Assembly: GCA_947095585.1 (NCBI GenBank)
Contig: OX352761.1
Coordinates: 50,394,019-50,458,018, forward strand
Direction: 5' to 3'
Source of the DNA: Nephrocerus scutellatus
Lineage: Eukaryota; Arthropoda; Insecta; Diptera; Pipunculidae
Length of the DNA stretch: 64,000 bases
Part shown: positions 1 through 64,000 of the stretch, one piece after another
Layout: each line of letters opens with the position of its first letter
How positions within the stretch are numbered: position 1 is the first letter of the stretch
The notes under the pieces: generated by a model
Told to the model about the DNA's origin: nothing
Seen by the model: only the letters and a program-made list of their open reading frames with translations
Databases searched by the model: none
Translations under genes and position numbers: made by a program

Positions 1-882
1 CCGTCGCGAGAAACTTATCGCCAACCAAGCGTTTCGGTCGCCTACAACGGCGGCATCCAAGCCGATCAACCTGTTGGGATTGAGGAGCGACCTCGTCCCT
101 CGAAATATGCGTTGAGTAATACGAGTAAGGTTTCAAACATTATCCAAGGTTGGAACATTAACTTCAATAGTTCAGGGATATCAGCGGAGAACATAGTGAA
201 CATAGCCATCTACTCTTTAACGGGACAACCAAAGAGTGGTATTGGAGATATACACGTTCCGTTGATAAAATTGCGTGGCATCCTCTTTGTGAGGCATTGA
301 AATTACATTTCGAAAATCACTTGACTGACACCGACGTTAGAGAAATGATGAGGGACAGGAAACAAAAGGATAGAGAGCCTTTTGAGGTATTTTATAATTC
401 ATTACTGGAACTTAGTGATCGGTTGCGTTACCCGTTAGGCGAAACGGAATTAATTGAGATAATCAGAAGGAATCTCCGACCACAGCTTCGACGGGAGCTA
501 TTTTACTTACACATTAACTCGTTTTCTCAACTACGGCATTTGTGCCTTCGGAGGGAAACCCTGGGAGACGAATTAGGAGACAACGTTCTCGCCACCCATT
601 CCTGACCCTATCGTAGACAGGTCAGTGAAGTGAAAGAAGAGGAAATACATAGTTATTAACGAAATAGGTAAACCACGAGTGGACTCTAGTTCGACAAAAG
701 GTTGTTGGAATTGTGGTAAAGAGGGCCAACGATATCTTGACTGTGTGGCTGAGAGAACAGTTTTCTGTTATGGGTGCGGATTGCCAAATGTGTGCAAGCC
801 AAACTGCGTAAGATGTAATCCGGAACACGGGCAGTCGGGTGCGAGCAGGAAGAGCAGCAGCTTCCGCGCAATACCAAATTAG
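1..882 (+). pseudogene. gag: Element A gag remnant (Ty3/gypsy)
   Basis: Capsid-type Gag of a Ty3/gypsy retrotransposon, read in at least three pieces. The segment from 297 to 605 holds the C-terminal capsid half, with the family pattern of a DRKQ..EPFEVFYNSLLEL helix and an IIRRNLRP motif. From 679 to 830 there are two cysteine clusters: a CX2CX9C knuckle in which the usual zinc-binding His is Gln, then a second CX2CX5CX3C-like cluster. Stops at 603 and 657 and a frame change near 297 break the frame, and the beginning of the gene lies left of the window. The same gag segment recurs at 4,204 and 12,498. Domain assignment is confident; the lineage name is not. Confidence 0.8.
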
Positions 883-1212
883 GCGGCTGCCATCTGACTG
901 ACAAACCTAAAGATTTGTCCCATTCCACCAAAACGGACTCCGTAAAGACCCCCAAACCAAACAGCCACCTTGCAGATGTGCAATAATATTAGTCCAAAGG
1001 AACCCTGTCGAAAATTGTATGAAAGACCTGGTTTCCTTCTGTACCAAACCGTATCATTTAAAACTAAGGGATTACCAGGCAGCAAAGAGTAGGATATTTA
1101 TTGAAAACCAAGTAAATTCCGTAGCAGTTATAGAGCCCAATCTACCTGATTCCCAAAAAGATCGACCCGCAGGCTTAGAAGTTTTTGGTCGAAAGTTATC
1201 CGCAATCGCAAG
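883..1212 (+). other. Degenerate gag-protease linker of element A
   Basis: This stretch joins the zinc-knuckle region to the protease. Short open stretches exist in several frames (for example 1,019-1,219) but I recognise no domain. The part from about 1,110 resembles the sequence following the gag copies near 4,620 and 12,915, so it belongs to element A. Confidence 0.5.
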
Positions 1213-1710
1213 GTGCTAAGTGATTCAATATCGACTATCTATAAACGCGAGCACGACATAAGACCTTACGCTAAAGTGCATTTGCTTGGTAAGGTTATGT
1301 CCGGATTGCTGGATAGTGAAGTATCGATCTCGTGCCTCGGTGGCAAGGCGGCCAATATGTTTTTTAAGGAAAAGAAACCGTTTGCCAGATATCGCACCAC
1401 TGTAAAGACAGCAGACGGCGCGAATCAAAGTATACTGGGTAGTTTTAAAGCCGGTGTAACCTTCCGTAACCAAACGAAATCGGTAAACAAATTTCTAGCA
1501 CCAAGTTTATCACAGGAGCTCTATTTAGGAGTGGATTTTTGGATGACTTTTGATTTAGCACCCAGCATCGTAGGCGAGTTGGCGTTAGATACTAGAGCAG
1601 ATCTAGCGGAGTCACACTCACTTTCTTGTCAACAGACATCTCGTCTGCAAAGTGTCATAGCGGTATTTCCCTCATTTGCGAAACAAGGTTTGGGGAAACC
1701 AACATTTTAG
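1213..1710 (+). pseudogene. Element A aspartic protease remnant
   Basis: Retropepsin domain of element A. The active-site region reads GLLDSEVSIS where the family has L-D-S/T-G-A-S, so the catalytic Asp is present but the Gly-Ala of the flap-side motif is changed. Downstream LYLGVDFW is the conserved hydrophobic-Gly motif near the end of retropepsins, in the same context as LYLGVNFW of element C near 50,060. A stop follows at 1,708 and the RT continues in another frame, so no functional polyprotein can be made. Confidence 0.72.
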
Positions 1711-1724
1711 AGCATGTTATCGAG

Positions 1725-2930
1725 ATCCACAAAGAAGCTAGACCCATTAAACAAAGATTTTCTCCAATCTCTCCTGCAATAGAGAAATTGACCATATAGA
1801 AATCGATCGCATGCTTAATCTAGGGGTAATCGAGGAGGCGCAAAGTTCCTGGAGCAGTCCAGTAGTTCTGGTTAGATAACCCAATAAAGTAAGATTATGT
1901 CTTGATTCTAGAAAAGTTAATAGTGTTACAGTAAAGGATGCTTATCTGCTCCTACAGATCGATGGTATCTTGAGTCACCTGCCGCAGGCTGAATTTATTT
2001 CCTCCTTAGACCTGAAGAACGCCTTCTGGCAAATACCACTAGAAAAAAACTCTCAAGACAAGACCGTATTTACAGTACCAAACCGCCCACTTTACCAGTA
2101 CACAGTGATGCCGTTTGGGCTCTGTAACGCTCCGCAAACCATGTGTCGCCTTATGGATCGAGTTATTCCGCCAAAGCTCAAAGACAGGGTATTTGTCTAT
2201 CTAGACGAATTACTTCTCATATCAGAAGATTTTGACGGTCACATTGAGCTGCTAATGGAGGTATCTGCGCAAATACGTAAGGCAGGATTAACCTTAAATA
2301 TCGACAAGAGTAAGTTCTGTTTACGTGAAGTAAAGTATCTCGGATATATTGTAGGCAAGGGGTGCTTACGAACAGACCCGGATAAGGTTTCTGCGATTAC
2401 CAATTATCCTCCTCCTAAAACCGTCCGTCATGTACGACGTTTTCTGGGAATGGCGGGATAGTACCGGCGATTTATTGGGAATTTCGCGGAACTGTCAGCC
2501 CCTTTGACTAACTTACTTAAAAAGACCAAACCTTTTAGATGGACAAACGAAGCTCAGGATGCCTTTGAGAAACTGAAGGAAAAACTTACGTCGGCTTCAG
2601 TGCTATCCAATCCTGATTTGTGATTCAGTGTGATACCAGTCAAGTAGGTGTCGGAGGTGTCCTTCTACAATTGAATCAGGACGCAGTTGAGATACCAGTG
2701 GCGTACATGTCGCAAAAACTAAACCACGCCCAGCGAAACTACTCAGTCACAGAGCAAGAGTGCTTAGCTGCACTACTAAGTATATAGAAATTTCGTGCAT
2801 ATATCGAAGAACACCCGTTTAAAGTGATAACAGATCACGCCAGTTTGCAATGGCTAATGCGTCAATATTAATGGGAGGCTCGCTCGTTGGTCCCTGAAGT
2901 TACAGAGGTTTGATTTTTCTATTGAACATC
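1725..2930 (+). pseudogene. pol: Element A reverse transcriptase/RNase H remnant
   Basis: RT and RNase H of a Ty3/gypsy element. The best piece (1,970-2,461) shows SSLDLKNAFWQIPLEK, VMPFGLCNAPQT and the active-site block VFVYLDELLL, in which YLDD has become YLDE. It is followed by the thumb motif KYLGYIVG and RRFLGMAG. A stop at 2,460 then separates the RNase H, which is visible as a CDTSQVGVGG-like segment at about 2,630 and ITDHASLQW-like residues at about 2,830. Stops occur throughout 1,780-1,960 and again at 2,787. Inactive by several independent lesions. Confidence 0.85.
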
Positions 2931-3908
2931 GGAAAGGCAGCTTGAACTTTGTTCGTGATGCACTCTTAAGAGTGAGTATCGATTCCATCAAAGAAGGTTT
3001 GGAGCCTGAGATGGACATCGACTCTATACATTTTAATTCTACTGAATATGCGAATTTGCGCGAGGATATAGTCCGTAATAATAGCTGTGTACCGGACATC
3101 AAGGTAGTGGATAAATATATCTATAAGAGGACTGAATTCGCAACTGGTAACCAGGTAAGAGAGGCATCCGCTTGGAAGCTTTGTTTGCCTAATGCCCTTA
3201 CTAATAAGGCGATAGACCGTGCCCAACCTCAGCTTATGGTGGAATCTCCAAAACTTTAGAAAAATTAAAACGGAATCCTTTTTTGGCCAGGAATGACCAA
3301 AGAAGTGAGAGATTTCGTCCTGAACTGCGAAGTTTTCGAAGAGGCAAAAGCTCCTAACACGATTCTGCGTGCCACGATGGGTAGATAAGCGAAATCTAGC
3401 TGACCATTTCAAAAGCTTTTTATGGACCTTTTGGGGCCATAGGTATGTTAATTGGTAAAGATCAACGGATAAAAATCTGAGTAGTATCGCTGGGGCATAA
3501 CGTAGCTCCCTGCACCAGTCCATCGGGTGTTCACCCTATTTCGCGTTATTTGGGCAACAAATGGTGGTCCATGGCGACTCTTATACGTTGCTTAGGAAAC
3601 TAAATCTTCTGGAAGAAGGAGAGACCTGCCTGAGCAAACAAGACGCTATGCACTTAATCAGACAAAGCGTTCAAGAACATTAAAGGAAAGCATATAAGAT
3701 GAATTGTATAGTATATAATACCAGAGCAAAGACAGTTAATTTTCTACCAGGACAAAAAATTTTTAGAAGGAACTTTGCTATAAGTAATAAGGGAAATAAT
3801 TTTAACTCGAAACTGACTCCGAAGCTTATAAAGTCGCGAATAGCTAGGAAAATAGGGAATAGTTACTATGAGTTAGAAGATTTAGGTGGCAAGAAAATAG
3901 GAATATGA
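2931..3908 (+). pseudogene. Element A integrase remnant with internal deletion
   Basis: The RNase H end (NFVRDALLRV at about 2,942) leads into integrase N-terminal sequence. About 300 bp of the catalytic core are missing around 3,440-3,455. This is shown by the second copy, where the corresponding bases are 11,430-11,740 and contain the TDNGSQF motif. The integrase tail (3,560-3,908) is preserved, with PGQKIFRRNF and YYELEDLGGKKIG. Multiple stops are present. Confidence 0.78.
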
Positions 3909-4203
3909 ATAGGTGGCTAAAGACATAAGAAGGTTATGAACCATCTCCCAGTTTATTCTGTTTGTGGTAGCAACCATAATAAGCTGTTTTGTAACGATCA
4001 CGATTTATTTTGAGTATTTGAGTCTTCATGTAAACGACACGACCGGTTGGTGAAGTTGGCGGCAACGCACTTGTAAGAAAAGTGAATGAAACAAAAAGAA
4101 AAAAATGAGGTGGATGTGCGATGTGCTGTGAGGAGAAAATGGTTTTTTGTCTGTAATGATTGTCGATCCACTGCGGTCGTATTCACAATGCTGTTCGCTT
4201 GTA
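3909..4203 (+). repeat. Element A 3' non-coding segment, copy 1 of 3
   Basis: A non-coding block following the integrase tail. It is repeated with few differences at 12,207-12,497 and, from its middle on, at 13,402-13,649. It leads directly into gag-coding sequence in the first two copies. This could be LTR or leader sequence of element A, but I could not define TG/CA ends or a primer site. Confidence 0.55.
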
Positions 4204-4807
4204 TAATTCATTACTGGAACTTAGTGATCGGTTGCGTTACCCGTTAGGCGAAACGGAATTAATTGAGATAATCAGAAGGAATCTCCGACCGCAGCTTCGA
4301 CGGGAGCTATTTTACTTACACATTAACTCGGTTTCTCAACTACGGCATTTGTGCCTTCGGAGGGAAACCCTGGGGGACGAATTAGGAGACAACGTTCTCG
4401 CCACTCATTCTCGACCCTATCGTAGACAGGTCAGTGAAGTGAAAGAAGAGGAAATAGGTAAACCACGAGTGAACTCTAGTTCGACAAAAGGTTGTTGGAA
4501 TTGTAAAGAGGGCCAACGATATCTTGACTGCGTGGCTGAAAAAACAGTTTTCTGTTATGGGTGCGGATTGCCAAATGTGTACAAGACAAACTGCGTAAGA
4601 TGTAATCCGGAACCAAGTCAATTCCGTAGCAGTTATAAAGTCCAATCTACCTGATTTTAAATACCCAAAAAGATCGACCCGCAGGCTTAGAAGTTTTTGG
4701 TCGAAAGTTTTCCGCAATCGCAAGGTGCTAAGTGATGCAATATCGACAATCTATAAATGCGAGGACGACATACGACCTTACGCTAAAGTGCATTTGCTTG
4801 GTAGGGT
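4204..4807 (+). pseudogene. gag: Element A gag fragment, second copy
   Basis: Near-identical to 405-830: capsid C-terminus (LLELSDRLRYPLGETEL) and two cysteine clusters, but the first knuckle has lost one residue (CWNCKEGQ). It runs into the start of the protease reading frame and stops abruptly at a junction with the element B LTR at 4,807/4,808. The same junction recurs at 13,102/13,103, so the two regions are duplicates of one insertion event. Confidence 0.8.
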
Positions 4808-5308
4808 TGTGGTGACAGTTGTTGTTTTTTAATTTGTAATTGAAGTATTTAAAATTATTTATCATTATTATAGTGCCAGCAGAGTCGAAATGGTGTACAT
4901 TCGCCTTTCTTGGGGAATTGCAACTTGGCAGTGTGCTCCTCGCTTAATGTCGAGTTGCAGTTTCCCAAGAAAAACCAACTGCAACTAACTTCACTTAAAT
5001 TAAAAAATTGCCTATAAGCCTCGCCCTTCCGGCATTTTTACTTTGACTTCCACTTTGCTGATTTTTGTGTGAGACGTCGCAAGTGTTATTTTTCTTCCTT
5101 GCGCTTGTTATTTGTTTTTCAATTGTTTAATTGAATTTAATCGTTTAATATATTTTTTTGAGTAATTAGCCTTAAAGCATCAATAAAATTACTGCTTTGT
5201 TTAAAAAATTTAAAAACAGTTTTCTATATTTATTTTTATATGATTTGCTTGTTACCACCAGTGACGCATTTAATATATATATGGGAACTACACTCACATT
5301 CCCATATA
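4808..5308 (+). repeat. 5' LTR of element B (CsRn1-type)
   Basis: The block starts TGTGGTGACA and is repeated, truncated, at 10,985-11,297 and 13,103-13,400. It ends two to ten bases before a tRNA-Trp primer-binding site at 5,311, which marks it as a 5' LTR. The exact 3' boundary is uncertain by about ten bases because no CA end is obvious next to the primer site. Confidence 0.75.
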
Positions 5309-5310
5309 AT

Positions 5311-5330
5311 TGGTGACCCCGACGTGATCT
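5311..5330 (+). promoter_or_regulatory. Primer-binding site, tRNA-Trp type
   Basis: TGGTGACCCCGACGTGATCT is the complement of the 3' end of eukaryotic tRNA-Trp including CCA. tRNA-Trp priming is a known hallmark of the CsRn1 lineage of Ty3/gypsy elements, which agrees with the CHCC Gag knuckle further down. Confidence 0.85.
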
Positions 5331-6835
5331 GAGAATTTTGCGTCGTTTATATTTTTTTGCTGTGAGTGGATTTCTTTGGCAATACTGCATATACTCTGCC
5401 TGTGCGCTGCCACTGCAGCTTACGAAGAATTACAACACCATCATATCATCATCACGCAGCAAAAGTACCTTTACGAGGTGCAGCGCTGCAGCCCTGCAGC
5501 AGAACCGTCTGCAGCATCAATAGCTACTAGAGCAGAACCGCCTGCAGCATCAATAGCTACTACAGCAGAACAGTCTGCAGCATCAACAGCTACTACAGCA
5601 GAAATAGTCTGCAGCATCAACAGCTACTACAGCAGAAATAGTCTACAGCATCAACAGCTAATACAGCAGAAGCAGTCTACAACATCAGCAGCAGCAGCAG
5701 GAACGCCTGCAACAACAACTTTAGCCGCAGCAGTAGAAGCACCAGCGCAACATCTATTACGTTTTGAAATTTTAATTACCTCAATAGAAAAAAAACAACA
5801 CATAAAAATTAAAATTGTTCATCTAAATTCACTAATCGCAGAAATTGATATGGGAGCCCCTCGATCCTGGGCCATTTTTTTATTGTAGGAGAAAATCATC
5901 GAAACAGACATTTGACATCAGATGTTAAAATTCAAAATGCTCAGATCATTTTATTCTGAGCACTTAGAGCACGCTCATACTCTGAGCAAATAAGAAACAC
6001 GAACATTTATCTTGAGAACTCTTTGACTGCTCTGAACTAATTTATGAAAACGCGAAATGACAGAATATTGCGAAAACTTGTTGTTCTATCTGTAAGTTGA
6101 TATCGACAACAAAAAACGACATCAATAAAAATAAAATTCAGTAAATAAAAATGTAAGTTGAATTAAGCATAAAACATTTATGTCTCGTTTCATTTGCTGG
6201 GTTCATTTGTGCGTGAGCTAAGATTTTTCTCTCTCTCTACCACCAAAACCATGCAGCGCAGCCGACTGCGTAGCACACATAACGCACACACACACGCAGC
6301 GTCCATAAAGGGCGACGAATATCTGATGCCAGTATAGATATTTAAAAAATGTATAAGGGCCTTGCGGCCGCACCCGAGACCCGATCACTACCAAATTTTC
6401 GAAAAAGTATTGTTTATTGGGTATACACATGTGTGTTGAAGAAAATCGGGTAAATTTTTTAAATTTTTTGTATGGGAGCCCCCCGACCCCGCAGCCCGAG
6501 GGGCCTCAAAATTTAATAGAAAGTGTTGTCTCCCGAAATACACATGTGTGCATTTCAATAAAATCGGGCCATGGGAAGTGGGTTAAAAATTGATCGCAAG
6601 ATTCCACGACAGACGACCGACGACCGACCCATGGGCAAGTGAAGTTAATATAGAGAATTTAAAAACTGTAAGTACTCATTTTGACTTCTAGGTTGGCACA
6701 AAAACTTAGTTTATTATACGTTTCTTTGATATTTAAAATAATTTACATTTCGATTTGAAACAAAAAAAATCATTTATATTTTTGATTACGGTTTGAAATT
6801 TATGATTCGGTTTTTTGCATTGCGTTAAATAGCAA
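5331..6835 (+). other. Long leader of element B with minisatellite and repeat-unit insertion
   Basis: No recognisable gene. It contains a GCAGCATCAA/TAGCTACTAC-type minisatellite (about 33-bp period, 5,470-5,720), which gives a spurious Ala/Thr/Ser-rich reading frame. From about 6,330 to 6,661 there is a minus-orientation piece of the repeat-unit family described at 21,821. The leader is unusually long for this lineage, so the second piece is probably a secondary insertion. Confidence 0.5.
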
Positions 6836-8380
6836 ATGTCACTACGAGCTCCTTCACCTGTTGAAGAGCTTGTAACCATGTCCAACCCCAAAGTAGTTGG
6901 TGATCAGGGCGCGATTGGGTGTGTTCCGGATTCTCCACCCAAAAGCGAGTCGACGGTTTTTATCGAGAACAAAGTCGATGAATTTCGTAAAGCCTTGATG
7001 CAGGGTGGTATTGAGGCTGGTGGTAATTGCGGTGCATTTTTTCCTGGCGGTTCTAGCAAAAACGCGTCTAGTGTTAGGGAAGTGTCATGTGTTGCTTTTA
7101 AGTCCCCTCAGCCGTTATTCAATCAGAATGCGGCAGTGTGGTTTGATATTTTGGAACATCAGTTCAAGGTAGCTGGAATCAAGTCTGAAACGACAATGTA
7201 TTCGCATACAGTAGCAGCTTTAGACTCGAGACTGCATAATACCTTCACTGATTTGATTTTTCGCGATAAAAGACCGACTTCTTACACAACGTTTAAAAAT
7301 GAGTTTGTGCGTACATTAGGAGAGTCTGAAAAAACTCGTATACACAATTTAATGAGCGGGTTAACATTGGGTGACAAAAAACCGTCTCAGCTTTTGGCAT
7401 TGTTCCGTTTGAATGCTGGTAGCGATTTTAATGAAAAAACCATTAGACAACTTTGGCTACAACGATTGCCTACTCAAGTACAAATGATTTTGTCTCCTTT
7501 TGAAAACGATGTATCATTAGGTGTTTTAGCAGAAAGAGCTGACGTTGTTTTTGATACAATGATCACTGGTAAAGTCTCCGCTCTAGAGAATTCTACGGTC
7601 AACGAGATTTCCCTTAATCAGAATTCGGTTGCGACGTCAAGTCTGGCAGAATCTTTTGAGAAGTTTAAAAATCCAGTATTAATGGAGATGTCAGCTTTCA
7701 CCGCACAAAACTCCTTAAATTATCGCAAGCCACGAAGTTCTTCTAGATCCAGTTTATCTTCTCGTGAAAATTCGAAGAGCCCTTCTCGACAGGGAAATCG
7801 AAATAGTTCCCTACCAAAATCTGGCGAATGCTTCTATCATCGTAGATTCGGTGACAAGGCGCAGAAGTGCATAACAGATTGCATCCACTTTTCTGAATTT
7901 ACAAGGTCAAATTCGCCGCTTTCAAAAAAAATAAGCGACCATCATTCAGTGACAGCAGGTATTGATGGTCATACTTCTTGTCGTCTTTTAGTTTTCGAAA
8001 TTAATTCTCGAAATAAATTTTTAATTGATACTGGTGCCGACGTTTCCGTTACACCTCCAAAACTTTGCAAATTTTCTTCCACGACTTCTGTCTTTAACTT
8101 GTTTGCAGCCAATGGTGTGCCGGTTAAGGCATTCGGTTCAAAATTTCTAAAATTAAATATTGGTCTTCGTCGCGAATTCGGTTGGGAGTTTATTGTGGCA
8201 GATGTTTCGATACCTATTATCGGAGTGGATTTCCTGAAACATTCAGGGATGCTAGTAGATATACAGAGACAGAGGCTCATTGACCCTCTATGCATACGAC
8301 TGGTAGCCTTTTCACTTCACAGGATCCCTCTCTTTCCAATATCGATTCATCAGCCCTACATCCTGAAATCCAACGCTTGA
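6836..8380 (+). CDS. gag: Gag-protease ORF of CsRn1-type element B
   Basis: A 514-codon ORF. Residues ~90-240 form the capsid-type region, with WFDILEHQF and [10 protein letters not shown] followed by WLQRLP, the pattern of this Gag family. Residues 332-349 give the knuckle C-X2-H-X9-C-X3-C (CFYHRRFG...C...C). This unusual CHCC spacing characterises the CsRn1 lineage, unlike the CCHC of most retroelements. A retropepsin active site [10 protein letters not shown] lies at ~396-404. The ORF itself is intact, but RT continues in another frame from about 8,290, so translation past the protease would need a frameshift or is simply broken. Confidence 0.82.
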
Positions 8381-10930
8381 TTAAAGCTTTTCCAGAAGTC
8401 ACGCAGAATTCAATCGGAACTTCCGAAATTAAACACAATGTGAGGCATCGGCTAGAAACTACCGGACCACCGGTTGCCTGCAAAACTCGTCGTCTGGCTC
8501 CGGACAAGCTCAACATCGCGAAGGCGGAATTTGAGAAAATGATGGAATTAGGTATTTGTAGACCTAGTAAAAGTTCGTGGTCTAGCCCTTTACACTTGGT
8601 GAAGAAAAAGAATGGTGAATGGCGACCTTGCGGAGACTACCGAGCTCTCAATAGAGTTACTACTCCATATCGTTATCCCATTCCTCACCTTCAAGATTTT
8701 GTATACCAATTGGAGGGTTGTACTTTATTCTCCACCTTAGATCTTGTCCATGCTTACCATCAAATTCCCATCGAACCTTCCGATATTCCGAAAACAGCCA
8801 TTTCAACTCCTTTTGGTCTGTTTAGTTTCGTAAAATGGCCTTTGGACTTCGAAACGCGACACAATCTTTCCAACGTTTGATGCATTCCGTTCTGTTGGGA
8901 CTTAACTTTTGTTTCGTGTACTTGGATTATGTCCTGGTAGCTTCAAAAAACTTTACAGAGCATATGGAGCACTTAAAAATTATTTTTCAAAGATTCTCCG
9001 AACACAGTTTAATCATTAACTTTGATAAATGTGTTTTTGCTTCTGAGAAAATTTCTTTTTTGGGACATTCGGTTACTGCACAAGGCATTTTGCCTTCTAA
9101 AGAGCGAATTAATGTTATTAAGATGATCGAACGCCCTATTCATGTCAAAGAGTTAAAACGTTTTCTTGGCATAATAAACTTTTATAGACGTTTTATACCA
9201 AATGCTGCCGAGGATCAAATTTTACTGAACGATTTTTTAAAGGGATACAAGAAAAATAGTAAGATTTCTATTAATTGGTCTGCTCCAGCTATTGAGGCTT
9301 TTGAAAAATGCAAAGAGAAATTTTGTCAAGCTACTCTGTTGTTTCACCCAAATATTTCGGCACCTTTAGCTATTATGGTTGACGCTTCTGACTCTGCACT
9401 AGGAGCTGTGGTACAGCAATTTGTGTCTGATACCTGGTCGCCCCTTAGTTTTTTTTCGGTCCGTCTCAACGAAGCACAAAAGAGATACAGCGCTTATGAT
9501 CGCGAACTTTTGGCCGCATATTCCGGTATCAAGCATTTTCGATACCTGCTAGAAGGTAAAAAGTTCACACTATTTACGAATCACAAACCTCTTGTATTCG
9601 CTTTTCGACAGAATTTGGATAAAGCATCTCCACGCCAGTTTACACATTTGGATTTCATCAGCCAATTTACAACGGATATACGGCATGTTTCAGGCATCGA
9701 TAATGTGGTCGCAGACGCGCTCTCTCGTATTAAACAAATTTCATTTCCCGAAAGCATTGATTATTCAGCTATAGCGGATGCGCAGACTGACGATGTCGAA
9801 TTGCGTGAAATTTTAACTTCCAGTTCATCATTAAAATTGAAACAATTTCCGGTCTCTTTCGGGTCCAATAAATTCATCTACTGCGATACTTCTTCAGACC
9901 CTCCAAGACCTTTTATCCCAAGAAGTTTTCGACAAAGCGTTTTCGACTCTTTCCATGAACTGTCTCATCCAGGTATCAAAGCTTCAGTTCGATTATTAAC
10001 CAAAAATGTTGTGTGGCCTTCCATTCATAAGGATGCTAGGATCATGGCGAAGAGCTGTGTTCCTTGTCAAAATCCAAAGTTTCTCGACACACGAAATCTC
10101 CCCTTAGTTTCTATAAATTATCTTCAGAACGCTTCTCCGAGATTCATCGTTGGACCGTTACCTGTTTGTGAGGATCAACGATACTGTGTTACACTGATCG
10201 ACAGGTTTACTCGTTGGGCTGAGGCAATTCCGGCCCCGGACATTACAACGGCCACCGTCGCCTAGTCTATTTATTCAGTTTGGATCGCTCGTTTTGGTGT
10301 TCCAGTATCCATTATAACGGATCAGGGAGCCCAATTCGAATCACAAATCTTCTCCGAACTTCCATCACTTTTAGGTTTCGAAAGGAAAAGAACTACTAGT
10401 TACAATCCGAAGTGTAACGGCATGATTTAACGATGGCATCGTATCATGAAGTCTGCCATTATGTGCCAAGACTCTTCAATCAGATTTTGCTAGAGATTTT
10501 AAAAAACATTTTAATGAAGTTAAACCAGTTCCAGCTTCCAGCCATAATGTTGGCAAAGTTTTTATTAGCAAAGACTTAAACCAGTCTTCACATGTTTTCC
10601 TCAGAACGGACGCTTTACGTAAGTCTCTACAACCTCCTTATATCGGACCTCATCTAGTAATTGGTCGGTCGGACAAGTCATTTATTGTTGAAGTTAATGG
10701 CAAACGCACCAAAGTTTCAATTGATCGGTTAAAACCCTGTTATCAAATTTTTGAATGGAATTTAGATCATCGTAATTCTCACCAGCTTCCATCCTCTCCT
10801 GACATCACGAATCGGCCTATCGTGAAATCCAAAAAATCTGTTACTTTAAGTTGCACCCTCCAGCAATTTCACCCAATTTGCGAGGCCATACATCGACTCG
10901 CACAGGAAGAGTTTCCAGAACCCCGGCTCG
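8290..10930 (+). pseudogene. pol: Element B RT-RNase H-integrase, inactivated
   Basis: RT starts with [21 protein letters not shown], then shifts frame near 8,835. The catalytic box reads FVYLDYVLVA, so YLDD has lost its second Asp. RNase H (DASDSALGAVVQQ at about 9,385, with VADALSR near 9,710) and the integrase zinc region (HELSHPG ... CVPCQ) follow. The integrase core has a stop at 10,263, TDQGAQF at about 10,320, and a TAA exactly where the third catalytic residue (Glu) is expected, at about 10,428. A deletion near 10,485 then removes the core's end. The C-terminal HVFLRTDALRK and GPHLVIGRSDK motifs are typical of the lineage. Confidence 0.85.
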
Positions 10931-10969
10931 CTTCTTGAAATAATGAACAATTCATTTTTTGTTTTCACT

Positions 10970-10982
10970 GGGGGGGGGAGTA
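10970..10982 (+). promoter_or_regulatory. Polypurine tract of element B
   Basis: A run of nine or more G followed by AGTA lies immediately before the 3' LTR start (TGTGGAGACA at 10,985). This is the expected position for the plus-strand primer. Confidence 0.75.
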
Positions 10983-10984
10983 TG

Positions 10985-11297
10985 TGTGGAGACAATTGTT
11001 GTTTTTTTTTAAATAAATTGAAGTATTTAAAATTATTTATGATTATTATAGTGCCAGCAGAGTCGAAATGGTGTACATTTAAAATATAATACGAAATTCG
11101 CCTTTTTTGGGGAATTGCAACATGGCAGTGTGCTCCTCGCTTAATGCCGAGTTGCAATTTCCCAAGAAAAACCAACTGCAACTAACTTCACTTAAATTAA
11201 AAAATTGCCTATAAGCCTCGCCCTTCCGGTATTTTTACTTTGACTTCCACTTTGCTGATTTTTGTGTGAGGCGTCGCAAGTGTTATTTTTCTTCCTT
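10985..11297 (+). repeat. 3' LTR of element B, truncated
   Basis: Matches the first ~310 bases of the 5' LTR at 4,808, including the shared TTGAAGTATTTAAAATTATT and ACTTCCACTTTGCTGATTTT stretches. It stops at 11,297 and joins integrase sequence of element A. The missing second half shows a rearrangement breakpoint rather than an LTR end. Confidence 0.8.
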
Positions 11298-11298
11298 A

Positions 11299-12206
11299 AT
11301 TTCGTCCTGAACTGCGAAGTTTTCGAAGAGGCAAAAGCTCCTAACACGATTCTGCGTCCCACGATGGGTAGCCAAGCGAAATCTAGCCGACCATTTCAAA
11401 AGCTTTTTATGGACCTTTTGGGGCCATATCCTAGAAATCAAAAAGCGGTAACATCGGTATGTTTATTTTCTTGGAACATCTAACAAAGTTCCCGCTATTG
11501 AAACCACTGCGGAAGTTTTCCGCGAACATATATAAATATCTGGATGAACACGTTTTTACCATATTTGGCGTTCCCGAGTACGTGGTAACCGATAATGGCT
11601 CTCAATTCAGGTCCATAATGTTCAATAGTTTCTTAAATAAATATGGGATAGTGCACACTTACACGGCAGTATACTCCCCCCAATAAAATCAATCGGAGAG
11701 AGTAAATAGGTCAATTATAGCTGGGATTAGAGCCTATCTTGGTAAAGATCAACGGATAAAAATCTTAGTAGTATCGCTGGGCATAACGTAGCTCCCTGCA
11801 CCAGTCCATCGGGTGTTCACCCTATTTCGCGTTATTTGGGCAACAAATGGTGGTCCATGGCGACTCTTATAAGTTGCTTAGGAAACTAAATCTTCTAGAA
11901 GAAGGAGAGACCTGCCTGAGCAAACAAGACACTATGCACTTAATCAGACAAAGCGTGCAAGAACATCAAAGGAAAGCATATAAGACGAATTGCAAGGTAT
12001 ATAATACCAGAGCAAAGACAGTTAATTTTCTACCAGGACAAGAAATTTTTAGAAGGAACTTTGCTATAAGTAATAAGGGAAATAATTTTAACTCGAAACT
12101 GGCTCCGAAGTTTATAAAGTCGCGAATAGCTAGGAAAATAGGGAATAGTTACTATGAGTTAGAAGATTTAGGTGGCAAGAAAATAGGAATAGGAATAGGT
12201 GGCTAA
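11299..12206 (+). pseudogene. Element A integrase, second copy
   Basis: Parallel to 3,313-3,908 but retains the catalytic core missing there: FMDLLGPYPR (first Asp), VVTDNGSQF (second Asp, about 11,593) and SERVNRS (Glu, about 11,695). A frame change near 11,460 and a TAA at about 11,684 break it. The tail (11,847-12,206) reads PGQEIFRRNF and YYELEDLGGKKIG. It starts abruptly at the junction with the truncated element B LTR. Confidence 0.82.
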
Positions 12207-12497
12207 AGACATAAGAAGGTTATGAACCATCTCCCAGTTTATTCTGTTTGTGGTAGCAACCATAATAAGCTGTTTTGTAATGATCACGATTTATTTTGAG
12301 TTTTTGAGTCTTCATGTAAACGACACGACCGGTTGGTGAAGTTGGCGGCAACGCACTTGTAAGAAAAGTGAATGAAACAAAAAGAAAAAATGAGGTGGAT
12401 GTGCTGTGAGGAGAAAATGATTTTTTGGTTTTGAAGAAAACGAGTCTGTAATGATTGTCGATCGACTGCGGTCGTATTCACAATGCTGTTCGCTTGT
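12207..12497 (+). repeat. Element A 3' non-coding segment, copy 2 of 3
   Basis: Near-identical to 3,909-4,203, with a small insertion near 12,430 (TTTTGAAGAAAACGA) that is also found in copy 3 near 13,575. It leads into the next gag fragment exactly as copy 1 does. Confidence 0.6.
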
Positions 12498-13102
12498 ATA
12501 ATTCATTACTGGAACTTAGTGATCGGTTGCGTTACCCGTTAGGCGAAACGGAATGAATTGAGATAATCAGAAGGAATCTCCGACCGCAGCTACGACGGGA
12601 GCTATTTTACTTACACATTAACTCGGTTTCTCAACTACGGCATTTGTGCCTTCGGAGGGAAACCCTGGGGGACGAATTAGGAGACAACGTTCTCGCCACC
12701 CATTCTCGACCCTATCGTAGACAGGTCAGTGAAGTGAAAGAAGAGGAAATAGGTAAACCACGAGTGAACTCTAGTTCGACAAAAGGTTGTTGGAATTGTA
12801 AAGAGGGCCAACGATATCTTGACTGCGTGGCTGAAAAAACAGTTTTCTGTTATGGGTGCGGATTGCCAAATGTGTACAAGACAAACTGCGTAAGATGTAA
12901 TCCGGAACCAAGTCAATTCCGTAGCAGTTATAAAGCCAAATCTACCTGATTTTAAATACCCAAAAAGATCGACCCGCAGGCTTAGAAGTTTTTGGTCGAA
13001 AGTTCTCCGCAATCGCAAGGTGCTAAGTGATGCAATATCGACTATCTATAAATGCGAGGATGACATACGACCTTACGCTAAAGTGCATTTGCTTGGTAGC
13101 GT
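12498..13102 (+). pseudogene. gag: Element A gag fragment, third copy
   Basis: Duplicate of 4,204-4,807, with a nonsense change near 12,554 (TTAATTGAG to TGAATTGAG) and the same one-residue-short first zinc knuckle. It ends at the same junction with the element B LTR. Confidence 0.8.
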
Positions 13103-13400
13103 TGTGGTGACAATTGTTGTTTTTTGTAAATTAATTGAAGTATTTAAAATTATTTATGATTATTATAGTGCCAGCAGAGTCGAAATGGTGTACATTTAAA
13201 ATATAAAACGAAATGGTGTACATTCGCCTTTCTTGGGGAATTGCAACTTGGCAGTGTGCTCCTCGCTTAATGTCGAGTTGCAATTTCCCAAGAAAAACCA
13301 ACTGCAACTAACTCCACTTAAATTAAAAAATTTCCTATAAGCCTCGCCCTTCCGGCATTTTTACTTTGACTTCCACTTTGCTCATTTTTGTGTGAGACGT
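13103..13400 (+). repeat. Element B LTR fragment, third copy
   Basis: Begins TGTGGTGACA like the LTR at 4,808. It contains a local duplication of AAATGGTGTACATT near 13,185-13,225, and is cut at 13,400 within TGTGTGAGACGT, where it joins element A non-coding sequence. Confidence 0.75.
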
Positions 13401-13401
13401 A

Positions 13402-13649
13402 TCATAATAAGCTATTTTGTAATGACCACGATTTATTTTGAGTATTTGAGTCTTCGTGTAAACGACACGACCGGTTGGTAAAGTTGGCGGCAACGCACTT
13501 GCAAGTAAAGTGAATGAAACAAAAAGAAAAAAATGAGGTGGATGTGCGATGTGCTGTGAGGAGAAAATGGTTTTTTTGGTTTTGAAGAAAACGAGGGGTC
13601 TGTAACGAATGTCGATTGACTGCGGTTGTATTCACAATGCTGTTCGCTT
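13402..13649 (+). repeat. Element A 3' non-coding segment, copy 3 (partial)
   Basis: Matches 3,973-4,203 from ATAATAAGCT to GCTGTTCGCTTG, then diverges into the tandem repeat that follows. It is not followed by gag, unlike the other two copies. Confidence 0.6.
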
Positions 13650-14470
13650 GAGAAATACCACGCGGTGTGCCAACGGAGCCCCCTTTTTAAGAAAAAATGT
13701 CAGACTCCGTCACACAAAAATTTTCTAACAACAAAATTTTTCAAACAAAGAAAAAAAGGATTTCGCAGTTCTTTTCGAGGAGAAAAACCACGCAGTGTGC
13801 CAGGAGCAGCCTCCACCATTTTGAAGAAAAGAATATCAGACTCCATTACGAATAAATTTAAATGAATTTCTTCGTTCGGCTTGTTAGCGATGCACCGCTA
13901 ATTTTAAAACAAAAAAAAGGTATTTCCCAATTCTTTTCGCGGAGAAAAACCACGTGGTGTGCCAGGAGCAGCCTCCACCATTTTGAAGGAAAAAATGTCA
14001 GACGGCGTCGCCAAAAGTTTTTTTTAATTTTTCTATAAAAGTAAGAAATGCGCATATAAATTTAACAATTTTTCGTTCGGCTTATTAACGATGAGCCGCT
14101 AATTTTTAAACGAAAGGAAGTATTTCGCAATTAAGTTCGCGGAGAAATACCACGCGTGGTGCCAGCGGAGTACCCTCCACCATTTTGGAACAAAAGTTTC
14201 CGACTCCGTCACCTACGTTTTCTTTAGATTTTTTCTATGGGATCACAAATGCGCATATAAATTCAACAATTTTTCATTCGGCTTATTAGCAATGCACCGC
14301 TACTTATAAAGCCAAAGGAGGTGTTTCGAAATTCCGTTCGCTTGAGAAATTCTACGCGGTGTACCAGCGGAGCACCCTCCGCCATATTGGAAGAAACGTC
14401 CGGACTTAGTCGACGGAAACCTTTACTTGTGCCGGCGGAGCACCCCTCCATCATTTTTTGTTGAAGGATT
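13650..14470 (+). repeat. Degenerate tandem repeat, about six units
   Basis: Units share GAGAAATACCACGCGGTGTG, then GCGGAGCACCCTCCACCATT, then CAGACTCCGTC and GGCTTATTAGCGATGCACCG. They begin near 13,650, 13,780, 13,945, 14,140 and 14,343, with a partial unit at 14,428. Spacing grows from ~130 to ~200 bp through variable AT-rich filler. No coding content is seen. Confidence 0.65.
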
Positions 14471-14820
14471 TGAATACCCGAGATGGAACCGAAAAATGGT
14501 CTCTTCAGGTCGAGTATACCTCAAGCTCACCCAGGTTAATGTTGTATGTTTATGGTTTTTTTAATGTAATCATGTCAGCGTGAGTGGACGTATTTTCAAT
14601 TTCTCTACAAGTAATTGTTCGGTCCTGTTTTAATTTATATTATAGTTGATTGTGTTGCTAGTTTAGACGGGTTTTAAGTCACAAATCTAAAATTCTTTGG
14701 TTTTCAAATCATAACTTTCATAAATTCTAAAAAATTCTCACAAGTTATAAAAAGAATTCCTTTTGCTAAAGTTTAAGATTTTAAATTTGCTGTTCCCGTT
14801 TAATTTCTTTCTCGCGAATA
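14471..14820 (+). other. AT-rich leader upstream of a non-LTR ORF1
   Basis: No gene is seen. It probably includes the 5' untranslated region of the non-LTR retrotransposon that starts coding at 14,821. The 5' end of that element cannot be fixed from this sequence alone. Confidence 0.35.
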
Positions 14821-15788
14821 TGTCGTCAAACAGATCTCTTGACACAAACACGAGCGGAGTACACACTAGCTCTAAGAAATCAGCGAGTGTATCAACCGTT
14901 ACATCACAAAAACATATTAGCACTCCATCATCAAAAAGTATTGTAGCTGGCAAAACAACGAAGGTTTTCTCATCCAGCGAGGTATTGTACAAAAATGTAT
15001 CTGCTGTTTCAGGTCAATCCAACGCTCTCACTCTCAGTCAGTTTGAAGAGTGCATAACTAGACACACTGATGCTATCATGAACCGGTTTCCTGCCGAAAT
15101 GAGCACTCTGCGTTCAGATCTATTGAATCAAATTACACTCTTCGAGCAGAATTGGACAAGCAGTCTCATAATTTTGAAGAATCTCTTAAAGACCTCCATA
15201 TACGCGTGGAGAATGTCGAGTCTAAATGTATTGAATCAGAAGCAATAAAAATTAGCTTAGATGATTTACAAAGTCGGTGTGATACATTGGAACGTAGCAA
15301 CCTAGCAGCTAATGCCATCCTCAAAGGAGTTCCGCAGCTACAAGAAGAAAAATTGAAGTCGATTTTTCATCATTTGTGCCACACTGTCAACTGTAAGCCC
15401 CCCGTGTTGAAGGTAATTTTTCGTTCTAAACGAAGTGATAATACCAACGATCGCCCAATCATTCTGAAATTCGCAACAGCTCAAGAAAGAAACAGCGTCT
15501 TAAAATCTCTTGCGGAGCATCGCAAAAGTGAGAGAAAGCAGCTCTCTTTCATGATGTTGGTTTTGACTCCAATAAAAATATTTATTTGAATGAGAGCTTA
15601 ACAAGCAGAAATCGCTCAATTCTGCAAAAAGCGGTTCACATGAAGCAACGCAAGCAGCTTTTTTCAATATTCACGCGCTCAGGAGCTGTTTGGGTTAGAG
15701 TGAGGAAGAATTAGAATGCCATAAATGTTGATGACTTTGGAATTTTGAACGAAATCGTTACGGCGAGAAATCTACATAAATTGTGCTG
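14821..15788 (+). pseudogene. Non-LTR retrotransposon ORF1, frameshifted
   Basis: RNA-binding ORF1 protein of a LINE-like element. The N-terminal 80 residues are Ser/Thr-rich. A coiled-coil-like heptad stretch (DLQSRCDTLERSN) at about 15,260-15,300 precedes an AILKGVP motif, the typical start of the RRM-like fold in this ORF1 class. The frame changes near 15,170-15,240 and again near 15,550, after which residues such as IYLNESLTSRNR continue in another frame to about 15,788. The start is the ATG at 14,821, just after an AT-rich leader. Non-functional. Confidence 0.68.
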
Positions 15789-16072
15789 ATGATAACAGTG
15801 AAGTTGTTTAACATTATGCAGCTAACGTACAATTGTATGCACTAAGTTTTTGTTTACTCATTATTTCTCTTATATTCTTTTATTAATTCTCTTAATAAAT
15901 GCTATCAGTCTCTAACCTATATTAATTTCAAAGGATTTCCGTCACCATTATTGGCATTTGGTTCGCACGCAATAGTTTTCGTAGGTGTTTCTTAATTTAT
16001 TGCATTTCTACAGAAATGAATGGTAATTTTTGCTCAAGGGGTAGAAGATTCAAGAATATTGCTTAATATTCT
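15789..16072 (+). other. ORF1-ORF2 spacer of the non-LTR element
   Basis: No coding motif is seen. The stretch is AT-rich and lies between the end of ORF1 and the SINE insertion. Confidence 0.35.
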
Positions 16073-16084
16073 CTGCAAACATAA

Positions 16085-16356
16085 TAAATAATAATATTCG
16101 GCGCGACAGACCATTGCGGTCAAAGGCCTAACTTCTCGCGACCATTTGTGCTGCGCATGTTAATTTTTTGGACACAAATGGAAGGGACCTACAATTTAAG
16201 GCGGGATCCGAACGGCGAATTAAGCTTTCCGTGACAAGGTATCACCCATTCGCGAGAGGTGGGACACCGTGAAAAATACTTTTGGTGTTGCTGGGATTCG
16301 AACCTGAACCTCCTGCTCAGAAGCTATGTGCACTTCCACTGAGCCACGGCGCCCAC
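16085..16356 (-). mobile_element. tRNA-derived SINE, minus orientation
   Basis: Read on the minus strand, the right end begins GGCGCCGTGGCTCAGTGGAA, containing a pol III A-box (TGGCTCAGTGG). It continues to a B-box (GGTTCGAATCC) about 45 bases later, the layout of a tRNA-derived promoter. The body is followed by an ATT-rich tail at the left end. A 12-bp direct repeat CTGCAAACATAA flanks it (16,073-16,084 and 16,357-16,368), as expected for a LINE-mobilised insertion. It sits inside the degenerate non-LTR element. Confidence 0.78.
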
Positions 16357-16368
16357 CTGCAAACATAA

Positions 16369-18920
16369 AGATGGTATTAATTTATGTCACCTAAATTCAC
16401 AAAACATAAAAAATAGAATTGATGATTTGCGGCAAATTTTTGACGGTAGCATGGTGGATATTATATGCCTTTCTGAAACTTGGTTAAAACCTGAAATCTG
16501 TACAGATATGTTCAGGTTGCATAATTTTAGATTAATTTGTCAGATAGGCAAAATAAAATAGGTGGGGGTGTTGCCATCTATATTAAAAATCACTACAGGT
16601 TTCAAATTGTCAAAACGTCTTTAGCAGATCTAATTGAGTACATTTTCCTAGAGGTAAATTTTAGTCATAAAAAGCTATTAGTTGGTTGTATATTTATGGC
16701 TCCCAATGTGGTAAGCTATACTTTAATACGGGATTTACTTGAGGACTTAGTTCTATCGTATACGGACATTGTAATTTGTGGAGATTTAAACATAAACATA
16801 TTGGATAACAGGAACAAACCCTTTTTAGATATGGTTGAATCGTTCAAGTTATGTTTTGCGAACTATTGTCCCCCAACTCACTTCATGCCAATAAAATACC
16901 TTCACTGCTGGACATTATTTTCGTATCAGATCATAATATAATAACGCACTATGACCAGCTGTTAGCGCCTGCTTTCTCTCATCATGATATGCTGTTCTTA
17001 AGCGGCCCCGACACGTTACTGCATTCCTTACATCAACGTAAAGGTGTATTAGTGAAACAGGTATGTATGCGTCTCATTTACAATGACTGAAGCATGCAGT
17101 AAGCAAAATCCAAATGATTAGTGGAGAAATATCAAGAAAGATACCCAAGTGCTGATAGAAAAGAAGTTGCTAAAAAAATAAATACGTTACGCAGCAACTA
17201 CAAGCGCGAGATAAAACGCTTAACTGCAATCACTGCCAAAATTATTTTATCCGCTTCTGACATTGTGGTCTGCACGCCAAGACAGTAAACGAAAAATGAA
17301 TGATTGAGAAGTATGCAGTAACGTGTCGGTGCAAACGTACTGCACACGTACATGAGAATGATGTAAGGAATGCAGTAACGTGTCGGGGCCGCTTTAAACT
17401 TGCATGTATATCTGCCAAATATTGAAGAACAATGTAAGATCCAATATATTTTTTAAAAATATCTGCTTGGATCACTTATTTTATCATTGTCAAAATTTTA
17501 ATTAGTTACCTTTTTATACAACAAGTGATGTCAGCAAGCAGATAAAAATTGTTGATGAAAAAGGATCGCTTAAACTTTCATGCGTTGATGAAACATATGT
17601 AGGGCTATCAATATTAAAAATCAAATCAAAAGCGGTTGGTTCCGACAATTTCCATCCTGATTTCGTCAAAGTTCTTCTACCCGCCATACACATAGTTCCA
17701 TACTATTATTACAACCTCAACTTTTCCCGATGGCTGGAAGACCGCAAAAGTTATACCTTTACCCAAAGTGTAATCTAATGGAACAGAATATCGATTGTAA
17801 GCAACCAAATAAAAAAAATTCGTAATAGTAAAAAGCTACTTGCTGAATACCAGTCAGGTTTTCGGGAGAAACACAGTTGCAATACGGCTCTCCTAAAGGT
17901 TTGTGACGATATACGTGCTGGTTTGGATAGTGACATGTCAGGACAAATAGTTTTTCTTGACTTTTCCAAGGCTTTCGACTCTGTCAATAATAGCTTGTTA
18001 GTCAAGAAGAACCTTAAAGAAAAATTTATTTTCGGAAATTCTTTATGCAACCTTTTATCATCATATCTCTTGAATCGGTCGCAATATGCTATTAATAATA
18101 ACGAATGCTCATCTAAACTAAAAGTTCTGTTGGGTGTACCACAAGGTTCTATACTTGGTCCACTATTATTATCATGTTTCATAAACGACATCGGAGGCCA
18201 TATAACGTCTAAGTATCACATATACGCTGATGATGTGCAGCTATATACTCTCTTTCCTAATAGCCACAAAACTCAGGCTTTTAGCATAATTAATCACGTA
18301 CTAAGTCAAGTACTTTGGTCGGAAGAAAATAAGATCAGCCTCAATCCGAGAAAAACTAAGGCTCTAATTATTAATAGAAGTAAAACCAAAGAAAATTACC
18401 AAATGCTGTATCTTAATGGCTTACCAGTGGAAACTGTATCAAATTTTAAAAATCTAGGAATTTACTTTAGTGAAAACTTCAGTTGGAATGTCCACATTAA
18501 TAGTATCAAAAGCTTACGGCGCTCTTCGCGGCCTAAGTCCCACTGCAAAATTTCTTCCGCAGCACGTTAAATTGAAGCTTTTGAAATCGTTTATTTTACC
18601 TATCATGCTATATGGATATAATATTTTTTCTTCTTTAATGAGTTAATTTAAGTATAAAACTATTGCAACATTAAATAAAATAATTAACACTAAAGAAACT
18701 GAATATCTATTTGAAAAAGTCAACTTTGCTAGAAGTTAGAGAACGCAGCAATTAATAACACCAAGACATAAATATCTGGTCACCTCTCGTCAGTTCTTCG
18801 TTTAATTATCTTAATTATCTAAACTTTGGAATTTTCTACCCCCCTGATGTTAGGCAAACTAGAAACACGATAAAAGTTTTTCAGTTTTATGCCGAGGGTT
18901 ACTGACGGAATCTTTTCAAC
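16369..18920 (+). pseudogene. Non-LTR retrotransposon ORF2: endonuclease and RT
   Basis: APE-type endonuclease motifs run from about 16,440: CLSETWL, GGGVAIYIK, VICGDLNIN (about 16,778) and SHHDM (about 16,978). The RT (17,800-18,560) shows FREKHSCNTALL, FLDFSKAFDSV, GVPQGSILGP and the catalytic YADDVQLY at about 18,227, so the RT active site is intact. Frameshifts near 16,535, 16,870 and 18,510 and an insertion at 17,001-17,393 destroy the frame. Overall this is a Jockey/CR1-like APE LINE; the exact clade is not resolved by eye. Confidence 0.85.
17001..17393 (+). mobile_element. Short inverted-repeat DNA element with MADF-like segment
   Basis: It has ~34-bp terminal inverted repeats, AGCGGCCCCGACACGTTACT at the left and its complement at the right end, flanked by TTA on both sides (16,998-17,000 and 17,394-17,396). 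TTAA would be the alternative reading. Internal plus-strand codons from 17,130 to 17,232 read [13 protein letters not shown] followed by [15 protein letters not shown], resembling the end of a MADF (Myb/SANT-like) DNA-binding domain. A 3-bp TWA duplication and a MADF/Myb partner protein are known features of PIF/Harbinger transposons, so this is probably a deletion derivative of one. Confidence 0.62.
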
Positions 18921-19167
18921 TTCTAAATCTTCTCTTTATCTTTTTATTTTCTTCTTATCTTCATAATTTAATCTTAACTTCTATAAATTGTTATCTTCAT
19001 TAATTTTTTATTTTTCACCACACTTTCTTTATTATTTTTTTTAGTTTTTTTTTTTTTTTTTTTTTTATTTTAGCTTTAAGTAAAATGTACTCTCTTGATT
19101 ATACGATATATTGTCAAATAACTTTTGTATAACTAAAAGATTGACCCTTAAGTGCACAAAGAATGGT

Positions 19168-19199
19168 TAAATAAATAAATAAATAAAATAAATAAATAC
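19168..19199 (+). repeat. (TAAA)n tail of the non-LTR element
   Basis: A run of TAAA/TAAATAA units about 250 bases past the last recognisable RT-end sequence marks the 3' terminus of the LINE. Confidence 0.6.
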
Positions 19200-19919
19200 T
19201 CGTAAAAAATTAAACTTACCTTAATTATTCTATTTAATTTGTTTGCTAAATTTAGATTCTTTGGCTTGTCTTTAATATCGAATACCTTTATACCTTTTTA
19301 CTCATGTTATTTTTTTTTTTGATATATATAAAGAATATAAGCCTAGATAAGAATTATTTGGGTTTAATTTGTATTAATATAACTATAAGAATAATAAAAA
19401 TAAGAAAAAAGAAATGTGGCGCGCCTATAACTAATAATTTTTTTTGAAAAATTAGAATTTAATTTTAAAGAATAATATTTGTTTTCTCCTTCTTCCTGTA
19501 TATTAAACAATATGAAAATGAGAAAATATGTTCACTTTAAATCGGAATCAGCATGTCATTAGTGAGATAGTCGGACGTGGTAGCGTCGTTTGGTCCACCT
19601 ACACAAGCGAGCGCTACATGAACTGGGGTCAGTTCCCTTTTCCTCTCATTGGTAGTTCAGTCCGTCTGTCCGGCAGTCTAAAAATCGGTAACTGGTTAAG
19701 ACCACAGGTCGAAACCATTTCCTTACTTCTTTTTTTGTTTATCTCTTTTTCTTAAGCACGCATTGATTTTTTTGTAGTAATTTCGTCTTCGAGGCTCGTA
19801 GGTAAAACTCCTCCCCTTTTCCCTGAGCTAGACCAGCGCATAAAGCTGGGCGTGCATCAACTTACGGCCGAGAAGAATAGCAAGGCCCTGGGACCGGCCT
19901 GTGCAGAAAGAACACACCA
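19200..19919. other. AT-rich spacer without recognised genes
   Basis: A 75-codon open frame at 19,528-19,755 shows no domain I recognise, and I do not call it a gene. The rest has long T/A runs. Confidence 0.4.
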
Positions 19920-20950
19920 CATTATTACACAACTAAGTAGACAAACTGGCTCTAGCTGCTTCGTATTCCAAAGCCGATACCAACACTTCATTCATCGATT
20001 TTCCTCTGTCCTCAAATGAAACTTCAACTGTTCATCTCGAATAATATTGATGAACGCATCCAATGCCAATCCGTCCAAGACACCAGCCGGAACCCCACAA
20101 TAGGCTTGTCGTGCTAGCTTAGTTGTTTCCCGCTCTTATTCTTGAAGTCGTTCTCCTCGCTGTTGGTTCTTCATCTGGAGCTGTATTTTGCTTAACTCCT
20201 GGGTGAGGGACTGTACATAACACAAGTCCAACTCTTTCAATATTCTTCCGGAACTCATCTCAGCATTTGAAATCATCTGTAATACGCCAGCCGCCTTGCC
20301 CCTCAACGCCAGGATTAGAGAATTTAGTTGTTCTTCAGCACCCCATCCATCGTGTTGTACAGCAGCTGCAAACAGGACTTTGAAATTTTCAAAAGCTGTG
20401 TCGCCATCGAACGCAGGTGGCTTCAAAATTCCATTCTGGTTTCTAGAAAATTCGGGAATAATTCTTTCAAAAGCTGTGTCGCCATTGAACGCATGTGGCT
20501 TCAAAATTTCTTTCTGGTTACTAGAAAATTCGGGAATAATTCTGGTACTGGTTTGTTGTTCGTTTCCTGTGGAGAACTGGGTTCTTCGCTCTGCTGCTGA
20601 TTTTGTCTATCCAATTCTTTCTTTAGCTTTTCGCTATGCTGGTCCAACTTGTCCCTAATTTGAAAATTCAAATCTTTTCTTAACTCTTGATTCTGTTGCT
20701 GCGATTGCTCATTTTGCCGGTCCATTTGAGAATTCAAATCTTTTCTTAACTCTTCGCTTTGTTCATTTTGCCGCTGCATTTGTTCTCTCTGCTGGTCAAA
20801 CTTGCTTTTCATTTCGTGCATTAGAACTTGTAACATCGCCTCCATGTTTGGCACACCACCCTTTTCTTCTGAAGTGGACGATTTTCGCTCCACTAACTCC
20901 GTCTCAATTGAAAACACTTTACCAGCTTGCTGCTTTTTCCCTTTAACCAC
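19920..20950 (-). pseudogene. gag: Ty3/gypsy gag remnant (tRNA-Leu-primed lineage)
   Basis: The start codon at 20,950 opens a 149-codon frame with a Gln/Glu-rich coiled-coil region (repeated QNEQSEELRKDLN motifs, about residues 55-120). A capsid segment follows in another frame: PPAFDGDTAFENFKVLF and LRGKAAGVLQ at about 20,290-20,400, and LDGLALDAFINIIRDEQL-like residues near 20,060. A ~79-bp tandem duplication (20,383-20,540) repeats the capsid start and shifts the frame. Stops follow near 19,990. The primer site and LTR upstream confirm that this is the 5' end of an element whose pol is missing. Confidence 0.75.
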
Positions 20951-21235
20951 TTGCTATAATCGGAGAAATAGCTCTAATTATTTCCTGCGGTGCGTAGACC
21001 TCGCCTTCCTTCCACGCTCTTCTTCAAGCTCCTGGGAACTATAGGATTTAATGTTCACTGCACTCACCGGTTTGTAATATTTCACTTAATTTATTTACTG
21101 TGTCAAAATTAGCAAAACCACCAATTAATTTATTGTTCAACGCTTTGCAAAATTTACTGTCTCACAATTTGCAAAATTTTATTGTCTCTCAATTTACACG
21201 ATTTGCAAAATATTAATGTCTCACGATTTGCAAAA

Positions 21236-21252
21236 TCCCACTTCTGACACCA
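21236..21252 (-). promoter_or_regulatory. Primer-binding site, tRNA-Leu type
   Basis: On the minus strand TGGTGTCAGAAGTGGGA is complementary to the 3' end of an insect tRNA-Leu. It lies two bases after the LTR end at 21,255 and about 285 bases before the gag start at 20,950. Confidence 0.8.
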
Positions 21253-21254
21253 AT

Positions 21255-21781
21255 TGTTACGAAATTCAGGCTTTCGAGTTCGTAAAGCATTTTGCAAATA
21301 AAACACAACACAAGTTTATTAATTTACAAATTACAACTTTAATGAACAAACAATAAAATTAACACAAGTTCACAATTTATATTGGTGATTACCTTTAGAT
21401 GCACACAAAAACACTTATAATACTTGTACTTTACAATAGTTTTCTTAGGTGATAGCAGTAATACTTTACAAGAACTTTTACAACTTCACTGGTTAAATTC
21501 CAGTTAACTAATAATTTCTCTGCAGCGAACGCCACCTTTTATACTCATTGAAAAGCTTTCTGAAACTTCCAATCTTATAGACAGAAATATCGAGAAAAGA
21601 CCAGAAAGTTGTAGCCTTTTCCCTTATTTACAACTAACGATACTTATATGCAATGAGTCATCTTCTAAAAATAGACTACATGTCTAATCATGTTCTTTTA
21701 CAAAAACTGGGCAAACCACACAAACCGGTTTGATTACATTTTTCATCAGTACATAATGATTCAAACTGACAGGCGGTTACA
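21255..21781 (-). repeat. 5' LTR of the tRNA-Leu-primed element
   Basis: A 527-bp block with TG/CA ends (minus strand TGTAACCGCC ... TTTCGTAACA) directly upstream of the primer site. It contains TATAAAAGG on the minus strand at 21,535-21,543, a plausible core promoter about 280 bases before the LTR end. No second LTR of this element was found. Confidence 0.72.
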
Positions 21782-21820
21782 TCTCAAATTGCAAAAAATG
21801 TAATAAGTCGTATGCTATTT

Positions 21821-22600
21821 TTAAATTCTCTATATAATCTTCGCGTGCCCGTGGCGGGCAGGCTGGCTAGCTGACAGGCACACTAAATCTTGTCTTGAGA
21901 TAAATGTTTAACCCACTTCCTAAAGCCCGATTTTATTGAAACTTTGCACATTTGTGTATCTCCCTTGACAACACTTTCTGTTAAAATTTGTGGCCCCTCG
22001 GGCCTCGGGTTCGGGGCGCTCCCATACAAATTTTATAAAAAAAATACCCGATTTTCTTCAAATTTTGTACATATGTGTATCTCCGATGCACAACACTTCT
22101 TTTAAAAATGTTGGTGACCCCGGGCCCCGGGGTCATGAGGCCCCATATAAATTTTTTAAAAAATGATGCCGATTTTCTTCAAATTTTATATACATGTTTA
22201 TCTCAGATGAAAAACACTTTTTGTTAAAATTTTATTTTGGAGGCCCCGAGGCCATGATTTTTTAAAAAAATTAACCCGATTTTCTTCAAATTTTAAACAC
22301 ATGTGTATCTCCTATGGAAAATACTTTTTGCAAATTTTTTGGATTAAACGGGCCCTGAGGCCCGAGGGGTGCTCATATAATTTTTTTTAAAAATTAGCCT
22401 GATTTTCTTCAAATTTTATACACATGTGTATCTCCGATGGACAAAACTTTTTGTTAATTTTTGGAGTGAACGGGCCCTGAAGGCCTAAGGTGTGCCCATA
22501 TAATTTTTTTAAAAATTAGCCCGATTTTCTTCCAAATTTTTTTCCAAATTAACCCGTATCAAACTTCGCACACATTTGTATCTCTTTTAGAGAATTTACA
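21821..22600 (+). repeat. Repeat-unit element, copy 1
   Basis: About six units of ~105-115 bp, each with CCGATTTTCTTCAAATTTT, CACATGTGTATCTCC, AACACTTTTTGTTAAAATTT and a GGGCCC/GGCCCGAGG block, then CCATATAAATTTTTT. The flanks carry short inverted ends, AAATTCTCTATAT at the left and TAGAGAATTTACA at the right. The same arrangement occurs at 53,361-54,125 and, reversed and partial, at about 6,330-6,661. No coding capacity is seen. Confidence 0.65.
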
Positions 22601-22734
22601 TAAAAAAATTAAATTTTTATGAGTTGTTTTTTTAGTTCTAATTTTAGTACTTATATTTGGACGAGTCTGTATATTGGCATTTATCTACTACTACTATTTC
22701 TACTATTTCTACTTTTCGTAACATTACCCCCACC

Positions 22735-23866
22735 TTAATTCTGTTCGTCCTGAAAAGATTCAGCACTCCTTCTGATGTTGTACGTTGTCAATCCGTCGAT
22801 TTGAACAACTTTCATTTTACATCTGGGTTTTTGTTGGATCCGATATACTACATCATTAATCCTCTAATGATATTGTAAGGGCCTTCCCAACTTTGCTGTT
22901 ACCTTTCCTTCTTTTGGGATTGTAAAGCCAGACCAAATCTCCTTCCTGAAATCCACCATACTTTGGACGCAGGTCATATCGCGTTTTCATCCGGTTGCTG
23001 GCATCCACTATATTGCTCCTTACTGCAGCATAAACAGCGATCAACCTCTGCCTTAGATCACTAACGTAGTTCTACTTTGTTGTCGGCTCTACTGGTGGTG
23101 ATTCAAATTTTATGTCGCATGGTAGACGAAGTTCTTTTCCAAACACATTGCTGGAGAGTTTTTAGTTGTGTTGTGTTGCACTACGATAACCCATCATAAA
23201 CAACGGTATACAACGACTCCATTCATCTTGGTTGGCATTAACTTCTTTTCGCAGATGCACTTCCAGCGTCCTGTTGAGCCTTTCGGCCATTCCGTCCGAC
23301 TGCAGATGTAACGGAGTAGTCCTCGTTTTCTTTAGGTTGAATACTTGAAACAGCTCTTGAAAGACTAGCGATTCAATATTTATCGGAAAGTAATTCCAGT
23401 GGTACTCCAAATGCCCTAGCCACCTAGCTAGCTTCCTGGTTTGCGATGGGATATGCTTCTGCCCATTTTCTGAAGTAATCAATGAACAGTTTTTGGTTGC
23501 GGTCCTTTGCTTGCTGCGCACATGTCACACGTTCGACACCAGTCTTCCACATCTCTACGGCAGTTTACCCAATAGAAGCGATTCCTGACTTTATCTAGCG
23601 TCTTATTAACGCCCAAATGTAGGACTTGCTGTTGCAATCTCGTGCCACTCCGGTCTTTCACTTTGCTCCATCCATTGAAATATTGGAGCAATCGAATCAT
23701 CGCGCACTTGCTGCTCCCTTAGCTGCTCTTTTCTCCAGCGTTCTTCGACTTGTAGTCTTATTTGTGCAACTACTTCAGAACACTTCTTGCTTTCTTGCCT
23801 TGTACAGTGTTTGCATTGGGGTGCACAAGATCTTCTGGATAATCCGCCGGTATTATTATGCAGCAT
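22735..23866 (-). pseudogene. Ty3/gypsy integrase remnant
   Basis: Read right to left: VLHLGVNKTLDKVRNRFYWV with CRTCDMC (H2C2 zinc region, about 23,520-23,640), and GMAERLNRTLEVHL carrying the core's Glu (about 23,270). Further on come the tail motif EGDLVWLYNPKRRKG (about 22,905) and an IQ..R.KMKVVQIDGL-like end near 22,750. The first half of the core (Asp residues) is replaced by unrelated-looking sequence around 23,400, and frames change at about 23,160, 23,480 and 23,600. Non-functional. Confidence 0.78.
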
Positions 23867-23919
23867 TCCTTTTCGATGCTCTGTTCTGATTGTGTGTGCC
23901 TGACCTGACCTGACCGTAC

Positions 23920-24480
23920 TTGTGAAAGTGTTCGACGCTATCGATAACAGCTAGCAATTCCCTTCGCGTCACGCAGTAGTTCTTCTCAGGCTTAGAAAGC
24001 AAACGGCTGTAGTACGCTATTACACGCTCTTTTCCTTCTTGATTCTGCGATAGAACCGCATTGCATTGCTCGCGTCAATAATTCACTTCATTTTTGAAAA
24101 GGCTACATTTCGGCGAACTTAACTTTAATCCTGCTGCTTTTATGGTATCCAGAACTTGCCGAAGATTATTCACGTGCTCATTAAATCTACGACCAAAAAC
24201 AATGATGTCATCCAAATAGACTAGACATGTCTTCCAGCTAAGGCCTCGCAAAACATGTTCCATCAACCGCTCGAACGTAGCAGGAGCGTTGCATAAACCA
24301 AATGGCATTACAGAAAATTGATACAAGCCGTTTCCCGCAGTAAATGCTGTCTTCTCCTTGTCGTCATCATGAATTGCTACCTGCCAATATCCGCTTTTCA
24401 GATGCAATGTACTGAAGATTCTGGCTCCCGATAAGGTTGTAACGACGTTGTCTACTACCGGGGTAATGCTCAGTAGTTGT
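23920..24480 (-). pseudogene. pol: Ty3/gypsy RT (and RNase H scrap)
   Basis: RT core on the minus strand from 24,407: LKSGYWQVAIHDDDKEKTAF, SVMPFGLCNAPATFERLME and CLVYLDDIIVFG with an intact YLDD. It is followed directly by a truncated RNase H (KNYCVTRRELLAVIDS-like residues at about 23,930-23,985), so the thumb and most of RNase H are deleted. The gene has no start or connection to gag. Confidence 0.82.
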
Positions 24481-24779
24481 CCAAGGTTCCGCTACAGAAA
24501 AAAGTCTTTGTTTTGATTTTTTTGTTTTCCTTTATTTTTAATCTAATTTATAATTTTTATATTTTGTAACAATTCAATCTACGATACTTTATTTAAATTA
24601 GAATATACAATACTTTTACTTAAATTTTTAATCACCACTTTTATACCGATGGTCGTCGTAACCCTGCAGCGTATTTCCCGTGAAGTTTTGATTAGTTGGA
24701 TAGGACGGGGAAGGGGGTTTTCCTATATTAACTGCGCTTTCTTTCTGGCGTGATTTGTTTATGTCAAAGCGAATTATGA
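24481..24779. other. AT-rich spacer before the satellite arrays
   Basis: No gene is seen. A TATAAAAG motif occurs on the minus strand near 24,640, but nothing else supports an LTR here. Confidence 0.3.
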
Positions 24780-26640
24780 CTTAAGCTAGAGAATCCCTTA
24801 CCGTGGTTCGGGGGAAATTCTCGACTTGTAAAAACTAAACGTAGATGTACGCGGCTAAACCAGTGTAACTTTGTGGAGAGGCGTCACCTCTACCTCTAAA
24901 GAGAAAGACGATTTAAGCCAGAGAATCCCTTACCGTGGGTCGGGGAAAATTATCGACTTGTAACAGCTAAACGTATGTGTACGCGGCTAAACCAATGTAA
25001 CTTGCGGAGAGGCGTCACCTCTACCCCTAAAGAGAAAGACGATTTAGGCCAGAGTCCCTTACCGTGGGTCAGGGGAAATGCTCGACTTGTAACAGCTAAA
25101 CGTATGTGTACGCGGCTAACCAATGTTACTTGTGGAGAGGCGTCACCTCTACCTCTAAAGAGAAATACGATTCAAGCCAGAGAATTCCTTACCGTGGGTC
25201 GGGGGAAATTCTCTACTTCTAACAGCTAAACAGTATGTGTACGCTGCTAAATCAATGTAACTTGTGGAGAGGCATCACCTCTACCTCTAAAGAGAAATAC
25301 GATTTAAGCCAGATAATCCCTTACCGTGGGTCGGGGGAAATTCTCGACTTGTAACAGCTAAACGTATGTGTACGCGGCTAAACCAATGTAACTTGCGGAG
25401 AGGCGTCACCTCTACCCCTAAAGAGAAATAAGATTTAAGCCAGAGTCCCTTACCGTGGGTCGGGGGAAATCCTCGACCTGTAACAGCTAAACGTATGTGT
25501 ACGCGGCTAAACCAATGTAACTTGTGGAGAGGCGTCACCTCTACCCCTAAAGAGAAATACGATTTAAGCCAGAGTCCCTTACCGTGGGTCGGGGAAATGC
25601 TCGACCTGTAACAGCTAAACGTATGTGTACGCGGCTAAACCAATGTAACTTGTGGAGAGGCGTCACCTCTACCCCTAAAGAGAAATACGATTCAAACCAG
25701 AGAATCCCTTACCGTGAGTCGGGGGAAATTCTCGACTAGTAACAGCTTAACGCATGTGTACGTAGCTAAACCAATGTAACTTGCGGAGAGGCGTCACCTC
25801 TACCTCTAAAGAGAAAGACGATTTAAGCCAGAGAATCCCTTACCGTGGGTCGGGGGAAATTATCGACTTGTAACAGCTAAACGTATGTGTACGCGGCTAA
25901 ACCAATGTAACTTGCGGAGAGGCGTCACCTCTACCCCTAAAGAGAAAGACGATTTAGGCCAGAGTCCCTTACCGTGGGTCGGGGGAAATGCTCGACTTGT
26001 AACACCTAAACGTATGTGTACGCGGCTAAACCAATGTAACTTGTGGAGAGGCATCACCTCTACCTCTAAAGAGAAAGACGATTTAAGCCAGAGAATCCCT
26101 TACCGTGGGTCGGGGGAAATTCTCGACTTGTAACAGCTAAACGTATGTGTACGCGGCTAAACCAATTTAACTTGCGGAGAGGCGTCACCTCTACCCCTAA
26201 AGAGAAATACGATTTAGGCCAGAGTCCTTACCGTGGGTCGGGGGAAATGCTCGACTTGTAACAGCTAAACGTATGTGTACGCGGCTAAACCAATGTAACT
26301 TGTGGAGAGGCGTCACCTCTACCCCTAAAGAGAAATACGATTCAAACCAAAGAATACCTTACCGTGGGTCGGGGGAAATTCTCGACTTGTAACAGCTTAA
26401 CGCATGTGTACACAGCTAAACCAATTTAACTTGTGGAGAGGTGTCACCTCTACCCCTAAACAGAAATACTATTTAAGCCAGAGAATCCCTTACCGTGGGT
26501 CGCGGGAAATTCTCGACTTGTAACAGTTAAAACCAATGTAACTTGTGGAGAGGTGTCGCCTCTACCCCTAAAAAGAAATACGATTTAAGCCAGAGAATCC
26601 CTTACCGTGGGTCGGGGGTAATTCTCGACTTGTAAATAGC
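24780..26640 (+). repeat. 131-bp satellite array 1, about 14 units
   Basis: The consensus unit runs GATTTAAGCCAGAGAATCCC, TTACCGTGGGTCGGGGGAAA, TTCTCGACTTGTAACAGCTA, AACGTATGTGTACGCGGCTA, AACCAATGTAACTTGTGGAG, AGGCGTCACCTCTACCCCTA, AAGAGAAATAC (131 bp). Units differ by point changes and a few-base deletions. Open frames in it merely read through the repeat. Confidence 0.9.
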
Positions 26641-26683
26641 TAAACTACGTTATAAGTAAAATAGTGGAATATCCTATAGCCAG

Positions 26684-27082
26684 TGTTCCGATTTCTATCC
26701 ACTTTAAATAAATTGATGGCCGACAAGGCCGACAACCATGTTTAATACAATAATTATGTATATAAAATGTATAATGCACTCGCGGCCTTAGAATCTAAGC
26801 CACCTATTGTAAAGTAACAAAAATAACACAACACTTGTTTGAGTCTGTGAATTGATTGGTATATACCATTGTTTCACTCACTTCCTTTTTGCATTTGAAA
26901 CTAGTTAAGTGGATTGATCTTATCTTAAAATATTAATACATGCTATCAACCACATATATTGTTAATTCTTAATAAGGTAAAAGTATAATTTGAATCCATG
27001 TGTGTGTGTTTTTCTTGGGAAATTATAAAAGTTTTTAATTGCAATTAAAATTTCTAATTGTTGTCTCTCCGCGGGTCTCGTA
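26684..27082 (+). repeat. BEL/Pao-type LTR start, copy 1
   Basis: Begins TGTTCCGATTTCTATCCACT and runs to GTTGTCTCTCCGCGGGTCTC. It matches 29,034-29,435, and with a ~100-bp gap matches 60,470-60,775, where the same sequence follows a BEL/Pao pol and therefore is an LTR. Confidence 0.7.
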
Positions 27083-27094
27083 GGTAGGTAGGTA

Positions 27095-27150
27095 ATTGTG
27101 AAAGTGTTCGACGCTATCGACAACAGCTAGCAATTCCCTCCGCGGCACGT
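27095..27150 (-). repeat. Ty3 RNase H scrap between LTR piece and array 2
   Basis: A ~55-bp match to 23,921-23,975 (GTGAAAGTGTTCGACGCTAT, then CAACAGCTAGCAATTCCCT), the RNase H remnant of the minus-strand Ty3 fragment. It shows that array 2 and the pol fragment once shared a context like that of array 1. Confidence 0.6.
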
Positions 27151-28990
27151 AGAAATACGATTCAAGCCAGAGAATCCCTTACCGTGGGTCGGGGGAAATT
27201 CTCGACTTGTAAACAGCTTAACGTATATGTACGCGGCTAAACCAATGTAACTTGTGGAGAGGCGTCACCTCTACCCCTAAAGAGAAATACGATTCAAGCC
27301 AGAGAATCCCTTACCGAGGGTCGGGGGAAAATCTCGACTTGTAACAGCTAAACGTATGTGTACGCGGCTAAACCAATGTTACTTGTGGAGAGGCGTCACC
27401 TGTACCTCTAAAGAGAAATACGATTTAAGCCAGAGAATCCCTTACCGTGGGTCGGGGGAAATTCTCGACTTGTAACAGCTAAACCAATGTAACTTGCGGA
27501 GAGGCGTCACCTCTACCCCTAAAGAGAAATAAGATTTAAGCCAGAGTCCCTTACCGTGGGTCGGGGGAAATTCTCGACTTGTAAACAGCTTAACGTATAT
27601 GTACGCGGCTAAACCAATGTAACTTGTGGAGAGGCGTCACCTCTACCCCTAAAGAGAAATACGATTCAAGCCAGAGAATCCCTTACCGAGGGTCGGGGGA
27701 AAATCTCGACCTGTAATAGCTAAACGTATGTGTACGCGGCTAAACCAATGTAACTTGTGGAGAGGCGTCACCTCTACTCTAAAGAGAAATACGATTTAAG
27801 CCAGAGTCGCTTACCGTGGGTCGGGGGAAATGCTCGACCTGTAACAGCTAAACGTATGTGTACGTGGCTAAACCAATGTAACTTGTGAAGAGGCGTCACC
27901 TCTACCCCTAAAGAGAAATACGATTCAAACCAGAGAATCCCTTACCGTGAGTCGGGGGAAATTCTCGACTAGTAACAGCTTAACGCATGTGTACGCAGCT
28001 AAACCAATGTAACTTGCGGAGAGGCGTCACCTCTACCTCTAAAGAGAAAGACGATTTAAGCCAGAGAATCCCTTACCGTGGGTCGGGGGAAATTATCGAC
28101 TTGTAACAGCTAAACGTATGTGTACGCGGCTAAACCAATGTAACTTGCGGAGAGGCGTCACCTCTACCCCTAAAGAGAAAGACGATTTAGGCCAGAGTCC
28201 CTTACCTTGGTTCGGGGGAAATGCTCGACTTGTAACAGCTAAACGTATGTGTACGCGGCTAAACCAATGTAACTTGTGGAGAGGCATCACCTCTACCTCT
28301 AAAGAGAAAGACGATTTAAGCCAGAGAATCCCTTACCGTGGGTCGGGGGAAATTCTCGACTTGTAACAGCTAAACATATGTGTACGCGGCTAAACCAATG
28401 TAACTTGCGGAGAGGCGTCACCTCTACCCCTAAAGAGAAATACGATTTAGGCCAGAGTCCTTACCGTGGGTCGGGGGAAATGCTCGACTTGTAACAGCTA
28501 AACGTATGTGTACGCGGCTAAACCAATGTAACTTGTGGAGAGGCGTCACCTCTACCCCTAAAGAGAAATACGATTCAAACCAAAGAATCCCTTACCGTGG
28601 GTCGGGGGAAACTCTCGACTTGTAACAGCTTAACGCATGTGTACACAGCTAAACCAATTTAACTTGTGGTGAGGTGTCACCTCTACCCCTAAACAGAAAT
28701 ACGATTTAAGCCAGAGAATCCCTTACCGTGGGTCGCGGGAAATTCTCGACTTGTAACAGCTAAAACCAATGTAACTTGTGGAGAGGTGTCGCCTCTACCC
28801 CTAAAAAGAAATACGATTTAAGCCAGAGTCCCTTACCGTGGGTCGGGGGAAATGCTCGATCTGTAACAGCTAAACGTATGTGTACGCGGCTAAACCAATG
28901 TAACTTGTGGAGAGGCGTCACCTCTACCTCTAAAGAGAAATAAGATTCAAACCAGAGAATCCCTTACCGAGGGATCGACTTGTAAATAGC
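27150..28990 (+). repeat. 131-bp satellite array 2, about 14 units
   Basis: Same unit as array 1. The order of diagnostic variants (for example the GCATCACCTCTACCTC unit and the CACAGCTAAACC unit) is also the same, offset by about 2.2-2.35 kb. The whole array-plus-LTR block was therefore duplicated rather than each array expanding independently. Confidence 0.9.
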
Positions 28991-29033
28991 TAAACTACGT
29001 TATAAGTAAAATAGTGGAATATCCTTTAGTCAG

Positions 29034-29435
29034 TGTTCCGATTTCTATCCACTTTAAATAAATTGATGGCCGACAAGGCCGACAACCATGTTTAATACAA
29101 TAATTATGTATATAAAATGTATAATGCACTCGCGGCCTTATAATCTAAGCCACCTATCGTAAAGTAACAAAAACAACACAACACTTGTTTGAGTCTGTGA
29201 ATTGATTCGTATGTACCATTGTTTCACTCACTTTCTTTTTGCCTTTGAAACTAGTTAAGTGGATTCAACTTATCTTAAAATATTAATACATGCTATCAAC
29301 CACATATATTGTTAATTCTTAATAAAGTAAAAGTATAATTTAAATCCATGTGTGTGTGTTTTTCTTGGGAAATTATAAAAGTTTTTAATTGCAAATAAAA
29401 TTTCTAATTGTTGTCTCTACGCGGGTCTCGTTTTA
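29034..29435 (+). repeat. BEL/Pao-type LTR start, copy 2
   Basis: Near-identical to 26,684-27,082, starting TGTTCCGATTTC. It ends at CGCGGGTCTCG and joins the long dispersed repeat at about 29,436. Confidence 0.7.
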
Positions 29436-29700
29436 CCTGTTTATTTTGCACAGCACAACACAGAGGAATTTGCCACTACTTCTGCATGCATGTAAAATGC
29501 ATTGCATTTTCTATTTCCAATTGATTTCAGGGCTAGGGGCTGGATTTTCCCCCCAGCCCTATCGACACTATATTCCACAAAATTTTATGCTCCCGATATA
29601 ATTAATGAAATTAAAAAAAAAAAAAAAAAAAACGCAAACAAACTACAAAATTCATAAACACGATTTGACAACAAAATAACCTGCTGACCGATATCTGTCA
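29436..29700. repeat. Long dispersed repeat, left part of copy 1
   Basis: Matches 54,541-54,832 (TTTTGCACAGCACA, CATGCATGTAAAATGCATTG, AACCTGCTGACCGATAT). In the second locus it continues directly into sequence found here only at 40,217, so 29,701-40,216 interrupts it in this copy. Confidence 0.65.
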
Positions 29701-29880
29701 GTGTTATCAATTAGCTGCTTAAAAATTTGCTATGTTGCTTTGACTGGAATAATTAGAATGGCAAATGATTCCCACATAATGTGATGAAAGTTTGTTGCAC
29801 ACAGATGGTGCTGGGGAAGCATAGGTATTTTAGGTAATAATTTTACTAGAAATTGGTTTGAGTGTTTGATGTGTGTATGT
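29701..29880. other. Unassigned sequence left of the ULP element
   Basis: No coding or repeat signature. Together with 40,080-40,216 it forms a ~320-bp segment absent from the paralogous locus at 54,832, into which the 10.2-kb retrotransposon inserted. Confidence 0.4.
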
Positions 29881-31858
29881 TGTAACGAGGTTTTCCCAGC
29901 CGGGGTAGAACTCAGTGTGACCAGGGTTCCTTCTATTAGGGTCGTTACAATAAAAAGAATTTGTTTTTAGTTGGGAATGGAATTCAATCGTTCTTTATTT
30001 GTTCTTCGCTTAATCTGTACACTTAAAATTATCGTTTGTTTAAAGCTATATATTATTTTACTGTATAAGTTTCAATTATGATTAAAGGAGACCGACGTAT
30101 CTCCAGGCGGGATGATAGTCTGTTCTCGCGTAGAGCGTGGATTTGAAGGCAAGGACTTCGCTCTTGAACCTCCAATAGTGTGGATAATGTCTAGCGTTAG
30201 GCGTGGGCGTGAAGGCAAGGACTTCGCTCTTGAACCTCCAATCTAGCGTACAGCGTGGGTAATGTCTAGCGTAAAGCGTGGGCGTGAAGGCAAGGACTTC
30301 GCTCTTGAACCTCCAATCTAGCGTACAGCGTGGGTAATGTCTAGCGTAAAGCGTGGGCGTGAAGGCAAGGACTTCGCTCTTGAACCTCCAATCTAGCGTA
30401 CAGCGTGGGTAATGTCTAGCGTAAAGCGTGGGCGTGAAGGCAAGGACTTCGCTCTTGAACCTCCAATCTAGCGTAAAGCGTGGATAATGTCTAGCGTAAA
30501 GCGTGGGCGTGAAGGCAAGGACTTCGCTCTTGAACCTCCAATCTAGCGTACAGCGTGGGTAATGTCTAGCGTAAAGCGTGGGCGTGAAGGCAAGGACTTC
30601 GCTCTTGAACCTCCAATCGTTAGGATAACTACTGGCGTAAAGTGTAAAGTGAAGGCAAGGACTTCGCTCTTGAACCATTCACTCTGACTTGTTGCCGGGA
30701 AGAGGGATTTCTAGGAAAGAAAACCGATTGTTAGGACTGCTGGCCTTTTATAGTCCTCCATCGAGTGTAGAAATCCCGTTGTTGCAACGATCGTGAAATC
30801 CGCTAACTCGCCTGATGGTGTGCTGTTGTTGTTGTTTCCTTTGATGTGATATGGTTGTTGTTGTTTTGTCCGGCCGGTCAGTATTGCTGCGCTCGGCGGT
30901 CTATTGGTTCGTGATCCCGTTGGTGCAACGATAGGGAAATCCGCTACGTCACATGATCGGTGGGACTTGGTAGTGTTGTTGTTGCCTCTTTGATGTTTGT
31001 TAGTTCCAAGATTCCGTTGATGCAACGATAGGGAAATCCGCTACGTCACATGATCGGTGGGACTTGGTAGTGTTGTTGTTGCCTCTTTGATGTTTGTTAG
31101 TTCCAAGATCCCGTTGATGCAAAATTAGGGAACTCCGCTACATCGCATGATCGGTGTAGTGTTGTTGTTGGTTTGCCTCGAAAATGCGTGCTGTCGTACA
31201 TTGTGTGTTGTTTGTTGTTGTTTTTTTGGTTGTCTAATGATGCTGCAGACTTCTGATTGTCCGCTATCATATTTTGCATGCTGTTTGTTGTTGCCTTTTA
31301 CGTGGGTCTGCGCCGTCTTACACTGCATGCTTTGTTGTTGTTGTTTTCCTTGACTTGTCTGATGCAAAATGTATGCATGTTGTTTGTTGTTGTTTTGAAT
31401 ATTGGTCGGGTATTCTGTGTCTGTGGTGCTGTATGCCTGCTGTTGTTGTTTTCTCCAATGATGCTGTGTGCTTCTGCATGTATTGTGAGTCACGAGCGGG
31501 GTATCCCTAGTCTGTGTGGTCTGGTGCTGTATGTGTGTCGTCATTCTCTCACTCAGCTGCTTGATGATGGCGTGCATTGGTTGTGCGTGGTGAATTTACG
31601 CGTTGTGAGAGGAACGACAGAACGAAATATAGAGAACCTGTGTATCATAAGCCGAGAGTAATTTCGGCGATTAATTTACCACTTAAAAGAGTGGGAAACA
31701 TGTTGCTAGATTTAAGAGCATTATGGTAAACGTTTCTTTGTAATGTGTATGCAAGTTTTTTTTTTATTAAATTCAAAAGAAAGTGTTGTTTACAAAAAGA
31801 TGGTTGCGTACCAAAAATAATGTGTGGAAAAAATTGTGTGGCAAATTTTTCCTTCACA
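29881..31858 (-). repeat. 3' LTR of the ULP retrotransposon
   Basis: 1,978 bp. Minus-strand ends are TGTGAAGGAA and CCTCGTTACA. Reading in transcription order it contains a CAA-rich, CAACAACAA-dotted U3, three 96-bp direct repeats (about 30,919-31,140), TATAAAAGG at 30,743-30,751, a 75-bp tandem repeat (30,110-30,680) and AATAAA at 29,994-29,999. The tandem repeat lies between promoter and polyadenylation signal and so is probably part of R. Confidence 0.93.
30082..30678 (-). repeat. 75-bp tandem repeat forming a 198-codon reading frame in the LTR
   Basis: Units encode a 25-residue repeat (WRFKSEVLAFTPTLYARHYP then RCTLD), about six good copies with degenerate ends. The unit is a multiple of three with no stop, so the frame from ATG at 30,678 stays open for 198 codons. 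The identical array is at 38,300-38,896 in the other LTR. The ATG lies about 65 bases after the TATA box, so this is potentially the first ORF of the genomic RNA. No known domain; it may be a structural RNA or untranslated feature instead. Confidence 0.7.
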
Positions 31859-33170
31859 CCTCCCCCTTACTTCGACGGATGCTGATCTTTCCCTTCCTGG
31901 TGACTAGCACTCCAAGTCGGGTCTTGTCCTGCACATGGAAGAAGTGTATCCTTCGTAGTTCTCCCGCTTGTACTCTCGCCTTTGCCGTATCTATCTTGGC
32001 CTGGAGTTCATGGGATACGGTTTCGCTCATGGTCTCTTCTTTGTGCACTATGTCACTCCCTGTGAGTGACAGGACATCTTCCTGTCGTCGGGTCGTCGCG
32101 GTTTTTGGTGGGTTGTTCCTGTCTGGTCCGGGTTCGAGGAGGCCTGTCGGCGGGATGAAACTTCTTTCCCTCGGTTTGTTGTTGTGGCTGCCACTGCTAC
32201 TGCTGCTGCTACTACGGTTGCTGCTGTTGCTCCCACTACTGCTGCTGCTGCGGGTGCTGTTGCTACTACTGTCACTGCTGCTGCTACTGCTATCGTGTCT
32301 GCTGCGACTGCGGTAGCGGTGGCGAGTGCGGCGCGGAGTTTTTGGCCTGCTGCGGTTGACTCTTTCTCGGATGTTACAGTCTATGTCGTCATCGCCTAGT
32401 CCGAGATCTGGAAACTTAATTGCTGGGTCGGCGCTTCTTTGGATGAGGTTGGCAAGCATTCTCCGTTTCTTGCTGGCGCTGTCCGGCGACATCCTCTGGC
32501 CTGGCGAGTCGGGTCCTGCCAGTCCCCAGGTGAGGACTTTCTCCGCTGCTTCCAGTAAAAATGCGCCACAATCCACCCCATTTCGCTGTTGTGGCATCTC
32601 CATGTGTCGGCCTGGGTATGAGTCCTGGAACTCTGCCCACGTCCAGTGATGTCCCTTCGATAGGTGCTGTTGCACGACGTAGCCGCGAATTACCTCAATG
32701 GCCTCGTTCCTTGGTGTTTTGGCCCACGAATCGTACACATCAATGGTGGCACGGTGAGGTCTCCCCGGGTTGGTAACCACCACGAGGTACCAATGGTTGC
32801 CGTCGCAAATGGGCACTAAAACCAGGTCTTTCCTGATGAGGTCCTTGTGCCGGTCCCACCTGCTCACTAGTGCGTGTCGCCTAATGGCCGTTGACTCGGG
32901 GCTCTCCTGCTGATCTGGCTGGTACTGCTGCATCCGTGAGAAGAGGAATGTGCTGCAGATCTTGATTCTCTCCCGGTGGCTTTCCTCCATCCTTCTCTCT
33001 AACCACCTGAGTCCGACACCCACCAGAACGTCGTTGAAGTATACCCCTTTCTTTAGTCGGCAGTAGTCGGCCATTCGCACATCGATGCCACCTGGCCCCG
33101 GAGGAAAACTTCCGATCACCTGGTTTAACTCGGCGTCTCCGGATGCGTGAATCGTGTTTGTGGCTTCCAT
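31854..33170 (-). CDS. ULP1/SENP-like C48 cysteine protease, third ORF of the retrotransposon
   Basis: 438 codons. Residues ~40-215 match the Ulp1/SENP (peptidase C48) fold: YFNDVLVGVGLRWL (the family's W-L-N-D substrate-side helix), KDLVLVPICDGNHWYLVVV with catalytic His126, TIDVYDSW with Asp147, and MPQQRNGVDCGAFLL with Gln195 (oxyanion hole) and Cys201. Known members remove SUMO or related modifiers from proteins. After the domain comes an acidic segment, an Arg/Ser-rich stretch (~272-295), a long poly-Ser tract (~293-335) and a basic C-terminus. It sits 340 bp after pol on the same strand, in the position of env. The last codons are the polypurine tract and the TGA lies in the LTR. Start: first ATG of the frame, though the frame is open further upstream. 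Confidence 0.88.
   Translation of the reverse strand: MEATNTIHASGDAELNQVIGSFPPGPGGIDVRMADYCRLKKGVYFNDVLVGVGLRWLERRMEESHRERIKICSTFLFSRMQQYQPDQQESPESTAIRRHALVSRWDRHKDLIRKDLVLVPICDGNHWYLVVVTNPGRPHRATIDVYDSWAKTPRNEAIEVIRGYVVQQHLSKGHHWTWAEFQDSYPGRHMEMPQQRNGVDCGAFLLEAAEKVLTWGLAGPDSPGQRMSPDSASKKRRMLANLIQRSADPAIKFPDLGLGDDDIDCNIRERVNRSRPKTPRRTRHRYRSRSRHDSSSSSSDSSSNSTRSSSSSGSNSSNRSSSSSSSGSHNNKPRERSFIPPTGLLEPGPDRNNPPKTATTRRQEDVLSLTGSDIVHKEETMSETVSHELQAKIDTAKARVQAGELRRIHFFHVQDKTRLGVLVTRKGKISIRRSKGEV
31859..31868 (-). promoter_or_regulatory. Polypurine tract of the ULP retrotransposon
   Basis: Minus-strand AAGGGGGAGG immediately precedes the LTR start TGTGAAGG. It is translated as part of the third ORF. 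Confidence 0.85.
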
Positions 33171-33510
33171 GCAGATGCGTTGTATGGCTTCGTTGTCTAT
33201 CTTGGGTGTCCTCTGGGTATTCTGTAAAAATTTTGTTGGTTTTGGTTTTGTTTACGATGTCTGGATACACTGAGTAATCACTTGAGACTAATTTTTACTT
33301 GTTGTGTGTACTTGAAACGAAAACAAGTTGCGGGACCTGTACTCCGTTATTTTCTTCTTCTGGTGTAGTTTACTTCGTTGTTTCAGCATTGGGGTGTCGT
33401 GGTGTTACTTTGGATGTGTTGTCTTTTCTTTCTTTTCTCAAGTTGATATCATAGTTTCTGTAATTTAACTCTTTTGGTTACAGATGGGATCGTCAAATGC
33501 CGTTTCAGTG
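33171..33510 (-). promoter_or_regulatory. pol-ORF3 spacer with candidate 3' splice site
   Basis: 340 bp between the pol stop and the third ORF's ATG. Minus-strand TTTTTACAG ends at 33,222, 51 bases before the ATG. It has the form of a 3' splice site, and the 17 codons between it and the ATG are open in the ORF3 frame. No internal promoter element stands out. A spliced subgenomic mRNA is the inferred expression route. Confidence 0.4.
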
Positions 33511-36500
33511 TCAGTGTGTTGCTGACGTATTGCTCTGGATTTCGATGATGATGCTATTGATCGCTGTCGCATTTTCGTCATGCCCCTGACTTCTCTCTCC
33601 CGCTTGTGTTCTTTTGTGTGGTCGTCTTGAGGTTTGTTGCCGATTGTTTTGTCTTGTGGTTTTTAATGGAACGATGTTCTGTTCATGGTTCCCCGTCCCA
33701 GACCGCCAGTTGCGCGGGTGATTATACCATTCGTGCTGATGTTTGCTGCCGTGTTGTATCACTGTGGGCTCGTTAGAGTGTTGGGTGTGGGGTGTCATTG
33801 TTATTGCGATGCGGTTTGTCTTCTCTGGTTCGGGTGGGGAGTTTCCGTGGAAGTCTTTCAACTCATTGACGTGGGCTGTGCGCTCCTTGTTTTGCCCATG
33901 TTTCCTTAGCCTTACTATGACAGGTGAGACGAAGCTCATCACTAAGTATGGCCCGTCGTATCGTGGTGCTAGTTTACTAGCGAACCCTTCCACTGCCTTT
34001 GATAGGTGGTGCTGTTTGACCAGCACCAGATTCCCGATCTCGGGCTTCCAAGGACGTCGTCTGAGGTTGTAGTGGCGGGCTTGATCCTTCGCAGCTCGTT
34101 CTAAGTTTCGTCGCACGATCTCGAAGATCTCGTTCATCTGGGTCTTTCGGTCCTCTGGTTTTTTACCTAGTGTACCCGTCCCAGGAGTGATCTCGTCGTA
34201 CAGCGTGTTCGGGAGGCGGGGTTCTCGGCCCTGTGTCAGGAATGCCGGGCTGTATCCTGTTGAGTCCTGTACGCTTGAATTTATTGCTAGCATAACTTCG
34301 GGCAGCTTCTCGTCCCAAGTGCGTTGTTGCGTTCCCGCTAGTTGTGCAATTATTGTTTTAGCGGTGCGGTTGACCCTTTCAGTGGGATTTTCTTGGGGGG
34401 TATATGGCGCTGTAAATTGCTGGCGTATGCCCATGGTCTCCAAGAATCGACGAAATGCCCTGCTACTGAATTGCGCCCCGTTGTCTGTTATCAGGATCTT
34501 GGGTACGCCGTATCGGGCCAGTATACGTTCGCGAAAAGCCCGTTGAACTCCTTCGGTCGTTGCCCTTCGCATTGGAATCAGTTCGACCCATTTCGAAAAC
34601 CGATCAAAGAAAACCAGTAACATGGTATTTCCGTGTTTCGACCTAGGGAGTGGCCCAACGAAGTCACTACACAATGTGGCCCATGGTTCGTCGGCCACCT
34701 GGGTAAGCATTTTACCTGCTGCTTGCTGTTGGCTGGGTTTGTAGCACTGGCAGCTTTCACATTTCTTTACATATTGACGAATGTCACGAAACATACCCGG
34801 CCAATAGTAGCGACCGCATATTCTCGCCGTAGTCTTCCGGATCCCCAGGTGCCCTGCTGATGCGCTGTCATGGTTTTCCTGCAGTACCCGACTTCGAAGG
34901 TTACTCGGCACACACAGTTTCCACGGTGTTGAGTCCTCGTCTCCGGCTCGATGCCCTATGTGTCGATACAGCTGCTGGCCTTCGATCACGTAGTCGGGGA
35001 ATTTGGCTGGGTTCTCTGTGACCTGCTGGACCTTCTTTTGCAGCCAGTGGCACTTCTGTTGCTCTACGTGTTCCTCGGAGGTTGCCATCAGTGTTTCTTG
35101 CGGTTGTCTTGATAGAGCGTCTGCAACGACGTTGAGTTTGCCCCGCCTGTACTGTATGTCGTATGTATACTGCTGTAGTTCTAGCGCCCACCGTGCGATC
35201 CGGCCGGACGGGCTGGATATCGAGTTTAGCCATTTGAGCGAGAGGTGGTCTGTTATTACTGTAAACCTATACCCTTCGATGTATGCCCGCATCTTCCTTA
35301 TTCCCCATACGATGGCCAGGCATTCCTTTTCGGTCGGCGAGTAGTTCTTCTCTGCGGGGTTTAGGTGTCGACTGGCATACGCTATGACCCGTTCACTGTC
35401 GTCTATCTCCTGGGTGAGGACTGCTCCTAAACCATAATCGCTAGCATCCGTCTGGAGTGTGAACTTCTTAGAGAAATCGGGGCAGGCCAGGATTGGGGCC
35501 TCGGTAAGTTTAACTTTGAGTGCTTCGAATGCTTGCTGCTGCTCTTCTCCCCACTTCCAGTGCTTGCCTTTCTTGAGGAGGCTCGTCATCGGTCGCACGG
35601 TCTCGGCGAAATCTGGAACAAATCGGCGGTACCATGAAGCGATGCCCAGGTACCGGCGTACCTCTCGTACATTACTCGGGGGTTGGAGCTCTTTGATGGC
35701 CGCTATTTTGTCGGGGTCAGTGTGTATGCCTTTGTTACTGACCACGTGTCCCAAGTACCGTATTTCCGTTTTGCAGAACTCACATTTTTCCGGGTTAATT
35801 TTTAGGTTAGCCATCTGCAATCGCCTGAACACCTTGCGCAGATTTCCCATGTGTTCGTCAAACGTTCTCCCGATGACGACTATGTCGTCAAGATATGCAA
35901 ACGCATGGGGCTCCATCTCTGGTCCGATGACTCGATCGAGCGCTCGCTGGAAGGTCGCAGGGGCCGAATGTAGCCCAAACGGCATCACGCGCCATTGGAA
36001 CAAGCCACGGCCGGGTACCGTGAAGGCGGTGTACTGCTTACTCTTCTCCTCCATGGGGATTTGCCAATATCCATTTCTCAGGTCCAGACTACTGATGAAT
36101 TTGGCACCGCGAAGCTTTTCTAGAATGTGTTGGATTCGTGGCAGGGGGTATGCGTCGGGCACTGATCGTGCATTCAGTTCTCGATAGTCGATACATAGTC
36201 TCCATTTGCCTGTCTTCTTTCGCACGAGAACTATGGGCGCGCTGTGGGGGCTATGTGAAGGCTCGATACATCCTTTTTCCAACAACTCGTCGATCTCTGT
36301 ATTTATTATTTCCTGCATGGCTGGATTACGGGGGAAGTAGCGCTGCTTTATTGGGCGTTCGTCGTGCATGATGATTCTGTGTTCCGTGATGTTGGAAACG
36401 GCGGGTAGTTGATCAAATTTCTTGAATTCTTGTTGCAGAAACGCTGAAAGCTGTTCCTGTTCTGTCCGTGGTGTTTCTTGCGTGGTGGTGCATTGTCGGA

Positions 36501-36956
36501 TGTGTTCTGCGGGCGTTGTTCTGTGCTGTAATTTTATGGTCTGGCCACCGCAGCTTAGACGGGCCTCCACCCGTGACAAAAAGTCCAGACCTAAGATTAC
36601 TTCATCCATTGCATCTGGGAGAATCAAGAATGGAAACTGTATCTCCCTATTACCTATCTCGACATCTAGCTGTAGGGCCTCTCGGATCAACTTGGGTGTC
36701 CCTTCGGCCATCCGTACGGTCACATCCATGGGTAGACTCTTTGTTGTCCCCCTTTTGTCTTCTGCAAAACGTTCGCTCACAAAACTCCTAGTAGCCCCTG
36801 TGTCAATCGTAGCTTTTACCGGCGTCCCTCCTAGGGTGATGGTGGCGAGGATCCGGTTGGAATCGTAGGCAAGGAAGTTTACTGGGCCCGGGGTGTCGGT
36901 CTCGGGGTTTCCGTCGCACCACGGTTTCGGCGGTCCCCTCGCTCGTTTCCCGGTCG
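33511..36956 (-). CDS. pol: Pol polyprotein of the ULP retrotransposon
   Basis: Protease, RT, RNase H and integrase in one open frame of over 1,100 codons, read by -1 frameshift from gag. Counting from the ATG at 37,014 (frame open but probably not used as a start), the features are: retropepsin ATIDTGATRSFV at ~69-80; RT with RLCIDYRELN and AFAYLDDIVV at ~371-380 (YLDD intact); RNase H TDAS, E562, TDH and VADALSR (~522-636); integrase zinc H715/H722/C752/C755; and core Asp784, Asp844, Glu879. A C-terminal SH3/chromo-like region with LAPRYDGPYLV and a long hydrophilic tail follows. No stop, frameshift or lost catalytic residue was seen. Confidence 0.93.
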
Positions 36957-38000
36957 TTCGACGCGTTTCCGGCAGCATTCCACGGTCCGAACATTTCGAA
37001 GGCCGCAGTCCCAACAGAAGATGGTTTGGGGGTTACGACAGTCCCGCCTCATGTGTCCGTCCTGGCCACATCGCAGGCAAGCCGTCCTTACATTTATTCG
37101 TGCTTCCATATTTTGTGCTACCATGAAATTCCTTTCGGGTTGTCTGGGTCGGGGCGAGGGTTTGATAGGTTCTGCTGCACCAGCGATGCCTTCGAAATCT
37201 TCTGCCAGACTGATGAGTTCGTGGAGGTCTCTAAAATCCTTCCTCCGGATGTAGTACTGGTACTCTTGGCGACAGTTTCGGAAGATCCTTTCGACCTGTT
37301 GTGTACCGGTGTAGTTTGCGTGCCTCATGAGGTTCTGCATTATGATTACGAAATCCTTGAAGCGCTCCTTTGGCTTTTGCTGGCGTTGACGAATTTCGTC
37401 TTCTAGATGTTCCCAGTACCTGGAGGGCAGGAAGAACTGTAGAAAATCTGTCGTGAAGGCGTTCCAGGTCTCCCATTTTCGGTTGTTGTTTCGGAACCAT
37501 AATAACGCGCGGTCACGGAGTAGTTCCGGCATGGTTCTGGGTAGAAGGTCCCTGTTTAAACAGTAGGCATCCGCAAGTTCTTCTAGCCTTTCGATGAATA
37601 GGAGAGGCTCCTTACCACCATCGTACTTCACCGACCACTTCCTCACCTGGTCCATTATTTGAGCGTACGACGTAACTGTCGTGTCCGTCCTGCTTCGCGT
37701 TGGAACCACTTCCGGTGGTGCCGGAGAGATTGCCCTGATGGTTGCCTTTGGGTCGTCGCGTACCGTGGCTTCGGATGGATTCAAGGTTATAAGGGGCGCT
37801 TGTGATGGGCTGCGTCTATGTTTCTCCTCGAGCTCACTTAGGCGTATCTCGTCCTCCGACGTAACGTCTCGTCCCGAAACAAAGCTGGAAAACCTTTTCC
37901 TTAAATCTTCCACTGCGCCGTTGCTGTCGATTCGGAACTCGCTCATGTAGCTCTTCAGCTCCTCTTTCGACAGTGTATAAATCCAACTGGTCTTAACCAT
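36879..38000 (-). CDS. gag: Gag of the ULP retrotransposon, SAP-like N-terminus
   Basis: 373 codons, starting 77 bases after the primer site. Residues ~8-42 (LSKEELKSYMSEFRIDSNGA and on to LRKRFSSFV) resemble a SAP helix-extension-helix motif, known from nucleic-acid-binding proteins. Residues ~115-275 are the capsid-type domain (LLFIERLEELADAY, ALLWFRNN, KERFKDFVIIMQNLM). A canonical CCHC knuckle C308-X2-C311-X4-H316-X4-C321 is followed by a second cysteine cluster (C329, C332) and an Arg-rich tail. A GGGAAAC heptamer in the tail, within the overlap with pol, allows -1 shifting. Confidence 0.92.
   Translation of the reverse strand: MVKTSWIYTLSKEELKSYMSEFRIDSNGAVEDLRKRFSSFVSGRDVTSEDEIRLSELEEKHRRSPSQAPLITLNPSEATVRDDPKATIRAISPAPPEVVPTRSRTDTTVTSYAQIMDQVRKWSVKYDGGKEPLLFIERLEELADAYCLNRDLLPRTMPELLRDRALLWFRNNNRKWETWNAFTTDFLQFFLPSRYWEHLEDEIRQRQQKPKERFKDFVIIMQNLMRHANYTGTQQVERIFRNCRQEYQYYIRRKDFRDLHELISLAEDFEGIAGAAEPIKPSPRPRQPERNFMVAQNMEARINVRTACLRCGQDGHMRRDCRNPQTIFCWDCGLRNVRTVECCRKRVERPGNERGDRRNRGATETPRPTPRAQ
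36945..36951 (-). promoter_or_regulatory. -1 frameshift slippery heptamer GGGAAAC
   Basis: In the gag frame the codons are G GGA AAC, the canonical X XXY YYZ form. Shifting back one base enters exactly the pol frame (codons for K/N then R-A-R-G-P-P). GC-rich sequence follows and could provide the stimulatory structure, which I have not folded. Confidence 0.75.
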
Positions 38001-38076
38001 CGTGGTTATCTAATTGTGTTCTTTCTTTATTGGTATATTTTTTTTTTTTTTTTTTTTTATTCTCTATCAAATTCCA

Positions 38077-38096
38077 GAGTCCCTGCTCGGGCGCCA
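38077..38096 (-). promoter_or_regulatory. Primer-binding site, tRNA-Lys type
   Basis: Minus strand TGGCGCCCGAGCAGGGACTC starts two bases after the 5' LTR end. It matches the complement of the tRNA-Lys(UUU) 3' end except for one substitution in the first 18 bases. Confidence 0.82.
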
Positions 38097-38098
38097 AT

Positions 38099-40075
38099 TG
38101 TAACGAGGTTTTCCCAGCCGGGGTAGAACTCAGTGTGACCAGGGTTCCTTCTATTAGGGTCGTTACAATAAAAAGAATTTGTTTTTAGTTGGGAATGGAA
38201 TTCAATCGTTCTTTATTTGTTCTTCGCTTAATCTGTACACTTAAAATTATCGTTTGTTTAAAGCTATATATTATTTTACTGTATAAGTTTCAATTATGAT
38301 TAAAGGAGACCGACGTATCTCCAGGCGGGATGATAGTCTGTTCTCGCGTAGAGCGTGGATTTGAAGGCAAGGACTTCGCTCTTGAACCTCCAATAGTGTG
38401 GATAATGTCTAGCGTTAGGCGTGGGCGTGAAGGCAAGGACTTCGCTCTTGAACCTCCAATCTAGCGTACAGCGTGGGTAATGTCTAGCGTAAAGCGTGGG
38501 CGTGAAGGCAAGGACTTCGCTCTTGAACCTCCAATCTAGCGTACAGCGTGGGTAATGTCTAGCGTAAAGCGTGGGCGTGAAGGCAAGGACTTCGCTCTTG
38601 AACCTCCAATCTAGCGTACAGCGTGGGTAATGTCTAGCGTAAAGCGTGGGCGTGAAGGCAAGGACTTCGCTCTTGAACCTCCAATCTAGCGTAAAGCGTG
38701 GATAATGTCTAGCGTAAAGCGTGGGCGTGAAGGCAAGGACTTCGCTCTTGAACCTCCAATCTAGCGTACAGCGTGGGTAATGTCTAGCGTAAAGCGTGGG
38801 CGTGAAGGCAAGGACTTCGCTCTTGAACCTCCAATCGTTAGGATAACTACTGGCGTAAAGTGTAAAGTGAAGGCAAGGACTTCGCTCTTGAACCATTCAC
38901 TCTGACTTGTTGCCGGGAAGAGGGATTTCTAGGAAAGAAAACCGATTGTTAGGACTGCTGGCCTTTTATAGTCCTCCATCGAGTGTAGAAATCCCGTTGT
39001 TGCAACGATCGTGAAATCCGCTAACTCGCCTGATGGTGTGCTGTTGTTGTTGTTTCCTTTGATGTGATATGGTTGTTGTTGTTTTGTCCGGCCGGTCAGT
39101 ATTGCTGCGCTCGGCGGTCTATTGGTTCGTGATCCCGTTGGTGCAACGATAGGGAAATCCGCTACGTCACATGATCGGTGGGACTTGGTAGTGTTGTTGT
39201 TGCCTCTTTGATGTTTGTTAGTTCCAAGATTCCGTTGATGCAACGATAGGGAAATCCGCTACGTCACATGATCGGTGGGACTTGGTAGTGTTGTTGTTGC
39301 CTCTTTGATGTTTGTTAGTTCCAAGATCCCGTTGATGCAAAATTAGGGAACTCCGCTACATCGCATGATCGGTGTAGTGTTGTTGTTGGTTTGCCTCGAA
39401 AATGCGTGCTGTCGTACATTGTGTGTTGTTTGTTGTTGTTTTTTTGGTTGTCTAATGATGCTGCAGACTTCTGATTGTCCGCTATCATATTTTGCATGCT
39501 GTTTGTTGTTGCCTTTTACGTGGGTCTGCGCCGTCTTACACTGCATGCTTTGTTGTTGTTGTTTTCCTTGACTTGTCTGATGCAAAATGTATGCATGTTG
39601 TTTGTTGTTGTTTTGAATATTGGTCGGGTATTCTGTGTCTGTGGTGCTGTATGCCTGCTGTTGTTGTTTTCTCCAATGATGCTGTGTGCTTCTGCATGTA
39701 TTGTGAGTCACGAGCGGGGTATCCCTAGTCTGTGTGGTCTGGTGCTGTATGTGTGTCGTCATTCTCTCACTCAGCTGCTTGATGATGGCGTGCATTGGTT
39801 GTGCGTGGTGAATTTACGCGTTGTGAGAGGAACGACAGAACGAAATATAGAGAACCTGTGTATCATAAGCCGAGAGTAATTTCGGCGATTAATTTACCAC
39901 TTAAAAGAGTGGGAAACATGTTGCTAGATTTAAGAGCATTATGGTAAACGTTTCTTTGTAATGTGTATGCAAGTTTTTTTTTATTAAATTCAAAAGAAAG
40001 TGTTGTTTACAAAAAGATGGTTGCGTACCAAAAATAATGTGTGGAAAAAATTGTGTGGCAAATTTTTCCTTCACA
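38099..40075 (-). repeat. 5' LTR of the ULP retrotransposon
   Basis: 1,977 bp, matching the other LTR throughout. TATAAAAGG lies at 38,962-38,970, about 1.1 kb into the LTR, so the expected transcript starts near 38,935 and reads through the 75-bp repeats before the primer site at 38,077-38,096. Confidence 0.93.
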
Positions 40076-40079
40076 ATGT

Positions 40080-40216
40080 TAATAATTGTGTAGGTGTTGT
40101 ATGATTGTTATTCATGTTTAATGTTTATTAGTAATTGTGATTTTTAGTTTAAAAAAGAACGAAAATAAGATATAGCTTACGCGCTATTTAAATATCGACA
40201 AAAAGGAGAATACAAA
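40080..40216. other. Unassigned sequence right of the ULP element
   Basis: AT-rich, no coding signal. It is the right half of the segment interrupted by the retrotransposon. Confidence 0.35.
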
Positions 40217-41035
40217 GGACAGAATAATACTTGACGCATAAATTATTTCTAGAATGTTCGATGGCAAAAATCGGGTTGTGGTAGTCGGACAATGAGGGAG
40301 ATAGGAGTCGAAAATTAGCTACTAGCAAGTCAGTTGGATTTTAGCTATCAACGAAAAGTCTACTGCGGTTGTTCAAAGTCGAGATCAAGTTTTTTAAAAC
40401 AGTTTTCTGTCAAAGTTTAATTGAATTATTTACAAAAAAGTTTTCTTCCAAATTAAATTGAGTTATTTAAAAAAAGTTTTCTTTCTTTAAAAGTAAAAGT
40501 GAACTTGCGCAGAACTACACATAAAATTTTATTCTGGCAGAAGTGCTAAGGTTAGAGCCACCATTTGCCACAAGGCACAAAGTGTTTTAAAGCAAAGTTG
40601 AATTTTTTTGATCAACTGAAAGCCTACTGCGGTGTTCAAATTAAATTGAATTTTGTATTTCAAAACAGTATTCTTTCTTTGAAATGTTAAAGTGAACTTG
40701 CGCAGAACTACACATCAAATTTTGTTATGGCAGAAGTGCTTAGTGCTGTCGGTTAGAGCTGCCATTTGCCACAAGGCACAAAGTGTTTTAAAGCTAAGTT
40801 GGGAAGATTTTTGTGTCATCGTGCCTAGCTGCTAAATTAAATTTTGGCTTAGCCCAAAAAAGGGGCAGAACCATGTACGGAATGCATATTTGGCAGAGGT
40901 TTGCCAATATAAAAATATAAAGGGTGTTTTTTTGGGAGGTTTGTTTTTCCGATAGATGTCGTTTTATTTTATGACAGTTGTTTTGACAGCTCAAAGTGGC
41001 ATTTCTACTCAGTATTGTTTGGCAAATCATTATTG

Positions 41036-41067
<32 letters not shown>

Positions 41068-42268
41068 ACATTTGTGAAAAATAGTCGTGGTAGCCACGAC
41101 GGGTGTTTTTTTAAGAGGTTGCCGATTTTTTTTTTGAATAAAACACATATAAAATTATGAAATGACCAAAATTTTTTTTTATTTGGTAGATAATTTTTTG
41201 GCATTCAACATTTAAACACAATTTCTGGCATATGGCTACCACGACTATTTTTCACAAATGTCATTTTTTTTTTTTTCATAATGATTTGCCAAACAATACT
41301 GAGTAGAAATGCCACTTTGAGCTGTCAAAACAACTGTCATAAAATAAAACGACATCTATCGGAAAAACAAACCTCCCAAAAAAACACCCGTTATATATCA
41401 TAAAATTTCATACGAGGGTGCGGCAGAAAAATATAAAAACCAACAGTGTAATTGTCGCTAGGTTCCAACAAAGATCATCGTGCCACCGTCGGAGGTTTTT
41501 CATTTCACCCGAGACACGAATCATATAAATTTTAAATTCCCAAGAGAATAAATCACTCAAGTGGAATTTGTTAATCTAATGAGCGATAAGGAAGACTGCT
41601 TCTCAAACTGTGTGGCTGAGTTTTTTTTAGTGCAATGTCTAAATTTAAAAATTGAGTTTCATTATCGATTTAAAAATCGAGTTTATGTTATTTTTGATTG
41701 AGTATTTTCTTTATCGGTTTAAAATCGAGTTTTTTTATTTTAAATTTAATAATTGAGTTTCTTTATCGACTTGAAAATCGAGTTTTTTTTTATTTTAAAT
41801 TTAAAAATTGAGTCTGTTTTGCTGTTTTAATTTGAATTGAGTTTTTTTATTTTTAACGTAAATCTGGATAAAGCTAACTAGTGTGAACTGCGTTCAGTAG
41901 TTTTTCGGTAGGTTCTAAATTAACGATACAGCAGATACCTCATCGACATCATGCATGCAGGATATCCTTGAAGGAATATACCAAGTAAGTAATTGTTCGC
42001 ATATGCCTTTCAATAACTACTAAAAGCAGTCTTTATTTTATTTTGGATAACCTTGCCTCTTTATTCAATAATCTCTATTTGATAATAATAATAATTAAAT
42101 AATTATATAAAAATTATTTAAATTAATTAATAATTAAAACTAATAAATAGTCCTAGAATACTTTTCATAAATAATATAAATACATTTTTAAAATCCTTTT
42201 TTTTTGCTTGAATTAATATATATGAATAAACGAATGAATTGTAAAATTGAAAAGAACATAACGTGCGT
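40217..42268 (+). repeat. Long dispersed repeat, right part of copy 1
   Basis: Matches 54,833-56,417 (GACAGAATAATACTTGACGC ... AACGTGCGTTCTCTTT), and from 41,394 also 46,255-47,150. It is interrupted at 40,920-41,391 by a MITE and ends at a LINE poly(A) junction. In the other loci the same sequence continues to a TG..CA-type LTR end next to a primer site, so it is an LTR or LTR-containing repeat of element C. Confidence 0.7.
40920..41391. mobile_element. Foldback MITE with TA target duplication
   Basis: 472 bp. Long inverted ends read A(A/C)GGGTGTTTTTTTGGGAGG, continuing TTTGTTTTTCCGATAGATGTC, with arms pairing over more than 150 bp. TA lies on both sides (40,918-40,919 and 41,392-41,393). 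The loci at 46,250 and 55,540 lack it and show the empty site. The TA target and terminal motif suggest a Tc1/mariner-type non-autonomous element. A second GGGTGTTTTTTT motif inside (41,100) suggests nested or dimeric arms. Confidence 0.78.
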
Positions 42269-42291
42269 TCTCTTTTTTTTTTTTTTTTTTT
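42269..42291 (-). repeat. Poly(A) tail of minus-strand non-LTR element
   Basis: A T-run of about 19 bases on the plus strand lies just past the C-terminal end of the LINE ORF2 and at the point where the long repeat stops matching its paralogues. Confidence 0.65.
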
Positions 42292-42319
42292 ATATATTAA
42301 GAAACAACTTATGAATACT

Positions 42320-45233
42320 TTAACCATCATCCTTCAAGAAGTTGTTAACGGCTAATTTGAACGCCTGCAGATTATAAGATTCTGGAAACACGTGTTCGAC
42401 CAATTGATTCCACATCGAAGAGACTCTCGGAAAAAATGAGGATTTAAAGTGTTGGGTTCTACATGAAAAAAGTTTTAAGGCAAATCTATGTTGATTGCAC
42501 CTTAAACGAGTGTTTACGTTACTGAGAAAAGGCCCAGGAACTAGAGAACGGGTTTCTAAAGAACATTTACCGTTGTAAAATTTATAGAAAACAGATAAAG
42601 CTCCTACATTTCGTCTGTGCTCCAAAGTATCAAGAGACGAAGTAATGGTTACATCATTTATCAAACGGATAACTCTATTCTGAACACCATCAAGATGAAC
42701 CAAATGCGATCTTGGAGCACCACCCCACACATATGAATTAAATTCTAAAATTGGTCTAACATAAGATTTATATAATCTTAACACTTCAGAGGGAGTGAAG
42801 TAGAAGTTACAACGTCTTATGAAGCCTAAACATTGGCTAGCTCTTTTTGAAATTTCATAAATATGTTCTTTCCAGGAAAGATCACTTGATACTTTTAAAC
42901 CTAACAACTTAAGTGAATCAGATCTCGCAATAGAGGTACCATTAATAACAGGAGGAACATAATGTTGAGTTGTCTTCTGAGAGAAAAGGCAAGACTGGAA
43001 TTTATTTGGGTTAAATTCTACTCTGTTAGAAATGCCCCAATCAAGAATGATTTGAATGTTAGACAGAATAGTCAAATTCATTAATTCACGCGAACTATTC
43101 AAGCGAGAATTGCATTATTTTTGATTGTCAAACTTAATGGAGGCCGATAGTGTTGTATCATCAGCAAATGAATGGATATCACAGGTTGTAGAGGACAACA
43201 GGTCGTTGAAATATATCAAGAAGAGCGTGGGAGACAAGGATGATCCTTGAGGCACGCCAGCATTGATCCCATGTGAATCTGAAGATATACCATTTAATAC
43301 AACTTTTATTTTACGGTTCCATAAATAATTCTCAATCCATGTAATGAGAGAGGAGTGTAAATTCAGCGCACGAATCTTATTAATAAGACAATCATGCCAT
43401 ACTCTATCAAAAGCTTTAGCAATATCTAAGGAAACAACGCTTGATTCACCTAGGTTTTCAATGCTTCGCTCCAAACAATGAGTCATGCACGTCATTAGTT
43501 CGCCTGAAGATCGATTTTTACGAAATCCATACTGCACATCGGATAAAAGAACATTCGAATCCAGATAGTTCATTAGTCTGAAATTAACGATAGATTCCAT
43601 TACCTTCGATAGAACCGACAACAAAGCAATAGGTCGGTAGTTCGTAGGTGCCGATTTATCACCTTTTTTCGGGTTGAATATTAGCTATTTTCCAAATTGA
43701 CGGAAAAACACCCGTCTTCATTGAGAGATGAAACAATTTGCTAAGCGGTTTTGCCAAAGTAAGATGACAACTTTTCAATACTAATGGCGGAATACCGTCG
43801 GGGCCAGTCGCTTTATTGGGGTCAAGTTCTTTCAGAATCTTTGAAACAACCCGTTTCCGAAAATAGATTTTAGACATACCTGGGCCTAGATTTGGGAGAA
43901 TAGGGGGGCTTTGATTAGTTAAAGGAAGAGTAGACGCACCAGCGAAATGAGAAGCTAAGAGATTAGCTTTCTCAATATTAGTTCTATAATGAATACCATT
44001 ATGAAATAATGATAGAATAGACGAAGTATTGTCTGCAAAGTTTCTTTTAACCAATGCAGCAAACGACCAAAAGCTTCGACTGTTTGAATCAGAATCCAAA
44101 ATTTTTCGCATGCTATCTCGAATCTTAAGGTCATATATTATTTTAGACCTTTTCAATATAGCGTTTGATCTGTTTCTAGCAATTCGAAACTTTACAAGGT
44201 TTTCTTCAGAAGTGCAATTAACGTAGTCCAAATGGGCTGCTTTTTTACACGCGACTGCTGACCTGCAATGTGTAAACCATTTATTTTTATGAGTATTTTT
44301 CTTTTTAAATGAAGAAGGAATGCAATTTTTCATTCCTAGCAAAATGGTTGACGTGATAAGTTGTGATGCTTCATCAGCATTATTGCTGGAAAAACAGGTT
44401 GACCAATCAAATGAGCTATAAAATTGGTTCAGGAGCTCCCAGTTAGCATTTTTATAGTGCCAGAGTAGCCTTTTACTTGTAGTCTCTATAAGGGCTGGTG
44501 ATATTGAAAATTTGGCTACTATCAAAGCATGGTCAGAAAGACCTAATGGAGCAGATACATCAATTGAATATTTATCAGGCATAGTTGTAAGAAATAAATC
44601 TAAAAGGTGAGGTGATTGACCAGTAGTATCGGGATACCTAGTTGGCTTATCAACGAGTTGGGTGAAAAGATTAACATTTGAAAATAGTTCAGCTGATTCA
44701 CCTGATCGATCTCTACCATTCAAATAGGTCAACCATGAATCATTGTGGACATTAAAATCACCCAAGACTACCAATTCTGATGTTGGTGATGATTGGTAAA
44801 TCTTGTCTATTGTGTCTGATAAGTAATTAAACTCAATATTAGTGTCATCAGGTGACAAATTAGGACTACGATAAAGGGAACATATAAATATCGAATGGTT
44901 TGAAATTACAATTTCAATCCATATCGTATTGAACATTGGATTACTGTTTGGAATATTAAAATTAGGTACACTAAAACTGATGTCTTCTCGTATAAATAAA
45001 ATAACCCCACGATGAGGAACCAAACAGTCGACACGAGAATACCCCTGACATTGAAAATCATTTGGGGTACCCATATAAGATGCCTGCGTTTCACATAAAC
45101 TTAGAACCGCAGGTTTATTCGCGTCAAGATGTGCTACGATCGAGTTGAAATTACTTTTAATGCCGCGAATATTTGTGAAATGAATTTCAAAATATGAGTT
45201 CATTTTACAAATTAAAAATACCGAACCCGTCAA
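42320..45233 (-). pseudogene. Non-LTR retrotransposon ORF2 (APE endonuclease-RT)
   Basis: Endonuclease (45,200-44,500): SLCETQ, FNTIWIEIV, VVLGDFNVHND and GLSDHALIV. The linker KATGPDGIPPLVLK leads to an RT with YGFRKNRSS, SLDIAKAFDRVWHD, NAGVPQGSSLSP and SFADDTTLSAS, so the catalytic FADD is intact. The C-terminal part has KLLGLKVSSDLSW and a CX..H region. Lesions: a frame change near 43,640 within the NIQP..KKGD motif, and one in-frame TAA near 43,113. Few lesions make this a relatively young copy. The family is APE-type LINE (Jockey-group-like); the clade is uncertain. Confidence 0.87.
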
Positions 45234-45443
45234 GATGATGAAAATATACGTAAAATAAGATAATAATAAAATAAAAAATCAAAAAATATTATAAATAACA
45301 ATAATAAGAAGAATTTCTACGAACCAACCACTCAACAGTGAAAACGTTACTTATTCGTTTGTAGTACCAGGCCTAACAAACGAAAAAGGCACGCACGGCT
45401 ACTGAGACAGAAAGTCAATAAAAATTCTACTTCTAAAAACTAC

Positions 45444-45720
45444 TCAAATAAAATAAAAACTTGAATAACAATATTTTTTAACGTAACTGCTTTTTTGTGT
45501 CTGATTCTTTGGTAACGTTACGATATGATGTCTTTGTTTTGATGGTATTGCTATCAGCAGTAACCACGCTTGATGAACAATATTTGAAAACGCCTGTAAC
45601 CGCTGTTCGAGTTCATCAATTTTTGTCGTTAGGATTTTATTTGACTTCTTTTGTTGATTCAGTGTGATGATCTTGTCGTTTAAATTATCCAACAGCACCA
45701 GACTCAATTTGTTCTTTTTA
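45444..45720 (-). pseudogene. Possible ORF1 remnant of the minus-strand LINE
   Basis: An 87-codon frame begins with a coiled-coil-like heptad pattern (LLDNLNDKIITLNQQ, then KIDELEQRLQAF). It lies upstream of ORF2 on the same strand, where the end of ORF1's coiled coil could be. Weak evidence; no RRM or zinc motif seen. Confidence 0.3.
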
Positions 45721-45940
45721 AGATCTTGCTTTCTGTATCGATCTTGACCAATAAATTTAACACTTTTAGATATGAAAAATAAATCTTAAAATATTTTAAC
45801 ACAACAATAACTACTGTATGGTATTAAACACAATTTAAAATAATGAAAAAAGTTAATTTTAATTAAAATGAAAATATGAAAAATTATTTTCAATTATTTG
45901 AAATAAAATTTATTTTAATTTTTTGAATATATTTTTTTTA
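45721..45940. other. AT-rich spacer left of the integrase fragment
   Basis: No gene is seen. The 5' end of the minus-strand LINE should lie here, but I cannot place it. Confidence 0.3.
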
Positions 45941-46199
45941 GATGTAAACGACCTTATTAAAAAATGTGATACTTGTAAGTGCAATAAAAGCATGAATCGG
46001 ACAAATAGACCACCAATGGGGCTACAGACTGTGACAGAACAACCATTTTAGCGCTTGTACATTGACTTTCTGGGACCCTAACCCAGAACTAAAAATGGCA
46101 GCACCCAAATTTTTGTTGTGATTGACCACTTCAGCAAATTTGTCTTTCGTAAACCCATAAGGAAGGCAACTTCAGCTGCAGTGGTCCAGTACTTAGAAA
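45941..46199 (+). pseudogene. Displaced element C integrase fragment
   Basis: 259 bases, near-identical to 51,974-52,232 (the zinc region CDTCKCNK through the first catalytic-core strand, DHFSKFVFRKPI). It is fused at its right end to the C LTR at AAAAAGGTGGCAGAAC. The fusion resembles template switching or gene conversion rather than a normal insertion. Confidence 0.8.
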
Positions 46200-47772
46200 A
46201 AGGTGGCAGAACCGTGTACGGAATGCGTATTTGGCAGAGGTTTGCCAATATAAAAATATATACATCATAAAATTTCATACGAGGGTGCGGCAGAAAAATA
46301 TAAAAACCAACAGTGTAATTGTCGCTGAATTCCAACAAAGATCATCGTGCCATCGTCGGAGGTTTTTCATTTCACCCGAGACATGAATCATATAAATTTT
46401 AAATTCCCAAGAGAATAAATCACTCAAGTGGAATTTGTTAATCTAATGAGCGAAAAGGAAGACTGCTTCTCAAACGGTGTGGCTGAGTTTTTTTAGTGCA
46501 AGGTCTAAATTTAAAAATTGAGTTTCATTATCGATTTAAAAATCGAGTTTATGTTATTTTTGATTGAAAATTGGGTATTTTCTTTATCTGTTTAAAATCG
46601 AGTTTTTTATTTTAAATTTAATAATTGAGTTTCTTTATCGACTTAAAAATCCAGTTTTTTTTATTTTAAATTTGAAAATTGAGTCTTTTTTGCTACTTTA
46701 ATTTGAATTGAGTTTTTTTTTTATTTTTAACGTAAATCTGGATAAAGCTAACTAGTGTGAACTGCGTTCAGTAGTTTTTCGGTAGGTTCTAAATTAACGA
46801 TACAGCAGATACCTCATCGACATCATGCATGCAGGATATCCTTGAAGGAATATACCAAGTAAGTAATTGTTCGCATATGCCTTTCAATAACTACTAAAAG
46901 CAGTCTTTATTTTATTTTGGATAACCTTGCCTCTTTATTCAATAATCTCTATTTGATTATAATAATAATTAAATAATTATATAAAAATTATTTAAATTAA
47001 TTAATAATTAAAACTAATAAATAGTCCTAGAATACTTTTCATAAATAATATAAATACATTTTTAAAATCCTTTTTTTTTGCTTGAATTAATATATATGAA
47101 TAAACGAATGAATTGTAAAATTGAAAAGAACATAACGTGCGTTCTCTTTGCCTTCGCCCAGCGGGATGGAGGTATTCTTCTTGGGTTTATTCTGTTACTC
47201 GTTAATAGTGTCTACGCTATGAACGAGTAGAAGTACAGGTATGGTGTGTGGTTGGGGTCGATGACCCTGCGGTGGTTTTTCTCAACGTCTTTCAGATAAT
47301 GACGGGACGGACCGTGGACGACCGGACGAAGTCGACCTTTCCTCAATGGTTTTGTGAGGACTTGGTGTAGACGCAACCAGGTCATTCCCTTAGTTTTAGT
47401 TATTAGATTATATGCAAAAATTTTCTGAAGGAAAAATAAAAAAAAATAAATTTTACCAAAGTAATTTTTTTCATAGTTTTAATGTAATTATAAGATTTAG
47501 AAATAGTTAGATATAAGTGTTTAAAAAGGAAATGACCTGGCTGTATCTAGACCTAGAGATCCTCTTTTCCTCATTCCTATCTATCTCATATCCCAATTTT
47601 CCCTTTTTCATATTTTTTTATAAGTCGACACAACATTTTTTTTTGTTCATGACGAGGTGTCACTGGTACGTGACAAGGACCACCCGTCCGACGAGCTTAG
47701 CCGAGCCACCGCGAGCGTGTCGCGACGTCCTTGCTAGTGGCAGAACCCCTAGTGGGACCTCGCTCCATAACA
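46200..47772 (+). repeat. 5' LTR of element C (5'-truncated)
   Basis: Matches 55,479-56,953 up to the shared end CCTCGCTCCATAACA and is followed after two bases by a primer-binding site, so its right end is an LTR end. Its left end is replaced by the integrase fragment. It contains an ATTGAGTTTTTT/AAAATCGAGTTTT array near 46,510-46,720. Confidence 0.72.
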
Positions 47773-47774
47773 AA

Positions 47775-47787
47775 TGGCGCCCAACGG
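47775..47787 (+). promoter_or_regulatory. Primer-binding site of element C
   Basis: TGGCGCCCAACGG is two bases after the LTR end and resembles the complement of the tRNA-Lys(CUU) 3' end over its first 12 bases, then diverges. Confidence 0.65.
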
Positions 47788-48280
47788 AAAGAACTTTACC
47801 TATTGTTTCTTGAAGGGCAGGAATTTCCATAAGGAAGTTCCTGGCTTTCGACAAACAATGGTATTGCATTTTTTTTATATACAACTTAACGTAGCTTACA
47901 TTAATTTCTTTAAATTAAATTTCCAATAATTTGCATGTTTTTTTATTTATATCCATTTTAAATTTTTCTTTTAAATTTTAATTTAAATTTTTATTTCGGC
48001 ACTTTTTACATCTTTTTTTAAATTTCTATCCCACCCTACTTTCCTAATACTCATAATTCCATATGTGGTACACAAGACTAGACAGAACAGAAGATTGTGC
48101 ATCGGTCGCCTTCACTTCACTTCGACAATTCACTTGATCTTTTTTGCAAGCAGATCAGGGTGTCTAAGCTGAAATTTTAGGATTCAAAGTACAAAAATTT
48201 ATTACATACTTCTGGTTTGCGAATTTTAGGATTCAAAGTACAAAAATTTATTACATACTTCTGGTTTGCGAGGGTCAGAA
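47788..48280 (+). other. Leader of element C
   Basis: No gene. It contains a 46-bp direct duplication (ATTTTAGGATTCAAAGTACA and onwards, at about 48,174 and 48,223), with the gag ATG at 48,281 just after it. Confidence 0.45.
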
Positions 48281-49620
48281 ATGGATAGTTCCAGTAGGAG
48301 AACAGGCGCTGTTCCAAAACCTCTGCCTGATTTTGGGTCTGGGATCCAAACTAGGCAGAAAACAAAAAAACGTTTCAAATCCCAAAATAGCTCCACATCG
48401 TGTGGTGACTTCGGCATTGACCAACAACTTCATACGTCGGCAGTATGTCCAAATCCGTTTTCGGAAGAAAATCAGCTGATCAACAAAATTCAAGAAGCGG
48501 TTTCGGAGGTAATTCAAAAGGACCAACTGGCTTTGGGTCATTATTCACAAAAAAATTAGAAAGAGTTAGTTGCAGCCTGACGGAGCAGATAGAGATGCTA
48601 GCTCGGAAAGTAGATACCCTCGAGATGCAGCAATGCGATGGAAAAAAGAGTGCTCCTCATAGGTCTACGCCAATACACCGGTTTGAGGAGGGAGAACAAA
48701 TGCCTGGTAACCATCGACCAAACCCTTCTCTTGACCAGCACAATCAGCCAGACGAGCAAATGACTTATTTAAACGATGAACTGCTACGAGTGCAAAAATG
48801 TGATCTCCAGAAGTGGAACATAAAGTTCGATGGCACGAAAAGGACAATGCCGGTCGACAGCTTTGTCTTTCGCATCGAAACGATGCAGCGCATACTTAAC
48901 GCCAGCGAAAGTCAGGTGTTTAACCAGTTCGCCTTCCTCCTGACCGGTGTAGCTGAACGTTGGTATTGGCAATTCCTGGAGGAGCGCGCAAATGATCCAT
49001 TCCTAAACTACCATGATCTTAAGAGGGAATTATTGCGGCAGTTTAGGGCATCCGACTCTGACCATGAGATCATGCGGGAGATCATGGACAGGAAGCAAAT
49101 GCCAGGCGAGAGTTGTGACGACTTCTTTTCAAGCGTCAGGGCGATGGTGTTCCAAATGAAGAATAGATTGCCAGAGGGGGAACTAGTCACAATTCTCCGC
49201 CAGAACCTCCGAGAGAAAGTGGCAGAGCTGATCTTTGGGTGCTCTCTATTTTCTTTCGCTGATTTAGTGTCTGCCTGCCGCTGGGCAGAAAAGCTTTTCG
49301 GTGTCAGGGAAAACCGCTTTAAAGGTAGACCAATCAGCGAGCTCCAGACAACAGGAGACGAAGAATTTGACAGTGACAGAGGGGAATTGACGAATGAGCT
49401 AAGTGCCATTAAGACAAATTATCCACATAAAAAAAAAATTATATTAAAAATACAGACGATAGGAATGTAGTCCGTAATGATGTCCAAAACCAGTGTTCGT
49501 CTCATTTCCACTCCTTAGTGTGCTTCCAATGTGGTCAGTACAATGTTCCTGTTTTGTTGTGTCCGTCCTGTAGGACTAACCCGGAAAACTTGTTGAGGGG
49601 CGAAACATCCGGGGGTGCTC
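48281..49620 (+). pseudogene. gag: Element C gag
   Basis: Starts MDSSSRRTG at 48,281; the frame changes near 48,540. The capsid region in 48,445-49,470 has WNIKFDGTKR, VDSFVFRIETM, AERWYWQFLEE, DRKQMPGESCDDFF and ILRQNLREKV, clearly related to element A gag. After a stop at 49,468 a cysteine cluster CFQCGQYN..LLCPSC lies at about 49,529-49,575 in another frame. Compared with element A, this Gag is longer at its N-terminus and better preserved. Confidence 0.83.
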
Positions 49621-50414
49621 GCCCAACAGACAAGATCCCGGAAATGCCGAACAAAAAATAAAAATTTTAAGAAAAAAGAAAGAAAGAATAATAATTTTAT
49701 TAAAATCAAGAGACTACGAGAAAAGTTTGCTTTAAAAAGAAATAGGTTTAAGGACATAGAAGCAACTATTCTACAGATAGATGAAGACAACCGACCATAT
49801 GCGAGGGTCAAATTAGTAATTGAAGCAATGTTAGGCCTTTTGGATAGTGGTGCTTCAGTCAGTTGCTTGGGGAAAGACGCAATGAAATTCATCAAAGACA
49901 ATGACTTAAAATTAAATGCGATAAATTCTAACATAAGCACAGCGGACGGAAATAAACAAAAAATCATAGGCATTGCGACCATTCCATTCCAGTCACATGG
50001 AAAAACCGGACTGAGTATCTAGAATTTTATGTTGTGCCGTCTTTACAACAATCGCTATATCTGGGAGTGAATTTTTGGAAAACTTTTAAGGTCGCTCCCA
50101 ACATTATATCCGAGATGGATATATTGGACACGACGACAACGGACTCAATAATGCGGGTTCTCTCACCGGCACATACGGAGGCTTTACAGGCGGTGGAAAA
50201 CAAGTACCCGTCCTACACGAGACTTGGCCTCGGAAGGACGAGCCTAGAGGAAAAAGTGATCGAGACCGCCGAAGTAAAGCCGATCAAACAGAGGCACTAC
50301 CCAGTGTCTCCGGCGATCCAAAAGCTTCTTTTCGACGAACTCGATCGCATGATTTCTTTGGGGGTGATCGAGGATCGAGCCAGAGTGCGTGGAGCTCTCC
50401 GGTTGTGCTGGTAA
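49615..50414 (+). pseudogene. Element C protease and RT start
   Basis: A Lys-rich linker, then GLLDSGASVSCLG (intact retropepsin motif at about 49,840), LYLGVNFWKTF at about 50,055, and the RT entry PIKQRHYPVSPAIQKL. A stop at about 50,020 and a frame change near 50,395 interrupt it. Confidence 0.8.
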
Positions 50415-51786
50415 GAAAACCTGGCAAAAATAGGCTCTGCTTGGACTCATGCAAAGTCAATGCAGTGACAAAAAAGGACGCGTACCCGTTGCCCCACATA
50501 GAAGGGTTGTTGAACCGCCTACAAGACATTTCGGTTCATTTCGGGGATCGATCTGAAAGACGCCTTCTGTCAGATCCCGTTGGAGAAGAGGTCCAGAGAG
50601 AAAACGGCCTTCACAGTCCCTAGGCGGCCACTGTATTAATTTTCAGTAATGCCATTTGGCTTGTGCAATGCTGCTCAGAGAATGTGTCGGCTTATGGACA
50701 AGGTGATACCGTAAAGGCTTAAAGACAATGTCTTTGTATACCTTGACGATCTCCTTATCTGCTCTTCGGATTTCGAAAGCCACATGAGTCTGCTAGAGGA
50801 CGTTGCGAGATGTCTTCGAGAGGCTGGTTTAACAATCAATGTAGAAAAGAGCAAAATTTTTTTTCAAAGAAATAAAATACCTTGGATACATTGTGGGCGA
50901 CGGGTGCCTTTAGGACTATCCGGCAAAGGTAGCGGCAGTGGAGCAGTTTCCAGTTCCGAGGACTCCGAAACAACTTAGACGGTACTTAGGAATGACCGGA
51001 TGGTATCGCAGGTTCATACCAAGTTTTACAACCTTGACAGCAGTTTCCAGTTCCGAGGACTCCGAAACAACTTAGACGGTACTTAGGAATGACCGGATGG
51101 TATCGCAGGTTCATACCAAGTTTTACAACCTTGACAGTACCAATGACAGAATGCCTGAAAAAAGGTAAAGAATTTAAAATGACTTACGAGGCAAATAAAT
51201 CATTTGAAGAGCGCAAACAACTCTTGAGTTCAGCGCCAATTTTGACAAACCCGGACTTTACGAAACATTTTTATACCCAATGTGATGCGTCAACGACTGG
51301 TGTAGGCAGCGTGCTTTTTCAAATCGACGAGGAGGGTAGAGAGAGGCAAATCGCATATATATCCCAAAAGCTAAATTCCGCGCAAAGGAATTATAGTGTC
51401 ACTGAATTAGAATGTTATGAGGCTGTTCTCAGTGTTCAGAAGTTTCGAGCCTATATTGGTTCTTCTTCTTCTTCCATTTACAGTCATAACCGACCAGCTT
51501 GAACTGTCTGATGTCCCAAAAGGACTTGTCAGGACGTCTGGCTAGATGGAGCCTTAAGCTGCAGGCGTTCAATTTCACAATTGAACATAGAAAGGGTATC
51601 CAGAACGTCGTTCCGGACGCTCTCTCTCGAGCTCACATGGAGGAAATAACTTCTGGCTCAGAGCGACTTGACGTGGACCTTGGCTCTCCTTACTTCTCTT
51701 CCGATGAGTATGAAAAACTACGCAAAACGATAAAAGAAAATGAAGATAAATTTCCAGACTTGTGCGTTTCTGACAACTACGTGTAA
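50405..51786 (+). pseudogene. pol: Element C RT and RNase H
   Basis: RT motifs NRLCLDSCKVNAVTKKDAYPLP, VMPFGLCNAAQ and VFVYLDDLLIC (YLDD intact at about 50,735) are spread over several frames with stops at 50,621 and 50,713. A perfect-looking 97-bp tandem duplication (50,944-51,040 and 51,041-51,137) repeats the start of the connection segment and shifts the frame. RNase H follows with QCDASTTGVGSVL, TELECYEAV and [10 protein letters not shown]. Confidence 0.83.
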
Positions 51787-52870
51787 AAAAGGACAGACAT
51801 ACGTACCGGGGACGCACTGCAAGAAGATGGGGCCTGGAAGCTTTTGGTGCCGTCTGAGTTGAGAAAGAGTCTCCTTATCTCGGCACACGACTCTCCAGCA
51901 GCAGGATATGGTGGGATCCATAAAACCCTCCATAAACTTCGACAACAATACTTTTGGCCTGGAATGACTTTAGATGTAAACGACCTTATTAAAAAATGTG
52001 ATACTTGTAAGTGCAATAAAAGCATGAATCGGACAAATAGACCACCAATGGGGCTACAGACTGTGACAGAACAACCATTTTAGCGCTTGTACATTGACTT
52101 TCTGGGACCCTAACCCAGAACTAAAAATGGCAACACCCAAATTTTTGTTGTGATTGACCACTTCAGCAAATTTGTCTTTCGTAAACCCATAAGGAAGGCA
52201 ACTTCAGCTGCAGTGGTCCAGTACTTAGAGGAAGCCATTTTTCATGTCTTTGGGGTTCCAGAATATTTACACTTTCTAAAGCGCTACGGGGTTAAGCACG
52301 TGAGGACTGCGGTCTACTCTCCGCAGGCCAATACCTCCGAACGGGTTAACCGTAGCGTATTGACAAAGATCCGTTCTTACCTTAGAAGCGACCAACGAGA
52401 CTGGGACAAACATGTAAGCTTCGCGGCATTCTCTCTGCGAAGTGTCTCCCACGAGGCCACCGGCTTAGAGCCATATTATGTTGTCTTCGGCTTCCAGATG
52501 GCACAGAACGGATCCGCTTTTGACATCATACGACGGTTAAATCACATTAAAGAGTCAGGACCTTAGAAACAAAGGACAAACAACAAATTATAAGGGACGA
52601 GGTATTTAAAAATCTAAGCAAGGCACACGACAAGGGCAAAAAAACATATGATTTAAGAAGTCGAGAAATAAAATATGATGTAGGACAAATTGTATATAGA
52701 CGAAATTTTCGACAAAGTAACGAGGCAGCGGGCTATAATGCCAAACTTGGACCGTAAGCTTTTAAAAGCATCATATTAAAGACTATAGGAAATTCCCTGT
52801 ATGAAGTAGGAAATGTGACTGGTAAAAAAAGTAGGCATCTTTCATGCCAAAGACCTTTTTGCCTCTTAGT
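51787..52870 (+). pseudogene. Element C integrase
   Basis: Zinc region AGYGGIHKTLHKLRQQYFWP with CDTCKCNK (H2C2-type), then DFLGP-like and VIDHFSKFV (about 52,100-52,180). After VFGVPEY the segment carrying the second catalytic Asp (the TDNG block) is deleted at about 52,266. YGVKHVRTAVYSPQ and TSERVNRSV retain the Glu. The tail (RRNFRQSNEAAG and YEVGNVTGKK) runs to about 52,865 with stops. Confidence 0.83.
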
Positions 52871-53360
52871 TTTAGGTACCTAGAAAACTGACGATATTTA
52901 TTATTTATTATTTATTAATTATTATTTAGTGTTTAATTATATAATCATATTTATTTCATTGACTGATTAATTTCTGTGATATTTACGTTTGAGGCTTCAT
53001 GATTATGTGCAATATTTTATATTAGATTTAGATTTATCTGTGGTATTTTATTCTATTATGACGATTTTTCTTAAACCTATTTATTTTAACCTTTTATTGT
53101 TTATTATTTTGGACGTTTTTTATAAGCATGACTTATTTATGTGTTAATATAGACACGGTTATCAAACATTAGAGCAAGTAGTGTAAGAAAAGAATAGAGC
53201 ATGAGCAGAGTTCAGGGAGTAGGCCCTTGACCCACGTTTGGTAACACGCTCGCGGAGACTCTTCTGAAAGGTATACGCATATGTATAATGTCGAAGCTAA
53301 ATTGTAATTAGATTTAAAATTGCGAAATCACTACCCTATACGCTTTCCTTTTTTTTTTTT
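52871..53360. other. AT-rich stretch after element C pol
   Basis: No coding signal. It may contain the 3' end of element C, but no purine tract or LTR start could be identified. Confidence 0.35.
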
Positions 53361-54125
53361 AAATTCTCTATATTAACTTCACTTGCCCGTGGCTGGCTGG
53401 CTGGCTGGCACACCAAATCTTGTGATCAATTTTAAACCCACTTCCTAAAGCCTGATTTTATTGAAATTTTGCACACATGTGTATCTCCCATGACAACACT
53501 TTCTATTAAATTTTAACTTTAAATTTTGAAGTGATCGGGCACCGTGGTCGGGGGGGGGGGGCACCCATACAAATCTGATAAAAAAAAGTACCCGATTTTC
53601 TTCAAATTTTATACGCATGTGTATCCCCGTTGCGCAACACTTTTTATAAAAATTAGGAAGTGATCGGGCCCCGGGGTCGGGGGGGCACCCATACAAATTT
53701 TATAAAAAAAAAATTCCGATTTTCTTCAAATTTTCTCCGTTGGGCAAAACTTTTTGTAAATATTTAAGAGCGATCGGGCACCGGGGTCAAATTTGTAAAA
53801 AAAATTGCCGATTGTCTTAAAATTGTATACGCGAGTGTATCTCCGACGGACAACACTTTTTGTAAACATTTGGAAGTGATCAGGCCCCAGATGGTACCCA
53901 TACAAATTTTATAAAAAATAGTACCTGATTTTTTTAAAATTGTATACGATTTTCGGAAATGTATCGGTGACGGAAGACCCCATTAAATTTTTTAAAAATA
54001 TACCCGATTTTCTTCAAATTTTATAGACATGTGCATCTTCGATGGAAATACTTTTTGTAAAATTTTTGGAGAGATCAGGATAAAGGGGCTCCCTTTGCAC
54101 TTTGTGTATCAATTAGAGAATTTAC
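53361..54125 (+). repeat. Repeat-unit element, copy 2
   Basis: Same flanks and units as 21,821-22,600: AAATTCTCTATATTAACTTC at the left, GGCTGGCTGGCTGGCTGGCA next to it, six or seven units with CCCGATTTTCTTCAAATTTT, and TAGAGAATTTACA at the right. Unit sequence and G-run lengths differ from copy 1. Confidence 0.65.
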
Positions 54126-54540
54126 ACGAAAAATTTTAATTTTTTTGGGTTGTTTTTTTACGTACTATTTTTACTCATGACCACTCATAAAATAGAGACG
54201 AGCCTGTTACGGACGCGTATTGTTCGCAGCATACTAAAATAGCCACTCACCCTTTTTTTAATCCTAAGATGTTGACGTCGGCAGCGACGCAGCATTGTAC
54301 TGATTGCATCTGAAAAAGAAAACAAAAGCAAAAGCCTCAACTTCATAAAAATAAATTTCACTTACCTGTACAATGAGATAGTCCTCAGCTGACGTCGACG
54401 TCGACGTCGAAGATATGTGCCGAGAAAGTAAAACCAAAAAAAAATTAAAGTAGTATTCTATACGGCAAACATTAAATTTCCCAAATAGTTTTTCTTTTTG
54501 AAAAGCAGAAATCGCGCCTCTATACCATAGATTTACACTT
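54126..54540. other. Unassigned sequence between repeats
   Basis: No gene recognised. Minus-strand CAGGTAAG-like donor motifs occur near 54,365 and 54,541, but no exon could be supported around them. Confidence 0.3.
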
Positions 54541-56953
54541 ACCTGTTGATTTTGCACAGCACAGCACAGTGGAATTTGCCACTACTTCTGCATGCATGTA
54601 AAATGCATTGTATTTTCTATTTCCAATTGATTTCAGGGCTAGTGGCTGGATTTTCCCCCAGCCTTATCGACACCATATTCCACAAAATTTTACACTCCCT
54701 ATATAATTAATGAAATTAAAAAAAAAAAAAAAACAAACAAAGAAAAGGAAAACAAATAAAATGCAAACAAACTACAAAATTCATACGCACGATTTGAGAA
54801 TAAAATAACCTGCTGACCGATATATGTCAGGAAAGGACAGAATAATACTTGACGCATTAATTATTTCTAGACTGTTCGATGGCGAAAAACGGGTTGTGGT
54901 AGTCAGTCAATGAGGGAGATAGGAGTCGAAAATTAGTTACTAGCAAAGTCAGTTGGATTTTAGCTATTAACGAAAAGTCTACTGCGGTTGTTCAAAGTCG
55001 AGATCAAGTTTTTTAAAACAGTTTTCTGTCAAAGTTTAATTGAATTATTTACAAAAAAGTTTTCTTCCAAATTAAATTGAGTTATTTAAAAAAAGTTTTC
55101 TTTCTTTAAAAGTAAAAGTGAACTTGCGCAGAACTACACATAAAATGTTGTTCTGGCAGAAGTGCTAAGGTTAGAGCCGCCATTTGCCACAAGGCACAAA
55201 GTGTTTTAAAGCAAAGTTGCATTTTTTTGATCAACTGAAAGCCTACTGTGGTGTTCAAATTAAATTGAATTATGTATTTCAAAACAGTATTCTTTCTTTG
55301 ACATGTTAAAGTGAACTTACGCAGAACTACACATCAAATTTTGTTCTGGCAGAAGTGCTTAGTGCTGTCGGTTAGAGCCGCCATTTGCCACAAGGCACAA
55401 AGTGTTTTAAAGCTAAGTTGGAAGATTTTTGTGTCATCGTGCCTAGCAGCTAAATTAAATTTTGGCTTAGCCCGAAAAAGGTGGCAGAACAGTGTACGGA
55501 ATGCGTATTTGGCAGAGGTTTGCCAATATAAAAATATATACATCATAAAATTTCATACGAGGGTGCGGCAGAAAAATATAAAAACCAACCGTGTAATTGT
55601 CGCTGGATTCCAACAAAGATCATCGTGCCATCGTCGGAGGTTTTTCATTTCACCCGAGACATGAATCATATAAATTTTAAATTCCCAAGAGAATAAATCA
55701 CTCAAGTGGAATTTGTTAATCTAATGAGCGAAAAGGAAGACTGCTTCTCAAACTGTGTGGCTGAGTTTTTTTAGTGCAAGGTCTAAATTTAAAAATTGAG
55801 TTTCATTATCGATTTAAAAATCGAGTTTATGTTATTTTTGATTGAAAATTGGGTATTTTCTTTATCTGTTTAAAATCGAGTTTTTTAATTTAAATTTAAT
55901 AATTGAGTTTCTTTATCGACTTAAAAATCAAGTTTTTTTTATTTTAAATTTGAAAATTGAGTCTTTTTTGCTACTTTAATTTGAATTGAGTTTTTTTTAT
56001 TTTTAACGTAAATCTGGATAAAGCTAACTAGTGTGAACTGCGTTTAGTAGTTTTTCGGTAGCTTCTAAATTAACGATACAGCAGGTACCTCATCGACATC
56101 ATGCATGCAGGATATTCTTGAAGGAAAATACCAAGTAAGTAATTGTTTGCATATGCCTTTCAATAACTACTAAAAGCAGTCTTTATTTTATTTTGGATAA
56201 CCTAGCCTTTTTATTCAATAATCTCTATTTGATAATAATAATAATTAAATAATTATATAATAATAATTTAAATTAATTAATATTTAAAATTAACTTAACT
56301 TACTTTTCATAAGTAATATAAATACATTTTTAAAATCCTTTTTTTTTGCTAGAATTAATATATATGAATAAACGAATGAATTGTAAAATTGAAAAGAACA
56401 TAACGTGAGTTCTTTTTGCCTTCGCCCAGCGGGTTGGAGGTATTATTCTTGGGTTTATTCTGTTATTCGTTAAGAGTGTCTACGCTGTGAGCGAGTAAAG
56501 TACAGGTATGGTGTGTGGTTGGGGTCGATGACCCTGCGGTGGTTTTTCTCAACGTCTTTCAGATAATGACGTGACGGACCGTGGACGACCGGACGAAGTC
56601 GACCTTTCCTCGGTGGTTTTGTGAGGGCTCGGTGTAGACGCAACCCCTTAGTTTTAGTTATTAGATTATAGGCAAAAATTTTCTGAAGGAAAAATAAAGA
56701 AAAATTCGTTTTTACCAAAGTAATTTTTCATAGTTTTAATGTAATTATAAGATTTAGAAATAGTTAGATATAAGTGTTTAAAAAGAAAATGACCTGGCCG
56801 CATCTAGACCGAAATTTTTTTTTTTGTTCATGACGAGGTGTCACTGGTAAGTGACAAGGATCACCCGTCCGACGAGCTTAGCCGAGCAACCGCGAGCGTG
56901 CCGCGACGTCCTTGCCAGTGGCAGAACCCCTAGTGGGACCTCGCTCCATAACA
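54541..56953 (+). repeat. Long dispersed repeat, copy 3, ending as element C LTR
   Basis: Uninterrupted version of 29,436-29,700 plus 40,217-42,268, and continuing like 47,150-47,772 to CCATAACA at 56,953. If it starts at TGTTGATTTTGC (54,544) it would be a ~2.4-kb LTR with TG/CA ends. The start is inferred only from where paralogues begin to match, and I see no purine tract before it. Confidence 0.55.
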
Positions 56954-57365
56954 AGCCATATATAAACATATTAATATATTGGCATATCATACAACATATA
57001 TCAAGACATACGCACTTTGATTTATCTCACATTATACATTGCAATAGATAATTCTGGTAACGTACTTGCTCTATACTCTAAATGTTCCGACAAATAGCAA
57101 ATTACAGTGTTAGTTGCAAACTTTGCGAATAGAACGTCGAACCAAAACCATGGAAGAGAAATCTCAACTCTACTCTGTAAATCGTAAAAGCTATCATAAA
57201 CGTACGGTATTATCTAATAAAAGCAATTTAAGAAAGTATTGCTTAGTGCAATGGATAAGGAAACACAAAAGAAATTTTCCGATTACACTAAACGACGCGG
57301 TCATGCACGTGGAGCCTTAACCTGATTGGAAAACTCCATAACCTCGTGCGACATCACACGAACAA
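56954..57365 (+). other. Leader region before BEL/Pao gag
   Basis: A 57-codon frame from 57,150 (MEEKSQLYSV) shows no domain I recognise and may be a gag N-terminal remnant. No 5' LTR or primer site was identified. Confidence 0.35.
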
Positions 57366-57745
57366 ATGGAGAGATGTTACCGTGAAATCGCCGACATGGG
57401 TGAAAATTGCTCGGAAATAACCGAAGTCGAGCAAAAATTCTTAAAATTGAAAGCAAAGCTACGAGGGGTGGTGCATGATACAAGACACGATCAGAGAAAC
57501 AAGCTTAGCCGTAGTATCGAAAGAAAGTATAAGGCTGCCGGCAGTGGACATACCTTCCTTTTATGGAAAAAGAGCCGAAGAGTTCCAATCATTTAAGGAT
57601 CTCTTCGAAACAATAGTCGACAAAAATAACGCAATGTCCGATTGTCAAAAGCTGAGTTATTTGAAAGGTTTGTTGAAAGGTGACGCTTACACATTCGTAC
57701 GCCACGAATACGCCGTACGAATACCCTACAATCAAATCTAGTATC
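57366..57745 (+). pseudogene. gag: BEL/Pao gag remnant
   Basis: Residues ADMGENCSEITEVEQKFLKL, then (next frame) LPAVDIPSFYGKRAEEFQSF, KDLFETIVDKN and LSYLKGLLKGDAY match the N-terminal Gag region of BEL/Pao elements, which have L-P..D.P.F.G....W..F..LF followed by YLK..L.G.A. It ends abruptly at 57,741, with the rest of Gag and the protease missing. Confidence 0.75.
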
Positions 57746-58910
57746 AATTATAATGCGTTTCCGTCTACATAAAATAGCATTCACGTCGGATATACAAAAA
57801 ATGTATAGGCAGGTACGAATTCACCCCGACCATGCCAACTTTCAGCGCATTGTATGGAGAAAGACTACATCAGAATCTCTCAAGCATTTTAAACTCACCA
57901 CGGTAACTTATGGCACTTAATCAGCTGCATATCTTGCCACGAGAGCGTTAACGCAACTAGCAACAGACGTTGAGACAAGCATGCCCAAGCTTGCATCAAT
58001 CATCAAAAATGATTTCTACGTGGATGATGTCCTAAGTGGAGCTAATTCCGTTACAGAGGCCATCTCACTAGTAAAAATCTAAAACGCGTATTAAAATCTG
58101 CTGGTTTTGAGCTACACAAATGGGCATCTAATTCCAAGGAATTTCTTGACGAGAACAACGCCAATAATCCAATTGAAACGATGAGAGATAACTCGCACAA
58201 GGTATTAGGACTATATTGGAATGTCACAAACGACCACTTCATGTTCAAAGTCAACATGGTCACGACGAAGCACATCTCACAAAACGCAAATTTCTGTCAG
58301 ATGCGTCACATTTATTCGACCCACTCGAATGGTTGTCACCGATGGGACGATGTTTTACCAACCGAAATCGTTGACACCTGGAATCATATAAAAAAAGAGA
58401 TCAAACAAATTGAACAGATCAGAATACCGCGATATATAGAATTCAACGAACATCTAATGGAAGCACATGGATTCTGCGATGCCAGCAAAACTGCTTATGC
58501 CGCAGCAGTCTACCTACGCACAATTAGTGTAAAGGGAAGGTAGAAGTTTATCTAATCGCAGCCAAAACTAAGGTGACTCCTCTTCGTCGCATAACAATCC
58601 CTAGATTGGAGCTACTAGCTGCACACTTGCTAGCCAAATTATCAAAATCCGTTATCAAAACTCTACAATTAAAAAATGTATCTTCATACTCTTGGACGGA
58701 CTCCGAAATAACATTGCATTGGCTATCAAAGCAACCTTCGACCTTCCCGACTTTATTGCAAGCCGAACATCCCAAATACACGAATGGTTACTTCAAACGA
58801 GATGGCAACACGTAAACACGAAATCAAACCCATGCGATTGTGCTTCACGAGGCATCATGCCCACAGAATTAGTAATTCATCCCCTATGGTGGCGAGGGCC
58901 AGAATGGTTA
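57746..58910 (+). pseudogene. pol: BEL/Pao reverse transcriptase and RNase H
   Basis: RT end with NDFYVDDVLSGANSVTEA (catalytic YVDD at 58,017-58,028), then LKSAGFELHKWASNS and KVLGLYWNV, diagnostic of BEL/Pao. RNase H: EAHGFCDASKTAYAAAVYL, PRLELLAAHLLAKL, SSYSWTDSEITLHWL and a CDCASRG segment. The first half of the RT is deleted and frames change near 58,080, 58,540 and 58,740. Confidence 0.83.
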
Positions 58911-60073
58911 CAACAAGAGACTACAGCTTGGCCAACGCAAAAATGGAAACAGTCTGCCGGCAGTATAGAATTACAGGATAACTCAAACCTAGTAACTCAC
59001 GAGGCCATCTTAGAAACTAACGTCATAGACAAGCTGTTTGACAAAACTTCCGACGATAGATTTATCAAACCTACGCTTGGATTTTGAGTACGATTTATTC
59101 GATTATCGAGAATACATCACATCAAAACCCGATCACAAAAACCCGCTTAACTTAATGCTAAAATTGTAACACCGCTAACTTGTGAAGAACTAAAAACAGC
59201 TGAGCAATACATGTGGAGATGGGCCCAGTCATCCGAATATGGGCCAGAAATCAAAGCAATGAAGTCAGGCAGAACAATAAAAAACAGCAACATATTAGTG
59301 TTGTCACCGTTCCTCGATGAAGAACATATTCTGCGTGTAGGAGGTCGTCTTAACAATGCCAATTGCAATGACAATGCAAAACACCCAGTACTTCTGCCAA
59401 GGTCCCACCGACTATCTCAAGCAATAATGTCTACAATGCACAATACTTATTTGCACCCAACAGCATCGACATTATTTCATCTATCCAGACAAAAATATAT
59501 ACTAGTTGGCAAGGTACTAGCGAAACGTATCATGAACGCATGCAAATTTTGCTACAAATTGAAAGCTAAGCCAGTGCCGCAAAAAATGGGTGATCTACTA
59601 GCCGTACGGACTACCCCAACCCACAGTAAAATGCATGAAACATCACTTAACAAGGGCCACCGCAAACATAACATTGAGTTTAGAAGAATTCTCCACGCTT
59701 CTATATGAAATCAAAGCTAAACTCACGTCCGCTTAGACCGATATCTATTGACCCAAATGATGACATGCCATTGACACCAGCCCACTTTCTTCTCATAAGA
59801 CCAATCGAGGCGGTACCTGATGAAAATTTCAAGAACGTTCCAGAAAATCGGCTCAACCGATGGCAAAACATACAAAATCAAGTTCAGAGATATTGGCGAC
59901 GATTCTCAAAGGAATATCTCCATGACTTACATCAAAGAAAGAAATGGCATCATCAACAACCTAACTTAAAGGTAGGCGACCTGGTGTACATAAAGAACGA
60001 ATCAACGGCTCCACTACAGTGGATGGGCAGAATTGTTGATGTGCATCCTGGATTGTCTGTGTTGTATCGGTAA
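58911..60073 (+). pseudogene. BEL/Pao integrase, core deleted
   Basis: The zinc-binding N-terminus reads ILRVGGRLNNAN, HPVLLPRSHRLSQAI, and H..TYLHPTAST with CKFCYKLKAKPVPQKMGDL (59,310-59,600). The catalytic core (Asp-Asp-Glu) is missing between about 59,640 and 59,700. The C-terminal region follows intact in one frame from 59,705: LNSRPLRPIS, LTPAHFLLIRPIEAVP, RWQNIQNQVQRYWRRF and VGDLVYIKNE. Confidence 0.83.
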
Positions 60074-60469
60074 AAACGAGACAAAATTTACTAAAACGGC
60101 CAACCAGCAAAGTGTTAAAGCTGCCAGTCGATGTCGAAGATAACAAGGCATAATCATCTCAAGTATTTGCACCAACACAGCAAGTTTTTTTTTTAAAAAA
60201 ACCTTTTTTTTATTTAAGCACAATTAATAACTATATTTCTTCTTCTTCCTCAGATGTACACAACATATATTCAAACAAAACAGGCGAGCAAACCCACCTT
60301 GAAAAAGTTTAAAACGCGAAAGTTTTGTGGAGGAAATGCCGCAAAACAGATTACACTTCAATCAATTTCCTCAGAAAACCACCATAATGACGTAAGATGA
60401 TGCAAGATCAAGTACTATATCATCCGCCTCTTCAATCCAACTTGGAGCCATCAATTTGGGCCCGGAGTA
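60074..60469 (+). other. 3' untranslated part of the BEL/Pao element
   Basis: No gene. A GGGCCCGGAGTA purine-rich segment immediately precedes the LTR start at 60,470 and is a candidate polypurine tract. Confidence 0.5.
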
Positions 60470-60780
60470 TGTTACGATTTCTATCCACTTTAAATAAATT
60501 GATGGCCGACAAGGCCGACAACCATGTTTAATACAATAATTATGTATGTAAAATGTATAATGCACTCGCGGCCTTAGAATCTAAGCCACCTATCGTAAAG
60601 TAACAAAAATAACACAACACTTGTTTGAGTCTGTGAACTGATTGGTAAGTACCATTGTTTCACTAACTTCCTTTTTGCCTTTGAAACTAGTTAAGTGGAT
60701 TGATCTTATCTTAAAATATTAATACATGCTATCAACCACATATATTGTTAATTGTTGTCTCTACGCGGGTGCTGCGTCGT
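60470..60780 (+). repeat. BEL/Pao 3' LTR, 5' portion
   Basis: Starts TGTTACGATTTCTATCCACT, matching the pieces at 26,684 and 29,034. A ~100-bp deletion near 60,752 between TTAATT repeats distinguishes it. Beyond 60,780 the sequence differs, but at 60,862-60,893 a single CTTACCGCGGGTAGGGGGAA motif resembles the core of the 131-bp satellite unit. The LTR end is not located. Confidence 0.7.
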
Positions 60781-61459
60781 ACTCTACTGTCTCATCATCT
60801 CGTTTTCATCATCAGGATTGCAATCGTGGGTCATCAACAAACAAAAAAACAGTCAAAGAACTCCTTACCGCGGGTAGGGGGAAGTTCTCGACCCAAAAAA
60901 AACAAACAAGTAGACAGTGGGAATCAGGAGACACTTAACAGTCCGCACGATATGCTGGCTTCCGAACGACTGCCTGCTGATTGTCCAACCAGCCTCCTTT
61001 TATACCCTAACTAACGGATTATTTCTTTGCATTAGCGCGTATGTGCAGTACATAATTCTTTGAGATACATGCGCCGTATTAAGCAAAATATTCTCTGTGT
61101 GGTGTTGTTGTTGTTTTTTTTCTTATGTGTTTATGTTTCTTTTATTGTTGTTGTTTTTTGTTTGTTACTAGTTGGTGATCAATAGGCAGGCAGAAGCATA
61201 TTTGCCTTGTGATCATGATCAGTGTTTGTTTTGTTGTTGTCTTCGGTACGATGCTATGGTACAAAGACCGAGTTTTCGTAAGTATAACAATTAAATTATA
61301 TTATTTTATTTGTTGTAATTCAGAAGCAAAAAAAAGTATGTAATTTGTTTGTTGTTTGTGATATAATGAAAAGAAACTAAAGTGGATAATTCATGTAGCA
61401 TGTAGGCTTAATTCTATGTTAGTATACATAAAGAATATATATATAGTTCAGAGTCTTTT
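60781..61459. other. Spacer, possibly LTR remainder
   Basis: No gene recognised. It contains GTTGTTGTT runs near 61,105-61,160 and AT-rich sequence. Confidence 0.3.
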
Positions 61460-62425
61460 TCATGTGTATTATATATTGTTTTTTTCTTCGTGGATGGCAA
61501 ATTTCCACTGTAACGGAAATTTTGTCGTCACAAGGTGTCCAACGTGTCGTCTATACGTGGTAATGGATAAATATCCTTCTTGGTGACATCGATCAGTTTC
61601 CGATAGTCCACACAAAATCTCGTCGAACCATCTTTCTTTTGAACAAGTACCACAGATGAGCTCCATGGGCTTTTGGATTTCTTTATGACTCCATCTCATT
61701 CCATCTGCTTGACCAGTGTTTCTGCCTACCTCTGCAAGAGGCAATCGTCTTGGCGCCTGTCGAATTGGAAAAGCATTTCCTGTATCGATTCGATGTCGCA
61801 CTATATTGATTCTCATAAGCCTCATAAGTTATCGCCGATAGCATAAACGTCGGCAAATTTCTCTAGCGCCTTTTCTGCTGCTTGTCGCTCTGATGCTGGA
61901 AGATGCTTACATAGTGAACGAATTATCTGCTTCCTTTCAAGATCTATTGGCGTATTCTTTACTTTTATAGGCTGATAGTTTGCGATACAGCTTACTCCCT
62001 GAGTCTTGCCAATGACTGTTCTTTCTCTTATTACCTTCGGTGATGCACTGGAGATTCACTAGAGTTCTTTCGCACAATAGTCCGTTCTTGTTGAAATTGG
62101 TTGGCTCCACTATTCCTACTCTACTGTCCCCAAGATCACCATTCACATTGCCATAAATGATTTTTTCGCACATCAATGGTATCTCTTCTTTTTCTTCAGT
62201 GATGATTCTTAGCCCGCCAATCTGGTTGTCCTTTATTTTCAGGGATACTTCCACATTACGTCATTTTAACACGTGGTTCTTTAGATCAAGGGACATTTCG
62301 TGCTCTGACATGAAATTTAAGACCAATATGCATTCATCTGTAATGCTGGCAACAATATACCGATGAGAAAACCGTATTCTCCAAAATATGACACTACAGA
62401 AGCACTCTCCTTTAATTGCTGCAAC
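61460..62425 (-). pseudogene. Ty3/gypsy protease-RT fragment
   Basis: Minus strand, right to left: HKVAAIKGE and VASITDECILVLNFM (C-terminal half of a retropepsin, about 62,270-62,430), a hydrophilic linker, then HRIDTGNAFPIRQAPRRLPL and W.SHKEIQKPMELICGTC (RT entry, with frame damage) to about 61,480. It ends before the RT palm. It could be the missing upstream part of the family whose RT is at 24,075-24,480. Confidence 0.7.
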
Positions 62426-63549
62426 TTTATGAGGAAAAATTCTGTCACACAAAATTTTCCCACACGACTGGGAGTTACATTTCTTTTCTTTTATTTTGTT
62501 ATCACAATGAAATTGATGTACAATAAAATTTAAGAGAACATTTCAAAACAAATAGAATTTCATTTCCCCTAGCCTCCCAACTCTCACAAATAGAGCGAGA
62601 GCAATTTGTTTTCGCCGTTTTTAGATTTTCCCTCGTTTTGGCAACTTTCGAACATCCACACAGAAACTCTTACGCTGCACTCGCATGGGAGAGCAGAATA
62701 CTGAGGAGGAGTCATGACTAAGTCACAGAAATCGGCAAACCATACAGATGGTGGCAAATGCAAACAACCATCACCACCCCAGTGTGAGAAAGAGCAGATC
62801 ACCACACACACAGCCGACAGGGTTCACCGAAAATCAACCTATCAGGATCGAACGCTGATAAAAAAAAACACCAACAACAAAAGAGCGACATACCGAACAG
62901 CACAATAATAGACAAGCCGAGCAACACCAACCAAACGAGCATGCCTATTGCAACATACCAACAACAACCCGAAATAAGCAGCCAAACAACACCAAGATCA
63001 TAGAAGCCGAGCAACACCAACCGAACGAGATTACCTATTGCAACACCCGAAAAGTACCAACAACAGAAGAGCGATATACCGAACAACACAGCAACAACAA
63101 CCCGAAAACGCTGCCGAACAACAACAAAACCCACGCACAGAGCTGAGCCACGAACAACAACAAAACCCACGCACAGAACTGAGCCACGAACAACAACAAA
63201 ACCCACACACAGAGCTGAGCTTGCGTTGCTTGGCCCCAAATGAATTTACATATTGCAAACAAATTTTCGCATCAAGACACAACAACAACAAACAACACGA
63301 TGAGCAGAACAACAGTACACTGACAAACAAAGCAAAACCCAAATTATGCTTTGATTTCTGCAACGCAGGAATACAACAACAACAGGTACAGAGCTGGACA
63401 AAACAGCACAAAAATCGAATGATTTAACGGAACAACAAAACACAATGAGCATAGCAACAACGGGATCTCGGACCGACCGTGGGAATCAAACAACATCGAT
63501 CGTCCCACGGTTCAGAGATAACAGGACCTTTCCAACCGATTCAAAAACA

Positions 63550-63558
63550 TATAAAAGG
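63550..63558 (+). promoter_or_regulatory. TATA box of the diverged LTR
   Basis: TATAAAAGG followed by CAGGAAATTCCGACAACC, aligned with TATAAAAGGCCAGCAGTCC of the ULP element LTR. Confidence 0.6.
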
Positions 63559-63638
63559 CAGGAAATTCCGACAACCAGTCTTCTTTCCTTCCCTGTGATT
63601 CCTAGTACTAGCAACTCGCTTAGTAATTCCTCGCGTTA

Positions 63639-64000
63639 ATGGTTCAAGAGAGATATCCTTACCATTACGTCCAAACGCTTCACGCTAGACTTAGAAATTC
63701 GTCGCATAGATGGTTCAAGAGAGATATCCCTACCATTACGTCCAAACGCTTCACGCTAGACTCAGTAGTTCCTCGCATTAATGGTTCAAGAGAGATATCC
63801 TTACCATTACGTCCAAACGCTTCACGCTAGACTCAGTAGTTCCTCGCATTAATGGTTCAAGAGAGATATCCTTACCATTACGTCCAAACGCTTCACGCTA
63901 GACTCAGTAATTCCTCGCATTAATGGTTCAAGAGAGATATCCTTACCATTACATCCAAACGCTTCACGCTAGACTTAGTAATTCCTCGCATTAATGGTTC
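63639..64000 (+). repeat. 71-bp tandem repeat in the diverged LTR
   Basis: ATGGTTCAAGAGAGATATCC units start at 63,639, 63,710, 63,781, 63,852, 63,923 and 63,994. They are homologous to the 75-bp units of the intact element, but 71 is not a multiple of three, so no long frame survives. Confidence 0.9.

Follow-up and report, generated by a model that had tools for sequence, protein, structure and literature searches.

Ulysses belongs to the Osvaldo lineage of Ty3/gypsy retrotransposons. Osvaldo, Isis and the mosquito members of this lineage are described as having a tRNA-Lys-type primer site, LTRs of ~1-2 kb and mostly 4-bp target duplications (PMC3286476). LTRs of this size and a 4-bp duplication are also found in the element studied here and in a second locus of the same genome (L044). 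The primer motif TGGCGCCCGAGCAGGGAC is one base off the tRNA-Lys3 site. By such features the element may be kin to the lineage; it carries a C48 protease gene in addition. The excerpts of PMC3286476 and PMC3630058 do not mention C48; according to the latter, Isis has an env domain, which is missing from an Isis-like element of Calliphora. Insect errantiviruses (the gypsy/gypsy clade) also have a third ORF 3′ of pol, but theirs codes for an envelope protein of the baculovirus F type (PMC12992720), while ours encodes a C48 protease. We rejected an envelope gene as a candidate, the third ORF matching only Peptidase_C48 in Pfam, and would caution that not every third ORF deserves the label "env".

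Orchid LTR elements have reportedly captured an m6A-demethylase (PMC9289625). In bdelloid LTR retrotransposons, captured GDSL and DEDDy enzymes are found as ORF3 (PMC5408684). Our element resembles these enzyme-capturing elements in that the gene between its pol and 3′ LTR codes for an enzyme and not for an envelope protein (also ORF3 in the bdelloids), but enzymes and hosts are different. Ulp1-family domains, for their part, occur in Ginger1 and Mutator DNA transposons, Cryptons and NeSL/Utopia non-LTR elements, either within the transposase or RT protein (Ginger1, NeSL/Utopia) or as an additional protein (some Cryptons) (PMC2836005, PMC3212892, PMC4640811); none of these is an LTR retrotransposon. 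A search through portions of the open-licence PMC literature found no gypsy element with C48. Mobile elements of other classes are thus known to carry C48, and LTR elements to capture enzymes, but we did not find the two combined.

Structure of the element and its third ORF

The window, which is the whole 64-kb stretch of DNA analysed, contains a young Ty3/gypsy-type LTR retrotransposon with the following features:

29877..29880, no strand: left target-site duplication ATGT, from the sequence
29881..31858, minus strand: 3′ LTR, 1978 bp, containing a 75-bp tandem repeat
31859..31868, minus strand: polypurine tract, within the end of the C48 ORF, from the sequence
31854..33170, minus strand: third ORF, C48 protease of velo/SENP6-7 type (PF02902, E 5.9e-25)
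33511..37014, minus strand: pol, with aspartyl protease, RT, RNase H and integrase (Pfam)
36879..38000, minus strand: gag with zinc knuckle (PF03732 above cut-off; PF00098 at 18.2 bits, cut-off 20.8)
38079..38096, minus strand: primer binding site TGGCGCCCGAGCAGGGAC
38099..40075, minus strand: 5′ LTR, 1977 bp
40076..40079, no strand: right target-site duplication ATGT, from the sequence

The Pfam order of the pol domains (PR-RT-RNase H-IN) is that of Ty3/gypsy elements (Metaviridae), and an LTR pair with TG..CA ends, a primer site, a polypurine tract and a target duplication are present, as in this group. The two LTRs show no substitution in 1977 aligned bases and a single indel in a T-run; LTR pairs without substitutions are found in family A (the window), family B (L044) and family C (L045). 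The initial annotation had placed an ORF in the env position, in the same orientation as gag and pol, and both the sequence and Pfam bear this out. It lies between pol and the 3′ LTR, 340 bases from pol, and ends at a stop codon just inside that LTR; its reading frame therefore crosses the polypurine tract. Scanning the window for tRNAs and for Rfam families gave no matches.

The C48 hallmark residues claimed for this ORF are all there, and its match to PF02902 is highly significant (88.8 bits, cut-off 20.7). His126, Asp147, Gln195 and Cys201 are unchanged in the 30 family-A copies fetched (the window copy, L002, and 29 others) and in 9/9 aligned sequences, all nine of which have the PF02902 domain. 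The protein consists of a catalytic domain (residues ~22-260, pLDDT 32 in a single-sequence fold prediction), an RS/serine-rich linker and a C-terminal module (~372-438). This module is detectably common to families A/F and C (6.5e-5, where the best of 1000 shuffles reached 0.18); the search did not report it for family B, and family E scored no better than shuffles. It is also under weaker constraint, with dN/dS of 0.07-0.59 in within-family pairs. The annotated length of 438 codons is correct for the window, where the ORF is intact, but would be a shorter version of a protein usually of 456 residues in family A, because in 28 of the 29 other copies an ATG in the same frame lies 18 codons further upstream; L016 and the window copy are without it. 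We rejected a splice acceptor at the start of the window ORF as a feature of the family, since inspection of seven loci by eye showed no site common to them.

Copies, families and selection

The host genome contains 100 match rows for the C48 ORF, 57 of them full-length, of which 45 are stop-free, and C48 lies downstream of pol in families A, B, C, E and F, all five of them diverged. To assess its association with pol, the best 40 of 21493 candidate pol places were scored, that is, the nearest relatives of the window pol: 35 have one of the listed C48 matches 344-729 bases downstream, and the remaining five have C48 remnants lacking the stretch that bears the catalytic Cys201. These copies and the C48 downstream of nearest-relative pol places rule out the one-off insertion that the initial annotation had envisaged as its own undoing. 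The gag-pol-C48 order is kept in all eight 10-kb loci fetched, pol adjoins C48 in families E and F, and the primer motif recurs in fetched loci of all five families. Catalytic domains of the other families are ~30-46% identical to the window's, and the integrase and protease trees agree in the order of families. A derivative without the catalytic part has also spread, since L061 and L064, located on different chromosomes, have one common deletion junction; the catalytic part is therefore not needed in cis.

The conservation of catalytic residues had been taken to suggest selection, and the comparison of copies agrees, with dN/dS well below 1. For the catalytic domain it is 0.103 (W-L040) and 0.232 (W-L043) in family A, 0.27 in family B (L032-L044), 0.183 in family C (L045-L046) and 0.287 in family E (L053-L054). 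Across these five informative pairs from four families (0.10-0.29) all bootstrap upper limits are below 0.46, and in the two of them where pol was measured as well the values are near those of pol (0.093 for W-L040, 0.156 for L045-L046). Two further pairs have almost no substitutions and are uninformative: L039-L040 (0.888) and L041-L042 (0.294, 0-1.24; pol 0.598). Across diverged families of the element the C48 ORF has thus kept the residues needed for catalysis, and its dN/dS is low; a SUMO-protease gene would be the stable third gene of diverged elements that were recently mobile.

Kinship of the protease

The nearest sequences to the element protease are velo and SENP6/SENP7. A profile compared with the PDB scored 172 bits with SENP7, 103 with SENP1, 96 with SENP2, 81 with SENP5, 73 with Ulp2 (5lnb), 59 with Ulp1 (1euv) and a weak 25-26 with SENP8; the 22 chains listed as matches of the protease domain are all SENP/Ulp, with no adenoviral protease among them. 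For the eight element domains tested, the top score was always the likely host velo, followed by human SENP7 and then by host Ulp1 or P0001. The tree sets the elements, velo and SENP7 apart from host Ulp1 and P0001 (support 94.5/84), and groups velo/SENP7 with family B at 47.5/57, the C/E group lying outside them at 87.3/76. The initial description of an Ulp1/SENP-type enzyme was right as to a C48 protease and has to be amended as to its kin, which is velo/SENP6-7 (animal Ulp2-type) and not Ulp1, descent from Ulp1 being rejected on tree placement and scores. Searched against protein databases, the window ORF had no homologs at E 0.001, and a nine-sequence profile matched one protein, P0001. 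We judge this protein to be Ulp2-like and fungal.

Sequence comparison places the kinship with animal SENP6-7/velo and not with Ulp2 enzymes at large, because SENP1, SENP2 and SENP5 outscore 5lnb and P0001 groups with Ulp1. Element proteins are 26-40% identical to the likely host velo and differ from velo, SENP6 and SENP7 in having an extra C-terminal module and no catalytic-domain insertion (in the alignments, that of SENP7 or velo has no counterpart in the element domain). Because this insertion is missing, the sequences are best described as SENP6-7-like and not as orthologs. The third ORF is probably a captured animal Ulp2-type SUMO protease. It may have been acquired as a processed mRNA of an animal velo-type gene, because the likely velo gene is divided in two by a stretch of sequence that the element domain does not have. 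Given the placement of family B and of the C/E group in the tree, there may have been several captures rather than one.

Predicted function and its alternatives

In flies, piRNA-guided silencing requires SUMO, and Panoramix and Su(var)2-10 are SUMO-dependent silencing factors in Drosophila. Anti-silencing deSUMOylation is the best mechanism we can propose for the protease, as a prediction from its sequence: it would act in the nucleus, on SUMO or poly-SUMO, against SUMO-dependent silencing of the element, and presumably in trans, hence copies without the catalytic part could still spread. Two published findings speak for it. When its four SUMO-target lysines are missing, Panx no longer silences, and fusing SUMO to it restores silencing (PMC13195609), and SENP7 takes SUMO chains off KAP1, with HP1 as its apparent chromatin adaptor (PMC4281951). 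Tethering Ulp1 at nuclear pores in yeast, however, limits transcription of Ty1, an effect of opposite sign that counts against the model (PMC8585004). The loss of the Cys201 stretch in 5/40 pol places and the missing usual start codon of the window copy were also counted against it.

We see about even chances for the explanation as a whole, that of a third ORF encoding a conserved C48 protease, closest to velo/SENP6-7 and likely captured from an animal, that is predicted to de-SUMOylate silencing chromatin proteins. The broader proposal, of a whole animal LTR lineage armed with a captured Ulp2-type SUMO protease acting in trans on SUMO-dependent (piRNA-guided) heterochromatin over element copies, is tentative and less likely than not. 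If true, it would be a case of retrotransposon-encoded counter-defence against host silencing; to our knowledge, no LTR retrotransposon of animals is known to carry a gene of this kind. Whether retrotransposons fight silencing that depends on SUMO can now be put to a direct test, for which a single small protein and a catalytically dead version of it would do.

Part of the same evidence could be read otherwise. The protease might act on the element's own proteins, taking SUMO off Gag or integrase for particle assembly or integration; the position of C48 next to gag and pol across the five families and the concordant integrase and protease trees are consistent with this, but the RS-rich linker and the SENP6-7 kinship suggest, weakly, nuclear chromatin substrates, and we hold this reading to be rather unlikely. 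That it would be a second polyprotein protease cutting Gag-Pol, like adenain-type enzymes of DNA viruses, had been raised by the initial annotation and is highly improbable: adenoviral proteases do resemble Ulp/SENP catalytic domains (PMC4281951), yet pol already carries an aspartyl protease and the PDB chains listed include none of adenoviral origin.

A passenger gene, captured from host DNA and carried without benefit, would fit the multiplication of the deletion derivative, but it sits badly with the low dN/dS (0.10-0.29) in four families and with a triad intact at ~30-46% identity to the window's catalytic domain. Between families this reading is already contradicted, and we give it hardly any credence. 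Nor is the enzyme likely to be a deubiquitinase or deNEDDylase. SENP8, a member of the same family, does have Nedd8 rather than SUMO as its substrate (PMC4281951), but its 25-26 bits are to be set against the 172 bits of SENP7.

The element and its protease gene

As the initial annotation proposed, the window holds a complete LTR retrotransposon in which gag, pol and a C48 ORF (the Ulp/SENP-type domain Peptidase_C48, PF02902) lie in one orientation between a single LTR pair. All the customary parts could be located, with an ATGT repeat on either flank:

38099-40075, minus strand, 5' LTR
38079-38096, minus strand, primer site
36879-38000, minus strand, gag
33511-37014, minus strand, pol
31854-33170, minus strand, C48 ORF
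31859-31868, minus strand, polypurine tract
29881-31858, minus strand, 3' LTR

The C48 ORF occupies the whole space as far as the 3' LTR: the polypurine tract forms its last codons and LTR bases form its stop codon, which in the remaining loci compared with the window also falls at the polypurine tract or the presumed LTR edge. The LTRs show no substitution over 1977 aligned bases, one indel in a T-run being their sole difference, so that the insertion was rightly called young. The ORF of 438 codons is present as described, and the main correction concerns its start. In our sample of 30 fetched copies of family A, the group of the window (one of them, L002, is the window copy itself), 28 of the 29 others have an additional ATG in frame, 18 codons before the proposed Met1, which is absent from L016 and from the window. 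Lacking this codon, the window copy may make a protein that is somewhat shorter, or only small amounts of it.

A 75-bp tandem repeat of about six units is found in both window LTRs (30124-30676 and 38342-38894), and LTRs of further fetched loci also contain internal repeats. Satellite-like 131-bp tandem repeats adjoin the element over about 4.2 kb (24766-28973); remains of another gypsy-like element lie at 6836-10265 (a DUF7041 ORF and an RT/RNase H/integrase-zinc ORF), and a LINE-kind endonuclease ORF and a further Retrotrans_gag ORF at 43659-45233 and 48445-49470. From its sequence, the window looks like nested transposons.

Copies and families in the genome

A one-off insertion of the C48 ORF, the outcome that would have undone the initial annotation, is ruled out by its many copies and by their structure. 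The genome (613 Mb, nine contigs) yields at least 100 match rows, a lower bound, as 96 places were scored of 1683 candidates, a few of them split into two rows. Among the matches listed, 45 of the 57 rows that start no later than residue 17 and reach residue 438 are stop-free (hand count, window included). A genome search with PF02902, in which the best 150 of 487 candidates were scored, all above the cut-off, revealed several further families. Gag, pol and C48 follow one another on one strand in all eight 10-kb loci fetched (five from C48-ORF match rows, three from the PF02902 search), and seven have direct repeats at the LTR position (L039 has none; L043 only as repeat-unit matches), gag or pol frames being broken in several. 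Two gag and two primer-site stretches occur within L039, which suggests nested or tandem copies.

We grouped the copies as A (window, L040 and L042, as subgroups), B (L044), C (L045, L046), D (L051), E and F. Pol and a primer site adjoin C48 in family E (L057 with L053), where an LTR pair could not be demonstrated, and in family F (L058 with L055), where the 3' LTR matches the 5' LTR at 91% over 808 bases. Family D was found as a tandem array only, a pol match being absent from the 8.8 kb fetched. This array (C2:56345532-56469152; L051 and L059 read) has many C48 matches on a single strand; in the 8.8 kb read, units some 1.55 kb long and 97-99% similar to one another stand in tandem, and open frames cross several C48 domains, reaching 1482 codons among the matches listed. 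The protease array may have been domesticated, or it may be satellite-like. C48 matches also lie within very long open frames at C6:14435465 (1743 codons), C6:16507478 (1774) and C1:59913263 (900).

A further search, with pol as query, was confined to the closest kin of the window pol, the best 40 of 21493 candidates being scored. By coordinates, 35 of these have a C48 match 344-729 bases downstream on the same strand, some truncated or frame-broken. The other five (L060-L064) all retain C48 remnants that have lost the Cys201-bearing part, and pol is stop-free in three of them. L061 and L064 share an identical deletion junction on different chromosomes, so the deletion derivative has moved. 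Among these relatives the C48 gene is therefore the rule, yet the individual copy can dispense with it, as expected for a factor that acts in trans, or that is useful and not essential.

Selection on the protease and its descent

The suggestion that conserved catalytic residues reflect selection is borne out. His126, Asp147, Gln195 and Cys201 are unchanged in all 30 family-A copies and invariant in nine sequences from six families, with whole-protein identity to the window down to 23%. The dN/dS analysis proposed at the outset (Nei-Gojobori, catalytic domain, codon bootstrap interval) gave, in family A, 0.103 (0.05-0.16) for window-L040 and 0.232 (0.14-0.35) for the window and the partly degraded L043; in B, 0.27 (0.15-0.44) for L032-L044; in C, 0.183 (0.10-0.31) for L045-L046; and in E, 0.287 (0.20-0.45) for L053-L054. 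Pol, measured in two of these five pairs, gave 0.093 (window-L040) and 0.156 (L045-L046). Window-L042 (0.15) is near saturation and deeper pairs are saturated, while L039-L040 (0.888, dS 0.012) and L041-L042 (0.294, 0-1.24; pol 0.598) are too similar to tell. In some pairs, constraint on the C-terminal module, the last 60-70 residues, is weaker than on the catalytic domain (0.59 for window-L043; 0.07 for L045-L046). The module has a match in family C at E = 6.5e-5, the best among 1000 shuffles reaching 0.18; no match was reported in family B, and in family E the score was no better than shuffles.

The protease had been assigned to the Ulp1/SENP type. It does belong to the SENP family, but its nearest kin are SENP7 and the likely host velo, a fly Ulp2-type gene akin to SENP6/SENP7. 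A profile built from the nine aligned sequences scored 172 bits against SENP7 in the PDB, followed by SENP1 (103), SENP2 (96), SENP5 (81), Ulp2 (5lnb, 73), Ulp1 (1euv, 59) and SENP8 (26). The same genome contains a probable Ulp1 (L031) and, near the end of contig C5, a likely velo/Ulp2 gene (L065), both named by sequence likeness. Each of the eight element domains that were compared has its strongest match in the likely velo, with human SENP7 second and third place going to Ulp1 or to P0001, a protein found by the profile and judged Ulp2-like. Descent from Ulp1 is rejected on the tree, where host Ulp1 and P0001 stand apart (94.5/84) from the elements together with velo and SENP7. A single element clade was not recovered in this tree: family B is joined by velo and SENP7 (47.5/57), with the C/E group branching outside (87.3/76), so that one capture or several are both possible. 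The stretch parting the two halves of velo is absent from the element domain, as would be expected had a processed transcript been captured; the gene would then have been acquired, once or several times, through such a transcript of a velo-type gene. Unrooted integrase and C48 trees, some integrase rows being short, agree on the family order A, F, B, (C,E) and disagree within A on the placement of L043, a pattern that fits long co-inheritance with some exchange.

Precedents and a possible role

In LTR length and 4-bp duplications the element agrees with the Osvaldo lineage known from Culex, which has a tRNA-Lys-type primer site (PMC3286476). The element's own primer site resembles that for tRNA-Lys3, with one base different. 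This likeness by description only is a lead rather than a classification. D. melanogaster has seventeen env-bearing lineages, all of the gypsy/gypsy clade and none osvaldo (PMC12992720); an 'env' domain was claimed for Isis of D. buzzatii (PMC3630058). C48 domains have already been described in Ginger1, Mutator, Crypton and NeSL/Utopia elements (PMC2836005, PMC3212892, PMC4640811), and captured enzymes at the third-ORF position in rotifer LTR elements (PMC5408684). Each half of the arrangement is therefore known separately; an LTR retrotransposon with a C48 gene was not found among the open-licence PMC papers searched.

In Drosophila ovarian somatic cells, Panx without its SUMO-target lysines cannot silence, fused SUMO brings silencing back, and a cleavable fusion is split by deSUMOylating enzymes (PMC13195609). 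SENP7 strips SUMO chains from KAP1, HP1 apparently being its adaptor (PMC4281951). A SENP7-like enzyme borne by a retrotransposon would be well placed to undo SUMO-dependent silencing. However, the contrary case of yeast, in which Ulp1 tethered at the pore restricts Ty1 (PMC8585004), counts against this anti-silencing step.

Hydrophobic-acidic stretches are seen in the N-terminal part of the C48 ORF in L045, L046, L053 and L054. Some, IVLSSDEEED (L045, L046) and AIILSSGDDES (L054), have what we take to be a likeness to SUMO-interacting motifs.
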